Under the pieces are notes generated by a model, which was not told the origin of the DNA, made no database searches, and saw nothing but the letters and a program-made list of their open reading frames with translations. Below, piece after piece: positions 1 through 64,000 of a stretch of DNA of 64,000 bases. This DNA is from Aurelia coerulea (Eukaryota; Cnidaria; Scyphozoa; Semaeostomeae; Ulmaridae). The first letter of the stretch is position 1; each line of letters begins with the position of its first letter. A program made the position numbers and the translations under genes. The stretch is taken from NCBI GenBank assembly GCA_039566865.1, contig CM076954.1, forward strand, positions 17,136,001-17,200,000. Direction: 5' to 3'.

Positions 1-206
1 TTTGGGAAGTTCTTTTGGCCCACCCGGCATATCATGGAAAGTAAACCACATATCTTTTGTCATCGAAATAATCTGTAGGTTATGCAACAATAAAGCTCGT
101 ATATTAAAGACCCTCTCTTAACCATGATCCTTTGCGTGCTAAATATAAATAGAATGCAAGTAGAACAGAGTCCAAAATGTCTTTCATATCATATCACCCG
201 TTCCTC

Positions 207-1324
207 TTCTAACCAACGGTGTACATCCACACTAATCGTGTGATTAATCATGGGTCTGGTCCATGTGGAATGTACATCTTCTTAACTTCATATTCTCAAT
301 AAATAATGGGTAACACTTGGTGGATGCCTGGCGACTCTTTTGTTCTTATCGGTAACCATGTGAATCAGTTGCTGTGCATTTCTAGGGAGTAGATTATGGC
401 AGGCACTTCCCAATGACATGAAACAATCTGATACCCTCTCCAGTTTGAAAAGGAGAATAAAAACCTGGAATGGGGAGGAATGCAACTGTAGACTGTGTAG
501 ACCTTTCGTGGCTCAGGTTGGGTTCTTGAGCGGATAAAATTTCTTTGCATTGTAAATATAGAAAATACTGTAAAAACATTGTAAGAATCTGTATATATGT
601 ATTTATATCTACTTATTCCGCATTATAGATATATTTTTTTATTTTAAACAATTTTACTTTGTAGTAGGCTTGAATTAGCTTTTTTCTAGCTACTTATGTA
701 TATACCTACTTTAAATAAATGGATAATAATAGTAATAGTAGAATGATGGCCAAACAAGCCTTCGACATGGAATCGATAAGATGACAGCAGCACGGAAATT
801 CACAGAAGCAGAGATCTTTTTCCTCGAAGCCGAATTTATCGATGGACTGGCCTTAACTTCCATGGTAAAATACGGAGATCGATGTCGATACTTAACAGGA
901 AAAGACTGGCTTGCCTACAGAAGTAATCCAACGGTGGATAAAGAAAACGATCGCGGGGAGCTTATTTTGGAAATGGCTCAGCAAGCCAGGTGCTACCCAG
1001 GATTAAAGGGGCTCCGTCGTCAAAGTACTTCACTTAGGAACAAACCAAACATTCATAGCTTCTACGATTGCTCGGATATAAGTGGATTTTTAACGGTCAC
1101 TTTTTGGTGGCTTGGGTGAAGCCACCAAACAAACTGCAGAGAACAATGGATGAACAATGGATAATCGGCGACACTTGCGAGTTTACGGATTTGTTTACTG
1201 TTTGACGACGGAGCCCCTTTAATCTGAACTTGGAAATATGAAGTTCAAAAGGTGTAGATTCCATATGGGGCGGACCCATGATTAATCACATGATTAGTGT
1301 GGATATAAACCGTTGATTAGAAGC
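207..1324. mobile_element. Foldback/TIR DNA element, about 1.1 kb
   Basis: Imperfect inverted repeats of about 88 bp bound this segment (207-293 against 1234-1324). They share the words CACACTAATC/GATTAGTGTG, GATTAATCATG/CATGATTAATC and AACTTCATATT/AAATATGAAGTT. The interior encodes no recognisable transposase. One open frame (781-1119, 112 codons) runs into a second, smaller inverted-repeat element and resembles nothing I know. Probably a non-autonomous or decayed DNA transposon; superfamily unassigned because I see no clear target duplication. Confidence 0.55.
1001..1224. mobile_element. Small MITE with perfect 24-bp inverted repeats
   Basis: The 24 bases at 1001-1024 (beginning GATTAAAGGGGCTCC) are exactly reverse-complementary to 1201-1224. 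It lies inside the 207-1324 element, so it is a nested insertion. The outermost bases contain TTAA/TAAT, so a TA target is possible but cannot be separated from the repeat. Confidence 0.6.
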
Positions 1325-1850
1325 GAGGCAGGTGCATCATATTAAATTCGATTTTGAGGTTGCAAAGGATTATGGTTTGCTCTAATTCTTTGAAATACAA
1401 TTTGCCGCTTGACATACATTTGTAACATAGTAGTCACATTTGAAAATAGCTATATCTTTCCTTGTAGACCAATTTTGACAAGTTCAAAATCCGAAAAGTA
1501 AGTTCTGGACTTTTCCGATTAAGCTTGCCTCTACATCATAATTAATGAATTATAGGGTGTCCTGAAAGGTTCCCAGGTTGTAGAAGTTCCAATGAAGGAA
1601 CTGTAATTTTAATATTTCTTTCCATTCTTACACATGATTTTGATAGTAGGCTGAAGCACCGCGACCTTATAGCTTCAAAGGGGAAAGAAAGAAGCGCAAA
1701 ATAAAAAAGCAAAATTAATGATATGATGTTACGTCAAAATGCTAAAGTTTTTCTTTGCTTCTTAAACTTAGGTTTAAACAATTTGATTGATGGTATCTGA
1801 TCATGACACTGTTTAAAACTTTGGAAGTAATCTCCCTAACAATCAAAATA

Positions 1851-2382
1851 CCGGGTGTCCCAAAAAAGTACTCCCGTTTGCAAAATCACCAAAATTTGAT
1901 TACACGGGCGATCTTCAATTTTCTTTTTTTTGTCAAGTAGATCAAGGAGCAAATTATTTTCCCAGACTTAGCTGATCTTGTGAATGGCAAATTTGGCTCT
2001 TTTTATGGCTGCCTGGTTTTGAATCATGGTGCAAAAAAGCACTGATGACTGCCAGATCAATTTCTTTGTGCGTGAAAGCTTCTAGTTTGGTCATAAATGA
2101 CATAAAGATATGCGCACTATCATTAGAGGCTTCAATGATGATAACGAAATCTGAAATTTTGACTCTTAGGCAAGATTGAGAATTTTTCTTAAAAGACATA
2201 GCTCAGAATGAGGTTTTTGGACGTGTAATTTTCCTACCTTGCTGTATCAAAAGCAAACATTTTATGATCTATGAATATTTTTGGTTCTTTGACAAAACAA
2301 CTCAAAAAGAAAATTTTATCAAACGTGAGATTGTCAATTTTTGATGATTTTTCAAATAGGATTACTTTTTTGGGACACCCGG
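1851..2382. mobile_element. TA-flanked MITE, mariner-like, CCGGGTGTCCC ends
   Basis: Terminal inverted repeats CCGGGTGTCCCAAAAAAGTA at 1851-1870 and its complement ending at 2382 are flanked by TA on both sides (1849-1850, 2383-2384). TA duplication is the hallmark of the Tc1/mariner superfamily. There is no transposase; the 81-codon minus-strand frame at 1954-2199 is not recognisable. A diverged inverted relative follows at 2529-3336. Confidence 0.75.
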
Positions 2383-2528
2383 TAGTTTGCCTATTAGCAT
2401 TTACGATTGTGACTAGATGATCAATCTTCAGAATCTGTCCAATGTATTATATATCATGATTTGTCAAAAATGGGACACTTTTTTGGAGCACCTGATTTTT
2501 GCAGAAATTTTTCAAAGACTCATTTTGG

Positions 2529-3336
2529 CCGGATGTCCCAAAGAAAATCCTATCGTTTAAAAAATCACACAGTATAAAACATATCATAGACTTTCTTTCT
2601 TTTTGATCTCTTTTATCAGTGATTCGAATTCTTTAAAGATGATTAGAAACGTCTGTTTTGATTACTTGAAGGGTAAAAACACAACTGTTTCTATGAGCAA
2701 AAATTTCGATATAGATCTTCGTCGGTGTATTTACAAACCCAGGCAGCCAAGTATTTATACGATAAACCTAGAATTTACATAAAAATGGTTTGTTTTTCTA
2801 TACCCTACACAAATAAAAGAAAACATTATTATTTCACAATGCTATAGATATAAAAATGATTTTTACACATGGACAAAGCGAAACGCTGTCTAGACTTTAC
2901 GGACAGGTGACTTGCTTGCTTAAAGGGTATTAAATAAAAAATATACAACTCTGTTCGGAGCACAATTATTTATAATTATTTGTTTGTGTATAAAATGATG
3001 CATTGAAACTTGAAAAACCTCATTCTGAGCTATTCTTTTTAAACAACATCGTAAATCTTGTATAAGAGCCATGATATTGAGATTCCCCATTATTCTTCAA
3101 GCCTACACCTGTAGTTTGCATGTCTTTCTAAAATTCACGACCAAGTGTTTTGCAGTATGCTTCAAAACCAGGCAGCCCAAAAAAGGGCGAAATTTGCTAA
3201 TTTAAAATCAATCATAGCTGTGCTTGGGAAAATAATTTGGTCTTCGATCTACTTTCTAAAAAAGGAAATTTGAAGATCGACGATGTAATCAAATTTTGGC
3301 AATTTTTCAAGAAGGGTTACTTTTTCAGACTGCCGG
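2529..3336. mobile_element. Diverged relative of the 1851-2382 MITE, inverted
   Basis: Reading back from 3336 (ends ...CTGCCGG|TA), the minus strand follows the start of the 1851-2382 element for about 230 bp. Shared words include AAAATTTGATTACA, CGATCTTCAA, CAAATTATTTTCCCA and GGCTGCCTGGTTTTGAA. The left end reads CCGGATGTCCCAAAG without a clear TA. It is an older, degenerate copy in the opposite orientation. Confidence 0.55.
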
Positions 3337-3535
3337 TAGTCTTCACTTTACTCATACAAATAATTTATTTTTGTTTTTAGGAAGTGCACACAGTCACAAC
3401 TTGATTTCTTTGAGATGCTAGACCGGAAAATAGATGCGGTAAGTTTTAATTGTTTCTATCGCATTTTCATTCAGCTGTAAGTTTTATTATTATCATTAAT
3501 TCTTTCAGTTGAAGTTGGCTAAAAAATTATAGCTA

Positions 3536-4248
3536 CCGGATGAGTCAGAAAAAAGAATTCCCGTTTGAAAGGTCACGGCTCCCTGGATATCAAGACAATG
3601 ATATCGGCAAATATATATTTTAATGTTAGAAATGTTCAAATCTACTATAAAATTTACCTGACTGAAATCGGCCACTCCACTCTGAAATTATGAGGGATTT
3701 TCTCCAGAAAGCCGCTTCAAAAAACCTTCAAAACGTGCCCAACATCATGAACAGATTTCCCTAACATTTCTGCCTGACAATCTTTTTTTTATATCAACTT
3801 AAAACAACTACAACTCTAATATTTACATTCAACTGTGCCCCTCATAGCGGGAAAAGACCTTACAATTGCCTTACAGCAATGACTTGTGAACGCTTTAGCA
3901 CGTGCTATCCTCTTGGGAGGATGAAAAAATCCTCCCCCTGGTATCGATGACCTATTCAGGGGGATTCCATTCTCCCAAGAGGACAAAATACATGAATTTA
4001 TGTGAGTGTCATCAATTTTAGGAAGGGAAATGTGCTCATTGTTTTCATTCGTTTTTGCAGGTTTTTGAAGGGCTTTCTGCAGAAAATCACCCATATCCAC
4101 AGAAAGGAATGGCCGATTAAGGCCGGGTAAATTACTGAACCTAATTGAGCATATTGGCAATAAAACAAGACATTTTTCAATATTATTGCTTTGATATTCA
4201 TGGAGCAGTGGCCTTCCAAGCGGGGATCCTTTTTTCTGACTCACCCGG
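3536..4248. mobile_element. TA-flanked MITE, CCGGATGAGTCAG ends
   Basis: The left end CCGGATGAGTCAGAAAAAAG (3536) and right end CTGACTCACCCGG (ending 4248) are inverted repeats flanked by TA (3534-3535, 4249-4250). Its interior holds a segment (about 3797-3862, CAACTGTGCCCCTCATAG) that recurs at about 52636-52702. The open frames across it are fortuitous. Confidence 0.7.
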
Positions 4249-4484
4249 TATAATTTCTAATTATGGCCAACTATTTACGGAAATACATACCATGCTACAA
4301 AGAATGCAGAAAACTGTATTAATGGACAATGAAAGCATGATTCGAAAGTATTTTCGGGACTCGTGCAACACGAAGATTAAATATTGATTGTTTTTTTGTA
4401 TGGAAGATGTTGATTATTTTTAGGACCAACAATATTTGATGGTCCATTATTGTTGGCTATTCAACTGAAGCTATTTGGCTTAAA

Positions 4485-4532
4485 AATAATAATGATAATA
4501 ATAATAGTGATGATAATAATGATAATAATAAT
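4485..4532. repeat. Imperfect AAT/GAT trinucleotide microsatellite
   Basis: Run of AATAATAATGATAATAATAAT-like triplets with scattered substitutions. Confidence 0.8.
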
Positions 4533-4590
4533 TTTGCTAATTATGGAACAAAAAGACCGATTTCACCCAAGCAAATTTTCGTATTAGTTA

Positions 4591-4953
4591 GACCCCGTTT
4601 ACGCGAGACAAAACTGGATCAATCCAGAACGGAATCGATCCAATTTGGGATCGATCTCAAAATTTTGCAGGTGTTTACACGGGATCGATCCCAAACCAAT
4701 GATTCCCAGACTCCTTATAAAGATTTGGGCATGCCTACAGACTATGCTCTATTTGCTGTCAGGGTAACCAAAAGGTGTCATTATGAAAACGCCTCGATTT
4801 CCTTTTTCGGCTTGCGTCGTTCTGCATTCGTGCCAGTTTGGGATCGATCCAGCCGTTTACACGAGGCTCTGACGGGATCGATCCCAAACTGGATCGCTCT
4901 GGCAATCGATATCGCGGATCGATCGATGCAGTTTTCTCACATTTAACCGGGGT
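4591..4953. mobile_element. MITE built from GGGATCGATCCCAAAC words
   Basis: Short terminal inverted repeats GACCCCG...CGGGGTC bound a segment with several copies of the self-complementary word GGGATCGATCCC plus GTTTACACG/CGTTTACACGAG. It resembles in style the elements at 9441-9945, 17023-18512 and 46580-46916. No target duplication is evident. Confidence 0.5.
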
Positions 4954-5476
4954 CTTCGATGTCACTTGAGATTTGCGATAATGCAGAAGTAATCATTCAA
5001 TAGACTTCATTCGTTTTCATACGTGCACACTTTCATGTGACATCTGATTTGAGAGAGACTTTAAAGGTACACTGTCGTGGCGCTGATTGGGTTAATAAGA
5101 CAATAAAAAACAATAGAATTTGGCAAGCTTCAGTAATTACGCTGTACACTGAAATTTGACTCCCTTTATTCTCGAAACGAAATATGATCAAAGAGTATAA
5201 AGGCTTGGTAATTATTCACAGGCCAGGTTCTATGTTGGTGATTTCAACATTACGATTAGCCAATCACAGCCGCGACAGTGTGCCTTTAAACAGTTCTATT
5301 GTTTTTTTTTCTCAGGGAGCTGATTATATATCGGAAGATGACAGAGCTAGCCGTCGTTCTTGGTCAGAGCTCAGGTGACACAAACTAAGAAGCTGTTCAA
5401 ATTCAAGTATCGAGGGGAATAAGGTACAATAAGCAAACCATACTGATTAGTATGAAGCAAACGAGTCCTATTTGTT
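4954..5476. other. No recognisable feature
   Basis: I see no gene, RNA gene or clear repeat here. A 64-codon frame at 5184-5378 has no recognisable content. Confidence 0.5.
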
Positions 5477-5832
5477 CAAGGGTACTACGAAGACTGGGTT
5501 TAGGCCATAGGTTTAATGTTGTTTAATGATAGATGTTACTTACTGCCACAGCTACATGTTTATGTTTTATCTCTCCTGTGGTATGTAAACCCAATGTCGT
5601 ACGAAATTCGATGCTGTTAGCGCTCTAACATCCCTCCGGCTCTCGCATCTCACATGGCTGTTGCCCTCCATTTGAAATTGTGCTCGAACTGAATGTTTGT
5701 GAGCTATGAGAGCGAGGGAGCAAGAGGAACGTTGCAGCGCAAATAGAAATATGTAGCTGTGTTAGTAAATGATTTGTTTCATTGAGCAATAATAAACCTA
5801 TGGCCTAAATCCACTCGCTGTAATACTCTTGA
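5477..5832. mobile_element. TIR element, about 40-bp inverted repeats
   Basis: The segment 5477-5517 (GGTTTAGGCCATAGGTTTA core) is inverted at 5792-5832 (TAAACCTATGGCCTAAATCC core), with mismatches outside the core. No coding potential is visible. Confidence 0.6.
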
Positions 5833-6135
5833 TTTGATTACGAAATCGTAAATGGAAATGATGTATATGCACAATATGTTTTTAGACTTACTACGTGGGT
5901 CCAATGTCAAGCAAACCAAATTGAACGTGCGTATTTTGTGATGAATTTCGTCTGGTGGTAAAATTTAGAGAAGATGTATGCCAATGGTCAAATAGGTCTG
6001 ACAATTACTAGATTAGGGGGTATGACTTTGTGTTCTACTGAAGTTCACTTTATTCTTGTTTTTTTAGCTGAAATACGAAATCATTAAATCGGAGAAAATA
6101 TGCAGTCAATTTTTATTGTGAATTAAGCTTTATTA

Positions 6136-6440
6136 CTGGGTGAGCCAGAAAAACTTGTCCCATTGTTAAAAATTCATAGTATCAAGAGGATTAGAATTAA
6201 TCATAGTTTGCTTGATTGCTGTGAGATTCAAGTATTTTTGTAATTGTTCTCTCTTTTTTATGAGCAAATGTAGGTAAAGTCAACTTAACGAAAATGTCAT
6301 GGCTGCAAAATGAATGTCTGAACAGGCCTAAAACACTTCATCAGATCGTAAAGAAGCTCTTCTCCCCCGATGTGATTTTACTTGATACCTTTTTAATCAG
6401 AAGGAATTTCAATTCATGTTCTGTCACTCATTCTGCTTCT
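6136..6440. mobile_element. Truncated copy of the 8656-9315 MITE family
   Basis: It starts after TA with CTGGGTGAGCCAGAAAAACT. It then tracks the left part of the 8656-9315 element: AAAATTC.TAG.ATCAAGAG, then GCTTGA, TGATTGTTCTC, GGCCTAAAA.ACTT.ATCA. No matching right terminus follows, so it is 3' truncated or interrupted. The 91-codon frame at 6294-6569 lies in it and is not credible. Confidence 0.5.
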
Positions 6441-7880
6441 GAAAATATGTTTCCAGAGGGCAATCAAAATGTAACCTTTCCTCGGTTGTTAAAGCCTTGT
6501 TATCGCCGATGCTGTAAGACAATCATTTTTTTGAAATATATAGTCCCATCAAAAGCTACGATAACATAATTACTAGTTACCCTACTTACAATATTACTCT
6601 ACTATACCACTTAAACGATACCAGAGGGAGCAAAAGACTGTGTCTACCCTGCGACCATTCCATGAAGTTAAAAACTACTAATAGATACGGAGAAAAAAAG
6701 AAAACCAGGCAATGCACGTAGCTACTCTACAATAATAACACTAAATCCCCCTTGCAGGTTGCAGCAGCTAATTATTAGTAGCAGCATTTTATTCAAAGCG
6801 TTGTGTTGCATTTATGTATTTTAAAGTTGCCTTAAGAATATCTGTATCAGAGTCAACAGACGACCTTTTATCACCATACAGCATCATTTCAAGTAATAGC
6901 GCCTTTGAATGATTTGACACACCGTACTGAAGACAGTCATCAGCGATTAAATGAAAACCGGTCGTAAAGAGCCATTTTGGCACCAAGGCACAGTGGGCTA
7001 GAGGGAGACATTCGAAAATTTGGAAGTTCTCTAAATCGTTAATTGTTATCAGTTTTAGAAAGCTGAATAGTTGGGCTATCGTGTGCTTTTGAAAGGTTTC
7101 ATTTATCTTGTAGAAAATTGGACAAAATCTTTGAAAATGTCACTTACAGCATTCTGGTGGCAAAGAATGTGGATGAATGTTTTTCAACCAGAAAAATGGG
7201 TTGCAGAATGTTTGATCCGCATTACATATGAAAGTAAATAGTCACTGTCTGTTGAAAAGCAATATGAACATGTTTTGTCAAGTCTTCTTTTACCACAGCA
7301 AGAATTTTTTTCAGACAATTTGTCAGATTTGTTGTCTTCTTCAGAGAGCAAAATTTGACTTTAATGAAGAATATCTCTGAAAGTATGAGAGGAAACATAC
7401 AACACCAATACAATAAGAACCCGCAAAATAGAAACCTGTTTTTTCAAAACAGCCTGTTTAGTTTATTTTTAAAAGGTCATTAATCTGGAAACAGGCTGAA
7501 ATGTTTCTTATCATATGGTTAAGAAACCTTCATTGATTTCAACTTAAATATGTAAACAAACCCAGAGCAAACACTATCGAGCGGTATGTTCTCGTTATCT
7601 TTATTAGCCGTAAATAACGGACTCATCATATTAAACCCATAAACGCAACAAAGCACCGAAATCAGTAGGAAGAAGACTATTAACTCCTGTAAAAGAAAAA
7701 AATAACCAAAATAAGCCTGTAGCAAGAGAAAAACTGTTAAATCCTGTAAGATAAAACCGAATTAACCTTAATTCCTGAAAGGAAAGAAATAAGTTAATAA
7801 CTCACCAGTAACTGCTGAAAAGATAAACGTATAAATGAAAAGATAATCTTGTTCGTCTGTGCATTACAGAAATTGTTTCT
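6441..7880. other. No recognisable feature
   Basis: About 1.4 kb without a gene, RNA or clear repeat that I can support. Short frames at 6789-6986, 7222-7413 and 7519-7725 on the minus strand have no family signature. Confidence 0.5.
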
Positions 7881-8109
7881 AAGAGCAAGCATGAGCGTAT
7901 ATCGAAAGAAGAAGGATATATCTGTACATCTACCTCGGGCATTTTATTTCTTTAGTTCAGAAGCTGAGCAGTAAATGTTTTAATTGCATCCAAAAAGGTA
8001 AGAGAATTGAATCGCCTCCCGATCGGCTTTTGAATCAAATAAATTAAATGCCCGTGACAGATGTGTAGATGTATCCTTCTTCTCTCGATCTATGCTCATG
8101 TTTGCTCTT
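7881..8109. repeat. Foldback hairpin, about 75-bp arms
   Basis: 7881-7955 (AAGAGCAAGCATGAGCGTAT...GGGCATTTTATTT) is inverted at about 8036-8109 with several mismatches. A small foldback element with a loop of about 80 bp. Confidence 0.65.
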
Positions 8110-8655
8110 GAAAACAACGTCTGGAATGCACAACGAGCGAACTAGCTACCTGGGTCTCAGAGACACTTTTGCAGCTTTGCTTGTTTTGAATTACTGGTTG
8201 AGAGAATTTCCTTCGTCTGCGATCGCTAATCGCTTTGAATTGTGGTGCCAATCAAAACTAACTCGTGCTATTGTCTTACCAAATCTGTCCTTGTTTTCTG
8301 GAATAGCTGAGCTAATAGAAAAATCAGCCAGAGTAAAAAGGAAATTTCAATAATGCTGGAAGATTAGAAAAAGAAAATATTAAAAACAAGCGGGAGCAAT
8401 TGATGGACCCATGTAGTAAGTGCTTCATAGAATTCCAAATGAACATGGATAGATTAATGGGCGCAGCCATTAGCTTTCCTTTTGGTAATTTATTTTTATG
8501 TAAACCCTATGCTGTTTTTTGATAGTACATTCAATGTGGAATAGGGTAGTTATTTATAAGTGTTGTGTAAATGGACATCCGGCTGTTCGAAAATTATGCC
8601 TTATAGTTGTAATAGCGTCTTATCCTTTCATTGCCACGAAGCTTTGAGCCATGTA

Positions 8656-9315
8656 CCGGGTGAACCAGAGAAAATCCCTCTTTTGAAAATTCCTAGCATC
8701 AAGAGTACTGGATGGATTGGAATGAATCAATATTTGCTTGACAGCCAAAAGATCTTGACAGCCAAAGTATTTTTATGATTGTTCTCGCCTTCTTACGAGC
8801 ACTTGACAGATTGGTAAATTCAAATTTAGAAAAACTTAGTGGTTGCAAAGCGACTGAAAAAGGCCTAAAATACTTGATCAAATCATAAAAGACTCCTCGC
8901 TCAGAACAACAGGGAAAATGCCATTTCTGATGGGTGAGATATATCGTCTGCACATTTATTGCCATGGGATTGAACATTTTTAGTATCTGTTTGAGAATAT
9001 ATGTCCTATTACTCTTGAGAGAGGTGAAACGCCTTTGCGTATTGTTCTGTGTGGGGACAATATTGTTCGTATCGTTCTGTGTGAGGAGTCCTGACGATTT
9101 GATCAAGTGTTTTTGGCCCTTTTTCAGTTCTTTTGCAAGAATAACATTTTTGTAATGTTGAATTTACCTATATTTGCAATGACCGTAGGAAGATGAGAAA
9201 ATCACAAAATGTTTAGATCTTTTGGCTTTTAACAAGAATTTAAATCATTCAAATCCATGAAGTACTTGTGTTGCTACGAATTTTCGAAAGTGGGAACTTT
9301 TTCTGGCTCACCCGG
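8656..9315. mobile_element. TA-flanked MITE, CCGGGTGAACCAG ends
   Basis: The left terminus CCGGGTGAACCAGAGAAAA (8656) and right terminus ...TTTTTCTGGCTCACCCGG (ending 9315) form imperfect inverted repeats of 40 bp or more, flanked by TA on both sides. A partial sibling lies at 6136. The internal frames (8699-9106 minus, 8934-9155 plus) have no recognisable domain. Confidence 0.7.
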
Positions 9316-9381
9316 TATTTATAGTGGCAACTCGATATAGCTATGACGATTCCTTTGAAGAGGGACAAACTTCGGAATATA

Positions 9382-9994
9382 CAGGGTGTTTCAGAAAAAG
9401 ACGCAACCCAACTATGATTGAAACATTAAAGGTCTTCTTAAGCCTGGTTTCCATTAAATGGTAAGGGGATCGGCGACAGTCTGCGATCGTCGGCGATCCC
9501 TATCTTCCATCTTCCATCTTCCATCTGCGATTTCAGCAGAGTGTTTCCATTCGTCGGCGACCAGTCGGCGACAGTCTGCGACGCACCTATACCATGATCC
9601 TTTTCAAACCCACAAGAAAGCGCGCAAGCGTAACAACAATGACTACTATCATCTAATTGGCTAATCAGATCCACGTGATATTAGTTTAACAAAAGCGCGT
9701 CTGCGATGATCGCCGATCGTCTGCGATGTGTGTTTCCATAAACATTTTCCCAGATCGGGACAGTCGTAACGATCGGGAAAGTTGAACTTAGTTCAACTTT
9801 CCCGACGCTTACGATCCACGATCGCCGACGGTCTTAAAAGCAAGTGTTTCCATTAAATCGGGAATGCAACGCAGACGAACGCAGACGATCGCAGACTGTC
9901 GCCGATCTCCTTACGATCGCTCTACGATTTAATGGAAACCAGGCTTTAAAGGGGCTTCGAATAAAGTTGGGTTGCTTTTTTCAGAAACACCCTG
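9382..9994. mobile_element. TA-flanked MITE, CAGGGTGTTTC ends, interrupted
   Basis: Termini CAGGGTGTTTCAGAAAAAG (9382) and CTTTTTTCAGAAACACCCTG (ending 9994) are inverted repeats flanked by TA. Most of the interior is a second, nested element (9441-9945). Without it the outer element would be only about 110 bp. Confidence 0.75.
9441..9945. mobile_element. PIF/Harbinger-like MITE nested in a TA-type MITE
   Basis: Perfect 19-bp inverted repeats (AGCCTGGTTTCCATTAAAT and its complement) bound 505 bp. They are flanked by the direct repeat TTA (9438-9440, 9946-9948), the TWA-type duplication known for PIF/Harbinger. The interior is rich in CGGCGATC, GCGATCG and CAGTCTGCGA words that are complementary to one another, so the strand should fold extensively. 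Confidence 0.7.
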
Positions 9995-10319
9995 TAATTT
10001 AGGCCCACCTCTAGTCGAAGTATTTTCTGTCGGTGACCAGCCATATCCAGCATTTTGAGTGCGTGGCCGTTGTGACTATGGTTCGCGCATTCTCTAATCT
10101 CTAGGATTAATCTCCATTTGATCAGACGCTGATTTGATTTTGGCACGCACTTTGTTCTTTGGCCATGTTGAAACGAGATCGTGCACGATGTCAGTTTCTT
10201 GCAATATTATTGCTTCTTTCAGGAGTTGAACCGAGGGTCGTATCACTCTGTAAAATCTGGTACGCTTTTGGCAAAAATTCTTTTGTTTAAAGAAAAATCC
10301 GCAAATATTCCCAAAAATC

Positions 10320-10500
10320 CTAAAATCTCAAATCGCAAAAATCTCAGCGATTATGGATATTGCCCTAGGAAATAACCCAAACACTTTCCCTTCAATTAGA
10401 TATCAAAATCACAGGCGCTTTTAAGTGATTTCTGTCAGAAATGTCATTTGGGTCTAAGCTTCTCACCGATTAAAACTCATGCGTTAGCCCCAACATGGGG
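10320..10500 (+). repeat. Diverged copy of the arm of the 14362-16051 palindrome
   Basis: AAATAACCCAAAC, TGATTTCTGTCAGAAATGTCATTTGGGTCTAAGC and ATTAAAACTCAT match 14735-14850 with scattered changes, including the same sequence order. An older relative of the palindromic element. Confidence 0.55.
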
Positions 10501-11278
10501 TTTTTTCGTTTTTTATGCGCACGCACACTCGGTTTGAAGCAGAGGCATCTTAATTTTTGCAAGCGTGATACATCGAGGCAAAGCAAAGACAAATTGTCAT
10601 ACTTGTAAGGGCAGTACTAGACTCATTACACAAGTCCTTCAATGCTTTTCGAGAAAAATTGTGAAATTCGTTGATTAGTTTTGCAATCAGAAATCTGTCA
10701 ATTAATCCAATTCGATCTAACACATTTTGTTAAAATGATTTTCCATGAATAACCAAACTTGAAAGGTACCTCAACTTCCAACATTGCCTGTGATCACTGC
10801 TACTAGAAGAGTTTCTTAATTTCTTGGAAGGGCCTTTTTTTCTTATGAGAATAAGAATGCACTCTTCACAAACTGGTTTTGAAATAATTTTTTTTATTTT
10901 TCAACAGATTTTGCTTGCCCATGAAATTTTAGGTGTACATCATTGGGGATACTAGCATTACTGTCCAAAAAAATCATGAAATGTGTCAAATTTGCTCATG
11001 TTGGTCAAAATATTTTTCTGGTGACCCTTGACCTATTCCAAAACATCTTTTTCTACCAATAGAATTTTATTGAAAATAAAACCATCATTCTGCACAGATA
11101 CACACAAATAAAAACAGAAAAATTCAGCGAAAGCAACTGGAAAATACCTCTCAGAATTAAAATACAGTTATCTAGCTAAAGATATCCTGCAATAATACTG
11201 TGCACTTCTGCAAATGATGCTAAAAATGTTCATGAAATGTTCTTTCTTTCAAATCTCTCAGTGATATAGGAACCAGGA

Positions 11279-11440
11279 GGCACTGGGGGGCACATGCCAC
11301 CCTTTCCTGAGATTTTGCAGTAAACAAAAGAGTGCCTTTCCATTTTAGAAAGTGTCTCTTTAGCTTGATGAAAAACTCCCTTGATATGCTGTGCCTCCCA
11401 AGTTCAAGATGCATTCCTACAGCCCTGAAATCCCTTAATT
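11279..11440 (+). repeat. Dispersed repeat, sibling of 51791-51948
   Basis: It shares GGGGGCAC.TGCC, GATTTTGCA.TAAACAAA, TTTAGCTTGATGAAA and GATGC.TTCCTAC with the later copy in the same orientation. A terminal GGGGGCACRTGCC word is typical of TE ends; superfamily not determined. Confidence 0.55.
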
Positions 11441-13178
11441 GCAACTGTTAACATCTGCTGTACAGTCCAGTGCTGTTTTTACATCTCTATGCCATCTATG
11501 TATAAAAGCTAGCCAAGTTGGATGGGTCAAGGATATGCAAGCAAAATATCACTGTAAATGTTGTATGCATTGAAGGTGCATGGATCTGCAAAGCAAAAGA
11601 ATTAGCCATTTGGCAAACAATTGTCACCCTTTTCACATCAATACCTATTCAGGGATTGCAAAAGTTAGTTGGACAAGACAAAGCAATAGAAAATAACATA
11701 GTCAGGTCATTTCTTAGATGGCAGCAAGTGCAGTCACCCCTATGCCCCTTTTCCAGCATTCCTGACCCCCTTCATATAAAATGGAATTAAAACTAAATTG
11801 ACACATTGCCCTCAGCAATGCATCAAACAATTTGCACATGTTTCTGCATTAAATAGGAATGTGGGTAAATTTCTGACTGTTAATTTGAGGATTCGTTACT
11901 TCTTGCATTCTGTCTAAAGAGATGTAGATAGTTGGATTATATAGTAAATCTTATGACATTAAGTACGAAAATCCCCATGTACGCGATGTATCAGGTACTG
12001 AAATATCGGCTTCTTATGACACATGACATGTAGCCCTTGCCCCGAATGTGATTGTTAAGGACAAAGCTTTTCCTTGCCCAAATCGTTGTCGATGTAAACA
12101 AAACCTTCCCCTAAAAAGATGAATATTGACGTTTAACGCAAAAAACAGTGCATATACCGACACTGGCATACTGTTACTGAAGACATTGCAAGTGCACTGG
12201 CAGAGTTTGGTGATGTGGCACGGTGCCGATTTGGAGAAATAAACGCCTCAAAATTGGCAATTTCAGATGACGACCGTAGAACCATTTTAGACTACAGTTT
12301 GATAAATAACATTTTACCTGCCTTGCCGACCACTCACGACTGTGAGCTTCTGGGTATCAATTTTCCATAGGTAGTTTTATCAACATAAACAAATGCCAGA
12401 CTTCCAGCTTGAGTATTTCAATGCAAACAAAATATGGAAGAAATGGTTCCTTCTGCTACTTACGTAGCATGGTTCTAGAGTAGTGTCTAAAAAACCTAGA
12501 ATAACGTCGCAACGCAAAAAACGGTGAATAACCCACCTGATAGGTCATGTTCCTGATATCCTTGGCAAGGACTCCTGTAAAGTTCTTGATGTGGCACGGT
12601 GTAGTTTTGGAGAAATATCCTCTTTCATCAACATGAATCTGCGTATGAATTAGGCCATTTTTTCATGGCCACAAGAAGTCTTCGAATAGTGCTTTTTAAT
12701 TAGAAAATTTCGTCGATTGATGTCTCCCAATGTTCGCCAACCTTTCTTCCATCAAAATCAAATAGTGGATTTAACTGCGAACGGATGAGCTCACGCTGGA
12801 ATGCAAAAGCCGATGCCCGACCCATCTAGGCCAGTTGTCTCACTCGCTTTGAAATCTAGCTGTGAGACTGGTGATTTTGAGTGGTCAGCGGTTTGTGAAA
12901 CGAAATGTCACTGTGTTGTTAGCCCTAATAAGGCTTAATGTGTATTCTTGAGCTACATGATTCACTTACCAATGACCCAAGCATCAATTTGACTTCAATT
13001 TCCATTTAATGTCTCCAAATTTTGTTTGAAAACATCCATTCTTGAGCAACTTCTGCAAATTTGTTTCGCTTCGTCTTTCTCCGCAAGCGCAAGTAACCTG
13101 CTCAAATGTTGCATTGCTTGGTTATTGTGATAAGAAGTAAAGCGATTCGATACAGTTGATATGCGATCGAAATATGAT
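11441..13178. other. No gene seen; one local duplication
   Basis: I find no credible coding exon. Two similar stretches, about 12128-12245 and 12505-12620, both run from AACGCAAAAAAC.GTG to GATGTGGCACGGTG...TTTGGAGAAAT, which suggests a local duplication or a diverged repeat. The sequence near 12950-13000 resembles the palindrome arm around 14885-14960. Confidence 0.4.
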
Positions 13179-13333
13179 CATGATTTAGTGCTGATGCACT
13201 CGTGAACAGATGTGGCACGTCTAGAGATCAAAAAACTTTTTGGCTGTTTGGTGTACTAATGAATAGATTTTACACAAAACAACAACAAAGACGTGCCAAA
13301 TCTGTTCACAAGTTCATCAGCAATAAATCATCA
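13179..13333. repeat. Short foldback, about 44-bp arms
   Basis: TGATTTAGTGCTGATG..CTCGTGAACAGAT.TGGCACGTCT (13179-13222) is inverted at 13290-13333. It sits directly beyond the 3' side of the LINE fragment that follows. Confidence 0.55.
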
Positions 13334-13537
13334 TCATCAATTCATTTCATCATTTAAAATATTTATACAGGTTGAACAAGTTTCAGGATAATATCTGGTT
13401 TTCATACTGACCTGTTAAAAATCTAAGTTACAATAAAGAAAACTAGTTGTAATATCATATATTTACAGAAGCCAATAATTTACGCAAAATACAGTGAATA
13501 AAGTAAAATACGAAGGAAAGCTACGTAACCCGACTTA

Positions 13538-13870
13538 TTAGAGCAGCTTTTTAAACGCACTTAGAGAGGGAGCTGATTTACTAGCTTTATCCATTCTGTT
13601 CCAAAGGGTTGTTCCTCTGCAACAGAAAGATTTCTGACCTGTTTTTATTTTAAGTGACGGTATTTTCAGATTTGGATCCATTGATAGCAGATTTCGTTCA
13701 TTACTGTCGGAGCATCTTGTGAACAACGAGGACAAGTAATCTGGAGCCAGCAAATTTAAGGACTTATACATAAGGGAAGCTGATTCTTTGAAAATAAGCT
13801 GCTTGACTGTTGCCCATCCAAGACCGTTGATCAAAGGCATTGCGGATGTATCATATTTTGTCTTTTGAAA
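13538..13870 (-). pseudogene. LINE (CR1/L2-like) ORF2 C-terminal fragment
   Basis: The minus-strand frame contains the run typical of the C-terminus of CR1/L2-type LINE reverse-transcriptase proteins: YDTSAMPLINGLGW, then LMYKSLNLLAPDYLSSLF, then IKTGQKSFCCRGTTLWNRM, ending SAFKKLL-stop. Upstream residues of the same open frame (to 13990) are unrelated, so this is a 5'-truncated copy with no catalytic domain left. Family membership is from pattern memory; clade not certain. Confidence 0.7.
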
Positions 13871-14361
13871 AATTGAAATCGTCGTAAATCCTAAATAACT
13901 ATAGGAGAACGATAAAACTACGATAGACTGATTATGTTCTTCTCTATAATTAGCTACGTCACTACGGAATCCCATGAGAAGCGGGCGCATGCGCTATAAG
14001 TCATTGCGGACTTGCTACGAGTCATCAGCAGATGGCCATCAGGACCACTAAATATGATCAGGACGTGTTTTACAAGTTGGAATTTGATGCAAAAGATTGG
14101 TGAGTTTCTTATTGCTCCTTTTATCTTACCGGAATCATTTTATATCTGTTAACGAACTTCTTTCAAGTAATGATATTTCATAATATTTCTCTAGAAAATG
14201 TCAGATGGAGGATAGAACTATTCGAGGATAGAACTATTCCTGAGGATGGAACGGAATGGTAGGTACCTCCATTAGAAACTATAAGGCTGGGCCTCCGACG
14301 ACGGGGGGGGGCACTTTTTTTGCAAATCATGCCGTTCTGAAAGGCAGCTCATCCATCACGT

Positions 14362-16051
14362 AAGATGAGGCTCAAATCCTTACTGGTTGTCAGAGCATGC
14401 GGAAATCATCCAATTTCATGCTTGTCAGCCAATGGGATCACCGCTTTCTAGCCCCTGGAGACAAAATCGGTAGTTTGAGGTAAATTTTCTAGTACCCTCA
14501 CTAAAACTGAAATGGATGCTAGAATACTTCAGTTATTCGCAATTTTTTTTGATAAATCAGTTGTGGGGATGTCCGTCCAGAGTTGTTTACATGTTTAGGC
14601 ACATAGCTTGTTTGGGGCCGGAGCTGCGTTCATTTTCCGGTCGAAGAATATTGACCTTCGTTGAAATATCTATAGAAATCGCTACAAATGAGATATACAG
14701 ATAAGAATTTCAGCAATTATGCACACTGACCTCAGCAATAACCCAAACTCCTTTACTGCTATCATATCTCAAAATTGCAGGCAATTTCTAATGATTTCTG
14801 GTAGAGATATCATTTGGGCCTAAGCTTGTCCTCGCTTAAAACTCATTCCATTGCACTTAAAAAGTAATGGTAAAATTCTAGAGCTGAATAATGCACTTAC
14901 CCATGACTCAGGCACCAGTTTGACTTCGTTTGCCTTTTTTACATTAGCAAATTTTTATAAGAAATGACCAGTTGTGGGTGAACTGCAAAAACTTTCCTCG
15001 GTCCATATTTTTATCTGCACAGTCTATCCGCTTCAAACAACAAACAGTGAACTTTGTATCATAAAAGTCTTGCATCACAAAACATTCCTATAGAACGATT
15101 CCATGCGCCTTAGCGAGGCACTCGTGAATTGTTTTCACGCATTTGGTTCAATCAGTCAATGCAAACAAACAAAAGTGCAAAACCAGGTATCTTTTTTGCG
15201 AACCCAAAACAATGTTTTGTTCTTTTTATGTTTTGTATTGATTGAAATAAGAACGACAAGAACAAATGCGTGAATACAATTCACGAGTGCCTCGCTAAAG
15301 CGCATGGAATCGTTCAAAAGGAATGTTCTGTGATGCAAGACTTTTATGATACAATGTCAAAGTTCACTGTTTGTTGTTTGAAGCGGAGAATCTGTGTAGA
15401 GAAAAATATGGACTGAGGAAAGTTTTTGCAGTTCACCCACAACTGGTCGTTTCTTATAAAAATTTGCTAATGTAAAAAAGGCAAACGAAGTCAAACTGGT
15501 GCCTGAGTCATGGGTAAGTGCATTATTCAGCTCTAGAATTTTACCATTACTTTTTAAGTGCAATGGAATGAGTTTTAAGCGAGGACAAGCTTAGGCCCAA
15601 ATGATATCTCTACCAGAAATCATTAGAAATTGCCTGCACTTTTGAGATATGATAGCAGTAAAGGAGTTTGGGTATTGCTGAGGTCAGTATGCATAATTGC
15701 TGAAATTCTTATCTGTATATCTCATTTGTAGCGATTTCTATAGATATTTCAACGAAGGTCAATATTCTTCGACCGGAAAATGAACGCAGCTCCGGCCCCA
15801 AACAAGCTATGTGCCTAAACATGTAAACAACTCTGGACGGACATCCCCACAACTGATTTATCAAAAAAGATTGCGAATAACTGAAGTATTCTAGCATCCA
15901 TTTCAGTTTTAGTGAGGGTACTAGAAAATTTACCTCAAACTACCGATTTTGTCTCCAGGGGCTAGAAAGCGGTGATCTCATTGGCTGACAAGCATGAAAT
16001 TGGATGATTTCCGCATGCTCTGGCAACCAGTAAGGATTTGAGCCTCATCTT
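14362..16051. repeat. 1.69-kb near-perfect palindrome (foldback element)
   Basis: The first about 780 bp is nearly exactly reverse-complementary to the last about 780 bp (AAGATGAGGCTCAAATCC at 14362; GGATTTGAGCCTCATCTT ending 16051), with about 110 bp of loop around 15150-15260. Both arms encode the same 62-codon frame (14516-14704 plus; 15709-15897 minus) differing at one residue. That is a consequence of the palindrome, not evidence of a gene. A few substitutions separate the arms. Diverged relatives occur at 10320-10500 and about 12950. Confidence 0.85.
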
Positions 16052-16572
16052 CCATCACGTTGTGTTGTGGTAATTTTTTGTATCAAGTTTAGCCTCCCCA
16101 CTTTTCTGATCTCGTTGGGGGCCTTGTAAGGGTAACGTGGTGGCACTTCTACAACAACTGTCGTGGTCCTTTGCCAATTGGCCACCGGCCAGGCCAACAT
16201 ATTTCCACCAGAACGTACCTATCCGTCTACCGGACATATAGACATACAAGAGTATCTGTCTCCTCCTTTGGATTTGAATCTTCCTCCCCTGCGCTTTCCC
16301 TGTTACGTCGCTACGAAGGAGAGGCTTGAAAAACTTGCAGTAACAACAACAGTTGCAACTCGAGGGGCCTAACTGAACAGAGCAGAGAAAGATACTGTAA
16401 AGAAACGAACGTTTACTGATCTTGTTCACTCAAATTGATCAACATGGATGCAGATTAGAGAACTGGTCAACTAATGGGTAAGAAATTCTACAATTATTAT
16501 CTTCCCTTCCCACAAAATCGGTGCATCATCGCCCATGGGACGATGATATATTACTGTTCTTTCTTCTTATCA

Positions 16573-16870
16573 CCCAAGATTCACTGCTTCACAAACAAGG
16601 TAATTATTGGGCGAGACGAGAACCAAAAACAGCCTGTGTTCCCTATGGTGTTCCAGACCCTCCAAAAAGGATTGGGGTCTGGAACACAGGCTAAAAAAAC
16701 AGAGCTTCCGTGTTCATTGAGCTGGAACAGAACTTCAGACTTCCGTGTTCTCGTACCATAAAACTGCCTGTCGGATTGCAGAACGTTGGTGTGTGTGTGT
16801 GTTTTCAATCACTTCAAAGTTGCTGAAACTGAGAGCATCATGTCTCCCATAGGTAAGAATTATTATGTTT
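16573..16870 (+). repeat. Dispersed repeat, sibling of 37222-37402
   Basis: CCCAAGATTCACTGCTTC, AGAGCTTCCG.GTTC.TTGAGCT, AACTGCCTGTCGG, CAAAGTTGCT and CATAGG.AAGAATTAT occur in the same order in both places. The second copy lies just upstream of the fibrinogen-domain gene promoter. Here the copy is interrupted by the hairpin at 16631-16692. Confidence 0.6.
16631..16692. repeat. AGCCTG...CAGGCT hairpin mini-element
   Basis: AGCCTGTGTTCC...GTTCCAGACCC is inverted as GGGTCTGGAAC...ACAGGCT around a short loop. The ends AGCCTGTGTTCCAGAC are the same as those of the 25394-25890 element. Confidence 0.7.
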
Positions 16871-17022
16871 TCGTTGTGAAATCGACGAGTAGCGAAGTTA
16901 GTTTGAAAGTATTAGTGGGTGAAACTATAGATATATTTTGGCCAAAGGTTTACCTACGAACTTTTACATGGCGCTGCGCCCTTGCGTCGTCCGAAGGCAA
17001 GGGATAGTCATATGTGGTGTAA

Positions 17023-18512
17023 GAGCAAACTCAGACCGGCACGAGTTTCAGATCGGTTTGAAATGTTGCCAGTCTGCTTTTACATTGCGTTTACATGGAG
17101 TTTCAGACCGGTCTGAAATTATACTAGCGTCACATTGCACATGCGTTGAATGCAATTGAGGCAACTGTGACACTGGTTTCTTTTCTCATGTTTTGGATTT
17201 AGGCCTATTTTCATTGTTGCGCTAAGTTATCAACAACACAGGATGTTATCAGAGTTGATAATCAAGGATAATCAACTGTACGTTTGTACTGCATTACAAA
17301 TCTATTTTGGTTTGATGGTTCAAATGCTGCTTCAGAACCTGAAAATGAAACAGGAGGCTTTAGTTTTTTATGTTTAGTTTCTTAGTTATAGTTTCTTGCG
17401 TCTGGAGAAAAACAAATGGACGACCAAACAGACCAAACAATGAAAATGGCTCCCAATAGTGCAGTTATCACTTCCGCAATTATTCATTTCGCCCCGATCT
17501 GAGAAAATTTCTGTTTACATGAGCAAGGGTGGGCACGTACTGTAATTTCTATGGTCCTATGTATGTCCACGAGAAAAAATTAATCTACCCAGTTTCTGGA
17601 GAATAAATGTGATCTACTCTCCACCAAAGACTGGTTTTGGGGACAGACATTTGCAATGGAAACTTTTGTTAAATCTACATGAGTTCATCTCATTTTAAGT
17701 CTAAGTTTGCATCAAACACCCATTTCTCCCACCATCTTGGTTCCACCTTTGTCTCTCCAGACGCCTTTGATTTACCCAGTCTTAGCAAAACTGTTTCCAC
17801 CTGTGTCCAAACTATTCCTAAAATAAACCAGTTTTTTAACAATCTGCCTCAAATTGTCCTCAAGATACAAGAAATAATCTGGACAAACCGCATAAGTGGT
17901 TCCACCTCTGTCCTCTTTCAGGAATAAAAAAAACCGTACATCCACACTATTTTCAAAATGTGACGTTTTTGTTCGGGATTTGTCCAGCATTACTTGAGAA
18001 ATAAACCGTTATTTTCAATGAAATGGCAGAAGATTGTCAGACAAGCTTTGTCCACCAAGTTCACGAAAAAAGTCCAGATTCTGCAGACATAACAATTCCG
18101 ATGACAGCATTGTCCAGGTTCAGACATTGAAATAAACCCATTTTTGGGGACAGAGATCGCAAAATATAGATCGTCCATACTTGTAGTGTAAAATAAACTA
18201 GTTTTAAAGGCCTATGAAAAAACCTGATTTTGAGGACAAACATTGTCAAATTAAGGACAAAATAAACCGATTCCTGGGACATACATAGGACCACTGTCTC
18301 CATACCTACATGCCCACCCTTGCATGAGAATTTCAGGTCAACCTGAGTTTTCAGATCGGTCTGAAAGACCGAAACGAACCCAGACCGGCACGAGTTTCAT
18401 TTTGCCCCTTCTCATGTAAACACTCTAAGGGCCTTGACCAGACACCGAAATGAAACTCATCCCGATCTGAAACTCGTGCCGGTCTGAAACTCGTGCCGGT
18501 CTGAGTTCGCTC
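17023..18512. mobile_element. Foldback MITE with repeated CAGACCGGCACGAGTTTC words
   Basis: GAGCAAACTCAGACCGGCAC (17023) is inverted at the right end, GTGCCGGTCTGAGTTCGCTC (ending 18512). The word CAGACCGG.ACGAGTTTCAGATCGG recurs several times in both orientations near each end. A second inverted-repeat element (17526-18321) sits in the middle. Confidence 0.65.
17526..18321. mobile_element. Nested foldback with degenerate AATAAACC tandem units
   Basis: AAGGGTGGGCACGTA...TATGGTCCTATGTATGTCC (about 17526-17568) is inverted as GGACATACATAGGACCA...CATGCCCACCCTT (18277-18321). Between them, loosely repeated units of about 60-70 bp contain GTCCA/GGACA, AATAAACC and GTTTT. The 82-codon frame at 17679-17927 is these repeats translated. 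Confidence 0.6.
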
Positions 18513-19121
18513 ATGTAAAGGGCCCCTTATTTTTATTTGAAACTCAAGTACGGGATTATGGTAGTCAGTTTCTAAAATTAAGGTCATCTTTCTCACAAAA
18601 GTAAATTATTTCTTGTTATTTCATTTTGCTTTATTGTTCAATGAACCTATACCTCAAACTTCATCCATTCTTTTTAACTTTAAATTCTTTTGTCACGGTG
18701 ACCCAATCACCCAAGACTGGCTACTTTTCAGGTGGCCTTGCCAAACCAAATTACAGTTTTACTGAAATAAAAAGGAATGTTTACTATGTTAAATTAGAAT
18801 AAATGTGAAAATTAAAAGTTATCTTTTTCTTGGTATACGTTTAAAAGTAGGCGGAGAGGGGGCTAGCTTGCCCTCGTGCTCTAATTCATTCCAAACTTTT
18901 GATCCACGGAACGAAAATGTTTTTTGGCCATTGCTCGTTTTTGATTACAAAGTCCTTTGTAATCTAAGAAGGGGCTCCGATGTCAGTCAGAAAGAAAGAA
19001 AGTAAGTCAGTCACGCTCGTTAAAACAATTGATTAACGTTTTATCTCTGCTAATTGGCACTGAAATAAAGAAAGCCCACTGAAAGGGCATACCGGAAAAC
19101 GAGGACCTAGGACCATAAGGC

Positions 19122-19277
19122 AGGACCCAGGACCCAGGACCCAGGACCCAGGACCAAGGACCCAGGACCCAGGACCCAGGACCCAGGACCCAGGACCCAG
19201 GACCCAGGACCCAGGACCCAGGACCCAGGACCCAGGACCCAGGACCCAGGACCCAGGACCCAGGACCCAGGACCCAG
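19122..19277 (-). repeat. Heptamer minisatellite (GGGTCCT)n, about 22 copies
   Basis: On the plus strand the unit reads AGGACCC, so the array is the inverted partner of 22311-22704. One unit is altered (AGGACCA). The long WVLGPGS-type frame across it is a translation artefact, because a 7-bp repeat stays open in all three frames. Confidence 0.95.
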
Positions 19278-19904
19278 TTGATATTTATTATATGATATTT
19301 CGTGTTTTTTAGACTCAAATCTTCTGTTATTAGCATGCTGATTTTATTTGATCACTTTGGCAAATGATTTCATCAAATAGCCAGGTCTTATCTAAGCAGA
19401 CTGATGACTTACTTGCGGTTGCACTTCCACAGCTGAACCACAGCAGGCAGCCTCATTTAGTAATTTTAATTTAAGTTTGCATGTGATCAGTTAAATTCTA
19501 CCAATCACAGTGTGCTCTTTGAGGCTCTTCATTAGTGTCAGAACCTTAACTCAAAACCTAAGATCTGAGACCCAGCTCATTCAGGGGGCTCCCTTAGGAA
19601 TTCTAGCAATTTTGATATTTCATGTTGTGCAGACACCAATCTTCTTTTATTTGAATGGTGATTGAATTGAATTTTTTTATTTTGTAAAAACACTAAACCT
19701 TGCAGTAGGGTTTCTTAGCTCTGCAACTAACTTTTTATCGTAAAAAATTCCAGTGAGTTTATTAAATTGTCATGAAATTGTATTCCACAATTATCAAAGT
19801 TCATTGAGGACTGCCTTTTGAATTAACAACCAAACCATTAGGAGAACTTAGTCTTTTAGAGTATTATTTGGGATGGTAAAACGCTTTCTGTTCCAAAAAA
19901 GTTT

Positions 19905-20075
19905 CTTAAAGACAAATGACGGAGATATATGGCAACTTAAATCAGGGGCTTTGGCAATCTAAAGTTAGCCTATTGTATTCCATTGTATTTGATGATCTCG
20001 AGAGATTATCAAAACAACTGGACAAATGATGGCATCCGGCCATCCTTTGTTCCATTTTTAAACTAGACGCCTTGT
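19905..20075 (+). repeat. Dispersed repeat, sibling of 63364-63558
   Basis: TTAAAGACAAATG, TATATGGCAACTTAA, GGCAATCTAAA, CCATTGTATTT, GAGATTATCA and GGACAA.TGATGGCA recur in order in the later copy. This copy lacks the right-hand inverted terminus seen there. Confidence 0.6.
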
Positions 20076-20093
20076 ATCCAGATCGCATGAGAC

Positions 20094-20537
20094 GTACCCT
20101 TAGCCCTTTCAAATTTCGCCTGCCTTCAATTTTGGCTCCCTTTAATTTTCACCCCTTTAATTTTCGCCCCCCTTATGCAGAAGTTTCGCGAGAGTTTCGC
20201 TCCCTTTAATTTTGGCCCCCTGGTTTGGATTGATATGACGTAATTTGGATGGATATGACCCCGAGGAAGAGAACACGGTGGATTTAGAACAACAAAATCA
20301 CCCCTTAGACACAGGGGAGGACAATATCATTGTTATCGAAGAGTAATGCATGTCTTGCATTTTGTATTACAACCAAAACTAAAGTTCTTTTATAGAAAAT
20401 AGATTTTTTCGCTTCCTTTAATTTTCGCTCCCTCTAATTTTCACCCCCCAAAATATTTCTGCAATTCGCCCCCTTTAATTTTCGCCTCCCTCCGGGGTGA
20501 AAATTAAAGGCACGCGAAATTTGAAGGGACTAAGGTA
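20094..20537. mobile_element. TIR element with CCCTTTAATTTTCGCC repeats
   Basis: GTACCCTTAGCCCTTTCAAA (20094) is inverted as TTTGAAGGGACTAAGGTAC (ending 20537). The interior holds about eight copies of CCCTTTAATTTTCGCCCC-like words. No coding potential is visible. Confidence 0.65.
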
Positions 20538-22040
20538 CTATGCGAAGTAGCTTGACCCTTCAAAAGAAGAGAAGAAAACAAACGCAGCGATGTGCATGAT
20601 AACGTGAGCCCCAACATGAGGATTCGTTCACAACAAAGCCGAAAGACAATGTGTGAAAACAATAGGTCAGCACTTCGTCTCCCCAACAACAAACAAGCGG
20701 CTTCTTATAAAATGAATATAAAATGAACGCATTCGAAAAAGTGCAGAAAGGCACTTTCTGCCAAAGCTTTCTAGGTGATCTTTTGGCGTGAGCAAATTGA
20801 TAGAGCCATTGAATAGTTTTATTAATTACTTGGCAAAATTTCTGATGACCCGGAAAGCTGTTTTCCAAGAGAGGCGTGTCCTTTCAAATCACGGAAGAGG
20901 AGACATTTGACCTATTACTACTTGTTTAGTTACAATTCTAAAGATAGTTTCTGCGGTAATTAAAATGCCAAATAGCTCAAGTAATTATTATGTGTTTGGC
21001 AAAGTTTGGTGCATGCAAACTGTTCAGTAGATATTTTGGGGAAAATGATTAGTAAGTGTCTACACGACAGACAAGACAATAAGATAACATGACATGTCGG
21101 TATGCGCTGGACCAAAGGTAAAATAGAGGAGATCAGCCAAACTATATCACTCTTCAGGGTCAATGGCTGGTAAACCTCGCCATGTTTCAGAAGCCGAAAC
21201 TCCCGCCTTTTCCAACCAAAAGATTTTGCAGCAGCGTTTTTTTTTCAAAGAGGACCTGAAGCGATTCGACCAACTTTGGCAACCAACCATTGGCTAATCA
21301 ATGCGCTACAATCGTATATGATCTTGATAATAGCCGAGGGCCGCAAGCATCGATGTTGACCAGGGCCCTTTCATTGATCAGTGACATATTTTGATCGTTG
21401 AATAGGCCAAAATTTTCTGCATGTTTCTTGTAAACACAAAGAAGTCGTGGAAACTTCTGAGTGGCTGATGTTAGATAGTCTACATTGGGTGAGAGATCGT
21501 AATTTCTTCTGAAGAGAAAACGAGGCATTTAGGCCTGTCTGAAACCCAAGCTGTTTTTCTGAGTACTTGAGCATTCCACTGGCAAATTTTTATTTATTGC
21601 TTGTGTTTCTTTCTGATGCGAGACTTTTTTCTGGGGTTGTCTGGGATTGGATGAATTTTACTAATCTTTTTCAGAATCGCGGGCATTTTAGCAGCAGCTA
21701 TTACTACAATCTTGGCCAAAATACTTGGGACAAATCATAAAATTGCACTACTTCGTTCTTTGATTACGTGCCCCCCGCTCCCCCCGTTTCAAAGTTGCTT
21801 GAATCAAACGCCATTCGACCTTCTCAACATTGAAGTAGGGGGGGGGGGGGAGGGGGGATTTGGAGACTCTAAACGTATGTTTTCTCCCGATATTTTAGGA
21901 AACATCATGAAGACACTGAAATTTCCCTGTGTCCCAGCTTCTTTAGGCCAGGATTGTAGTAATAACTACAACATCGCTATAACGGGAATTCATTTGTCCA
22001 TGTGTCCATATACGTACAGCCACGTATGCACTCTGTCAAA
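20538..22040. other. No recognisable feature; one long G run
   Basis: Spacer of the inverted duplication. I see no credible gene. A G-run with GAGG interruption lies at about 21838-21857. Minus-strand frames at 20504-20868 and 21298-21574 show no domain. Confidence 0.5.
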
Positions 22041-22310
22041 ATATGCTGATACTGACGAGGAGCCTCAAAGAGCGCACTGTGATTGGTAGAATTTAACTGA
22101 TCACATGCAAACTTAAATTAAAATTACTAAATGAGGCTGCCTGCTGTGGTTCAGCTGTGGAAGTGCAACCGCAAGTAAGTCATCAGTCTGCTTAGATAAG
22201 ACCTGGCTATTTGATGAAATCATTTGCCAAAGTGATCAAATAAAATCAGCATGCTAATAACAGAAGATTTGTGTCTAAAAAACACGAAATATCATATAAT
22301 AAATATCAAC

Positions 22311-22704
22311 TGGGTCCTGGGTCCTGGGTCCTGGGTCCTGGGTCCTGGGTCCTGGGTCCTGGGTCCTGGGTCCTGGGTCCTGGGTCCTGGGTCCTGGGTC
22401 CTGGGTCCTGGGTCCTGGGTCCTGGGTCCTGGGTCCTGGGTCCTGGGTCCTGGGTCCTGGGTCCTGGGTCCTGGGTCCTGGGTCCTGGGTCCTGGGTCCT
22501 GGGTCCTGGGTCCTGGGTCCTGGGTCCTGGGTCCTGGGTCCTGGGTCCTGGGTCCTGGGTCCTGGGTCCTGGGTCCTGGGTCCTGGGTCCTGGGTCCTGG
22601 GTCCTGGGTCCTGGGTCCTGGGTCCTGGGTCCTGGGTCCTGGGTCCTGGGTCCTGGGTCCTGGGTCCTGGGTCCTGGGCCCTGGGTCCTGGCTCCTGGGT
22701 CCTG
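22311..22704 (+). repeat. Heptamer minisatellite (TGGGTCC)n, about 56 copies
   Basis: Nearly perfect tandem TGGGTCC units, with variants only at the right end (GGGCCC, GGCTCC). The 155- and 183-codon frames that read GPGSWVL repeats come from the array and are not proteins I would support. Confidence 0.97.
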
Positions 22705-22740
22705 CCTTATGGTCCTAGGTCCTCGTTTTCCGGTATGCCC

Positions 22741-24436
22741 ACTGAAAGCGCATACAAGACAAGTTTCCCGCGATCCTATAGCAGCATTTGACGTCGGCTT
22801 ATTTCATGTTAGACAGATTTGACACCGTAAGATGGATAAATCACCATGATGTTTACCCTGGCACAACAACAAATTTACCCAGAATTGGCACGTTCTTGAC
22901 TTCATTAGCAGCTTAATGATGTTAAAACAATCGTTTTCTAGAACGAACGCATCATTAGCCACTTATTGATAGTACTCATTATGCAAATAAGTCCACCTTG
23001 GAGGATGATGTAACCGGCGGCCTGCACAGAGGCTTGCATTCGCAGTATCACCGAAGGTAGAAGGACCGCCCTCCTACACAGCTACGGATGCAAACGTCGC
23101 AGGTGAAGTTGAGAGGAAAGGTGCAGAATTCCAGCAAACAATGGTCCCATTGACTGGGGGAAGGCACGTGATCACACTGAACCAAAACATCTTCATGCAT
23201 GTGAATCTGCACAGAGGTTATTTTCGTGACTTCTTGTCTCAAACTAGATGCCCGCGAATAGAAACCCCGGGGGGGGGGGGGGTACTTGACTTAAATTTGT
23301 AAATCTCACATGACATCTAATTAGAGACATACAAGGCGCTTGATTTTCTATTGAAGGCGACTTTAGCAGCAACACTCATCTCTCTGACTGTAGCTAAAAA
23401 CAGCATCAACGATCATTTGGGGTTATGAAGAAATCAATTTTCAGATTTTCTTATGCTTGCTTAGCTCAGGACGGACTTTGTAATCATCCAAAAGGATCTT
23501 ATGTTCATTCGTGGTCATTCGTGGAGCAAGCAAGTCAGTCTCATAATTTCTCAAATGTACATAATCACCCGAGTCAAGTTTCTCGTGAATAGAGTTGAGA
23601 GAGCAAAGGAATCAAATGTAGTCTTGGGCCGCATGCTCGTGGCCCATGGCCGAGACCTCCAAGCCTCCGAACCACTCAAACGGCTAAATAAGCGAGAAAG
23701 ACAAAAGAAAACCGTGAAAAAAGTTTTCGATATTACCTACCTTCATAAAACACAACCACAACCAGGACAAAAAAAAACCGCTGGAACTCTCCGAATTTTT
23801 TAAAGAAATCTACTCTCCAGATGTTTGGGTATACAAGGTCGGATGCTGGTTAAAATATCTCCAGGTTTGGCAGAGTTATTGCCTCTCCACCCCCCTCCAA
23901 TAGACAAAATCGGCGAAGACTTGTCGAGACCTGTTTACGCCACTTCAAGTCAGGTGGGAGCAATTTGTTTGAAATGAGCAAAATCTCTAAATGGATAGCT
24001 GGTAAAACGGCAATAAAATGCAAACAATTTCAAAAGTTTCGTTTTAAAGCAATCTGTTCCCTATTGTTACTGATTTATTGCCCCATGAAGTGGGGCTTTC
24101 AAGCCTTGCGCGACCGCGTTGTTGTTGCTGCTGCCGGATGGGAGATCGAACCATGAACATTTCACATGATGTAATGTTGATCCTTATTGTGTATTTGCCA
24201 CCATTAATTGGCAAATATGTCTTGACGTACGAGTTCAAAGAAATCTGGAAGAGCCGTTGTTTGCACAAACGGAATCCATCGAAACAAAAGCCATTTCAAA
24301 GCACAACTGTTCAGGGGAATTCAGGCCTGACTATCATCTCTCATAAAAATAAATGGATGTTTTACTTCCCCTTTCAATGTATGTTTACATAGGACATTGA
24401 TAACAGCAGTTTTTAACTTGTTGAAGTGTATATTCT
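22741..24436. other. No recognisable gene
   Basis: A G-run lies at about 23268-23282. The frames at 23048-23242 (minus), 23501-23803 (plus) and 24078-24392 (plus) were examined; none shows a known domain, signal peptide or supported splice sites. Confidence 0.45.
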
Positions 24437-24629
24437 GTATACTATGGAGTGCCAAATGCAAAAAAATTGATTTAATGGTTGTATGTATGTACTAAAATTC
24501 AACATATGCTTGTTTATTCGAGTAAAATTTACATATGCTTGTTTATTCGAGTAAAACTTAACGTATGCTTGTAGTTATGTAAAATTTGACATATGCTTAC
24601 AAACGAGGTCATATTTTCACATTGCTTAA

Positions 24630-26011
24630 CCCTATTCTACATGGGGGGGGGGCAAAAAAGGCCCCCCAACCATACATCCTGTAATTACTCTTAAACTAAG
24701 CATGATAAAACACTGGAACTTAGGTGACTTTTAATCAAATTTAATATTGCATCAAATTAACAATAGTTCATTGCTATATAATTGGTCACGTGACTATGAC
24801 AGGCCCATATTTGGCAACAGGTCTCTCAGAAAATCAGTAAAACATGCATAACTTTTCTCGTACACATCTGATTTCAATACAATTGGTACCAATCAGTAAG
24901 TCTACTTTCATTTGATACATAAAATATTGTATTTTGCTGACATCAGCAAAATTTAAGATCTATGACGTCATACTTATATATGACGTCATATTTATAATAA
25001 GAATATGAAATAATTAGTGTATTATGATCAAAATTGACTAATTAACAATTCAAGATCAATTTCATATCGTTCTTATTACTATAAACGTATTTAAAATGGC
25101 AATAAAGCATCCACTAAATTGTTTAGGTATCAACCATGACTTTGATTGACAGCTGGGATAACAATAGAATTCCAAATATAGAATTTTTGACAGTTTTCAT
25201 TAAGAACAATCAATATGTATCATATTTACAACTTTAAAGTTATTTATTGACTATTTTTGGCTTAAAATATTATGTTTTTAGCAGGAGAGCCAAAATCAGC
25301 AAATTTCCATTGTTTTTGTGTTGCCTAGCAACGGATCATGTGACAAATTAGCATATGATGCTATTTTTAGAATCATAATTGCTTGGTAATCATTAGCCTG
25401 TGTTCCAGACCACTTGAGAAGGAAAGTGGTCTGTGTAACCAAGCACTAATCCGTGTTCACAAATTTTCTTCGGAATCTGAAGAAAAATTAATATATGCAA
25501 CTACTAATTCGCATAATCATTATTTGTTTTGTTATCAAAAGGAAAAGCCTGTCTCATGTGAAGAACTCACATTACAATACAAAGTATAGAAAATTTCAAT
25601 GTCTGCTAATCCTTTTGTCTTTTTACGATGAAAGAATAGGAGATTTGAATGCCTGCTAATCCTACTGAGTAAAATTGCCCGTGCAAAGTGATAACGATCA
25701 GCCCTGGTTTGTTTTAAACACACATGTTCACAAAGACATCCGTTGTGTTGATCACTGACTTCATTGCAGCCAATCAGATCCGTGAAAGAATGCCCTTAAT
25801 TATTTCGCAATTCAATTCATCGTCTGAACACGGATTAGTGCTTGGTTACACAGACCACTTTCCTTTCCAAGTGGTCTGGAACACAGGCTAGGTAATCATG
25901 TGTACCAAGTTGCGTTGCCATAGGCACTACGGTTGCTTAGAAAATCTGGGGGGGCCTTTTTAGCCCCCCCCCATGAGAAAGTGGTGCTTGATTTACCCAT
26001 GTAGAATAGGG
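24630..26011. mobile_element. piggyBac-like TTAA-flanked MITE
   Basis: Termini CCCTATTCTACATGGGG and CCCATGTAGAATAGGG are inverted repeats flanked by TTAA (24626-24629, 26012-26015). The three uninterrupted CATTGCTTAACCATGG units in the opposite foldback arm show the empty site, in which TTAA occurs once. Insertion with TTAA duplication is therefore directly visible; that duplication is characteristic of piggyBac. G-runs lie just inside both ends. No transposase is present. Confidence 0.8.
25394..25890. mobile_element. 497-bp TIR element with 9-bp TSD, Mutator-like
   Basis: Terminal inverted repeats of 66 bp (TAGCCTGTGTTCCAGACCAC...CCGTGTTCA) match at about 64 positions. They are flanked by the perfect direct repeat GGTAATCAT (25385-25393, 25891-25899). 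A 9-bp duplication is typical of the Mutator superfamily. Each terminal repeat is itself a hairpin (AGACCACTT...AAGTGGTCT). It is nested inside the TTAA element. The frames at 25383-25589 and 25535-25723 are shadows. Confidence 0.75.
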
Positions 26012-26074
26012 TTAACCATGGTAACGAGATCGCAACGAGGCTTTGGATTCAAACTGGATTCTGGTCACAAACAA

Positions 26075-26287
26075 CTACAGTGTCCTGGCATATTCTGAAC
26101 TAACAAGGAGTATGTACTGGGCTCGGTCGTAATCAATAGTTTCAGGATCACTTCCTAACTGAGAATGGACGTTGGGAAGTTTTCTTAGGACATCTTCAAC
26201 AGAATCATCCCTCCACTCAAAGATACACGCGGCATTGTCGATTAAAACTAAAAGCAAAACAGCAAGCAAAAAGCAGCGAGCAGCCAT
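26075..26287 (-). CDS. Candidate small secreted peptide (70 aa) in foldback loop
   Basis: The ORF starts at ATG in a good context (AAAGATGG). Its N-terminus is a textbook signal peptide: MAARC, a hydrophobic core FLLAVLLLVLI, and a likely cleavage after about residue 21 (DNAAC). The predicted mature part is about 49 residues, acidic, with no further cysteines: IFEWRDDSVEDVLRKL near its start, ending SEYARTL. I do not recognise a family. It could be the first exon of a captured host gene rather than a complete peptide. It occupies nearly all of the unique loop of the foldback element, so it looks like cargo. Function unknown; I do not infer toxicity. Confidence 0.4.
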   Translation of the reverse strand: MAARCFLLAVLLLVLIDNAACIFEWRDDSVEDVLRKLPNVHSQLGSDPETIDYDRAQYILLVSSEYARTL

Positions 26288-26715
26288 CTTTATTTTTGTA
26301 CAAGCTCCTTGCCACCTAGCCTCGTTGCGATTTCGTTACCATGGTCAAGCAATGTAAAAATGGATTAGTTGCCATGGTTAAGCAATGTGAAAATATAACT
26401 TCGTTGCCATGGTTAAGCAATGTGGAAATATGACCTCGTTTGTAAGCATACGTCAAATTTTACATAACTACAAGCGTGTGTCAAATTTTATATAACTACA
26501 AGCATATGTAAAATTTTACTCGAATAAACAAGCATATGTCAAATTTTACTCGAATAAACAAGCATATGTAAAATTTTACTCGAATAAACAAGCATATGTA
26601 AATTTTACTCGAATAAACAAGCATATGTCAAATTTTACCCGAATAAACAAGCATATGTCAAATTTTAGCACATACAGCCATTAAATTTTTTTGCATTTGG
26701 CACTCCATAGTATAC

Positions 26716-28259
26716 TCTGCAGTGCCGAATAAACGTGGGACAAATCTGATATCCAATTTCGAGCACAATTTCTATCCAAAATGAGAGTTAATGCAATACA
26801 TCAAATAGCACTAGTCTGCAAAAGGAATTTGCAAAATACTGTCATTTTGCTACTTTTTTCGCGAAAATTGTGATTTGAGAATTTGTGATTTTGACTGATT
26901 TTGACAGGGTTAGTCCCCAGAAAAATGTCTCCCTCCCCCTTATATGTCAAAATATAACAAAGAAACTTTACTACTATTAGCACAATAGGTAGCTACGAAA
27001 AGTCAAAGTTTCATTGCCACAAACTTACTCATTGCAGAGTTATCAGAAAAAATCTACTAGTAGGGGGGGGGGGGGGACGTCAAATTTTCCAAAGAGAAAT
27101 TCAAAGATTTTTTGCAATGGGTGTTACCATAAAAGTCAAGATAAAATTCAGAAAAATAAAAGGTAGTGGGGCACCTAGTCTATACTATTTCTAGTTTACC
27201 TTATTTACGCTGCAGCTAAATTCATGCATCACTGAGTCTCTATGACCCTGATTTCTTTGGATAAAGCGAATTAACACCAACTTCTGGAATATGCAATAGA
27301 GATCTTTATCGATTTTATTTTCATTCATCGAAGGGGACAGATTGCCTTTAGTTGACATTCAGTGTTACTTGTTTCTTGGGAAAAAATCGCAGCTCTGACA
27401 AAGGCAGTAGCGGGAAAAGTGTAGCCTGCGTGCAGACTCTGTAGAGTCTGAGCTTCCTTCTCCTTTTCCCTCCTCCGCACTGACTGACTGTAGAGTATGC
27501 ATGCAGGCTAGAAAAGTGGGTTTATCTTTAAAACTTGTACAAAATCGGAATATGAGAGGATAAATGATTAAAAAAATTAATGGACTTACATTTCTCAACT
27601 ATTCTCTATTCAATAACATCACGATATTTGCCTTTTATCGCAAGCAATCCCGTTCCCGCGACGAAAATAAAACTACGGTTATTGTGCTGTGATCGACCAT
27701 CGTTGCGACTTGCTAGTCAGTGATCGAATATAACAACAGTTCAATAAAAATGTTTGCAGTATGTTTACTCCAATTTGCTGGTTACAAGACAGCAACTGCG
27801 GTAATAGGAAGCCCTTTTTCACATTTTAGACAGAAAACAACGTGGCAAGATGAACATAAGTGCGAAAATTTTAAGCAATTCAAGGCTTCGTTGAATTTGA
27901 ATCATGGCTGAATTTACCCCACCTGGTAAAAGAAATAAACATAAAAAGAACAATCGCATCAGTGACTTCGAAATGAACATTATTTCATTTATAAAAGAAC
28001 AAACTCTCACCTTATGGTCATTAAATTGCTCAGAAAAGCAAAACAACAGTGACAGGGGAGAAAGTTTTCCTGGGCTTGTTTGTTTGTTATCTTATTTTTA
28101 TTCGATTTTTTACACCTAGCTATACATATATATACAAATATATACACATACAACTAATCTAAATCGAATCTACTAACAAATGGAAAAATAACTTTAAGGA
28201 AATGAATACGTATATACAGAAGATAAATATCAAACTACATGGACATAAATGGACAAAAT
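26716..28259. other. No gene recognised apart from a small hairpin
   Basis: A poly-G run lies at about 27063-27076. The 63- and 71-codon frames at 27720-28119 show no domain. The hairpin at 27422-27510 is listed separately. Confidence 0.45.
27422..27510. repeat. TAGCCTG...CAGGCTA hairpin mini-element
   Basis: TAGCCTGCGTGCAGACTCT...(loop)...AGAGTATGCATGCAGGCTA forms an imperfect hairpin. It shares its outermost seven bases with the elements at 16631, 25394 and 34721. Confidence 0.6.
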
Positions 28260-28400
28260 CTACATGATATCATTATATTTACAAGCGTTGCATTTACAGG
28301 TGGGGCCATTCCATTGTTTTATCATAACCTTGAAACTGTTTAGATTTTCAGTTGATTTTAGTTCATTTGGCAAACAGTTCCAAATCTTTGAGATTCTTGC
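28260..28400 (-). pseudogene. LINE ORF C-terminal fragment
   Basis: The minus strand reads ARISKIWNCLPNELK, then NLNSFKVMIKQWNGPTC and KCNACKYNDIM-stop. This is the 'IWN-LP--LK---N---FK' tail with a Cys cluster seen at the end of many LINE RT proteins. The frame upstream has a stop within 25 codons, so only the tail of a truncated copy is recognisable. Confidence 0.6.
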
Positions 28401-29096
28401 ACAATAGGCCGTTCAGTAAATATATTTTATAAAACGAGTGGAGATACATCTAAGACCACTGTTTTATGTAAAAAAGCAGTTTATCAAGCAGACATTAAAA
28501 GAAAAATAGCCAACCTTTCTTCCATTTAACGAGGAAGGATATTTCTAGCAAAAAGCTCAGTAGACCCACTTTACCCCGTAGACCCAAATTACCCCCACCC
28601 TACCCTATCCATGCAAAGAGGCCTCTTTCTCAAGGCTGATTCCCGAGAGACACTGTTGCTTTGAATTTAAATAGAGTGCCACGCGTGGCAATCCTTTTAT
28701 CGTGTAAAATTCCGTCCACTCGTAAATTCGACTGAGTGGAAATCAGCTTTAGGTAGAAACAAGGGGAAGCCATGTCATGTGATCAATTAAAATTACTTTT
28801 CAGTCTCAAAAGCAACGTTGTTTTGTGACAGCATAGCCCCATGGTGACAGCTACTGATACCTGTCAAACAGACATTTCAAAAACAAGAAAGGGGTTAAAG
28901 CGTTTCATGATCGTCAGACCATATAAGTTTGATTATCAACCGATAACTTGCCGAGATTTGTAATGATTTATAGTGAAATTTAATTGGCGACTAAATATTT
29001 GATATCTTATTGTTCTGATTTGGATCACGTGACCATAGTAACACCATATTTGGAGAGTGATCAACCGTTCTCCATATTTGCTGATATCAGCAAGCT

Positions 29097-29190
29097 TTAA
29101 AGGGTCTGTTTCATCCAGCATGCTTTGCACGTGCCATCTCTTGGTTGGCCTTTGTTGCCGCCATTTTCGGGATGAAACAGACCCCTTTAA
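29097..29190. repeat. Small hairpin MITE
   Basis: TTAAAGGGTCTGTTTCATCC (29097-29116) is inverted as GGATGAAACAGACCCCTTTAA (ending 29190). The frames crossing it are fortuitous. Confidence 0.65.
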
Positions 29191-29285
29191 TATCTGTGAC
29201 GCCATTCGCGTTGCATCTAGTGAACCATTTCCACGCACGGCCACCATTGTGGACATTTTTCAATTCTAATTGTGTGAAATTTTCA

Positions 29286-29533
29286 ACCCCTGATTCGGAT
29301 TCCGCGCTCAAAATATAGACCTCCAGCAAGGTTTCCAGTCCCGAGTATTTGCTATATTGAATATATAGTGCAAAAAAGTCTGTTGTTAAAAGTTACCAAC
29401 GAAAACTTTTGCTATCAAATCCCATATTAATCTAAAGATTTTTGTCACTGTAAAATTAATATAGCGAATATTAGTAACTGGAAACCTTGAAGGAAGACTA
29501 TATTTTGAGAGCTGAATCCGAATTAGAGGGGTC
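29286..29533. repeat. Foldback just upstream of the VIT/VWA exon
   Basis: CCTGATTCGGATTC...CTCAAAATATAGAC...AAGGTTTCCAGT...TGCTATATT (29286-29357) is inverted at 29458-29533 with a few mismatches. It ends about 100 bp before the splice acceptor of the following gene, so it lies in that gene's upstream intron or promoter region. Confidence 0.65.
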
Positions 29534-29637
29534 GACAACTTCATGCAACAAAATCTGGAAATGATTTTATAACGGCAGCCGTTGGTCGAGATTGTGTATT
29601 GCAGAAAATACATTTGGTCTTCTTACATTTATTGCAG

Positions 29638-32219
29638 AATCAAAAGATGAACTGAGCGGTCTCTATGGCTGGATTGAAAATCATAGGATTCCAATTCCTC
29701 TGAAAAAGGTCAGTGTGAAAGCCCGTGTGATTGGTTTTGTAGCCGAGGTATGTATTGAACAGAAATACATCAATGAGGAAAGCGTGCCTATCGAGGTTGC
29801 TTATTCCTTCCCAACTGAAGAAGGCGCGGCAGTTGTGGAATTCACAGCAAATGTTGATGGCAGAATCATCCAATCAGAGGCAAAAGAAAAAATGAAGGCG
29901 AAGAAAGAATACGAAGATGCAAAGAAAGCAAACAAAACAGCTGTTTTGTTGGAGCAAGATAGGCCTGATATCTTTAATATACAAATAGGCCAACTGAAGT
30001 CAAATGCTGAAGCTGTTATCACTATGAAGTACGTCACCGAATTGCCTGTTGACAATGGAATGACTCGTCTAACAATCCCAACAACAATTGCTCCACGTTA
30101 TTGCCCTCCAAAGAATACTTGCCTGGGTTCGACTCAAGATGATTCGTCATCAGAAATACCAAAGATCCCTTACAGCCAAAGTTCACCAGCTCCTCTAGAT
30201 GTTGAAGTCACTGTGATCATGAAAAGCAGGATCAAAAACATTTCAAGTCCCTCTCACAACATCTGCAACAAAGAAGGTGGTTCAAAATTCTCTAGTGGAT
30301 CATTCATTGCGAAAACTTCCTTGGCTGGGGGAAACATAACAGAAATGGACCGTGATTTCATTGTTCTCATAGCCTGTGATGACACCAAAAGACCAGTTGC
30401 ATTTGTGGAGGAAAGCCATCAGGGATATGCCGTTGTCATGGTTTCTTTCATTCCATGCTTTCAAGTTCAAGAAGACCCCAAAGAAGTCATATTTCTCGTT
30501 GACAGATCTGGATCAATGAGTGGATCCAGCATAAATTCAGCGAAACTAGCATTAGAATATTTTATTCGTTCGTTGCCTACAAATTGCTTCTTCAATATAG
30601 TTAGTTTTGGAAATGATCATTCCTTCTTGTTTAAAGATGGAAGCAAGAAATACAATGAGCAATCAATGAAAGATGCACTTGGTCATGTTGAAAAGATGAC
30701 AGCAAACATGGGAGGAACCGACATCTTCTCACCACTTGCAGCTATATTCAATCAGGTGTCTAACAGTGGTCTGCTGCGCCAAATTATTGTCCTGACTGAT
30801 GGTGAAGTGAGCAATGAAGACTCTATCTTGCGTCTTGTTCGAAAGCATGAACATCTTGGGAGGGTATTTTCCCTCGGCATTGGGGCTGCTGCATCAAGGT
30901 ATTTGGTAAATGGCCTGGCTAGAGCGGGAGGAGGGATAGCAGAGTTCAGTACTTACGGTGAAGACTTGCGTCCGAAAGTCCTCCAGCTTCTGAAGAATGC
31001 GTTGTTGCCACATCTGAGGGAAGTTAAATTATGGTGGCAAGATCGCTCAGGATATGCTGTAGACGAGAAAAATGTACCCGATGCACCAACGAAGGTTGAA
31101 CCGTTACATGACGGAAGTAGAATGTTAGTGTACAGAAAATTTGATGCTTCTAAAATCCCAACTGCTGTCACTGTTACAGCAGAGGGGCCAGATGGTTCTT
31201 TCAGCCACGTTATTCAAATATCCAAGAATGACACTTGTGATTTTCCAGCAAATATTTTGCATCGCCTTGCTGCAAGAAAATTGATCGAAGAGCTAGAGGA
31301 AGGTGGAGATGGTGATGGTGCAAAGGAAATCATTATCAATGTTGCAACCAAGTATCATTTGGCATCGAAATACACAAGTTTTGTCGGAGTTGATGATGCG
31401 TGTCCTGAGGAGTGCTTTCAAGGTACAAAAAAGATACAAATTCCAAATCAAATAGCGTATGGGTATATGTATACTACTGCGCCTCCTAGGTCATTGCACT
31501 CCCGATCATCCATTCGTAATGATGCATGTTACGAATGTGTTGATGATGCATGTTACGAATGTGTTGATGAACTATACAGTCCACCCCCTCCGAGTCATCT
31601 GCGACGTGCAGCCAGTTCTCCTCCTGTTCGTGATCCACCTCCCATGTCTTTTGGTTCCCAAGTAATAGATGATGACTCCAGTGATTTTATTGAATATTGC
31701 GATATACCCCCTCCGAGTCATGGGCGACGTGCAGCCAGTCCTGCTCCTATCTATGAATGTGCTATCTATGACGTGCAGCCACCAACAAAATATGATTCTG
31801 CTGCTCTTTATGATCTGCCGCCAGCAAAATATGGCTCCAGGGCAACGACATCTGCAAGCCCAAAAGACGACCTCACGCTGCTTTTAGATCAACAATCCTT
31901 TGAAGGCGCTTTTTCGTGGTCAACGATATTTCAGAAGCTTACGAGGAAAACACAAGATGAGATAAAAAGTAAAAAACCAATGGAGTTAACATCCTTTTGC
32001 CAAGCAGAAACAACCATGGAAGATTCAGCAGCAACAACTGCAACAACAATTTGGCTGACTGCAATTGCAATTCAACTAATGAAGTTAAAGATGCAAGACA
32101 AAAGCGTCCTCTGGGAATTAGTCGTCAACAAATCAATGGCTTATTTGCGTAAAATTCTGAAGGAAGGTCAACTTGTGGTATTTGTTCTAAACAAGGCAAA
32201 AACATTGGTAGAAATTTGA
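29638..32219 (+). CDS. VIT and VWA domain protein (VWA5A/inter-alpha-trypsin-heavy-chain-like), main exon
   Basis: The open frame runs about 860 codons to TGA at 32217. Starting at SGLYGWIENHRIPIPLKKVS, residues 1-140 are a VIT domain (FAEV-type core, YSFPTEEGAAV, QLKSNAEAVITMKYV). A VWA domain follows at about residues 280-445 with an intact MIDAS: DRSGSMSGS, then the GGTDIFSP threonine, then LTDGEVSN. A proline-rich low-complexity stretch follows (PPPPSHLRRAASSPP), including a duplicated DACYECVD octapeptide. It ends with the family's C-terminal alpha-helical module (LLLDQQSFEGAFSW ... WLTAIAIQLMKL ... WELVVNKSMAYL). No in-frame ATG precedes the VIT domain. A tract and acceptor (CTTACATTTATTGCAG at 29622-29637) implies a short first exon upstream that I cannot place. 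Family members bind protein partners or matrix; the cellular site is uncertain because no signal peptide is visible. Confidence 0.85.
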
Positions 32220-32852
32220 ACAGACAAAAGTTTTGCAGACTGTCTACTATTCCCTCTATACTGGGGCATTGTATTTCCGCCTTTAAGCGCCCAGTGCACT
32301 CCATGATAACTGATTTATTTATGTTTAAGGAGGGGGGGGGAGCTTTTTTGCGAGTATTTAACGTGGAAAATGCTATTGATATTCCTGGTAATCGATAATC
32401 TACAGTACAGTTTTTTCGTAAGTTAACACAATTTTTATTCGACGGACGATTTTGCCGCCTGAATCCGCAGATGAGTTCAAACAGATTCGTAGAAAGAAAG
32501 CGTCGGAATTCGTAAGAGCACAGGTTGAGTCAAGTGAAGCTTTCTTGAAACATCCAGTTGAAACAGACTATACCCAAAGAAAATGTATAGCCTGCGCTGC
32601 GTCACGCCGCTCACTTTTGAGTAGTACGTGCTTCAGCATAACAAAGAAAACTTATTGTCTTATTGTTGTAAAAGTCAATAACATCGCTTTCCTGCGAAAC
32701 GAGGAAGCAATCAGATTTGAGAACGACTATCATGTGATTAAATCCCATGTTTCGCGTTGTTCTCTGAGCAAACTTAATTCAGCAATCTGCTCAGCAACTA
32801 AGCATTGAACTAAGAGTGCTACTGAACATCTTTGAAGCTGGCCTACTTCAGT

Positions 32853-32952
32853 AGTTTTGGTCGGCGACCTACGTGCTTGCCTGGTGCGCATGCTCTCTAG
32901 CAATAGAGCATGCGCACTGAAAGAGCTTGTTGGTCGCCGACCGAAACAACTG
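32853..32952. repeat. Small hairpin MITE, TTTTGGTCGGCGACC ends
   Basis: AGTTTTGGTCGGCGACC is inverted as GGTCGCCGACCGAAACAACT. An internal GCGCATGCTCT/AGAGCATGCGC pair continues the stem. Confidence 0.7.
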
Positions 32953-32973
32953 GAACTGGAAGACTGCCTTTAA

Positions 32974-34338
32974 CCCTATCCAGACTAGGGGGGGGGGGGC
33001 ACACAGTAAACTTTAGTAAACTTTTCCACACAGCTCGTCTAGTATCTATAGAATAGTCTAGCTTTTTTGTGACTTTTAGTTTCTATCTATGAGACATTTT
33101 TTCATGTTAATTTCAAAAATTTTGACACTGACTCCGGGGGTCAACACATGACTTTAAAGAGTTTGTGCAAGGTTAAAAGCCTGCATTTGCACAAGCAAAA
33201 AAATCTAAAAATAGATCAAGCGAATCATTCAATGGCAGCATAGTATTCAGGTCACGAGAAACTTTGCATGTGATCAGTTCGAGGAAAGGAAGAAACGAGT
33301 ATGGCGGACAATGAGAATCTCACGCGAACGATTTTGAAATGTGCCAAGAGACCTGGGATTATAAAAGGATTATATAAGCCCCACCCAGAGAATTAATTTG
33401 TTTGAAATCAAAGTTCTTACATTTCTATTGTAATTTGAGGCAGAGTGTGTCCCCAGCCATGGAGACTACTATTAAAGCTGCAGACTTTCACATATAGTAT
33501 TGTGAAAATTCAATGAGAAGCAATGCAACTTTATTTTCACGGCCATGACAAATGATAAAGATCTCCATGCTTTACTTCTGCACAAGGAATCATTTGCTAT
33601 TTCTATCCAATAATTGAGGGGACAGAAATAGAGCGCTCGGCAAGAGTGCTCGGCAAAATAGTGCTCGGCAAAATTAATACCTTTTAAGCCATAGCTTTGG
33701 AACCACTGGCTCTATGACAATGAGACAAACATCGCTGAACTCGTCTTGAGACAAGCTTTCATTTGATATATAGTTTATTGATTTTTGATGACGTCATCAA
33801 CAATTGGTTAATGCGCATGCGTACTGACGAAAAACCATGTTATGCCTCATGTTTTGAAAAATGAGTGACATTATATGATGCAGCAGGTCTTTTTATGTAT
33901 ATCTAACATTTTTTGTTATTTTTAAAAGTAATTTATAATCAATTTTAGACAAAAATCGCTTTTTTTCGTACAAAATAAATAAATGCTGATATCAGCAAAA
34001 GTATTAGTATTAAGAATAAAAAATTTCAAAATAAGAATTACAAGGATATAATCCTTCTATTTTTCAAATATCACATCGATATGATTTATGAATATGGAGA
34101 TACAACGCGACAAAGTACATATGGTTTTACACCCAAATTAGCAACATTTGCTGACGTCAGCACTTAATCACGTGACATAAACAGAAACAAATCACACCAT
34201 CTTGTTTGCCTTATCATGTTTGTTACTTGTGCCAAGTTTCAAGTCTCTAGCACTTATGATTCTGTGAAAAACCAGGGGGGGGCACTTTGTGCCCCCCCTA
34301 GTCTCCCCAGAGTTTCAAAAAGCCTAGTCTGGACAGGG
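32974..34338. mobile_element. TIR element with CCCTATCCAGACTAGG ends and G-runs
   Basis: CCCTATCCAGACTAGGGGGGG (first 16 bases 32974-32989) is inverted as CCTAGTCTGGACAGGG (ending 34338), with a C-run/G-run pair just inside each end. It is preceded by TTAA but not followed by it. The ends resemble the TTAA-flanked element at 24630 (CCCTATTCTACATGGGG), suggesting the same superfamily. The interior has no coding exon that I recognise. Confidence 0.6.
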
Positions 34339-34720
34339 TGCAAACGGCTGACAATAAATAGACTAGGGAGGGAGAAAGGGCCATTCAAACTGCTTTAGAA
34401 ATAAATGCTGAAGCATACAATATATGATTGAGCGGCTTTGCGCAGACGATACCTTTTCCTTAGGTATTGTCTGCACGCAGGCTAGATTTAGCGTAAAAGT
34501 GTATCAGTATGTAACTGAACGGCTTGGCTTTTTTTGCAAAGTGACTAGAAATATTGTGATTCCGTCATTTCTCGGACTTTACCTTTTTTTCTAGTCCATG
34601 TTATTGGAAGATGTGAGTAGAGCCGAACTCCAAATCTGTATGGGAGCACGAAATTTGAATAAGGAACAAAGGTTACATTACAATCCATCTCTAGCCTCAC
34701 TCCATAAGGACCCTACAGTT

Positions 34721-34772
34721 TAGCCTGATAACCAGACCCGATTTAAAAAAATTGGGTCTGGTTACCAGGCTA
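34721..34772. repeat. Perfect TAGCCTG...CAGGCTA hairpin
   Basis: TAGCCTG.TAACCAGACCC is inverted as GGGTCTGGTTACCAGGCTA around an AT-rich loop of about 14 bases; the stem is almost perfect. A weaker relative lies at about 34432-34485 (GCGCAGACGATACC / GGTATTGTCTGCACGCAGGCTA). Confidence 0.75.
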
Positions 34773-35139
34773 CCTACAGTTACGTTCATCTCGTTGAGTT
34801 GAATTGTTATTGTTGTTGTCGCTCCGTTGAGGGCCTTGTTTCCCTAGAGATGTAAAACAGCAGCTTGATGAGAAATCTTAGGGCGAGTACGACGACAAAA
34901 AACATCATGTTCATTGACTCATATTTCATAATCAATAAGTTAGAAAATTGACAAGTCCATGTTATAATTAGAGTGACATAAATCAGGTGACATAAATCAA
35001 GTGGCTAAGCCATATCAAATTAGAACCGGACAAAAATACCAATCTGCGACAAGTTTGAATTGTACTTTGGCCAATTTGGCCAAAGAGGATCACTGGATGA
35101 TCAATTTCAGTTCTCTTCCTTGAGAATATTAATTCAACA

Positions 35140-35984
35140 CAGTGGCGTGGTGGCCGAGGGGGGGCCGGGGGGCATGTGCCCACCCAGCCGCCTGAGAATG
35201 CAGGGGTGCTGAAGGCGCCAAACGTTTGGGGGGCGCCAAATGCATGAAAGCTTGCTCCACACTAAATCGAGTTAGAATGTATAAGATGCGACAGAAAAGT
35301 GTTAGCGATATTTTTGCCTCAATTTTTTATTTTATAGGCACCTTTGAAGATGTTTAGATGGAATCAGAAATTTGTTTTTTCGATGTGGAATCGATAACTC
35401 TCTACGCACGCGAACATAAAGTGTCTAGAGATCGTGCTATCCCTATTCCAAGGCGTTTTTACTCGAGCGGGACCCAATCCTATCTAGAAAAAGTCAGTGG
35501 TATGGCTACGGGGGAGTATAGGGGGCAATTGCTTCACTTTTGTCGAAAGATGGTCCTCTAGCTGGGTATAGGTTGGGTAAGGATTTTCTGAGAAATGTCA
35601 AATCTTCCATTTTAGCACTGGCAAATATGAAATCAAGAGATGCATTTTAAGCCAAATTAAAGGATGCTTCCTCAAAAAATTTCCTCCCGCAAGGAGCATT
35701 TCCCAACGATAAGAAGGGCATGATCTCAAAAATTTTTGCTCGCTCCGCTCGCACAGAGATTTGGTACTATTACTAAACATCGGTGTACGTTTTTTTCCGA
35801 GGTTCCGACAGGAGTGCAGAAGAATCATCATCCTTTATTTTCAAAGCATTTCTAAAGGAGGAACCGGTCTTAAAAGCCTTGGCGCGTTGTGTAAGAGATA
35901 ACAGATAACAGTCACAATAATTTTCTAGGGGGCGCCAAAACAGGTTGTGCCCCCCCCAGCCAATTTGGAGCCACCACGCCACTG
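35140..35984. mobile_element. hAT-like non-autonomous element (8-bp TSD)
   Basis: The 15-bp inverted repeats CAGTGGCGTGGTGGC and GCCACCACGCCACTG are flanked by the perfect 8-bp duplication ATTCAACA (35132-35139 and 35985-35992). CAGTGGCG ends with 8-bp duplications are the signature of hAT elements. The subterminal GGGGGGGCC and GGGGGCGCCAAA words are repeated inside both ends. No transposase frame remains. Confidence 0.85.
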
Positions 35985-36156
35985 ATTCAACAGCTTGTTT
36001 TTGTGCATCAGGATTGAATGACATTCTCCAATTTTTAGCCCACTGTTAATAATCAGTCAAGTTAAATGTTTGGCTCATGCCAGTGTGACATGGGGCTAAG
36101 GTTACATACGGCCCCCATTGAGGCTAATAAAAGGCCCTGATTTTTGTAAGCAGTGT

Positions 36157-36600
36157 AAATGCTGAGTGCCCCCTCCTGGGGACCAACCGCTCAACATTTA
36201 CTTCTGTGCAAGCTTCCAGAAAGGTCCCATCATTGCAGTTTCTTGAAGGCATATCATGGCACATACGGCGAGGTAAGTCCGATATTTTTGGGTCATAATA
36301 CTGCCAAAAGTCATATTTTTGGGTCTAAATTAACTGACATTATGCACATGATATTTTTGGGCATCAAATATAGTCAAAATGATATTTCAAGGGTTCGTTC
36401 GAGGCAATCCTGGCCCCAATTTGCATTGTTTCAGGATCTTTTATGTGCGTTTACGAAGGTCATGGAAAAAATGAGATGATATTTTGGGGTTGCAATGATG
36501 TGAATGAAACAAAACTGATATTTCTGGGTTTCGTGAAAATTTCTCGGACTGACCCCCTCGTATGCATATATGCTGAGTGCCCCCTGGGGGTTGGACTCGC
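36157..36600 (+). repeat. Dispersed repeat with TGCTGAGTGCCCCCT ends
   Basis: ATGCTGAGTGCCCCCT occurs at both 36158 and 36569. The internal part (CATACGG.GAGGTAAGT, ATTTTTGGGTCA, CTGGCCC.AATTTGCA, GATATTT..GGGTTTC.TGAAAATT) is found inverted at about 49460-49800. A dispersed element; no coding support. Confidence 0.55.
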
Positions 36601-37221
36601 GTTGATAAATTGGTCTAGGCAAAACAAGAGCGCTCTGAATATTAATATGGAAACCCCCTTTATAAGACCGTTTCGACAAAATTTAAAGGAGGCCATTTGA
36701 AACAAACCGATACAATTACATTCAAGCAATTCTTCTTCTCCCTTGCAAGTCCTCACGCTCCTTCGCAGCGACTTTGTGACATTCGTTTTTTTTTGCGCAT
36801 GCGTCAGATTTCGCAAAGTTGCTACGTATAGAAACTACTATAAAATCAATTGTGAAAACAAGCGTTTAAGGACAGACAAAGTCAAATTATTAGGACACTG
36901 CGGAGGAGTGTGTGCAAGTCCTTGTATGCAAATATCCTATGCTGTCTGTCATTCTTAGTAGTGCAACCTGATTGGTTGAGCACATGTGATGAGAAGACGT
37001 ATCTAGCAAGACATGAAATGCAAGCAAGACGTGCCATGTTACATACGACTACTTACGTCGACAATGCTTCGGTTTATTTGTTTATTATGAAACAATGGGG
37101 GATTTTTGTTTAACCCTAAACTTAGAATAATAGGACAATAGTACAAGAATACTTCCTGCTAGTGCTCTTCAGTAGTGCTCTTCCTTGGCATGTTAAAGAT
37201 CACGTCCTCTATCCGTATGAC

Positions 37222-37402
37222 TGATTACCCAAGATTCACTGCTTCGTTAGAGCTTCCGCGTTCCTTGAGCTTGCATAAAACTTCTGCCTTCGCATCACGG
37301 TCCATAACTGCCTGTCGGGTGCAGAACTTCGGTGTTTTCGAACGCTACAAAGTTGCTACCAAACCAAAGCATCATGCCTTCCATTCCATAGGCAAGAATT
37401 AT
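37222..37402 (+). repeat. Dispersed repeat upstream of the FReD gene
   Basis: Same family as 16573-16870. It ends about 175 bp before the TATA-like box of the fibrinogen-domain gene and could contribute regulatory sequence or be old UTR-derived repeat. The 89-codon frame here is not supported as a gene. Confidence 0.55.
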
Positions 37403-37577
37403 GATTTGATCCGGGACGCGATCTCACATGAAGAAATGTCATGATCAATTATATAATCAAACTTTGATGATTACCAGTTTACAAAGTTAGATCAATACAA
37501 CGTGATTGGACTGCTTTTGAAAATACATCAACCAATCAGAATACAGAGATTAGCATATCTGTGAATCATTCTTGATC

Positions 37578-37584
37578 TATAAAT
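37578..37584 (+). promoter_or_regulatory. Candidate TATA box for the FReD-FN3 gene
   Basis: TATAAAT lies 105 bp upstream of the proposed start codon at 37689. Transcription would begin near 37608-37614, leaving a short leader. A 16-codon upstream ORF begins at ATG 37613 and ends at TAG before the main start; whether it is transcribed depends on the exact start site. Confidence 0.4.
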
Positions 37585-37688
37585 TGCTCATACATTACAA
37601 GATTTTCAACTCATGAAACTAGCAGCTTCTTTTCCCAGAGCTTGTGAAAGTGAAAGAAAATAGAACGATTGAAGGTAAATATCGCACG

Positions 37689-37753
37689 ATGGTTTCTTTG
37701 GCTATTCTTGAGACATTGGTTTTGGTGCATGCTCTCATTTCACTGCTTGCTAC
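37689..37753 (+). CDS. Exon 1, 5' part: signal peptide of FReD-FN3 gene, broken by gypsy insertion
   Basis: ATG at 37689 (context CACGATGG) opens a frame with a hydrophobic leader: MVSLAILETLVLV, then HALISLLAT. This looks like a signal peptide. After 65 bases the frame runs into the LTR of a Ty3/gypsy element at 37754. The frame resumes after the element at 43446 (the intervening CTAC is the target duplication) and ends at a consensus donor. There is no earlier in-frame ATG; an in-frame TAG lies at 37620-37622. The reading frame, the leader chemistry and the matching phase of the next exon together support a real first exon. On this haplotype the exon is interrupted, so normal protein is not expected. 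Confidence 0.65.
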
Positions 37754-38230
37754 TGTGATGGCAGAGATTTCGAGCGGTAAAGAAACGACAACTTGTATAT
37801 TTTCCAAGTTATAATGAATCCAACAAACATAAACTCCCGAAAGAGAATATGGAACTACTCTAGCTGATCGCATAGAAGTGAATTAAAGATAGCTACAATT
37901 CTACAGTTTAAATAAGAAGTTACGCGGAACCATTTGGGAAAATTAACCAATAAGAAATAAGAAAAACAGGAAAGTGACTAACGTGAGAATAGCATAGGCG
38001 TATGCAGAAAATGTAGAAAAACAACTAGTCAGTTACCAAAAGTAAATACCGAAAAGGAGTAAGAGTCAGGGAAAGACGTACGTAATACTGAAACGATGCA
38101 GTAAAAGTTAGTCATAAGCTGAGACGGAAAAGCGGCATAAAAATCAAAGTAGTAAAATATGTAAATGACGAATGAGTAAACCAAGGAGAAGAAAGTAAGA
38201 AATGAATGAGCAAAAAGGGGTATCGTGACA
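37754..38230 (-). repeat. 3' LTR of gypsy element
   Basis: 477 bp, nearly identical to 42965-43441. It differs at GACGTACGTAA (here) against GACGTAAGTAA and at GATGCAGTAAA against GATGCAATAAA. Confidence 0.95.
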
Positions 38231-38232
38231 TA

Positions 38233-38241
38233 CCCTCCCCC
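38233..38241 (-). other. Polypurine tract
   Basis: The minus strand reads ATAGGGGGAGGGTA immediately before the 3' LTR, the expected place of the plus-strand DNA primer. Confidence 0.8.
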
Positions 38242-38306
38242 TATGTTGAAACGTCCCTTGTTTCACGAAAATGAAAGTTACAACTAAATCACGATACAAT
38301 TTCAAA

Positions 38307-41300
38307 TTAATCAGAAACATCACTACTTTCTACTTCCTGGGTAATAGTGTCCATAACAGTGTCCATTTTATCCATTGGTCTAGGTTGACGGTCTTTAAAC
38401 AACTTACACCGATTTACATGTACGATGGTTTTTCTACGAGGTCCTTCTTCTAGTTCTATGTTTACATCTGATAGTTTTCTAATTATTCGATAGGGTCCGT
38501 TCCAGAGATGCGATAATTTGCTCGTTAAACCTTTCTTTACTTGAGGTGTATACAGCCAAACTCTATCTCCTACTTTAAAGTTTACATCTTTCGCATTCTT
38601 ACTTGCATCATAATTAGCTGCTTGGTTAAACTGAGCTCGTTCGATACTTTGTTGTGCTACATATCGAGCTTCTTGCGTGCGTCTAATTACTTCTTGTTTG
38701 TAATCATCTACAGATACATACTTACTGATAGGAGCAGAAAGAACTACATCTAATGGTAAACATGGATCTCGACCATAGATAAGGTAGAAGGGCGTTTCCT
38801 TCGTAGACTCCTGCGTGGCGGTACGGTAAGCAAATAACGCAAAGGGAATAAAGCGGTCCCAGTCCCTTTGATGCTTGGAAACGTACATAGAAAGCATACT
38901 ACAGAGCGTGTGATTAAAACGTTCTGTGAGACCATCGGTTTGCGGATGATAAGCGGTGGTGTTGACCTTTTTCACGGTGAAAAGATCACAAATCTCCTGA
39001 ACGAGCTTCGACAAGAAATTCTTGCCACGATCGGACAACAGTGTGCGAGGAGCTCCGTGTCGGCTAACTAACTCCTCGACAAAAAGTTGTGCAATAACAT
39101 CGGCACCTGCGGACTTAATAGCAAATGCTTCCGGCCATTTTGTGAGACTGTCCGTGAATACTACAACATAGCGGTTACCATTGTCTGAGGTGGGTAAAGG
39201 TCCTAAAACATCGACACAGACACGATCGAAAGGTCCTTCGACGGGAATACTTTGCATAGGTGCGGTTGCGTTGCGCTTAGGCGATTTCTTAGACGCGCAG
39301 TCTTTGCAAGTTTCTATCCAATGGGTTATATCCTTATACATACCTTCCCAAAAATAGCGCTGTCTTATCTTATCGTACGTTTTCGCAATTCCTAAGTGAC
39401 CTGCAGATACGTCGTCGTGCATACTAGCGAGAACTTCGTCTATCAAATTTCGCGGAATTACAAGCTGGCACCGCGTTTCCTGCCTACGATAGGGCGTTGT
39501 AGGGCTGTACAAATGGTACAAAATGCCATCTTGCAAAACATACTGATCTGCCTTAGACGCAATTTTTCGATCGTCAGAAGAGCTGCCTGGTAATTCGCCT
39601 GTTTGCAAATACTTGACTAGCTGCGCTAAAGCTTGTTCCTTGCTTTGTAATTCTGCCATGTTAGCGAGCTCGAATTTTGGCGGTGAAATCGCGCTGATTA
39701 TAGGCATACGTGACAATGCGTCTGCGTTAGCGTTGCACTTACCTGGTCTATATTCTACCTTAAAATCATACGCTTTTAGGGTCTCTGTCCAGCGTGCTAA
39801 TCTACCTTCGGGGCATTTTAGCGTAAAAAGCCACTTAAGCGGGTTGTGGTCTGTGTAGATGGTAAAAGATCGACCATACAGATAATGCCTGAAGTACTTT
39901 ACAGACCAGACTATCGCAAACGCTTCCTTCTCTATGGTGGACCAATTAACCTGTGAAGAACCAATCGCTTTGCTAGCATACGCAACTACAACTTCGGAAC
40001 CGTTACGCATCTGTCCTAAAATTGCGCCAAATCCTTTGTCGCTGGCGTCAGACTGGATGTAAAAGGGCAAACTAAAGTCCGGAAATTGCAGCACTGGGGA
40101 AGAAGTAAGCGCTTTCTTCATGTAAGAAAATGCCTGCTCCTGCTCAATTCCCCATACATATGGCACGTTCTTCTTGCTTAGACGATATAACGGCTCAGCA
40201 TGCGTGGAAAAGTCCTGAATGAATCTCCTATAATAGCCTATAAGTCCTAGGAAAGACCTAAGCTGCGTGAGATCTTGTGGGACCGGAAAATTTTGCACGG
40301 CGCTAACTTTGCTTTCGTCCGGGCGCAGACCATCCTTGGACACTACATGTCCTAAGTACTTGACTTGGGGTGCGCAAAAAGTGCATTTCTTAACCTTGAG
40401 TTTCAAGCCACCTGTGCGCAAACGAGATAGGACTGATTCAAGTCTACCTAAGTGCTCTTCAAAAGTGCGCGAAAAAATGATAATGTCATCCAAATAGACG
40501 AGGCATGATTCCCAATTTAGACCTGCAAGCAAAATCTCCATTAAACGCTGAAACGAGGCTGGTGCTCCGCAGAGGCCAAAAGGCATGACAGTAAATTCCC
40601 AAAGCGAATTCGCAGTTCCTGGTGTGGTAAAGGCAGTTTTGGGCATGTCCTCCTCCTTAAGGGGTACTTGCCAATAACCAGATGCTAAATCTAGGGTGGT
40701 AAAATATTGTGCGCCACCTAAAGTATCTAGGGTCTCATCTATGCGCGGTAGAGGGTAAACATCCTTGCGCGTGATCGAATTTAGCTTGCGAAAATCTACG
40801 CAAAACCTTGTACTTCCATCCTTCTTGCCTACTAAAACTATGGGGCTTGACCAGGGACTCTTGGACGGCCTAATTACTCCCCTGTTCGCCATGTCTGTTA
40901 CATGCGCATCTACGACCTTACGCTGTGCCTCCGGAATACGATATGGCCTTTGGTAAATAGGGGGGTTACCTTGTGTGTCTATGGCATGCTCAATAATATC
41001 TGTGCGCCCTAAATCAGAGTCAGATTTCGCAAAAACATCAGAGTACTTATTCAAAACATCACTAAGTCTAACCTGTTGCTCTGATGACAAATTAGCTGAT
41101 GATAAATCTAAGCTATCAACAATAGACTTCTTGCAATTGTGGTCTAATTGCATCGTGGCAATATCCGTGACTGACGTCACTGTACCAATATTCACATTGG
41201 GCTCTATGGTCACGGTGTCGTAACCGGGATTTACCAACCTTACTGGGATTTCCCCTTGCTCTGGCCTAACGATAGACCGAGCAGCATAAACATGTGAAGA

Positions 41301-41975
41301 TTGGCATAGCGACTCATTCACTTCAAACAAACCAGTAGAGCATCCTGGGCCTATAGGCAACATGGCAAACATTTCAGATCTGGGGGGAATCTCTATCTTT
41401 TCCACTGATGAGATTTCCCAAGTGGGTTCTGGCCCATCAATGCCCATTGAAGTTGTTTCCGAATTCCATTTCAACGTACGAGCGGACATATCAAGGGTTA
41501 GGCCCTCCCTGGTTAGAAAATCTGTCCCAAGCACACAGTCGTGCTGAAAACCTGACGCGACGTAAAAATCTTGGAATGCTACATTGCTTCCTATCCTAAG
41601 GGACGCCGAAAAGATACCCTTAAAATTTACAGGTTCTCCCGTTACCGATGTAGCATTCATATTCCCAGGACGTAAAGGGACATGAGGCATGTGCTTACGT
41701 TGAAATGATTCATTTACAATGGTCATTGACGCACCAGTATCCATCAACAACTTGGCAGGGTGCTCATTGATGAAACCTTGAACTAAACTAGCGGGACCAC
41801 AAAGCAATACTTCTTGAGAATACGATACTTTGTTACTCAACGGAGGATTGACGTCATTATTACTCAAAGGCTGCTCCTCCGTATTCTCAACTACGTTAAC
41901 AACCGGTAGAGGATTTAAAATTTCTTCTGCTAACTGACCTCTACGAACAGTAGCAGATTCTAGTTTCCCTGATTC
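38307..41975 (-). CDS. pol: gypsy Pol: protease, reverse transcriptase, RNase H, integrase
   Basis: The frame is open from just after a stop at 41976-41978 to 38307. The first apparent start near 41867 is a TTG codon, so Pol is probably made only as a Gag-Pol fusion by -1 frameshifting. Counting residues from 41867: retropepsin (LLMDTGASMTIV, about 40-51); reverse transcriptase with FTTLDLASGYWQVPL, MPFGLCGAPASFQ and the YLDD box (about 455-458); RNase H (SDASDKGFGAILGQ, then YTDHNPLKWL); integrase with an HHCC zinc finger (GHLGIAKTYDKIRQRYFW ... CKDC) and the D,D-35-E core (VDVLGPLP, LLSDRGKNF, GLTERFNHTL). The C-terminus carries a GPY/F-type module (LWNGPYRII), as in Ty3-clade elements. All catalytic residues that I can check are present and there is no internal stop. 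It copies the element and integrates it. Confidence 0.95.
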   Translation of the reverse strand, partial: ESGKLESATVRRGQLAEEILNPLPVVNVVENTEEQPLSNNDVNPPLSNKVSYSQEVLLCGPASLVQGFINEHPAKLLMDTGASMTIVNESFQRKHMPHVPLRPGNMNATSVTGEPVNFKGIFSASLRIGSNVAFQDFYVASGFQHDCVLGTDFLTREGLTLDMSARTLKWNSETTSMGIDGPEPTWEISSVEKIEIPPRSEMFAMLPIGPGCSTGLFEVNESLCQSSHVYAARSIVRPEQGEIPVRLVNPGYDTVTIEPNVNIGTVTSVTDIATMQLDHNCKKSIVDSLDLSSANLSSEQQVRLSDVLNKYSDVFAKSDSDLGRTDIIEHAIDTQGNPPIYQRPYRIPEAQRKVVDAHVTDMANRGVIRPSKSPWSSPIVLVGKKDGSTRFCVDFRKLNSITRKDVYPLPRIDETLDTLGGAQYFTTLDLASGYWQVPLKEEDMPKTAFTTPGTANSLWEFTVMPFGLCGAPASFQRLMEILLAGLNWESCLVYLDDIIIFSRTFEEHLGRLESVLSRLRTGGLKLKVKKCTFCAPQVKYLGHVVSKDGLRPDESKVSAVQNFPVPQDLTQLRSFLGLIGYYRRFIQDFSTHAEPLYRLSKKNVPYVWGIEQEQAFSYMKKALTSSPVLQFPDFSLPFYIQSDASDKGFGAILGQMRNGSEVVVAYASKAIGSSQVNWSTIEKEAFAIVWSVKYFRHYLYGRSFTIYTDHNPLKWLFTLKCPEGRLARWTETLKAYDFKVEYRPGKCNANADALSRMPIISAISPPKFELANMAELQSKEQALAQLVKYLQTGELPGSSSDDRKIASKADQYVLQDGILYHLYSPTTPYRRQETRCQLVIPRNLIDEVLASMHDDVSAGHLGIAKTYDKIRQRYFWEGMYKDITHWIETCKDCASKKSPKRNATAPMQSIPVEGPFDRVCVDVLGPLPTSDNGNRYVVVFTDSLTKWPEAFAIKSAGADVIAQLFVEELVSRHGAPRTLLSDRGKNFLSKLVQEICDLFTVKKVNTTAYHPQTDGLTERFNHTLCSMLSMYVSKHQRDWDRFIPFALFAYRTATQESTKETPFYLIYGRDPCLPLDVVLSAPISKYVSVDDYKQEVIRRTQEARYVAQQSIERAQFNQAANYDASKNAKDVNFKVGDRVWLYTPQVKKGLTSKLSHLWNGPYRIIRKLSDVNIELEEGPRRKTIVHVNRCKLFKDRQPRPMDKMDTVMDTITQEVESSDVSD

Positions 41976-42889
41976 TTATTTTCTGAGCTAGAGGCACCAT
42001 TTCTAAGATTAGGATACTTTTTCCAACAATTCCTCTCTAAATGACCTGGTCTACTACAGAAATTGCATACGGGGCGCCCATCCCGGGTAAACTTATTTCT
42101 GGTGCCTGAATTTCTAGGGTTCCCCTTACGATAATTGAAATTTCTCTCACTTACGTCTTCGTTTTTCATCAACAACTTGCCCAAAAGTCCAATGACTTCG
42201 GTCATCTGATCATTTTTCTGCGGTTCGACGGCATTTACTCGTTCTGGGGCATAATTTGCTTCCAATGACTCTTCTCTCAAAGCAATACGGATGGCGTCCG
42301 AAAAAGTTTTTGGGTCAGCCATTGTAACTCTCCGCATCAAATCATGACGCAAACCAAGGATGAAATGTTCACGGGCTGTCATCTCTATAATTTCATTATC
42401 CACTCCGCTTGGAAACGATCTGAACACGAGGCGTTGTATCGCTGACGCAAACTCATTCACTGATTCCATTTTCCCCTGTTTTCGTCCAGCAAGGTTACTG
42501 TAAGCGGATCTTCTCATATCGGCAGGGCTGAAACGTTCAATCAACGAATTCTTGATTGCTTCATAATTCGATTTATTTCTCGTGTCCAGTTTCTCAAAAT
42601 GATCGGCAGCAGGCCCTCTCAAATATGCCGAAATCATACGTCCTTGTTTCGTCACGTTCCATTCATTCGCTCTAGCAATTCTTTCAAAAGATGAAAACCA
42701 ATCTATGACATCATCGTTCGGGTAGCCATAAAACTTGTCAGGATGCACCGCAATAGACTTGCTCACGAACACATTTGTTCTACCAGGGCTTCCTCCAGTT
42801 GCACCACCAGTACTCTCAGCTGCTTCGGTATCAGACATTCTTGAAAATCGAAGACTTAACGGGCGAATTTGTTCTGATCTCCAACTCAT
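41960..42889 (-). CDS. gag: gypsy Gag polyprotein
   Basis: A 309-residue frame from ATG at 42889; a second ATG (MSDTEAAES) at about 42838 is an alternative start. Residues about 55-200 match the Ty3-type capsid region (FYGYPNDDVIDWFSSFERIA ... MISAYLRGPAADHF ... FASAIQRLV). Near residue 272 there is a CCHC zinc knuckle (CNFCSRPGHLERNC, spacing C-2-C-4-H-4-C) that binds RNA. It forms the particle in which reverse transcription occurs. It ends at TAG (41960-41962), immediately after a slippery heptamer, and overlaps the pol frame by 16 bases. Confidence 0.9.
   Translation of the reverse strand: MSWRSEQIRPLSLRFSRMSDTEAAESTGGATGGSPGRTNVFVSKSIAVHPDKFYGYPNDDVIDWFSSFERIARANEWNVTKQGRMISAYLRGPAADHFEKLDTRNKSNYEAIKNSLIERFSPADMRRSAYSNLAGRKQGKMESVNEFASAIQRLVFRSFPSGVDNEIIEMTAREHFILGLRHDLMRRVTMADPKTFSDAIRIALREESLEANYAPERVNAVEPQKNDQMTEVIGLLGKLLMKNEDVSERNFNYRKGNPRNSGTRNKFTRDGRPVCNFCSRPGHLERNCWKKYPNLRNGASSSENKNQGN
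41963..41969 (-). promoter_or_regulatory. -1 ribosomal frameshift heptamer GGGAAAC
   Basis: In the gag frame the codons are CAG GGA AAC TAG, so the heptamer G GGA AAC fits the X XXY YYZ rule and the stop codon follows directly. Pol lies in the -1 frame and is open across this point (from 41975). I did not model a downstream pseudoknot. Confidence 0.75.
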
Positions 42890-42944
42890 GCGCGTTGGCT
42901 AGGAACCATAGATTTCAATTCATCTAGGCCCTATTTAATCGAAT

Positions 42945-42962
42945 CCCAGCTCCTTGTCACCA
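42945..42962 (-). other. Primer-binding site
   Basis: The minus strand reads TGGTGACAAGGAGCTGGG starting two bases after the 5' LTR; TGG complements the CCA end of a tRNA. The sequence continues ATTCG, consistent with a T-loop complement, but I cannot name the tRNA; the spacing is two bases longer than a standard acceptor. Confidence 0.65.
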
Positions 42963-42964
42963 AT

Positions 42965-43441
42965 TGTGATGGCAGAGATTTCGAGCGGTAAAGAAACGAC
43001 AACTTGTATATTTTCCAAGTTATAATGAATCCAACAAACATAAACTCCCGAAAGAGAATATGGAACTACTCTAGCTGATCGCATAGAAGTGAATTAAAGA
43101 TAGCTACAATTCTACAGTTTAAATAAGAAGTTACGCGGAACCATTTGGGAAAATTAACCAATAAGAAATAAGAAAAACAGGAAAGTGACTAACGTGAGAA
43201 TAGCATAGGCGTATGCAGAAAATGTAGAAAAACAACTAGTCAGTTACCAAAAGTAAATACCGAAAAGGAGTAAGAGTCAGGGAAAGACGTAAGTAATACT
43301 GAAACGATGCAATAAAAGTTAGTCATAAGCTGAGACGGAAAAGCGGCATAAAAATCAAAGTAGTAAAATATGTAAATGACGAATGAGTAAACCAAGGAGA
43401 AGAAAGTAAGAAATGAATGAGCAAAAAGGGGTATCGTGACA
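42965..43441 (-). repeat. 5' LTR of gypsy element
   Basis: 477 bp, the upstream LTR of the minus-strand element, containing its promoter. Two differences from the partner at 37754-38230. Confidence 0.95.
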
Positions 43442-43445
43442 CTAC

Positions 43446-43474
43446 ACCTGATAAAAGATTTGGTGCATTTGCAG
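43446..43474 (+). CDS. Exon 1, 3' part: resumes after the gypsy insertion
   Basis: After the second CTAC copy, 29 bases continue the signal-peptide frame (...TPDKRFGAFA) and end in GCAG|GTAAGAATAG, a strong splice donor at 43475. The restored exon is 94 coding bases and ends in phase 1. The next exon found (48282) begins with the two bases TT that complete such a codon. Additional exons between 43475 and 48282 are possible, but I saw none. Confidence 0.6.
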
Positions 43475-44079
43475 GTAAGAATAGCAACAATCGCGTTTAT
43501 AAATCAGCATCTGTGGGAAACTTTTAGATCAAAGATCATTTTCTTTGGCTTAGAATGCCTGTCTTCATCCCATTTTCACCAATGCAAATTGGACATTTTC
43601 ATGATTTTGTCCAGGGACGACCACCTTCAGAATATTTCTGCGCAACCACATTTACTTTTGTCTTAGAACCTGTCTTTTAATCCAGTTTGCCTGGTTCCAA
43701 AATGGAAGCCTCTACAATATTCGGATGATTTGTCTAGGAAAGTGTTTGAAAACGCTAACCTTCACTTTGGCCTAGAATGACGTCCCTAGTGACTTTGCAG
43801 CATTTCTCAGAAAGCTGTTGCCTTACCCATACTTTTCACAACTAACTCTCTCCTCGTTTCTTAAAAAGTTTGACAGAAGGGAGGGTAAATGTTTCCCCAA
43901 CCCCCACGCCACTACTTTTTCAAGGATAAATCTCGACGAAAAATGCTCAAATCATTGGAAATGCTTCACTTATCAAAATTTTACCTCTTTGCAGAAGGTG
44001 CTGTTGACAAAACGCTTTCATGGGAGAAGTTCTTGCAAGCAGAGCTTGAAAATCGCCTGAAAACAACACGAGGGGGGGG

Positions 44080-44600
44080 GGGGGGTTCTTCCATAGTAAA
44101 GGTACCTGGGGATGTGCCGCGAGCAAAGGCATGCTTTTTCGGACTTCTAGTCTATCTAAGGGAACACCTTTTTGAAATTTTGGCCTTGCAACGGTCTAGC
44201 CAAGGGTATCATTTTTGGCAATATTGGTCTAGCAAACGGTCATAATATCATATTTGGTAGAAATTTGACAATATTGGTCTAGGAAATGGTCAAAATTGGT
44301 CGTGCCAAGAAAAATTGGTCCAGAGAATGGTCAAATTGGTCTAGCCAAGGGCAGGTGTGCAGAGTATGGCACTTGCACACCGGAGATTTTCAATAGCCTA
44401 TTCAAATTAGACAATAGAGAGCAAAAGAAATTTCTCGTTGCACACCGGAGATCTCGTCGAAACGTGCCATACTCTGCAGACTGGGCCAAGGGTACCATTT
44501 TCATAAAATTTAGTCTAGCCAACGGTACCATTTTGAATATGCTCGCGGCAGACCCCTACCCAAAATTTGGCCAAGAACCCCCTCCCCCTTCGTGGAAAAC
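44080..44600 (+). repeat. Dispersed repeat with degenerate ATTGGTCTAG units
   Basis: It begins at a G-run and contains tandem ATTGGTCTAGCAAACGGTCA-like units (44180-44345) and the inverted pair GCAGAGTATGGCAC / GTGCCATACTCTGC. GGGGATGTGCCGCG.GCAAAGG is shared with 59335-59710 (GGGGACGTGCCGCGGAACAGG). Repetitive; coding not supported. Confidence 0.5.
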
Positions 44601-45224
44601 AACTTGTTTGTCAATTCATCTACTATAAATGTTCTTTGTATCATTTTCTTCATTCATCTTTGCTCTAGAGTGGCAATTTTTGTTCCATATCTGAAAATTA
44701 TCATTGCAAATAATAGGACCTTTTAAATTGCTGTATGTCGCGTGTAAATTCAAGGCAAAAAAAATTGAAAAAGGAAAGGCCACGATACCAGCGTCGATTG
44801 TCGGATCCGAAGATGCTTGCGGTGACGAATGAATGAATGAGTTTTAAAGGCAGAAATACCGCAATGCAACAAAAAACAACAGCAAATATGATTGAATTTA
44901 TTTCATGCCATTAGGGTTAGGGTTCATTGCAAAGGCCCCCGGCGAGGTCAGAAAAGTGGGGAGGGGGGGGGGCAAACTTTATATAAAAAAATTACCACAA
45001 CAATGCCAGATCACCAAAAATTCACTGTTAAAAGAATTATTACAGGACCCTCATAAAGACTTTCGTTGCTTTCATTTGGTTGCTTAAGCCATTAAACAGC
45101 CCTCTGAAAGTATCGTTTTGGAGTATAGAATGGTCCCAAAAGGGCCCTTGCTGATGGGGGCACTTCGGGCCCCAGCCCTGTAGCCCGACTGGTCAGTGTA
45201 TACCCCTGACTCAAAGGGCATGAG

Positions 45225-46490
45225 ACAACGCTGGCGTCAAAGTGTGACTCTTTTCAACCTTTACATAAATGACCTCATCAACGAAGTCGAGGCAATCAAC
45301 CCTTCCCCCTACACCTACATCAGGAGACTAACGTAAGCTGTCTTCTCTACATGCTGATGATCTTATTTTGTTGTTTCGGTGAAGACGAAGAAAACCAAAT
45401 GCACCAATGACCTTTCAGAAAAAGTGTAGGCTAAACAGAAAGGATTCTTTTTATGTGAACAAAAATAAGATAGAAAACGTCACACTCGATACAGTTATTT
45501 AGAAATGGCCATAAACGCTGTGGGTTCGTTCCACATTGCTATCAAAACACTTGGCCGAAGGATGCCTTAAACGGCAGGTACCAAATAAAACGTTAAATTG
45601 TTTGACTCTGTGATGTCAACTATCCTCCTTTATTGCGGTGAGGTTTGGGGAGCATTTCATTACACAGACTACGACATGTGGGGCAGCAATATCATAGAAA
45701 AATACACCATCATTCTGCAAATATTTACTTGGGGTAAACAGGTCAACTGCAAATATTCTGGTTCGTAGTGAATTAGGCCGCTTCCCTTAAAAAAACACGA
45801 TAGACAGCAGATGTATCTCCTTTCTGGCTACGACACAAAGAACGATCTCCACAAAATAGTCTGGTGCATCTTTCCTTACTTGCAAAACAACATATTCTCA
45901 TTTCTCAACTTTAAAGCTCATATTGATAACATAAAAAATTTCACCAATATAGTAGGATGTAGATGTAACATGTATTGTATCATTCATTTTAAATGAATAT
46001 ATATAAAAATTATAATCATCTAATAGGAGATCTGTTTCACATTTAAATTCCATGGAAGTCATAGTTCAGTACTCCAAAAAGAGGAAATTCCTACGTGATA
46101 TGGACAAAGAATTTTTAAATGTGAAACAGATCTCTTATTAGATGATTATGATTTTTTTGTATATATATTCATTTAAAATGATACAATACATGTTACATCT
46201 ACATCCCATCTAATTACTTTACAAACTATACAACACTACAGGGATTATAATTTCAGGCATAACAACAGCAAAATTACGCACAAAGTGACCACATTCGGGC
46301 AGTCGAATCCGGTAGACGAACTACACCAACAATTACATTTGAAGATAGATTGTGTAAACTTTGCAGTGCAGAAGTTGTTGCAGATGAAATGCACTTTATC
46401 TCAGAATGCCCCCTTTACAACCATATTAGAAGAGATTTCTTAGAAAGGTGTTCAATTTGTTCTCAAATGTCAGACTTCTGAACGTTAAAT
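45225..46490 (+). pseudogene. Decayed LINE reverse transcriptase, interrupted by a foldback
   Basis: Plus-strand fragments in changing frames read, in order: TLFNLYINDLINEVEAIN (RT region), LSSLHADDLILLF (the YADD box, with His for Tyr), KLFDSVMSTILLYCGEVWGAF, and after a foldback insertion RLCKLCSAEVVADEMHFISECPLYNHIRR (zinc-finger-like LINE tail). Several stops and frameshifts separate them. Identified by pattern; clade not assigned. Confidence 0.7.
45955..46206. repeat. Foldback hairpin, about 96-bp arms, inside the LINE
   Basis: GGATGTAGATGTAACATGTA...GATCTGTTTCACATTTA is inverted almost exactly, with a loop of about 60 bp. It splits the decayed LINE. Confidence 0.8.
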
Positions 46491-46579
46491 TTTGTTAGTA
46501 CGTTTGTACCTAGTATGTTTGGAAGATTAAAAAATAACTGGGCTTTCGATAGCAATGCTAGCGCATGTGCATAGCAGAA

Positions 46580-46916
46580 CATTAACCTGGGTTCAACCAA
46601 TGTTTGCGTTTACACTACATATTGTAAATCCTAACCTGGGTTCAACTCAGGTTCAACCCACCTCCAGAGAAGGGTTGGCTTAACCTGGGTTAGCTAAACC
46701 TGGCTTAGCTGCGTTTACATTATGAAATTTCTAACCCAGGTTCAACCCACCTCCAGAGAGTCGAGGGGTCGGCTTTACCTGGTTGAACCCAGGTTTTCAG
46801 GCCAGCTGCATTTACAAGGGTTGGCTTAACTTGGGTTGAACCCAGGTTAGCTGCGTTTATAGTTAACGTTAACCCAGGCTCAACCCAGGTTGAAAGTTGT
46901 AGTGTAAACAGGGCTA
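46580..46916. mobile_element. MITE made of AACCTGGGTT/AACCCAGGTT words
   Basis: About ten copies of AACCTGGGTTCAACC or its complement, interspersed with GCGTTTACA and GTGTAAAC, fill this segment, so either strand can fold in many ways. In style it belongs with the elements at 4591 and 17023. Confidence 0.6.
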
Positions 46917-47117
46917 AAATCTCAATCACGAACTATTTTGGAGGTTTTTCAAGGATATCCTTAAGATATTGTAGCTGAGGGCAAACTTTTTAACGTTGTC
47001 TTGACATTATGTCTTTGGGTCAGTTTATCCAACAAAAATATTTTTCAAATCTTTTTCTATTGTCTCGCTAAAGAGCTTTCTTTGGCGACCGCTCTGCCTA
47101 GTTCACTTTACCACAGG

Positions 47118-47843
47118 CCGGGGTAAAGTGAACTACTTAGCAATTGTTCGATAAAACCAAAATAATGCTAGTAATACCCGAAGACATGATTTATTGTGCA
47201 ACTCTAAGGAGTTCTTCGCATGCCAAAACGAAACAAACCCAAAAATTTTACAAGGGTGATATTTAAAAAATCAAATGGCGACCGATGTTGAGAATGATCT
47301 TTGCAGATCAAATATAAACCAAAAACTATTGTGAAAGTCACAAATTCAAGTCAGATTGCGATACCTGAATACAATTCTATGAACAATAATAAGAATATAC
47401 TTGGAAAATACTATATTGCATATAAATACCAAATCACTACAAAGAGAAATACTATTTTCAAAGTAGTTCACTTTGCCCTGAAACCTCCGCCTAGAAATAA
47501 AACCAAAAATAGTTATAAATCCATAACAATGATCAATATTCTAATTTCACAGTGATGGCCATTTATCCTTTCCATACTTGCTTCATCAAATCCCAATGAA
47601 ATTCTTGGATCAGTTACCGCATTTTTGAATGAAGGTCAAACTTAGGCTGTCAAATTTTTGGAGGTTTCTCAGGGAGCTGGTATCAAAATATGTTTCTGTG
47701 TCATCAGAGCGAAAAATTATCCTGCAAGTTATGATTTTCTGAAGGCAGAATTATGAAGCAAATGAGATTAAAAAGGTCTTCTTCATCTGACTTCGTGTTC
47801 ACATGAGAAAATCAAAAATCGTGGGTAGTTCACTTTACCCCGG
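47118..47843. mobile_element. TIR element, perfect 19-bp CCGGGGTAAAGTGAACTAC ends
   Basis: CCGGGGTAAAGTGAACTAC (47118-47136) is exactly inverted at 47825-47843. Further copies of GTAGTTCACTTTACCCCG occur just outside: 47099, about 47463 (TTGCCC variant), 48226 and 48245. The last copies end about 25 bp before the FReD exon's acceptor. The interior is AT-rich with no gene. Confidence 0.65.
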
Positions 47844-48281
47844 TCGAAGCAAAATATCGTCTGAGCGGTAGATCTTTTAAAATATTATGTTAGCTGACAA
47901 AAACGTCTTTCTTGGCCCTTTCCTTTTGGAAAGAGTAAAGACATGGTATGTGCTTCAAATCGATCAAAACAATCATAGAAATGAATTTCGTCTTTGGGTC
48001 AAAACTTAAAACCAAAGATAGGAGCCCAAACCTAACAACCATAATTTCCCAAGGTTGTTTTTACTGCCTCGGGTAATGGGATTTTTTGCAACAACAGGAA
48101 GGAATATTTTGCAAAAATGTTTTCATTTTATGTGAACACATGTAGGCACATGTAACAAAGCATTGGACATAAATCATGTTTTATCATTGCTTGTTTACTT
48201 TTGGAGAGAATCGCGAATGTTCTGAGTAGTTCACTTTACCCCGTAGTTCACTTTAAATTTTGATCATCTTTTCATTAGCAG

Positions 48282-48914
48282 TTTCAAACCCAAAAAGTTG
48301 TGAAGAAGTGTTGTTAAACGGGAAGCGACTCAGTGGCGAATACACAATTTGGATTGACGGTGTTACACCAACCAATGTATCTTGCAATATGGATATAGAT
48401 GGTGGAGGTTGGACTGTTATTCAAAGAAGGGTTGATGCAAGTACTGACTTCTACAGAAAGTGGACTGAATACAAACAAGGCTTTGGCAACTTGAGCAAAA
48501 ATGTTTGGTTAGGGTTGGATAATATTCACAAGCTAACAGAAAGAGGAGCTGTACTTAGAATTGACATGACTGAGATTGGTGGAAAGAAAATATTCGCAAA
48601 GTATAGCAGATGCAAGATTGGTAGTGAATCTACTAATTACAAGCTAGAGGTTTCAGGTTATGCTGGGAATGCAAATGACAGCTTAGATTATCACAATGGA
48701 ATGGGTTTCTCTACGTATGATAGGGATAGTGATCCCTTTAGCGGTGGTAACTGTGCCGTATACTGTCATGGAGCTTGGTGGTATAGAGTGTGTCAATGGT
48801 CAAATCTAAATGGAGCATACCCCCTCGATGGAAGGGATGCTCCATATATGATGACATGGTGGTTTCTCAGAAGTCGATACGGTTCTATCATTTACTCAGA
48901 AATGAAAGTTCGTG
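48282..48914 (+). CDS. Fibrinogen-related domain (FReD) exon
   Basis: The exon is bounded by acceptor TTCATTAGCAG (48281) and donor GTAGGT (48915), both in phase 1, and codes for 211 residues. It begins SNPKSCEEVLLNGK and holds a complete fibrinogen C-terminal domain: DGGGWTVIQRRVDAS, FYRKWTEYKQGFGN, WLGLDNIHKLT, the calcium-site region DRDSD, the CHGAWWYRVCQWSNLNGAY core, and a terminal SEMKVR. Such domains bind sugars or acetylated groups in ficolins and tachylectins and occur in many invertebrate recognition proteins. An upstream signal-peptide exon and downstream FN3 exons in compatible phase make it one module of a larger secreted or cell-surface protein. The frame past 48914 (ending 48991) is intron read-through. 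Ligand unknown. Confidence 0.85.
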
Positions 48915-49459
48915 GTAGGTGTCTTTTTATTTTCGGTTTGCTGTATTTAAGTTATGTATATAAGTTGGTTTTTATTAGTTTATTCTTTTAAAGAGCATGA
49001 GCTATTAGTACCTAATATAATAACTGTAAATATGGAGTATTATTATTAAGCCTTTTTTCTCATAAATGGGCCTGAAGATCTATTATAATATTTTCTGAAG
49101 AAAATTTTGTGACACGTAAAACTCGAGCACCGTTGCACTGATCCTCGCGAAACTTCCCAAATATCTTCGACTTCCCTGTACCTAACCCAATAATGATTCT
49201 ATTTTCTTAAATTCGCCCCCAAAGCTGAGAAAGGGTCAAATTCGGTGAAATCAAAGGATCCACGGAATCTCCTTCCTATTGTTTTACGTGCAGGGAATGA
49301 TCGTTAGACATATCGCAATTGCCGGACCAATGATACATTGGAGCTTTATTTTACTCCGACTCCCTTTTTAGAAGGAGGAGAGGGCAGAGTTATACAGATC
49401 GACTTATTTTTCCAGCATAAATTGTGTTGGCCCGAGAGGAGAGTTTAGGAGAGGTTTGA

Positions 49460-49800
49460 ATGAGAAAGGGAGACCATTCTTAGCCCAGGGGGGACACTCA
49501 TCATATACGCCGGCGGAGACTCTCATCATAGATGCTGACTCATCATATACGAATGGGTCAGTCCGAGGAATTTTCAGGAAACCCAAAAAATATCAGTTTA
49601 TCTTCATTACAACCAAAAAATCAGCTCATTTTATACCTTGACATCTGTAAACGAGCACAAAAGATCTGTAAACAGTGCAAATTGGGGCCAGGCCCACACA
49701 TATCACTTTCAGCAATATTCTGACCCAAAAATGTCCCACTTACCTCCCCGTATGACATGTGCAAGTGCTGAATTCCCCCCTGGGATCCTTAGCAGCACGG
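49460..49800 (-). repeat. Inverted copy of the 36157-36600 repeat
   Basis: Reading on the minus strand it follows 36240-36570: AAAATGAGCTGATTTTTTGG, ACTGATATTTTTTGGGTTTCCTG.AAA, GGACTGACCC. An intronic insertion downstream of the FReD exon. Confidence 0.55.
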
Positions 49801-50593
49801 GACCTATGAAGTGTCATCAAGGCCAAAACTCTATTTCGATAGGGAATAAGACATTTTGACAAATAGAAACCCTGAAAGAAGCATCAAAGGACAATCTTAA
49901 ACTAATTTAGCTCCACACTCCGGTTCCACTGCTCCGGATTATACACCTACATCGGACAATACAACGAATTATACTGATAGAAAGCAGACAAGATCTGTCA
50001 TCGATCTTCTGTTTGTGTGAATTTGACGTTGTCACGAAATAAAAGAGACGGAAGCATAGATTAATCACATAGGCCTCAGTATCACTCATTGAAGTGAATG
50101 GTTATCGCTACCCTGAATACCAGACCCTTTGAGAGAAGGAGAGTTGAGAAGTCTATTCTGAACAGTTAGTGAATTGAACGAGGAATTTGCTGAAAGGGTC
50201 TAGGGGTGCGATAACGATTGACTGTTTCGTTCGTTCGTTAATCAATCAGAAGCTATTCTTTTCAATGAAACTTACGTTTTGCTCCTGGGGGAGGGAGTTC
50301 TGGCAAAATGTCCCTTTTTGGCATGTTGGTGTTTTGACAACCTGCTCTAGAAATATTGCCGAACTTTGATACACCGTCCTAGAAAAAATTGGTGAAAACG
50401 ATACCCTGAAAACAAATGTAATAAGTAACCGTCCCGCTAGAGTGTTGCTAGGAGTTTCTTGTTCAATGTCGCATTTGCAGGTAACGATGGTGAAGGTGAA
50501 GGCAAAGTTGCGTTTTTCAGCGCCAAGCGCTGCGATCGCAGAAATAGAGCAGACCTAATCGAGTCCGCGACCCCTGTCATGATGCTCAAGAGG

Positions 50594-50680
50594 TGGGGTC
50601 CTACCGGGTATTGAACCCACTCCGCCTGACTGTTCTGGCTGCAAAGTCAGAGGATTACACCACTGCGCCACAACACCTTC
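50594..50680 (-). repeat. tRNA-derived sequence, probably a SINE head
   Basis: The minus strand has an A-box-like TGGCGCAGTGG (50660-50670) and a near-consensus B box GGGTTCAATACCC (50606-50618), about 45 bp apart, with TTTGCAG in the anticodon region. The acceptor stem does not pair cleanly and sequence continues beyond it, so a tRNA-derived SINE is more likely than a functional tRNA. The 136-codon plus frame from 50593 is a shadow. Confidence 0.5.
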
Positions 50681-50837
50681 AACGAGGGGGACCTAGGTTT
50701 ATCCAAATCACAGATTATCGAAATATTTCCGCACTTACACGGTTGATATATGTTGTTAATTTGGGTACAACGAAGGAGCATTGGTATGTAAATTTCAGAA
50801 GAACCAAGATTAAAGAGGGTAAACGATGGAAAGCAAG

Positions 50838-51264
50838 GGAGCGGGTTATTTTAATCCTGGGTACCAGGGCGGAGGATACTTTAACAAAATTAGACTACAT
50901 TTCATACCCCATCTTCAATATGGAAAAAAGTTTTACACCCCACCACCTTTCAGCGAAATGGTTTTGTACCCTATCCAGAAGTCTTCAAGGACGTGATGTA
51001 TAAAATTTATACACATGCATGCAAATTTATTCCAGGAAATTTTCATACAGGTCCAGTGATTCATCATTTCCAGTTGTCTTTCAATTTTACTTTTAAATAT
51101 TAACTGATGACTTCACATAAATATTTTTCAAGCAAAATAGTTTTGCACCTCATACCAATTTCCCTTGATACTTGGAAACCCATCACAGTAATGGGATGAA
51201 TTCTCATACCCCTGTCAAAAATCCCCCGCCTTGGCACCCAGGATCAAAAATGACTGCTCCCTAG
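50838..51264. mobile_element. TIR element, imperfect inverted repeats
   Basis: AGGGAGCGGGTTATTTTAAT...CCTGGGTACCAGGGCGG is inverted near 51228-51264 as CCGCCTTGGCACCCAGGATC...CTGCTCCCT, with mismatches. Confidence 0.5.
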
Positions 51265-51790
51265 CCGAGCAAGAGCAATGACTGCAACTGTGGGAAATGT
51301 GGGAAATTATGCAGCGCAACTAGCAAGATAGATTTAAGAAATCTTGAGGGACTTTAAATTGCATGACCATTTATCAAAGAAAGGATACATAAGCAGTGAA
51401 CAGAGGAAGCAATTGGTAGAAATAGAGGAACAAGAAAGAACGGGTTCTTATTTGGAGTCTCTTATTCTATTTTGAGCAGGGAGACAGATTTGTGCACTAA
51501 GAAATTGATTAATGCAGAACTATTTCTTCTAGAATCCAGGAAATAGGGTATTGACACTTTTTCAGATCAGTGAATGAAAAGTCGTACATAAGAAACTTGC
51601 TTGAGTCTCTGAGAATTCAAATACTTCCATCAAAGTCGGAGATGGTAAGTTTGAAAATAAGATTAAAGTGAACTTGCTGCCCTGGTATACGCCCAGGCAT
51701 CGGTTGTTTTGAAAAGTCAATATGGGATCAATTCTAAAAGCGTCAAGTGGAAGACTTTCCCGGCAAACTGAAAACAGAGACGTATGAACT

Positions 51791-51948
51791 GGGGGCACTG
51801 GGGGCACGTGCCCCCCAAGATTTTGCAATAAACAAAGACGTTCCCTTTATATTTTCAAGAAGTGCCTATTTAGCTTGATGAAAGATGCCCTTGAAGTGTC
51901 GTGTTCCCCCCCCCAAAAATTTGAGATGCTTCCTACGTCCCTGGATGA
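51791..51948 (+). repeat. Dispersed repeat, sibling of 11279-11440
   Basis: GGGGGCACGTGCCCCCC followed by AGATTTTGCAATAAACAAAG, TATTTAGCTTGATGAAAGAT and GAGATGCTTCCTACGTCCCT matches the earlier copy in the same order. Confidence 0.6.
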
Positions 51949-53927
51949 AAATAAGATTCGTAGCTGCAACATGACCCAATTAAATATTAACCATGGCTGA
52001 GAGGGCAACTATGGTAACAATTACACATTTGATACAAACGCGTCTCCCTATCCCTGGTGAACAAAGAACAACAAAGCAAAAAAGGGGGAACTAAATCAAC
52101 GAGAGTAGCGAAGGCACGAGAGCGCAATGCGGGCATCTAAATCATTTAGAGTATAGTTAAAACTAAGAGAAAAAGACAAACACGCAGAGAGCGTACTGAA
52201 GGCAGCAAGAGCAAAGCAGGCAAACGGGAGATAGTGAAGGAGTGAAAAAAAAATACGACAATGAGAGCAAGGAGAGATGATGTTCGCCAACGAGTCAACT
52301 GGGTAGATCGAGAAGATCTTAAGGGTCTGTAGAGTTATTGAAAGTATTCAGCATGAAGATACAAACAGTGAACAGAGGGATAGAGAGGAGGAGTTTCAAA
52401 AACCATAATCAAAGGAGAAAAGAACGGTCGAAAGAAGCGGGATACAAGGATATTCAGAGCATATATCAAATAGAACTGTACTCAGCAAGGACAGTATATT
52501 GTGCATAAGAAACCGATAAGAAAGGAGGACATTTCACAGGCAAATGAGATCTTGAGTAGTAGAATAAAACTGAAGTGAGAGAATCGAACAGAGTTGGTAT
52601 GAAGGGTTTATAACGAGTTTCGAATAATTTTTTTTTCAATTTGAAACAACTACAACTCTTATATTTATATTCAACTGTGCCCCTCATAGTGGGAAAAGAC
52701 CAACTATGAAAGACATTTAAAATAAACAATCCATTACAAAGCAGATACAATACAACAAAAATAAAGGGGGGGGGGGTTGCTGCTGTTTGGAGTTTCACTT
52801 AAAGCGCTGAGTAGTCTTAATGTATAATATAGTGGCATGCATGATCATTCTATTGCTGATTATATTCAGTTTAGCATCATGGAAAATGCATCACAGGGAT
52901 TTCCATTTAACAGGAGAAGTATTAGAGAGACTGCGATGGACCTTCTTTAATTTGTGCTTCCACGAGGAAAACTGTATATTTCAAGAGATCTATAGCTGAA
53001 TTGCGCCTTTCCGAATGTTAATTTGCCAAGTGGATTGGAATGCATTTGTAACTGAAGACCTAACAACGCTTTGAAAAGAAAATGATGACAATTGTGGTAA
53101 TGTCATATGCTCGCAAATATATTCTTGGGAATTCTAACGGAATTAATGGCGATTCTGGGAGGTGTGGCAAAGTATACAGATTAACTATGCAGCAAAATGT
53201 TTGAAGGCAATAGTTTGTAAAGAATGGAAAGAGAAATGCAAAATGAAGAGAGAAAAAGAAAAGACAGATGCGCCGAGGATGGTAATGAGATTCGAAAACG
53301 GAGAAAGCATGGCTGGGACATTATTTTAAGCAAAACAAGTGTTGATCTTTCCTGTCTCGGAGGTCTCCCCCCCCCCCCCAACTCTCAATTTTCAAAGAAA
53401 CACAGCATACGTTCGGGGAAAGTAGAGTACGCGAAAATCAATCATTGTGTTGATTTGTAAACGCTAAATAGCTCTTTCTAACAAAGTATCAATTTTTGGC
53501 TTTTCTATTGATTGATACTCCCGCATTCTGCCCATGTCCCTCTTCGCCGGTCTTTTTCTAAGAACCATGTATCATAAAAGTAAAGAGGTACCAAATAGAC
53601 CCCATCCTCAGGTATATTCAGGATATTTGTGCTTAGGCTGGGGTACAAAGCATCAACCCAACATGATACTTCCTGGCATGAAAATAGATCCCGAAAAATA
53701 TTTTTTCTGACCCCAACACTACTAAAATTTATGAAGTCAGTATCTTAAATCCGTGGACAAGTGCCCCAACTGATTAGATTGCTCATAATTTATTTGGAAA
53801 TTTCAATATTTTGATTTTAGTAATGTTACTTGATCTTACTTTGGTTTGTAAATAATATTTTACCCATTTTTTAATTTCTCCCATATTTGAGACCCAAAAA
53901 AGGTAATCTAGAATTTCAGAAACCCTA
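51949..53927. other. Intron; no exon recognised
   Basis: Includes a segment at 52636-52702 shared with the MITE at 3536-4248 (CAACTGTGCCCCTCATAG), a G-run at about 52766-52776 and a C-run at about 53368-53380. Short frames here have no domain content. Confidence 0.45.
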
Positions 53928-54763
53928 CCGGGTGTCCCAAAAAAAAAGGTAACAGATTTGATGGGGACTAGCGATGAGAGTATAAGTGGAATCGATCCCA
54001 AATAAGTTTTGAAGTACTCTTCGATAGTTAACTTGAAGATTAATACCTCTTTTGTTGATATTGGTGCATCGAGAGTTGAAATATTAATCTCGAACGCCAA
54101 ACTTTGCATCCATCTACAAACCAGAGCTTTTGGGTTTTGGCCTAAACTGCTAACGCGCTGGTTGGGGGAATCTCCTCAGTCAAAGACATTTTTGTTGCAA
54201 AAGTACACCAAGCCAAGCACAAATGAGCATTTTTTATGTTCCCTTGGGCATATGCGATTGCTTGTTTTGTAATAATTTCGCGAGAGATGATGCAAAAAAC
54301 ATTTCATTCAAGCAATGAGAAGATTGCATGATAGTCTATGTGTTAAAGCCTACAGGACTTATTTCGCTGATGAATACCTTTTCTCAGGCAGGTGTAATTT
54401 AAAGTTTTTGTAGAAACAAGAAAGGGGTCTCTTCGGGGCTAAATTCTTGAATCTGATTGTAAAGTTCGGAGTCAGATTTCCACTAAAATGTGTTCCTAAG
54501 CACGAGGTTTCTTGTTTGTACTTGGCTATGATTGAGGAGATTCCACAGCTTAGGCCAAACCCCAAAAGCTCTGGTTTGGAGTAGGAGGCCAATATGGACT
54601 TTCAAGATTAATATTCCAACTCTTGATGCACCAATATCAACAAATAAGGTATCAATCTTCAAGTTAACTATCTAAGAGTACTTAAAAACTTATCAGGGGT
54701 CGATTCAACTCAAATTCTTATCGCTAGCCCCAATTAAATCTGTTACCTTTTTTGGACACCCGG
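53928..54763. mobile_element. TA-flanked foldback, CCGGGTGTCCC ends, arms over 230 bp
   Basis: CCGGGTGTCCCAAAAAAAA (53928) is inverted at the right end, TTTTTGGACACCCGG (54763), and both sides are flanked by TA. Inverted similarity continues far inward: GGTAACAGATTTGATGGGG, AACTTGAAGATTAATACCT, GATATTGGTGCATC, CAGAGCTTTTGGGTTTTGGC. Same terminal word as the 1851 element, but a different interior. The frames at 54009-54272 and 54359-54592 are mirror-image shadows of the arms. Confidence 0.75.
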
Positions 54764-55157
54764 TATATGAACCGTTCTGGTATTATTTGAGAGCTGAGAC
54801 TTGTAATGTTCTTTTGAGCCTATTGTACTTCAAATTTGACAAATACAAAGGAAACAGGGGGTTCTCAAAGTTATGGCCAATTTTTACAAGTTTTCTTGAC
54901 CTTTGCTCTACTATTGTCTAGCTTCACAGTGATATTTACGGTTGGAAAACCAAACTAGCCCTATTCTTAGTGGAAAAGAAGGCTACAGGCTCCTTTCTTT
55001 GAAACTGAGTTACTTGAATTACCAGGAATCTATTTGCTATCACTGGCAAGGAGGCGTGTTACCCCCAGATAAAGCAGTGATGCATTATGTCAAAATTGAC
55101 CTCAACATGTGCAGAGTTCGAGAAAAGAAGATCATTGCCTGGTTTTGAAAGAATAAT

Positions 55158-55473
55158 TGTCACTCCCTGGCGGCCAGCACTATTCAACTGAGGACAGAAT
55201 AGGAAAGTTGCCGTGTGATTCATTATGGGTCCCAAATGGTATATCACAGGAACTAAATAACAATTGATCGAGACACCTTTTTGCCAACTTGAGATAAAAG
55301 TGCATTATTTTGATTGTTCAAATAATTCTTTCGCCTGTGAACAATGAGCTTCTTGAAAGTTCAACGTACAATGCAGTAGGACCTGTGATAGACCATTTGG
55401 GACCCATAATGAATCACACGGCAACTTTCCTATTCTCTCCTCAGTTGAATAGTGCTGGCCGCCAGGGAGTGAC
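55158..55473. repeat. Foldback with 92-bp nearly perfect arms
   Basis: TGTCACTCCCTGGCGGCCAG...ATATCACAGG (55158-55249) is inverted at 55382-55473. The loop is about 130 bp. Confidence 0.8.
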
Positions 55474-55544
55474 AGATGTATTGTTCCAAAACAAAGTCAC
55501 AACTTTAACTATCATTATGTGCTCGAACCCTTATTATGTCGACA

Positions 55545-55765
55545 TAAACTAGGATTATGTACATAAACCTATATTATGTGCACATAAACTAGGATTATGT
55601 ACATAAACCTATATTATGTGCACATAATGTAGGTTATCACTACATAATATAGGTTTATGTCCCGATAACCCATATTATGTGCACATAAATTAGGATTATG
55701 TTACATAAACCTATATTATGTCGACATAATCATAGTTTATGTAACATAATCCTATATTATGTCAT
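55545..55765 (+). repeat. Tandem palindromic TATATTATGTGCACATAA repeats
   Basis: Two nearly exact 40-bp units (ATAAACTAGGATTATGTACA + TAAACCTATATTATGTGCAC) are followed by rearranged inverted versions. Confidence 0.8.
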
Positions 55766-55788
55766 TTTTGTGCAAATGGCGTTCCATA

Positions 55789-56219
55789 CACTCTTTTTTT
55801 ATAAGAATACTATAAATTTTTTCCAGCCTCAATATTCTTAAGAAATTTGTCGGTCTGAGCCTTAACATATTCTTAAAGTATTCTTATTTTTTTCAAATCT
55901 GATATGGTTTCAGGGGAGCATAGTTCCAAGAAATGTCATATCATTATGAAGAAATGGTCGAACGATAGAAAAATTTAAGCAATAAGAATGTTCTTAACAA
56001 TCATAAACTTTTAAACACCATTTTTGAAAAAACGAGATATCTCAGTCATGCGATTCTCTGTTATGAACATCGCAAAAACATCGCAAAACAGGCAACTGCT
56101 GGAAAATGAGACACAAATATGCGAGCTGAGGCTGAGCAATATTCTTATAATATTCTCAAAATTTGAATGATTCTGAGCCTGAATATTCTTATAAACAATA
56201 TTCTTATAAAAAAAGAGTG
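55789..56219. mobile_element. TA-flanked MITE, CACTCTTTTTTTATAAGAAT ends
   Basis: Perfect 20-bp or longer inverted repeats, flanked by TA at 55787-55788 and 56220-56221. The interior repeats AATATTCTTA words. 431 bp, Tc1/mariner-type by target. Confidence 0.75.
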
Positions 56220-56469
56220 TATCATATTATTCAGGAAAGAAGCAGTTTTTACGCAAGCATTTAGGAAAGAAACGAATTTTACTTTCAGAATGCAATCTTA
56301 GTAGTTGATTCCCTGTGGGCAAATATGGAATAGCCCCATATCTTGCACTATTTTCTTGCAAACCTAAATATATTTAAGGAACAGTTTCATTTCATATTAT
56401 CATATTTTAACACAAAAATCCTATCAGCTGAAAAGAACTACTGCTATACAAATAAATATCTAATTACAA

Positions 56470-56761
56470 ATAAATTTTTACAAATTTTCTGATATTCCTG
56501 GGAATCGTCTTTGCACCAGAATAGAAAAAACTACTTCTGCCTTGGGGTGTCCAGATCCAACTGATTCCTTGTTGGATAGTTACATAATTGAGATCTGGTA
56601 ACAATCCTCCCTCTTAAATTGTCCGAGCAGAGACCATTCATTATTTTGTAGATCATCACGGCCCTGTCAAATTTCATTAAGTTTGAGACTGAAAGGCCTA
56701 AACTTCCATTTGCTATGGTCTTTATGCAATGTGATTGGCCAAGTTCGCGGAAGCGTGACAC
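56470..56761 (-). pseudogene. LINE ORF C-terminal fragment
   Basis: The minus strand reads LMKFDRAVMIYKIMNGLC, then YPTRNQLDLDTPRQK, a stop, then with a frameshift YSGAKTIPRNIRKFVK. This is the tail of a CR1/L2-type LINE protein. It ends only about 70 bp before the FN3 exon acceptor, in the intron. Confidence 0.7.
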
Positions 56762-56832
56762 GTTGTCATTTTAATGAAGACCTTTGAGGGACTTTTCACC
56801 ATTTACTAACCTTGTTTGTTTATCCTTCAAAG

Positions 56833-57153
56833 TTTTTCCACAAATACCGACGAATGTGGCTACAACTGACTTGACAAACACATCTGTTAGAATAAGTTGG
56901 CAATCAAGCGATTCAAATTTAACTGTATGGTACACTATTGAATGTAGCACTGCTGAAAATGGTTCAGCAGCATGCAAAGATATCCTGTACTCACCAGAAG
57001 CTAAAAACATTACTTCAAGAAAAGCTGATCTCAGAAAACTTCACCCATATACCAATTACAAATTTACAATCTATGCCAAAAATGCTGCTTCAAGGAACCT
57101 TTCGAAGAAGTATTGGCCAAATGAAACAATTGCTTTTATGACGCGTCCTGGAC
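56833..57153 (+). CDS. FN3 domain 1 exon of the FReD-FN3 gene
   Basis: The exon runs from acceptor TATCCTTCAAAG (56832) to donor GTAAGT (57154), 321 bases, phase 1 at both ends. It codes a full fibronectin type III domain: PTNVATTDLTNTSVRISW (B-strand Trp), VWYTIEC, ADLRKLHPYTNYKFTIYAKN (the L-x-Y-x-Y-x-F tyrosine corner), ending FMTRPG. Several N-glycosylation sequons (NTS, NLT, NGS, NIT, NLS, NET) suggest an extracellular location. FReD's terminal G plus TT gives Val at the join. FN3 domains serve as spacers or adhesion modules. Confidence 0.75.
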
Positions 57154-57261
57154 GTAAGTGTCCTTATCTGTCTTCTCCTTTGTTTGGTTGTGAGCTGCAT
57201 TTACGAAATATTCATCGTTGACAATGTCATGAAAAAGTATATTGCTCCTGAGAGTAAATAA

Positions 57262-57310
57262 CTACCCTGGGTACCAGGTTTTATGTTAGAGAGTCTGGTA
57301 CCCAGGGTAG
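57262..57310. repeat. CTACCCTGGG hairpin with TAA flanks
   Basis: CTACCCTGGGTACCAG is inverted as CTGGTACCCAGGGTAG around a short loop, flanked on both sides by TAA, a TWA-type duplication. An intronic mini-element. Confidence 0.7.
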
Positions 57311-58351
57311 TAAAAATAACATGTCTTGTCCGAAGTAATTAATCTTTATGTTGCTCTGTGCGTCCTTTGATATTCAACGACAAGATCTTCTCGCTGTAGT
57401 CCTTGCATTACATTACGCAGCTTTTACTGTATGGTGATAAAGACTTCCCAAATGACATCAATAGAAATATTCTTGAGTTAACTCTACATTTTACCCATGA
57501 AACTGGTCGATTTGATTGAATTCGTCTAAATTTCTCCAATCCGTCAGGCAACTCCTTTTTGTGAATTTTCTTTTTGTAGTAGTAGTTATCTGTAGTCATT
57601 GCACTTTGTGTCATCTTTTCTTTACGGCGTACATACTTTGCCCCTCATGGAATCGTCTTAGCAGTGTCTTTTTAGTGTTGCAGAGTATTTTATAGGTAGT
57701 GTAATAAGCATCGCGTGTTGTAAATTTCTGATGAAATATAGAAAAACATTAATCAAACAGTTTAGTCGCTTCAGCCCTGATAGCTCGATCTTGTTGAATT
57801 ACTTTTTTATATATATGTAATCCAATGAAATACTACAATACATATTACAACCTACACTATTACAACCTAAAGGCAATAAACATAAATATAAAAAAGAAAA
57901 AAATACAACTATAACAATACATGACAGAAAATAAATGCGATTTAATACCTTAGTCTGCTTCATATTAGACGCCAGATGAAAATTATTGCGAGGAAAAGTA
58001 TCCAAAGCTTTTTCTATCTTATACCACCTCAATAATACAATTAATTTATCTATTTTGTTTTTTCATCGATTTGGATTAGTTTGATTGGTGGATATAAAAT
58101 TGATATAGTAAGTTAGATGTACATAATCGATATAAAATAAGTTAAACAAATAAAATTCATTGTGATCCAGCTGAAGGAAGAAAACACAAAACACCGCAAA
58201 ACCTGCGACATTTTGCATTTTCCCCCTCCAGCCGGACCAAAATGCACTGTGCACCTGCCATCTAATATGCAACAGACTTACAAACGAGAGAGACAAATAA
58301 CGGACGGGGAATTTTTGGTTATGTCGTGTACATACATAGTTTGAATCGACC

Positions 58352-58681
58352 TTAATCAAACCGGCCAGTTTTGTGGATGAACTGTAGAGTCAAGTCGAAA
58401 ATATTTCTATTGCCGTTGTAACAAAAATTTTCATCGCCATATAGCAAAAAGTGGGTAAGGACCTTGTTTGAAAAATTACTATTTCCAAGTGGTCGTAATA
58501 CATCAAAGACTCCAGCGACAAGATCTCGTCATTGAGCATCAAAAGATGGGCAAAGCAACAATAAGTGTTCTGCATCCTCAATGCCATCATTCGAAGGGCA
58601 CATTGGGTTTACGGTGTCCCCAAAATTGTGTTTGAATTTGTGGAAGGTTAATTTGCTTAGACTGACTCTAAGTTGAGTAAG
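58352..58681 (-). pseudogene. LINE ORF C-terminal fragment with one stop
   Basis: A 110-codon frame on the minus strand: LTQLRVSLSKLTFHKFKHNF, then NPMCPSNDGIEDAEHLLLLC plus PSF, a single in-frame TGA (58529-58531), then VFDVLRPLGNSNFSNKVL and LLYGDENF, ending TGRFD-stop. The C-x6-EDAEHLLLxC motif is typical of LINE RT C-termini. A 5'-truncated intronic copy. Confidence 0.7.
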
Positions 58682-59059
58682 AAAAGATAAACCTATTGGT
58701 GTGATCATGAATTCCGAAGACAGAGTTGGCAGGGGGGGGGGGGGCGGATGAGTGACAAAATATTTATATTGAGTTTATGGGAAAACTGTCTGCTCTGACA
58801 TCTCTGACTTTCATTTAATTCATAGAGGTGAGGACCGAAAAGTCGGAGTTTGAAAAGTGTGAATCTTTCCTCCCAGATCTCTGACATCTCCGACCATTCC
58901 AACTTTTCGGTTTTACCCTTTGCGTCCTAGCAGAGACCAAACGATCAAAATTTACCCTTAAGCTTTATTTAAAGAGATGTCTATTGGCAAGGCTTGTCTC
59001 TTGTTCTTGCTCATCTGTGTTTCTCTTTAATAACGACTTAATTCTTTTCACTCATATAG

Positions 59060-59250
59060 TTCCATCTGAAGTTGGCAGTTTTCTGTACAAGGTGGAAAAA
59101 AAAACGCTGACCCTTGGCTGGCAGCCACCTCCTTTCAAACGGGATGCTGTTGTCTACTATGAAACAAAGTGTGATGGAATGAAAATTAAAAGCACATTTT
59201 ATCCATATTTAACGATATCAATGGGAGAACATACTGCCATTACATGTCAA
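59060..59250 (+). CDS. FN3 domain 2, first half exon
   Basis: Acceptor CACTCATATAG (59059) to donor GTAAGT (59251); it starts in phase 1 and ends in phase 0. It codes PSEVGSFLYKVEKKTLTLGW, then QPPPFKRDAVVYYETKCDG and ISMGEHTAITCQ, the A-to-E strands of an FN3 domain with the conserved Trp. The second half lies in the exon at 60635. The single base C left by the preceding exon plus TT gives Leu at the join. Confidence 0.65.
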
Positions 59251-59334
59251 GTAAGTTTTACAATTGATTTCTGTCGGTCCATGGAAAATTTATAAATATA
59301 ATGATACTTTCGTTATGTTGGGTTGTCTTCTTGC

Positions 59335-59710
59335 CCAGGGGAGGGGGGTACTCATATATCTTTCCGTACGGGGACGTGCCGCGGAACAGGGTATCTTTGT
59401 ATTGTCGGCTCCAGGGCAGGTTAGGGTCCATATTTTCTATAATTGACTCCATAACATCGTTGCAAGCCATTCGCACTCCGCGAATGTGATTTAAATCGTT
59501 TGGATATCAAAGGTTAATCATAGATTTCTATCAAATTTCCTGGGCATCCTGCAATTTCGTATGATGAAACTCAAAAAGAGGGTATTGTTTTTCAAACTTT
59601 ACTCCGGGACAAGGTATCATTTTTGGGAATTCATAATCCTGGACAGGGTGCCTTTTAAGATTTCCAGCGGCAACTCCCCGTGTTTTCGCATTTACAGTAC
59701 CCCCCGCCCC
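59335..59710. repeat. Dispersed intronic repeat, GGGGGGTACTC / AGTACCCCCC ends
   Basis: It begins AGGGGAGGGGGGTACTC and ends AGTACCCCCCGCCCCC. The interior shares GGGGACGTGCCGCGGAACAGG with 44080-44600. No exon seen. Confidence 0.5.
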
Positions 59711-60634
59711 CGGTGGATCCTTGCCTAGCTAATGCTAAGTAACGCCAACCAAAACTTAAATGCATGTAAACAATAATTAAGGAAGATGGTGTATCTTAGC
59801 ATGGGCAATAATGCAACGTTGATGTGGCCTATATTATGATCAAAATTGTATTTTTACTCTCTGTGTTATTATTATTATTACCATTTTCTTTTACGTTGGC
59901 AAAAAAGTAAAAAAATATATATAGCTAATAAGCTAATTAATGCCAACAAATGCATCTTCCACGGGATTCCGAGTAAAGCTTGATTTTTCTTGCTAGGTTT
60001 AATGTTTTTAACGTGCGGGTTTTCCGGTTTTGAGATTTTTCACGTGTTGCAAGCTTTGCCTATCTTCATCTCAGATTTCCGGGTTTCTTATCTAAAAAGC
60101 CATAGATTTTGTGGTTATGGAAAGCGAAAGAAGTTGGAGATAACCTAGAAATACTGGCGAATATTCAGAATGTTTACTTAAGAGTGCAATTTCGCATTTT
60201 GCTACCGTGTTGGTGCAGATTTCGGTTCGGGTTTGCAGGCTGTGGTACCTACCTTCTTTATACTGGCAGTATTTTGATAGCCTTTCATTTGCTGGGACCA
60301 TTGGCGAGGAAGATTGGTCACCAAGCCCCCATCATGCCCGGAAATTTTTAAAAGCGCGCGAAAACTGACGGAATCCTCCGATTCAACACCCCTATTTCCC
60401 TTGCTTTAAATTCCCTGTTGGAATTTTTTTATGTTTCGAAATACCCTCGGCAACGGATTTCCTGTTTTTTAGAATAAGGGTGATATGCACTTTAAAACGT
60501 ATGTGATGTGGCTCAGCTCAGTTCTATTTAAAAACTTACGGCATTAATTCTATGCTAAAACTATGTTTTGATACACACACTACATATTGCTCTGTGCTGT
60601 CAATCGTGTGTAAATGATGTTCCTAATTCCACAG

Positions 60635-60695
60635 GTACGATCAATAAATTCAGCTGGGAAAGGGCCGTGGAGGACGAAAACTATCATCTTGTCAG
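60635..60695 (+). CDS. FN3 domain 2, second half exon
   Basis: Acceptor CTAATTCCACAG (60634) to donor GTAAAT (60696), 61 bases from phase 0 to phase 1. It codes VRSINSAGKGPWRTKTIILS, the F-G strands of an FN3 domain. Joined to 59060-59250 it gives one domain of about 84 residues with the F-strand RSINSAGKGPW. The two halves together restore a symmetrical phase-1 module. Confidence 0.65.
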
Positions 60696-61839
60696 GTAAA
60701 TTTACCTTGAGTCTTTACTTTCCTATAAATTCTTTCTTTATTTGTGATATTTGCGTGACCACTTGTTGCTCCACCCATGTGACATTTGGCCCAACCCAAC
60801 CAAACTTCGTTCGATCGACCCATATGTCTTCATCTACACGTTGTAATAGTGTGTTGTTCCAGTAGTATATGTCACAAATCTCCCTTTGAAGTGTTTGGTT
60901 TGACTCTATTCGGAGGCTTGATTCTGTTGTTTGCAAAACTCATGCTTGCTATCGACAGGGATTTAAATGATGCGTTGTGGAGAAATCAATGGTAATATAG
61001 GAAACTTGTCTTTTTCTCGTCTTGAACTTCGGCTTGCAGTTTCAAGAAAATGAACTTTTGTTGGCCTAAATTTAACCAAAATTTTTTCAAACTCCTATAT
61101 TTTCTAAACTAAGACAGGAATTCTCATTTTGGAGATATAACGCAATAGCTGTAAGCATCTAGTTTGTAGGAATGTTGCCTGTTTTGCTGTAGCCTTTGCC
61201 GGTTTCCCACAATTTTCAAAGGCAATCTTTCCTCGAGAGCCATGACCATCTAATCTTCGTTAACTTTACGTGCTTCCTTTCACAAACTTGTCTGCTTTTT
61301 AGTCAGAAAACAAACGTTAACCTTGGTTGAATGTATCACTTTCGAACTTAATCTGATGTTTTCAGAAATGAAAGTATTTTATAGTACTTGCTAGCTGTTT
61401 TGGCCACCAGAGCAATGAGAATAATAACAAAACTTTGACTTCGCTCTCAGAGAACTTTTCGTCGGGTTTGGCCTAACTGTAAACAAACATAAAGTTGCAT
61501 TGTTGCTTATTTTCTTCAAGACTAATGGGGAAGCTCTGACCTAGAAATAGGAGATTTGCTTACTAAAACAATGTTATCAAGGCTACCTTGTACAAAAAAT
61601 TATCAGCTTTGATTATTTTGCCTATAAATACGATAGTTTACTGCAATTATTTGCCCTTAAATCTGTTTTCTTTTTCTTGAGCAGGGTATTGCTGCTCTGA
61701 TTCAAGTTTGCAAAGACATCTCCTATTTTGGTTTGCTGCTCTTTTTTGTACATGCAATTCTCTATGAGACAAAGGGAAATTTGTTATGCAGCAAACATTT
61801 TTAGTAGGAGGAAATAATATTGTTTCTGTTTTATTTTAG

Positions 61840-61943
61840 GACCCAAACAGAACAAGATTATCCTTTACCAATCAAGCCCAACCTTGAAGCAGCATTTGAC
61901 AAAAAACACAAAAGACTGCAATTCTTGCTTTTTCAATGCCTGA
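61840..61943 (+). CDS. Possible terminal exon of the FReD-FN3 gene
   Basis: A good acceptor (TTCTGTTTTATTTTAG, 61839) is followed in the required phase by about 34 codons (GPKQNKIILYQSS, then CNSCFF near the end) to TGA at 61941. AATAAA occurs downstream near 62090. There is no domain and no transmembrane segment. The gene may instead splice onward to an exon beyond the window, since the last bases of the window look like an acceptor. Confidence 0.25.
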
Positions 61944-63363
61944 AGACTGATGCAAAACTGATGGAACATGACTGTTGCAAACAAAGCATTCAATGAAAAA
62001 CAATATTATGATATATCAAACAATTTGAGTAATCAAATAATTGATACTCTGATGATTTTACTCTGATGATAGGAAGAGGGTAAGATAATAAATAGCAATT
62101 GAATCATCACAAAATTGAAATTTTAATGCTTCCAATTCTGAAACAGTCTGAAACTTATTCTGAATTTGATCTGCAAAGACAATTGTTTGCAAAGACAAAG
62201 ACAACGCTCGCCCGTTTCACCCTGTAGGTGAAATGCCATGCTTATTCATGAGTTTCTGAAAATTACCAAAAAGCAGTTATTGCCGTTGTCCATTCAGAAA
62301 TAGTCATTGCAATTTCAATAGACAGCATCCTTCCCTTTCTTCCTTGTCTGTGAGTTTTTAGAGCCAACAAGAGAAGATTTCCAGACTGCATTGAGTTGCT
62401 CTATCATTGAAAGGAACTTGCCCAGTACAAATAACATATTTTCTATAATTTGCTATCCATTTGTCCATCAAAGACATCTGCCATCATAAACAAAACGATT
62501 TTAGTTCTTGATCCATAAATATCCGAGTTCTTTCGTTTGAAGCTGCTTCTTCTTGTCTCTTTCTTTCTGGCGGGTTGGAGAATTATTTGAAAACATGAAA
62601 GCATCTCTTGTCCTTCACTGGCAGTAAAATGATCGCTAGTGCTCTGCATATTGGTTTATTGCTTCGTTTCCTATCAGAATTAAAAAGTTTTCTTGAAAGC
62701 AAGCAGCAAGCAGACCACGCCGCTTCAAAACAATTTCTACGATCTACGGCATTTTCTAAATGTCATGGTTTTCAAGGCGCTGCTTACGTCACCAAAAACA
62801 ATGAATTCGAAAAATTTGCCCAAATACGGATGAAAATCTCTTAAAATAAGACCATCACTCCTGTCAAATTGCGTGGAGTTTACCGGGAAGTTTAAATCAA
62901 AACGATTTTAGTTTTAAACATTTCTTAGATAAATTCACTACCTATTAAGATTAAATTAACGCGGAAAAATCACACCGCATCACTGCAAGAAACGTTCAAA
63001 GTCGACGAAAATATTCACTTCCGGTCATTTTCCTATACATTTGTATAGGGGCATCAAAGCGAGGCTGAACTCCTCGAGAAAGGTGTTGTCGGGCGTGTAT
63101 AGGGCGAAATTGATGTAAAGGCATTGAGACATGATAAGTAGATCTGCTTTTCCGTGTATCATGTGACCGATATGAGAAAGATTAATTATCACTTCCAACT
63201 AACCAAAACGATCTCCTGTTGCTCAATGCGTTTCATGTCACCAGTTTTATTTCAATAAATGTTAGCCAATCAGATGTGCCATTCAGAGCCACGAGTATGC
63301 ATATTCTGACCGATAGGGTATACCTTGCCGGCTTATACTGATTCAACTTCTTTAAGCTCACAT
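61944..63363. other. No recognisable gene
   Basis: Either 3' flank or intron of the FReD-FN3 gene. Frames at 62443-62649 (minus) and 62608-62844 (plus) show no domain. Confidence 0.45.
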
Positions 63364-63558
63364 TTAAAGACAAATGCCCGAGGTATATGGCAACTTAAGT
63401 TAGGGGCCTGGGCAATCTAAATACAGTCTATTTTATCCCATTGTATTTCAAGATCTCCAGAGATTATCAGATCAATTGGACAATGATGGCACTCAGCCAT
63501 CTTCTGTTCTATTTCTAAACAAGATTCTAGACTCCATATATTCGTCATTTGTCTTTAA
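63364..63558. mobile_element. Small MITE with TTAAAGACAAATG ends
   Basis: TTAAAGACAAATG (63364-63376) is inverted as CATTTGTCTTTAA (63546-63558). A truncated sibling lies at 19905-20075. Confidence 0.6.
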
Positions 63559-63990
63559 TGAATCAGTTTTATCTATGTGTTCAGTTGCATAAATATGAGC
63601 TGTTTCATATGGCTCTTTTCCTGCATCCTATGTCAAGATATGTCAATCAGCCACTCCTATGTTGCTCTTGAAAAAATTAAAGGCATTGAGTCCATATAAA
63701 TAGCTGAGCGTTAACGCTATCCTGAATTTTGCTGACAAACTGCTGACGGCCCTTTGTTATCGCATAATAGGCCAAAGTCATTAGCAGTGGAGACCAAAGG
63801 CTTCTTAATCCTTTGCATTATCCTCAAGAATTTCTTTGGTTTCATTTCAATAGCGATTAAATCACAACTTTTGTTTTATGATTGAAAAGAAGCTGATATT
63901 GGTCATGAACGCGCTATTTATGTGGACTCAGTGCCTTTAATTGCATGCAAAATGACCTTCTTTGAGGAATTCACTAGTTATCAAATATTT

Positions 63991-64000
63991 CTTGTTTCAG
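63991..64000 (+). other. Possible splice acceptor at window end
   Basis: The window ends in ATTTCTTGTTTCAG, a good acceptor sequence. An exon could begin at the next base; whether it belongs to the FReD-FN3 gene cannot be judged here. Confidence 0.25.

Follow-up and report, generated by a model that had tools for sequence, protein, structure and literature searches.

A recent Ty3/gypsy insertion in the probable signal-peptide exon of a FReD-FN3 gene of Aurelia coerulea

In a 64,000-base stretch of Aurelia coerulea contig CM076954.1 (hereafter, the window), an ATG followed by a hydrophobic leader runs into the long terminal repeat (LTR) of a retrotransposon, and exons encoding FReD and FN3 domains lie downstream on the same strand. 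The locus raises three questions: whether the interrupted leader is the first exon of the FReD-FN3 gene, whether the interruption is recent enough to be absent from other haplotypes, and what the occupied allele could still produce.

The leader exon and its surroundings comprise the following features.

37532..37536, + strand: CCAAT, possible promoter element by consensus match alone, 157 bases before the ATG
37578..37585, + strand: TATAAATT, possible TATA box by consensus match alone, 111 bases before the ATG
37689..37753, + strand: 5' part of the probable first coding exon, with the ATG and the hydrophobic leader, ending in the target-site copy CTAC
43442..43474, + strand: second CTAC (43442-43445) and the 29-base 3' part of the exon (43446-43474), then the donor CAG/GTAAGA

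The 5' part extends for 65 bases from the ATG at 37689 up to the LTR at 37754, and the 29 bases past the second CTAC keep the frame of the ATG up to GTAAGA at 43475. The restored, empty-site exon of 94 nt is open and ends in phase 1, its translation being MVSLAILETLVLVHALISLLATPDKRFGAFA plus one base. The leader, the duplicated CTAC, the in-frame remainder and the donor had all been given in a preliminary description, which proved exact to the base. The hydrophobic stretch includes a glutamate and a histidine, and the start of the leader has no basic residue. With 38 occurrences of TATAAA on the + strand of the window, the TATA and CCAAT matches lend the leader exon mild support only.

The interrupting element is a complete Ty3/gypsy LTR retrotransposon on the minus strand (37754-43441, 5688 bases).

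37754..38230, - strand: left LTR, the 3' LTR of the element
38231..38242, - strand: polypurine-tract-like AGGGGGAGGGTA before the 3' LTR, read by eye
38307..41975, - strand: pol ORF, open as it stands
41960..42898, - strand: gag ORF with one zinc knuckle
42945..42962, - strand: TGGTGACAAGGAGCTGGG, resembling a primer-binding site by eye and separated by two bases from the 5' LTR
42965..43441, - strand: right LTR, the 5' LTR of the element

The LTRs are 477 bp each, with TG...CA ends and two mismatches (LTR positions 328 and 348), and the 4-bp target-site duplication, CTAC, is found at 37750-37753 and 43442-43445. The 1222-residue pol frame, which is -1 relative to gag, encodes in this order the protease (residues 65-156), reverse transcriptase (383-544), RNase H (608-736) and integrase (840-1191), as delimited by Pfam; gag matches Retrotrans_gag (Pfam, E 9.6e-06), and its nucleocapsid knuckle is CNFCSRPGHLERNC. 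There is no env between pol and the 3' LTR, the pol stop being 76 bases from the LTR, and the element is not an env-bearing endogenous retrovirus or errantivirus. ARAGORN found no tRNA genes in the window. In one scan of viral contigs with the RT-RNase H piece of the element, one stretch fit a pattern and no relative was confirmed.

The gene model downstream of the element consists of five exons.

48282..48914, + strand: FReD exon, phase 1 in and out, from Pfam Fibrinogen_C and an alignment with ficolin-2
56833..57153, + strand: FN3 domain 1 exon, phase 1 in and out
59060..59250, + strand: FN3 domain 2, first part, phase 1 in and 0 out, without a Pfam match of its own and assigned via alignment with P0001, a receptor tyrosine kinase model
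60635..60695, + strand: FN3 domain 2, second part, phase 0 in and 1 out
61840..61943, + strand: possible last exon with a stop and a 34-residue tail, supported by no relative and perhaps spurious if the gene runs past the window

The sequence before the FReD exon (...CATTAGCAG) ends at 48281, and the exon opens in phase 1; the phase-1 end of the leader exon matches this start at 48282, as the preliminary description had noted. Junction phases through the downstream exons are 1-1-1-0-1 with no stop before that of the tail, and donor scores in the gene model (five donors) range from 3.01 to 7.25 bits. The FReD exon is separated from the FN3 exons by 7.9 kb, and the window ends 2 kb past the last exon of the model. 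Fibrinogen_C covers residues 3-210 of the FReD exon (Pfam, E 3.6e-60), cysteines C6, C34, C157 and C170 are invariant in five aligned sequences, and the four cysteines and three calcium-loop aspartates are common to this FReD and ficolin-2, which ranks first among 68 PDB matches (E 4.5e-54). The FReD deviates from four relatives at two columns in which all four agree, F74 (V here) and N149 (S here), the latter within the calcium loop. Judged by its residues, it reads as a sound domain.

For comparison with chance, we scanned for exons of 52-220 nt that run from an ATG to a GT in phase 1, and graded each on the strength of its donor and the hydropathy of its leader. At loose thresholds (donor at least 4 bits, hydropathy at least 2.0), the leader exon was the sole candidate on the + strand of the empty-site interval 32220-48281 (10,370 bases); of 200 dinucleotide shuffles of this interval, 5.5% contained at least one candidate. 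Across the entire empty-site window (58,308 bases, both strands) there were three candidates including the leader, the mean in whole-window shuffles (n = 100) being 0.49. At strict thresholds (at least 7.2 and at least 2.6, respectively), chosen after the values of the leader itself were known, no candidate beside the leader exon remained on either strand of the empty-site window, and none arose when the 10,370-base stretch was shuffled 200 times (+ strand) or the whole window 100 times (both strands). The leader exon stands above the chance level. On the + strand of the occupied interval 32220-48281, no other leader exon reached a donor of 4 bits and a hydropathy of 2. In the FReD-to-FN3 interval, one weak candidate for a separate leader of the FN3 part, at 53107 (donor 4.4, hydropathy 2.12), did not match the P0001 leader at E ≤ 1 and was rejected.

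Going by its frame, phase and donor, the 94-nt exon is probably the first coding exon of the FReD-FN3 gene and would carry its signal peptide. Alternatively, the leader exon could be unused, the element being intronic or upstream of the gene, the FReD being spliced from another first exon (perhaps weaker, non-coding or outside the scanned stretches) and the insertion being near neutral. We regard this as possible, though doubtful. Alternative first exons are common in animal genes; moreover, the search with residues 1-44 of the gene model produced 18 candidates but no relative at E ≤ 10, and P0001, the closest FN3 relative, has a different leader. On the other hand, the exon is the sole loose-threshold candidate in 32220-48281 and the sole strict one in the window, and the arrangement of frame, phase, donor and TATA/CCAAT agrees with its use. 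The proposed junction of leader and FReD agrees in frame and phase, and the leader is a candidate signal peptide.

The divergence of the LTRs is 0.42% (2/477; 95% interval 0.05-1.5%), about a fifth of the 2.08% heterozygosity published for A. coerulea. As the LTRs differ less than this published value, the insertion is probably recent and segregating, with the empty exon probably present on other haplotypes; a simple neutral model allows a probability of no more than 18% (2-52%) that the insertion is also present on the other haplotype. The heterozygosity used in this dating is a borrowed value, and two LTR differences are a small count. The earlier suggestions of a recent gypsy insertion in a probable signal-peptide exon and of a possible polymorphism both find support, the element being young enough to segregate, and the youth of the insertion relative to heterozygosity makes its presence or absence among individuals directly testable. 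LTR elements constitute 39.82% (text) or 29.05% (table) of a published moon-jellyfish genome, so one of them in a gene is unsurprising. As a mutation, a retrotransposon within an exon is nothing out of the ordinary; the more unusual part is the gene that was hit, which would couple a fibrinogen-type recognition domain with FN3 domains of the receptor-tyrosine-kinase kind.

The explanation to which we incline, with moderate confidence, is that a complete Ty3/gypsy element recently integrated antisense into the first coding exon of a gene whose product would be signal peptide-FReD-FN3-FN3, perhaps continuing to a membrane-spanning kinase beyond the window. On this view the gene would truly start at the 94-nt exon, with FReD and FN3 exons belonging to one transcript. 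Counted against it are the leader without a found relative, with its glutamate and histidine and no basic residue at the start; the 7.9-kb gap between FReD and FN3; the other leader and missing FReD of P0001; the F74 and N149 departures; the borrowed heterozygosity; and the small count of two LTR differences.

From the ATG, the occupied allele would be read for 41 codons, about 20 of them inside the LTR, to a stop codon beginning at 37812. Since the true donor is displaced by 5.7 kb, most transcripts would be expected to yield no secreted or membrane protein, and the allele is likely a strong loss-of-function; this genome copy may have lost the protein while other copies retain it. The null status, asserted in the preliminary description, is likely but not secure, because the LTR holds a weak donor that makes another outcome conceivable.

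37777..37782, + strand: LTR-borne splice donor, GTAAAG preceded by GCG, phase 1 and in the frame of the ATG, 1.66 bits; possible rescue donor

If this donor were used, an exon of 88 bases ending in phase 1 would be spliced to 48282, and the allele would still work, its product being MVSLAILETLVLVHALISLLATVMAEISS joined to the FReD domain, that is, a signal peptide with an LTR-encoded cleavage region. Such a rescue is unlikely. The hydrophobic stretch does sit upstream of the insertion, and no other leader exon in the occupied interval 37601-48281 (+ strand) has both a donor of at least 1.5 bits and a hydropathy of at least 2; however, each of the five donors in the gene model outscores the LTR donor, roughly one right-phase GT is expected by chance before the LTR stop, and transcripts could be terminated prematurely at the AATAAA (two) and ATTAAA (four) motifs on the element's + strand. 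Very improbable is a third outcome, in which the right-hand LTR serves as a host-strand promoter and an ATG at 43417, in frame with the exon remnant and its donor, gives a leaderless intracellular FReD. The frame is open from 43417 through 43473 with one ATG, but promoter activity on the host strand is putative, and a disulphide-bonded FReD lacking a leader would hardly be expected to fold in the cytosol.

The FN3-FN3 pair is 88% identical over 192 residues to P0001 (EukProt Seg6654.1, labelled 'Tyrosine kinase receptor Cad96...', which we take to derive from the Aurelia genome of Gold et al. 2019), and both end at the same exon edge, TIILSG. Because of this match, the gene may be a receptor, with its ectodomain in the window, and the name of recognition-type gene calls for broadening. 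P0001 differs in lacking a FReD and in having a leader of its own immediately ahead of FN3. Compared with the window at E ≤ 1, its membrane stretch had no match, its kinase had one 20-residue match (9996-10055, E 0.011), and its leader had one chance-level match (0.18) on the other strand. None of ten hydrophobic phase-1 frames following AGs in 60700-64000 was recognised as its membrane segment, and P0001 residues 1-280 had P0001 itself as the only relative at E ≤ 0.001 (2279 candidates). A wider hypothesis, which we consider speculative and rather unlikely, is a jellyfish FReD-FN3-FN3-membrane-kinase receptor that gained its FReD by phase-1 exon shuffling and whose leader is silenced or re-ended by a segregating gypsy split. 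If so, individuals would differ in the display of this receptor, and a ligand-type recognition domain would have been joined to an FN3 kinase receptor that elsewhere lacks one. The listings from searches for FReD joined to receptor-tyrosine-kinase-type FN3 named no such architecture.

Compared with known systems, the element resembles Ty3/gypsy (Metaviridae) in the PR-RT-RNase H-integrase order, the gag zinc knuckle, the TG..CA LTRs, the PBS-like and PPT-like sites, the 4-bp target duplication and the -1 frame of pol; it is without env and is placed at the Ty3/gypsy level, above clade. With the ficolin, FREP and tenascin-type lectins the gene shares the four-cysteine FReD with the D-x-D-x-D loop, which in alignment is 49% identical to that of a ficolin-2. 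It differs from them in the order of its parts, an N-terminal FReD followed by FN3 with no collagen region, whereas in tenascins FN3 precedes FReD.

The insertion lies where the preliminary description had placed it, and that observation stood as a whole, while the interpretation built on it is partly supported. Two LTRs of 477 bp (37754-38230 and 42965-43441), differing by two mismatches and flanked by a CTAC target duplication (37750-37753 and 43442-43445), split the candidate first coding exon (the leader exon) of the FReD-FN3 gene into 65 coding bases on the 5' side and 29 on the 3' side, the latter followed by the donor GTAAGA at 43475. A BLAST search of the window with the LTR as query yielded these two copies only. 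The element is on the minus strand, and its internal part contains two open frames:

42898-41960, minus strand, gag frame, open
41975-38307, minus strand, pol frame, open, in the -1 frame relative to gag

Pfam gave the Ty3/gypsy domain order (protease, reverse transcriptase, RNase H, integrase); the motifs DTGA and YLDD, a zinc knuckle, a polypurine tract and a PBS-like site starting with TGG are also present. The gap between pol and the LTR measures 76 bases, too few for env; hence the element is an LTR retrotransposon and not an env-bearing retrovirus.

Other repeats were seen elsewhere in the window. Near-identical inverted repeats (19085-19541 and 22046-22740), about 2.5 kb apart, contain heptamer arrays (CAGGACC, 22 copies; CTGGGTC, 56 copies), and the arms 14362-15056 and 15358-16051, 97-98% complementary, are perhaps a foldback element.

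We looked for exons of 52-220 nt that run from an ATG to a donor in phase 1, scored by a donor weight table and by the Kyte-Doolittle hydropathy of the leader. With loose thresholds (donor at least 4 bits, hydropathy at least 2.0), the leader exon was the sole candidate on the plus strand of 32220-48281 with the empty site joined, while 5.5% of 200 shuffles of this stretch had at least one. On both strands of the whole 58,308-base empty-site window there were three candidates including the leader exon, the shuffles averaging 0.49 (n = 100) and reaching three in 1/100. With strict thresholds (at least 7.2 and 2.6), chosen after the leader exon's own values, it was the sole candidate, and none of the 200 local or 100 whole-window shuffles had any. 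TATAAA, found 38 times on this strand of the window, and CCAAT lie upstream at promoter-like distances. Two results count against the exon: the hydrophobic stretch is interrupted by one glutamate and one histidine, and none of the 18 candidates in a database search for leader relatives reached E <= 10. Judged from sequence, the leader exon is probably real. The gene's upstream neighbour (29565-32219, plus strand) consists of one uninterrupted frame, 884 codons long, that encodes VIT and VWA domains.

Exons of the FReD-FN3 gene downstream of the leader
48282-48914, FReD exon
56833-57153, first FN3 exon
59060-59250 and 60635-60695, exons of the second FN3
ending at 61943, possible tail exon

Leader included, the junction phases are 1, 1, 1, 0, 1, and the exons join without a stop. 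Pfam gave no match of its own for the second FN3, which was assigned by alignment to P0001, a receptor tyrosine kinase model. The FReD-to-FN3 intron contains AT-rich tandem repeats (55532-55764; units of 20-61 bases). At the window's end (63985-64000), TTTCTTGTTTCAG resembles an acceptor, and a next exon, perhaps a membrane segment, could start at 64001.

In the occupied allele, the frame from the ATG runs for 41 codons, about 20 of them within the LTR, to a stop codon beginning at 37812; the normal donor is displaced by 5.7 kb, and AATAAA occurs twice and ATTAAA four times on the plus strand of the element. Most probably the secreted or membrane protein is lost, although an in-frame phase-1 donor in the LTR leaves another outcome. 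Splicing at 37777 (GCG|GTAAAG) would end the exon in phase 1 and retain the whole hydrophobic stretch with LTR-encoded residues; however, this donor reaches 1.66 bits, whereas the gene model's five donors range from 3.01 to 7.25, hence it is unlikely to keep the allele working. Translation could also begin at an ATG at 43417 within the right-hand LTR and give a leaderless product, which is less likely.

The two mismatches in 477 positions amount to an LTR divergence of 0.42% (95% Poisson interval 0.05-1.5%). PMC13243523 gives a heterozygosity of 2.08% and a GC content of 37.37% for A. coerulea; GC per 4-kb bin of the window is 0.355-0.447, which, taken with the label of the protein relative P0001, makes a scyphozoan host probable. 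Heterozygosity, like the divergence between LTRs, accumulates at twice the mutation rate, so that the rate drops out when the two are compared. With the published heterozygosity borrowed for this host and LTR gene conversion ignored, the insertion has about one fifth of the mean age of the divergence between two haplotypes. A simple neutral model puts the probability that the other haplotype carries it at no more than 18% (interval 2-52%). Thus, on the borrowed heterozygosity and with the same disregard of gene conversion, the suggestion of a possibly polymorphic insertion is supported.

The event is of a normal kind in a new case; what makes it interesting is that its segregation can be tested, and also the architecture of the gene that was struck. 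The open-licence literature searched yielded no report of a cryptic donor brought by an LTR insertion or of such an insertion in a signal-peptide exon. A survey of cnidarian receptors including Aurelia takes the fibrinogen domain as a mark of extracellular location (PMC8260672), and the sea anemone FREP family is described as vastly expanded and tied to innate immunity, possibly venom (PMC12549020). The accessible text of the open-licence literature searched names no fibrinogen-FN3 receptor kinase.

Among 68 PDB matches of the FReD the top one was ficolin-2, which has four cysteines and three loop aspartates in common with it. The window FReD departs from a residue shared by four relatives at two positions (74, V for F; 149, S for N, in the calcium loop), so that the domain seems intact overall, though with some change. 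P0002, a relative with 75% identity over the FReD, has a frame open upstream of the FReD start across a few similar residues, which suggests the same acceptor.

P0001 (615 residues), presumably from the moon jellyfish Aurelia by its label, was the top match among the matches listed (best 120 of 730 proteins). The FN3 pairs are 88% identical over 192 residues and the match is confined to them, P0001 having a different leader and no FReD. Its leader and membrane stretch had no meaningful-score match in the window, and its kinase matched only 20 residues (NLGPPLVEVFSVGDQPYPAF; 9996-10055, plus strand; E 0.011), possibly a decayed kinase fragment. Thus, the window gene would be a FReD-bearing sister of P0001, with the kinase beyond 64000, or else encode a secreted protein whose end is at 61943; that the FReD exon and the FN3 exons come from separate genes is less likely.
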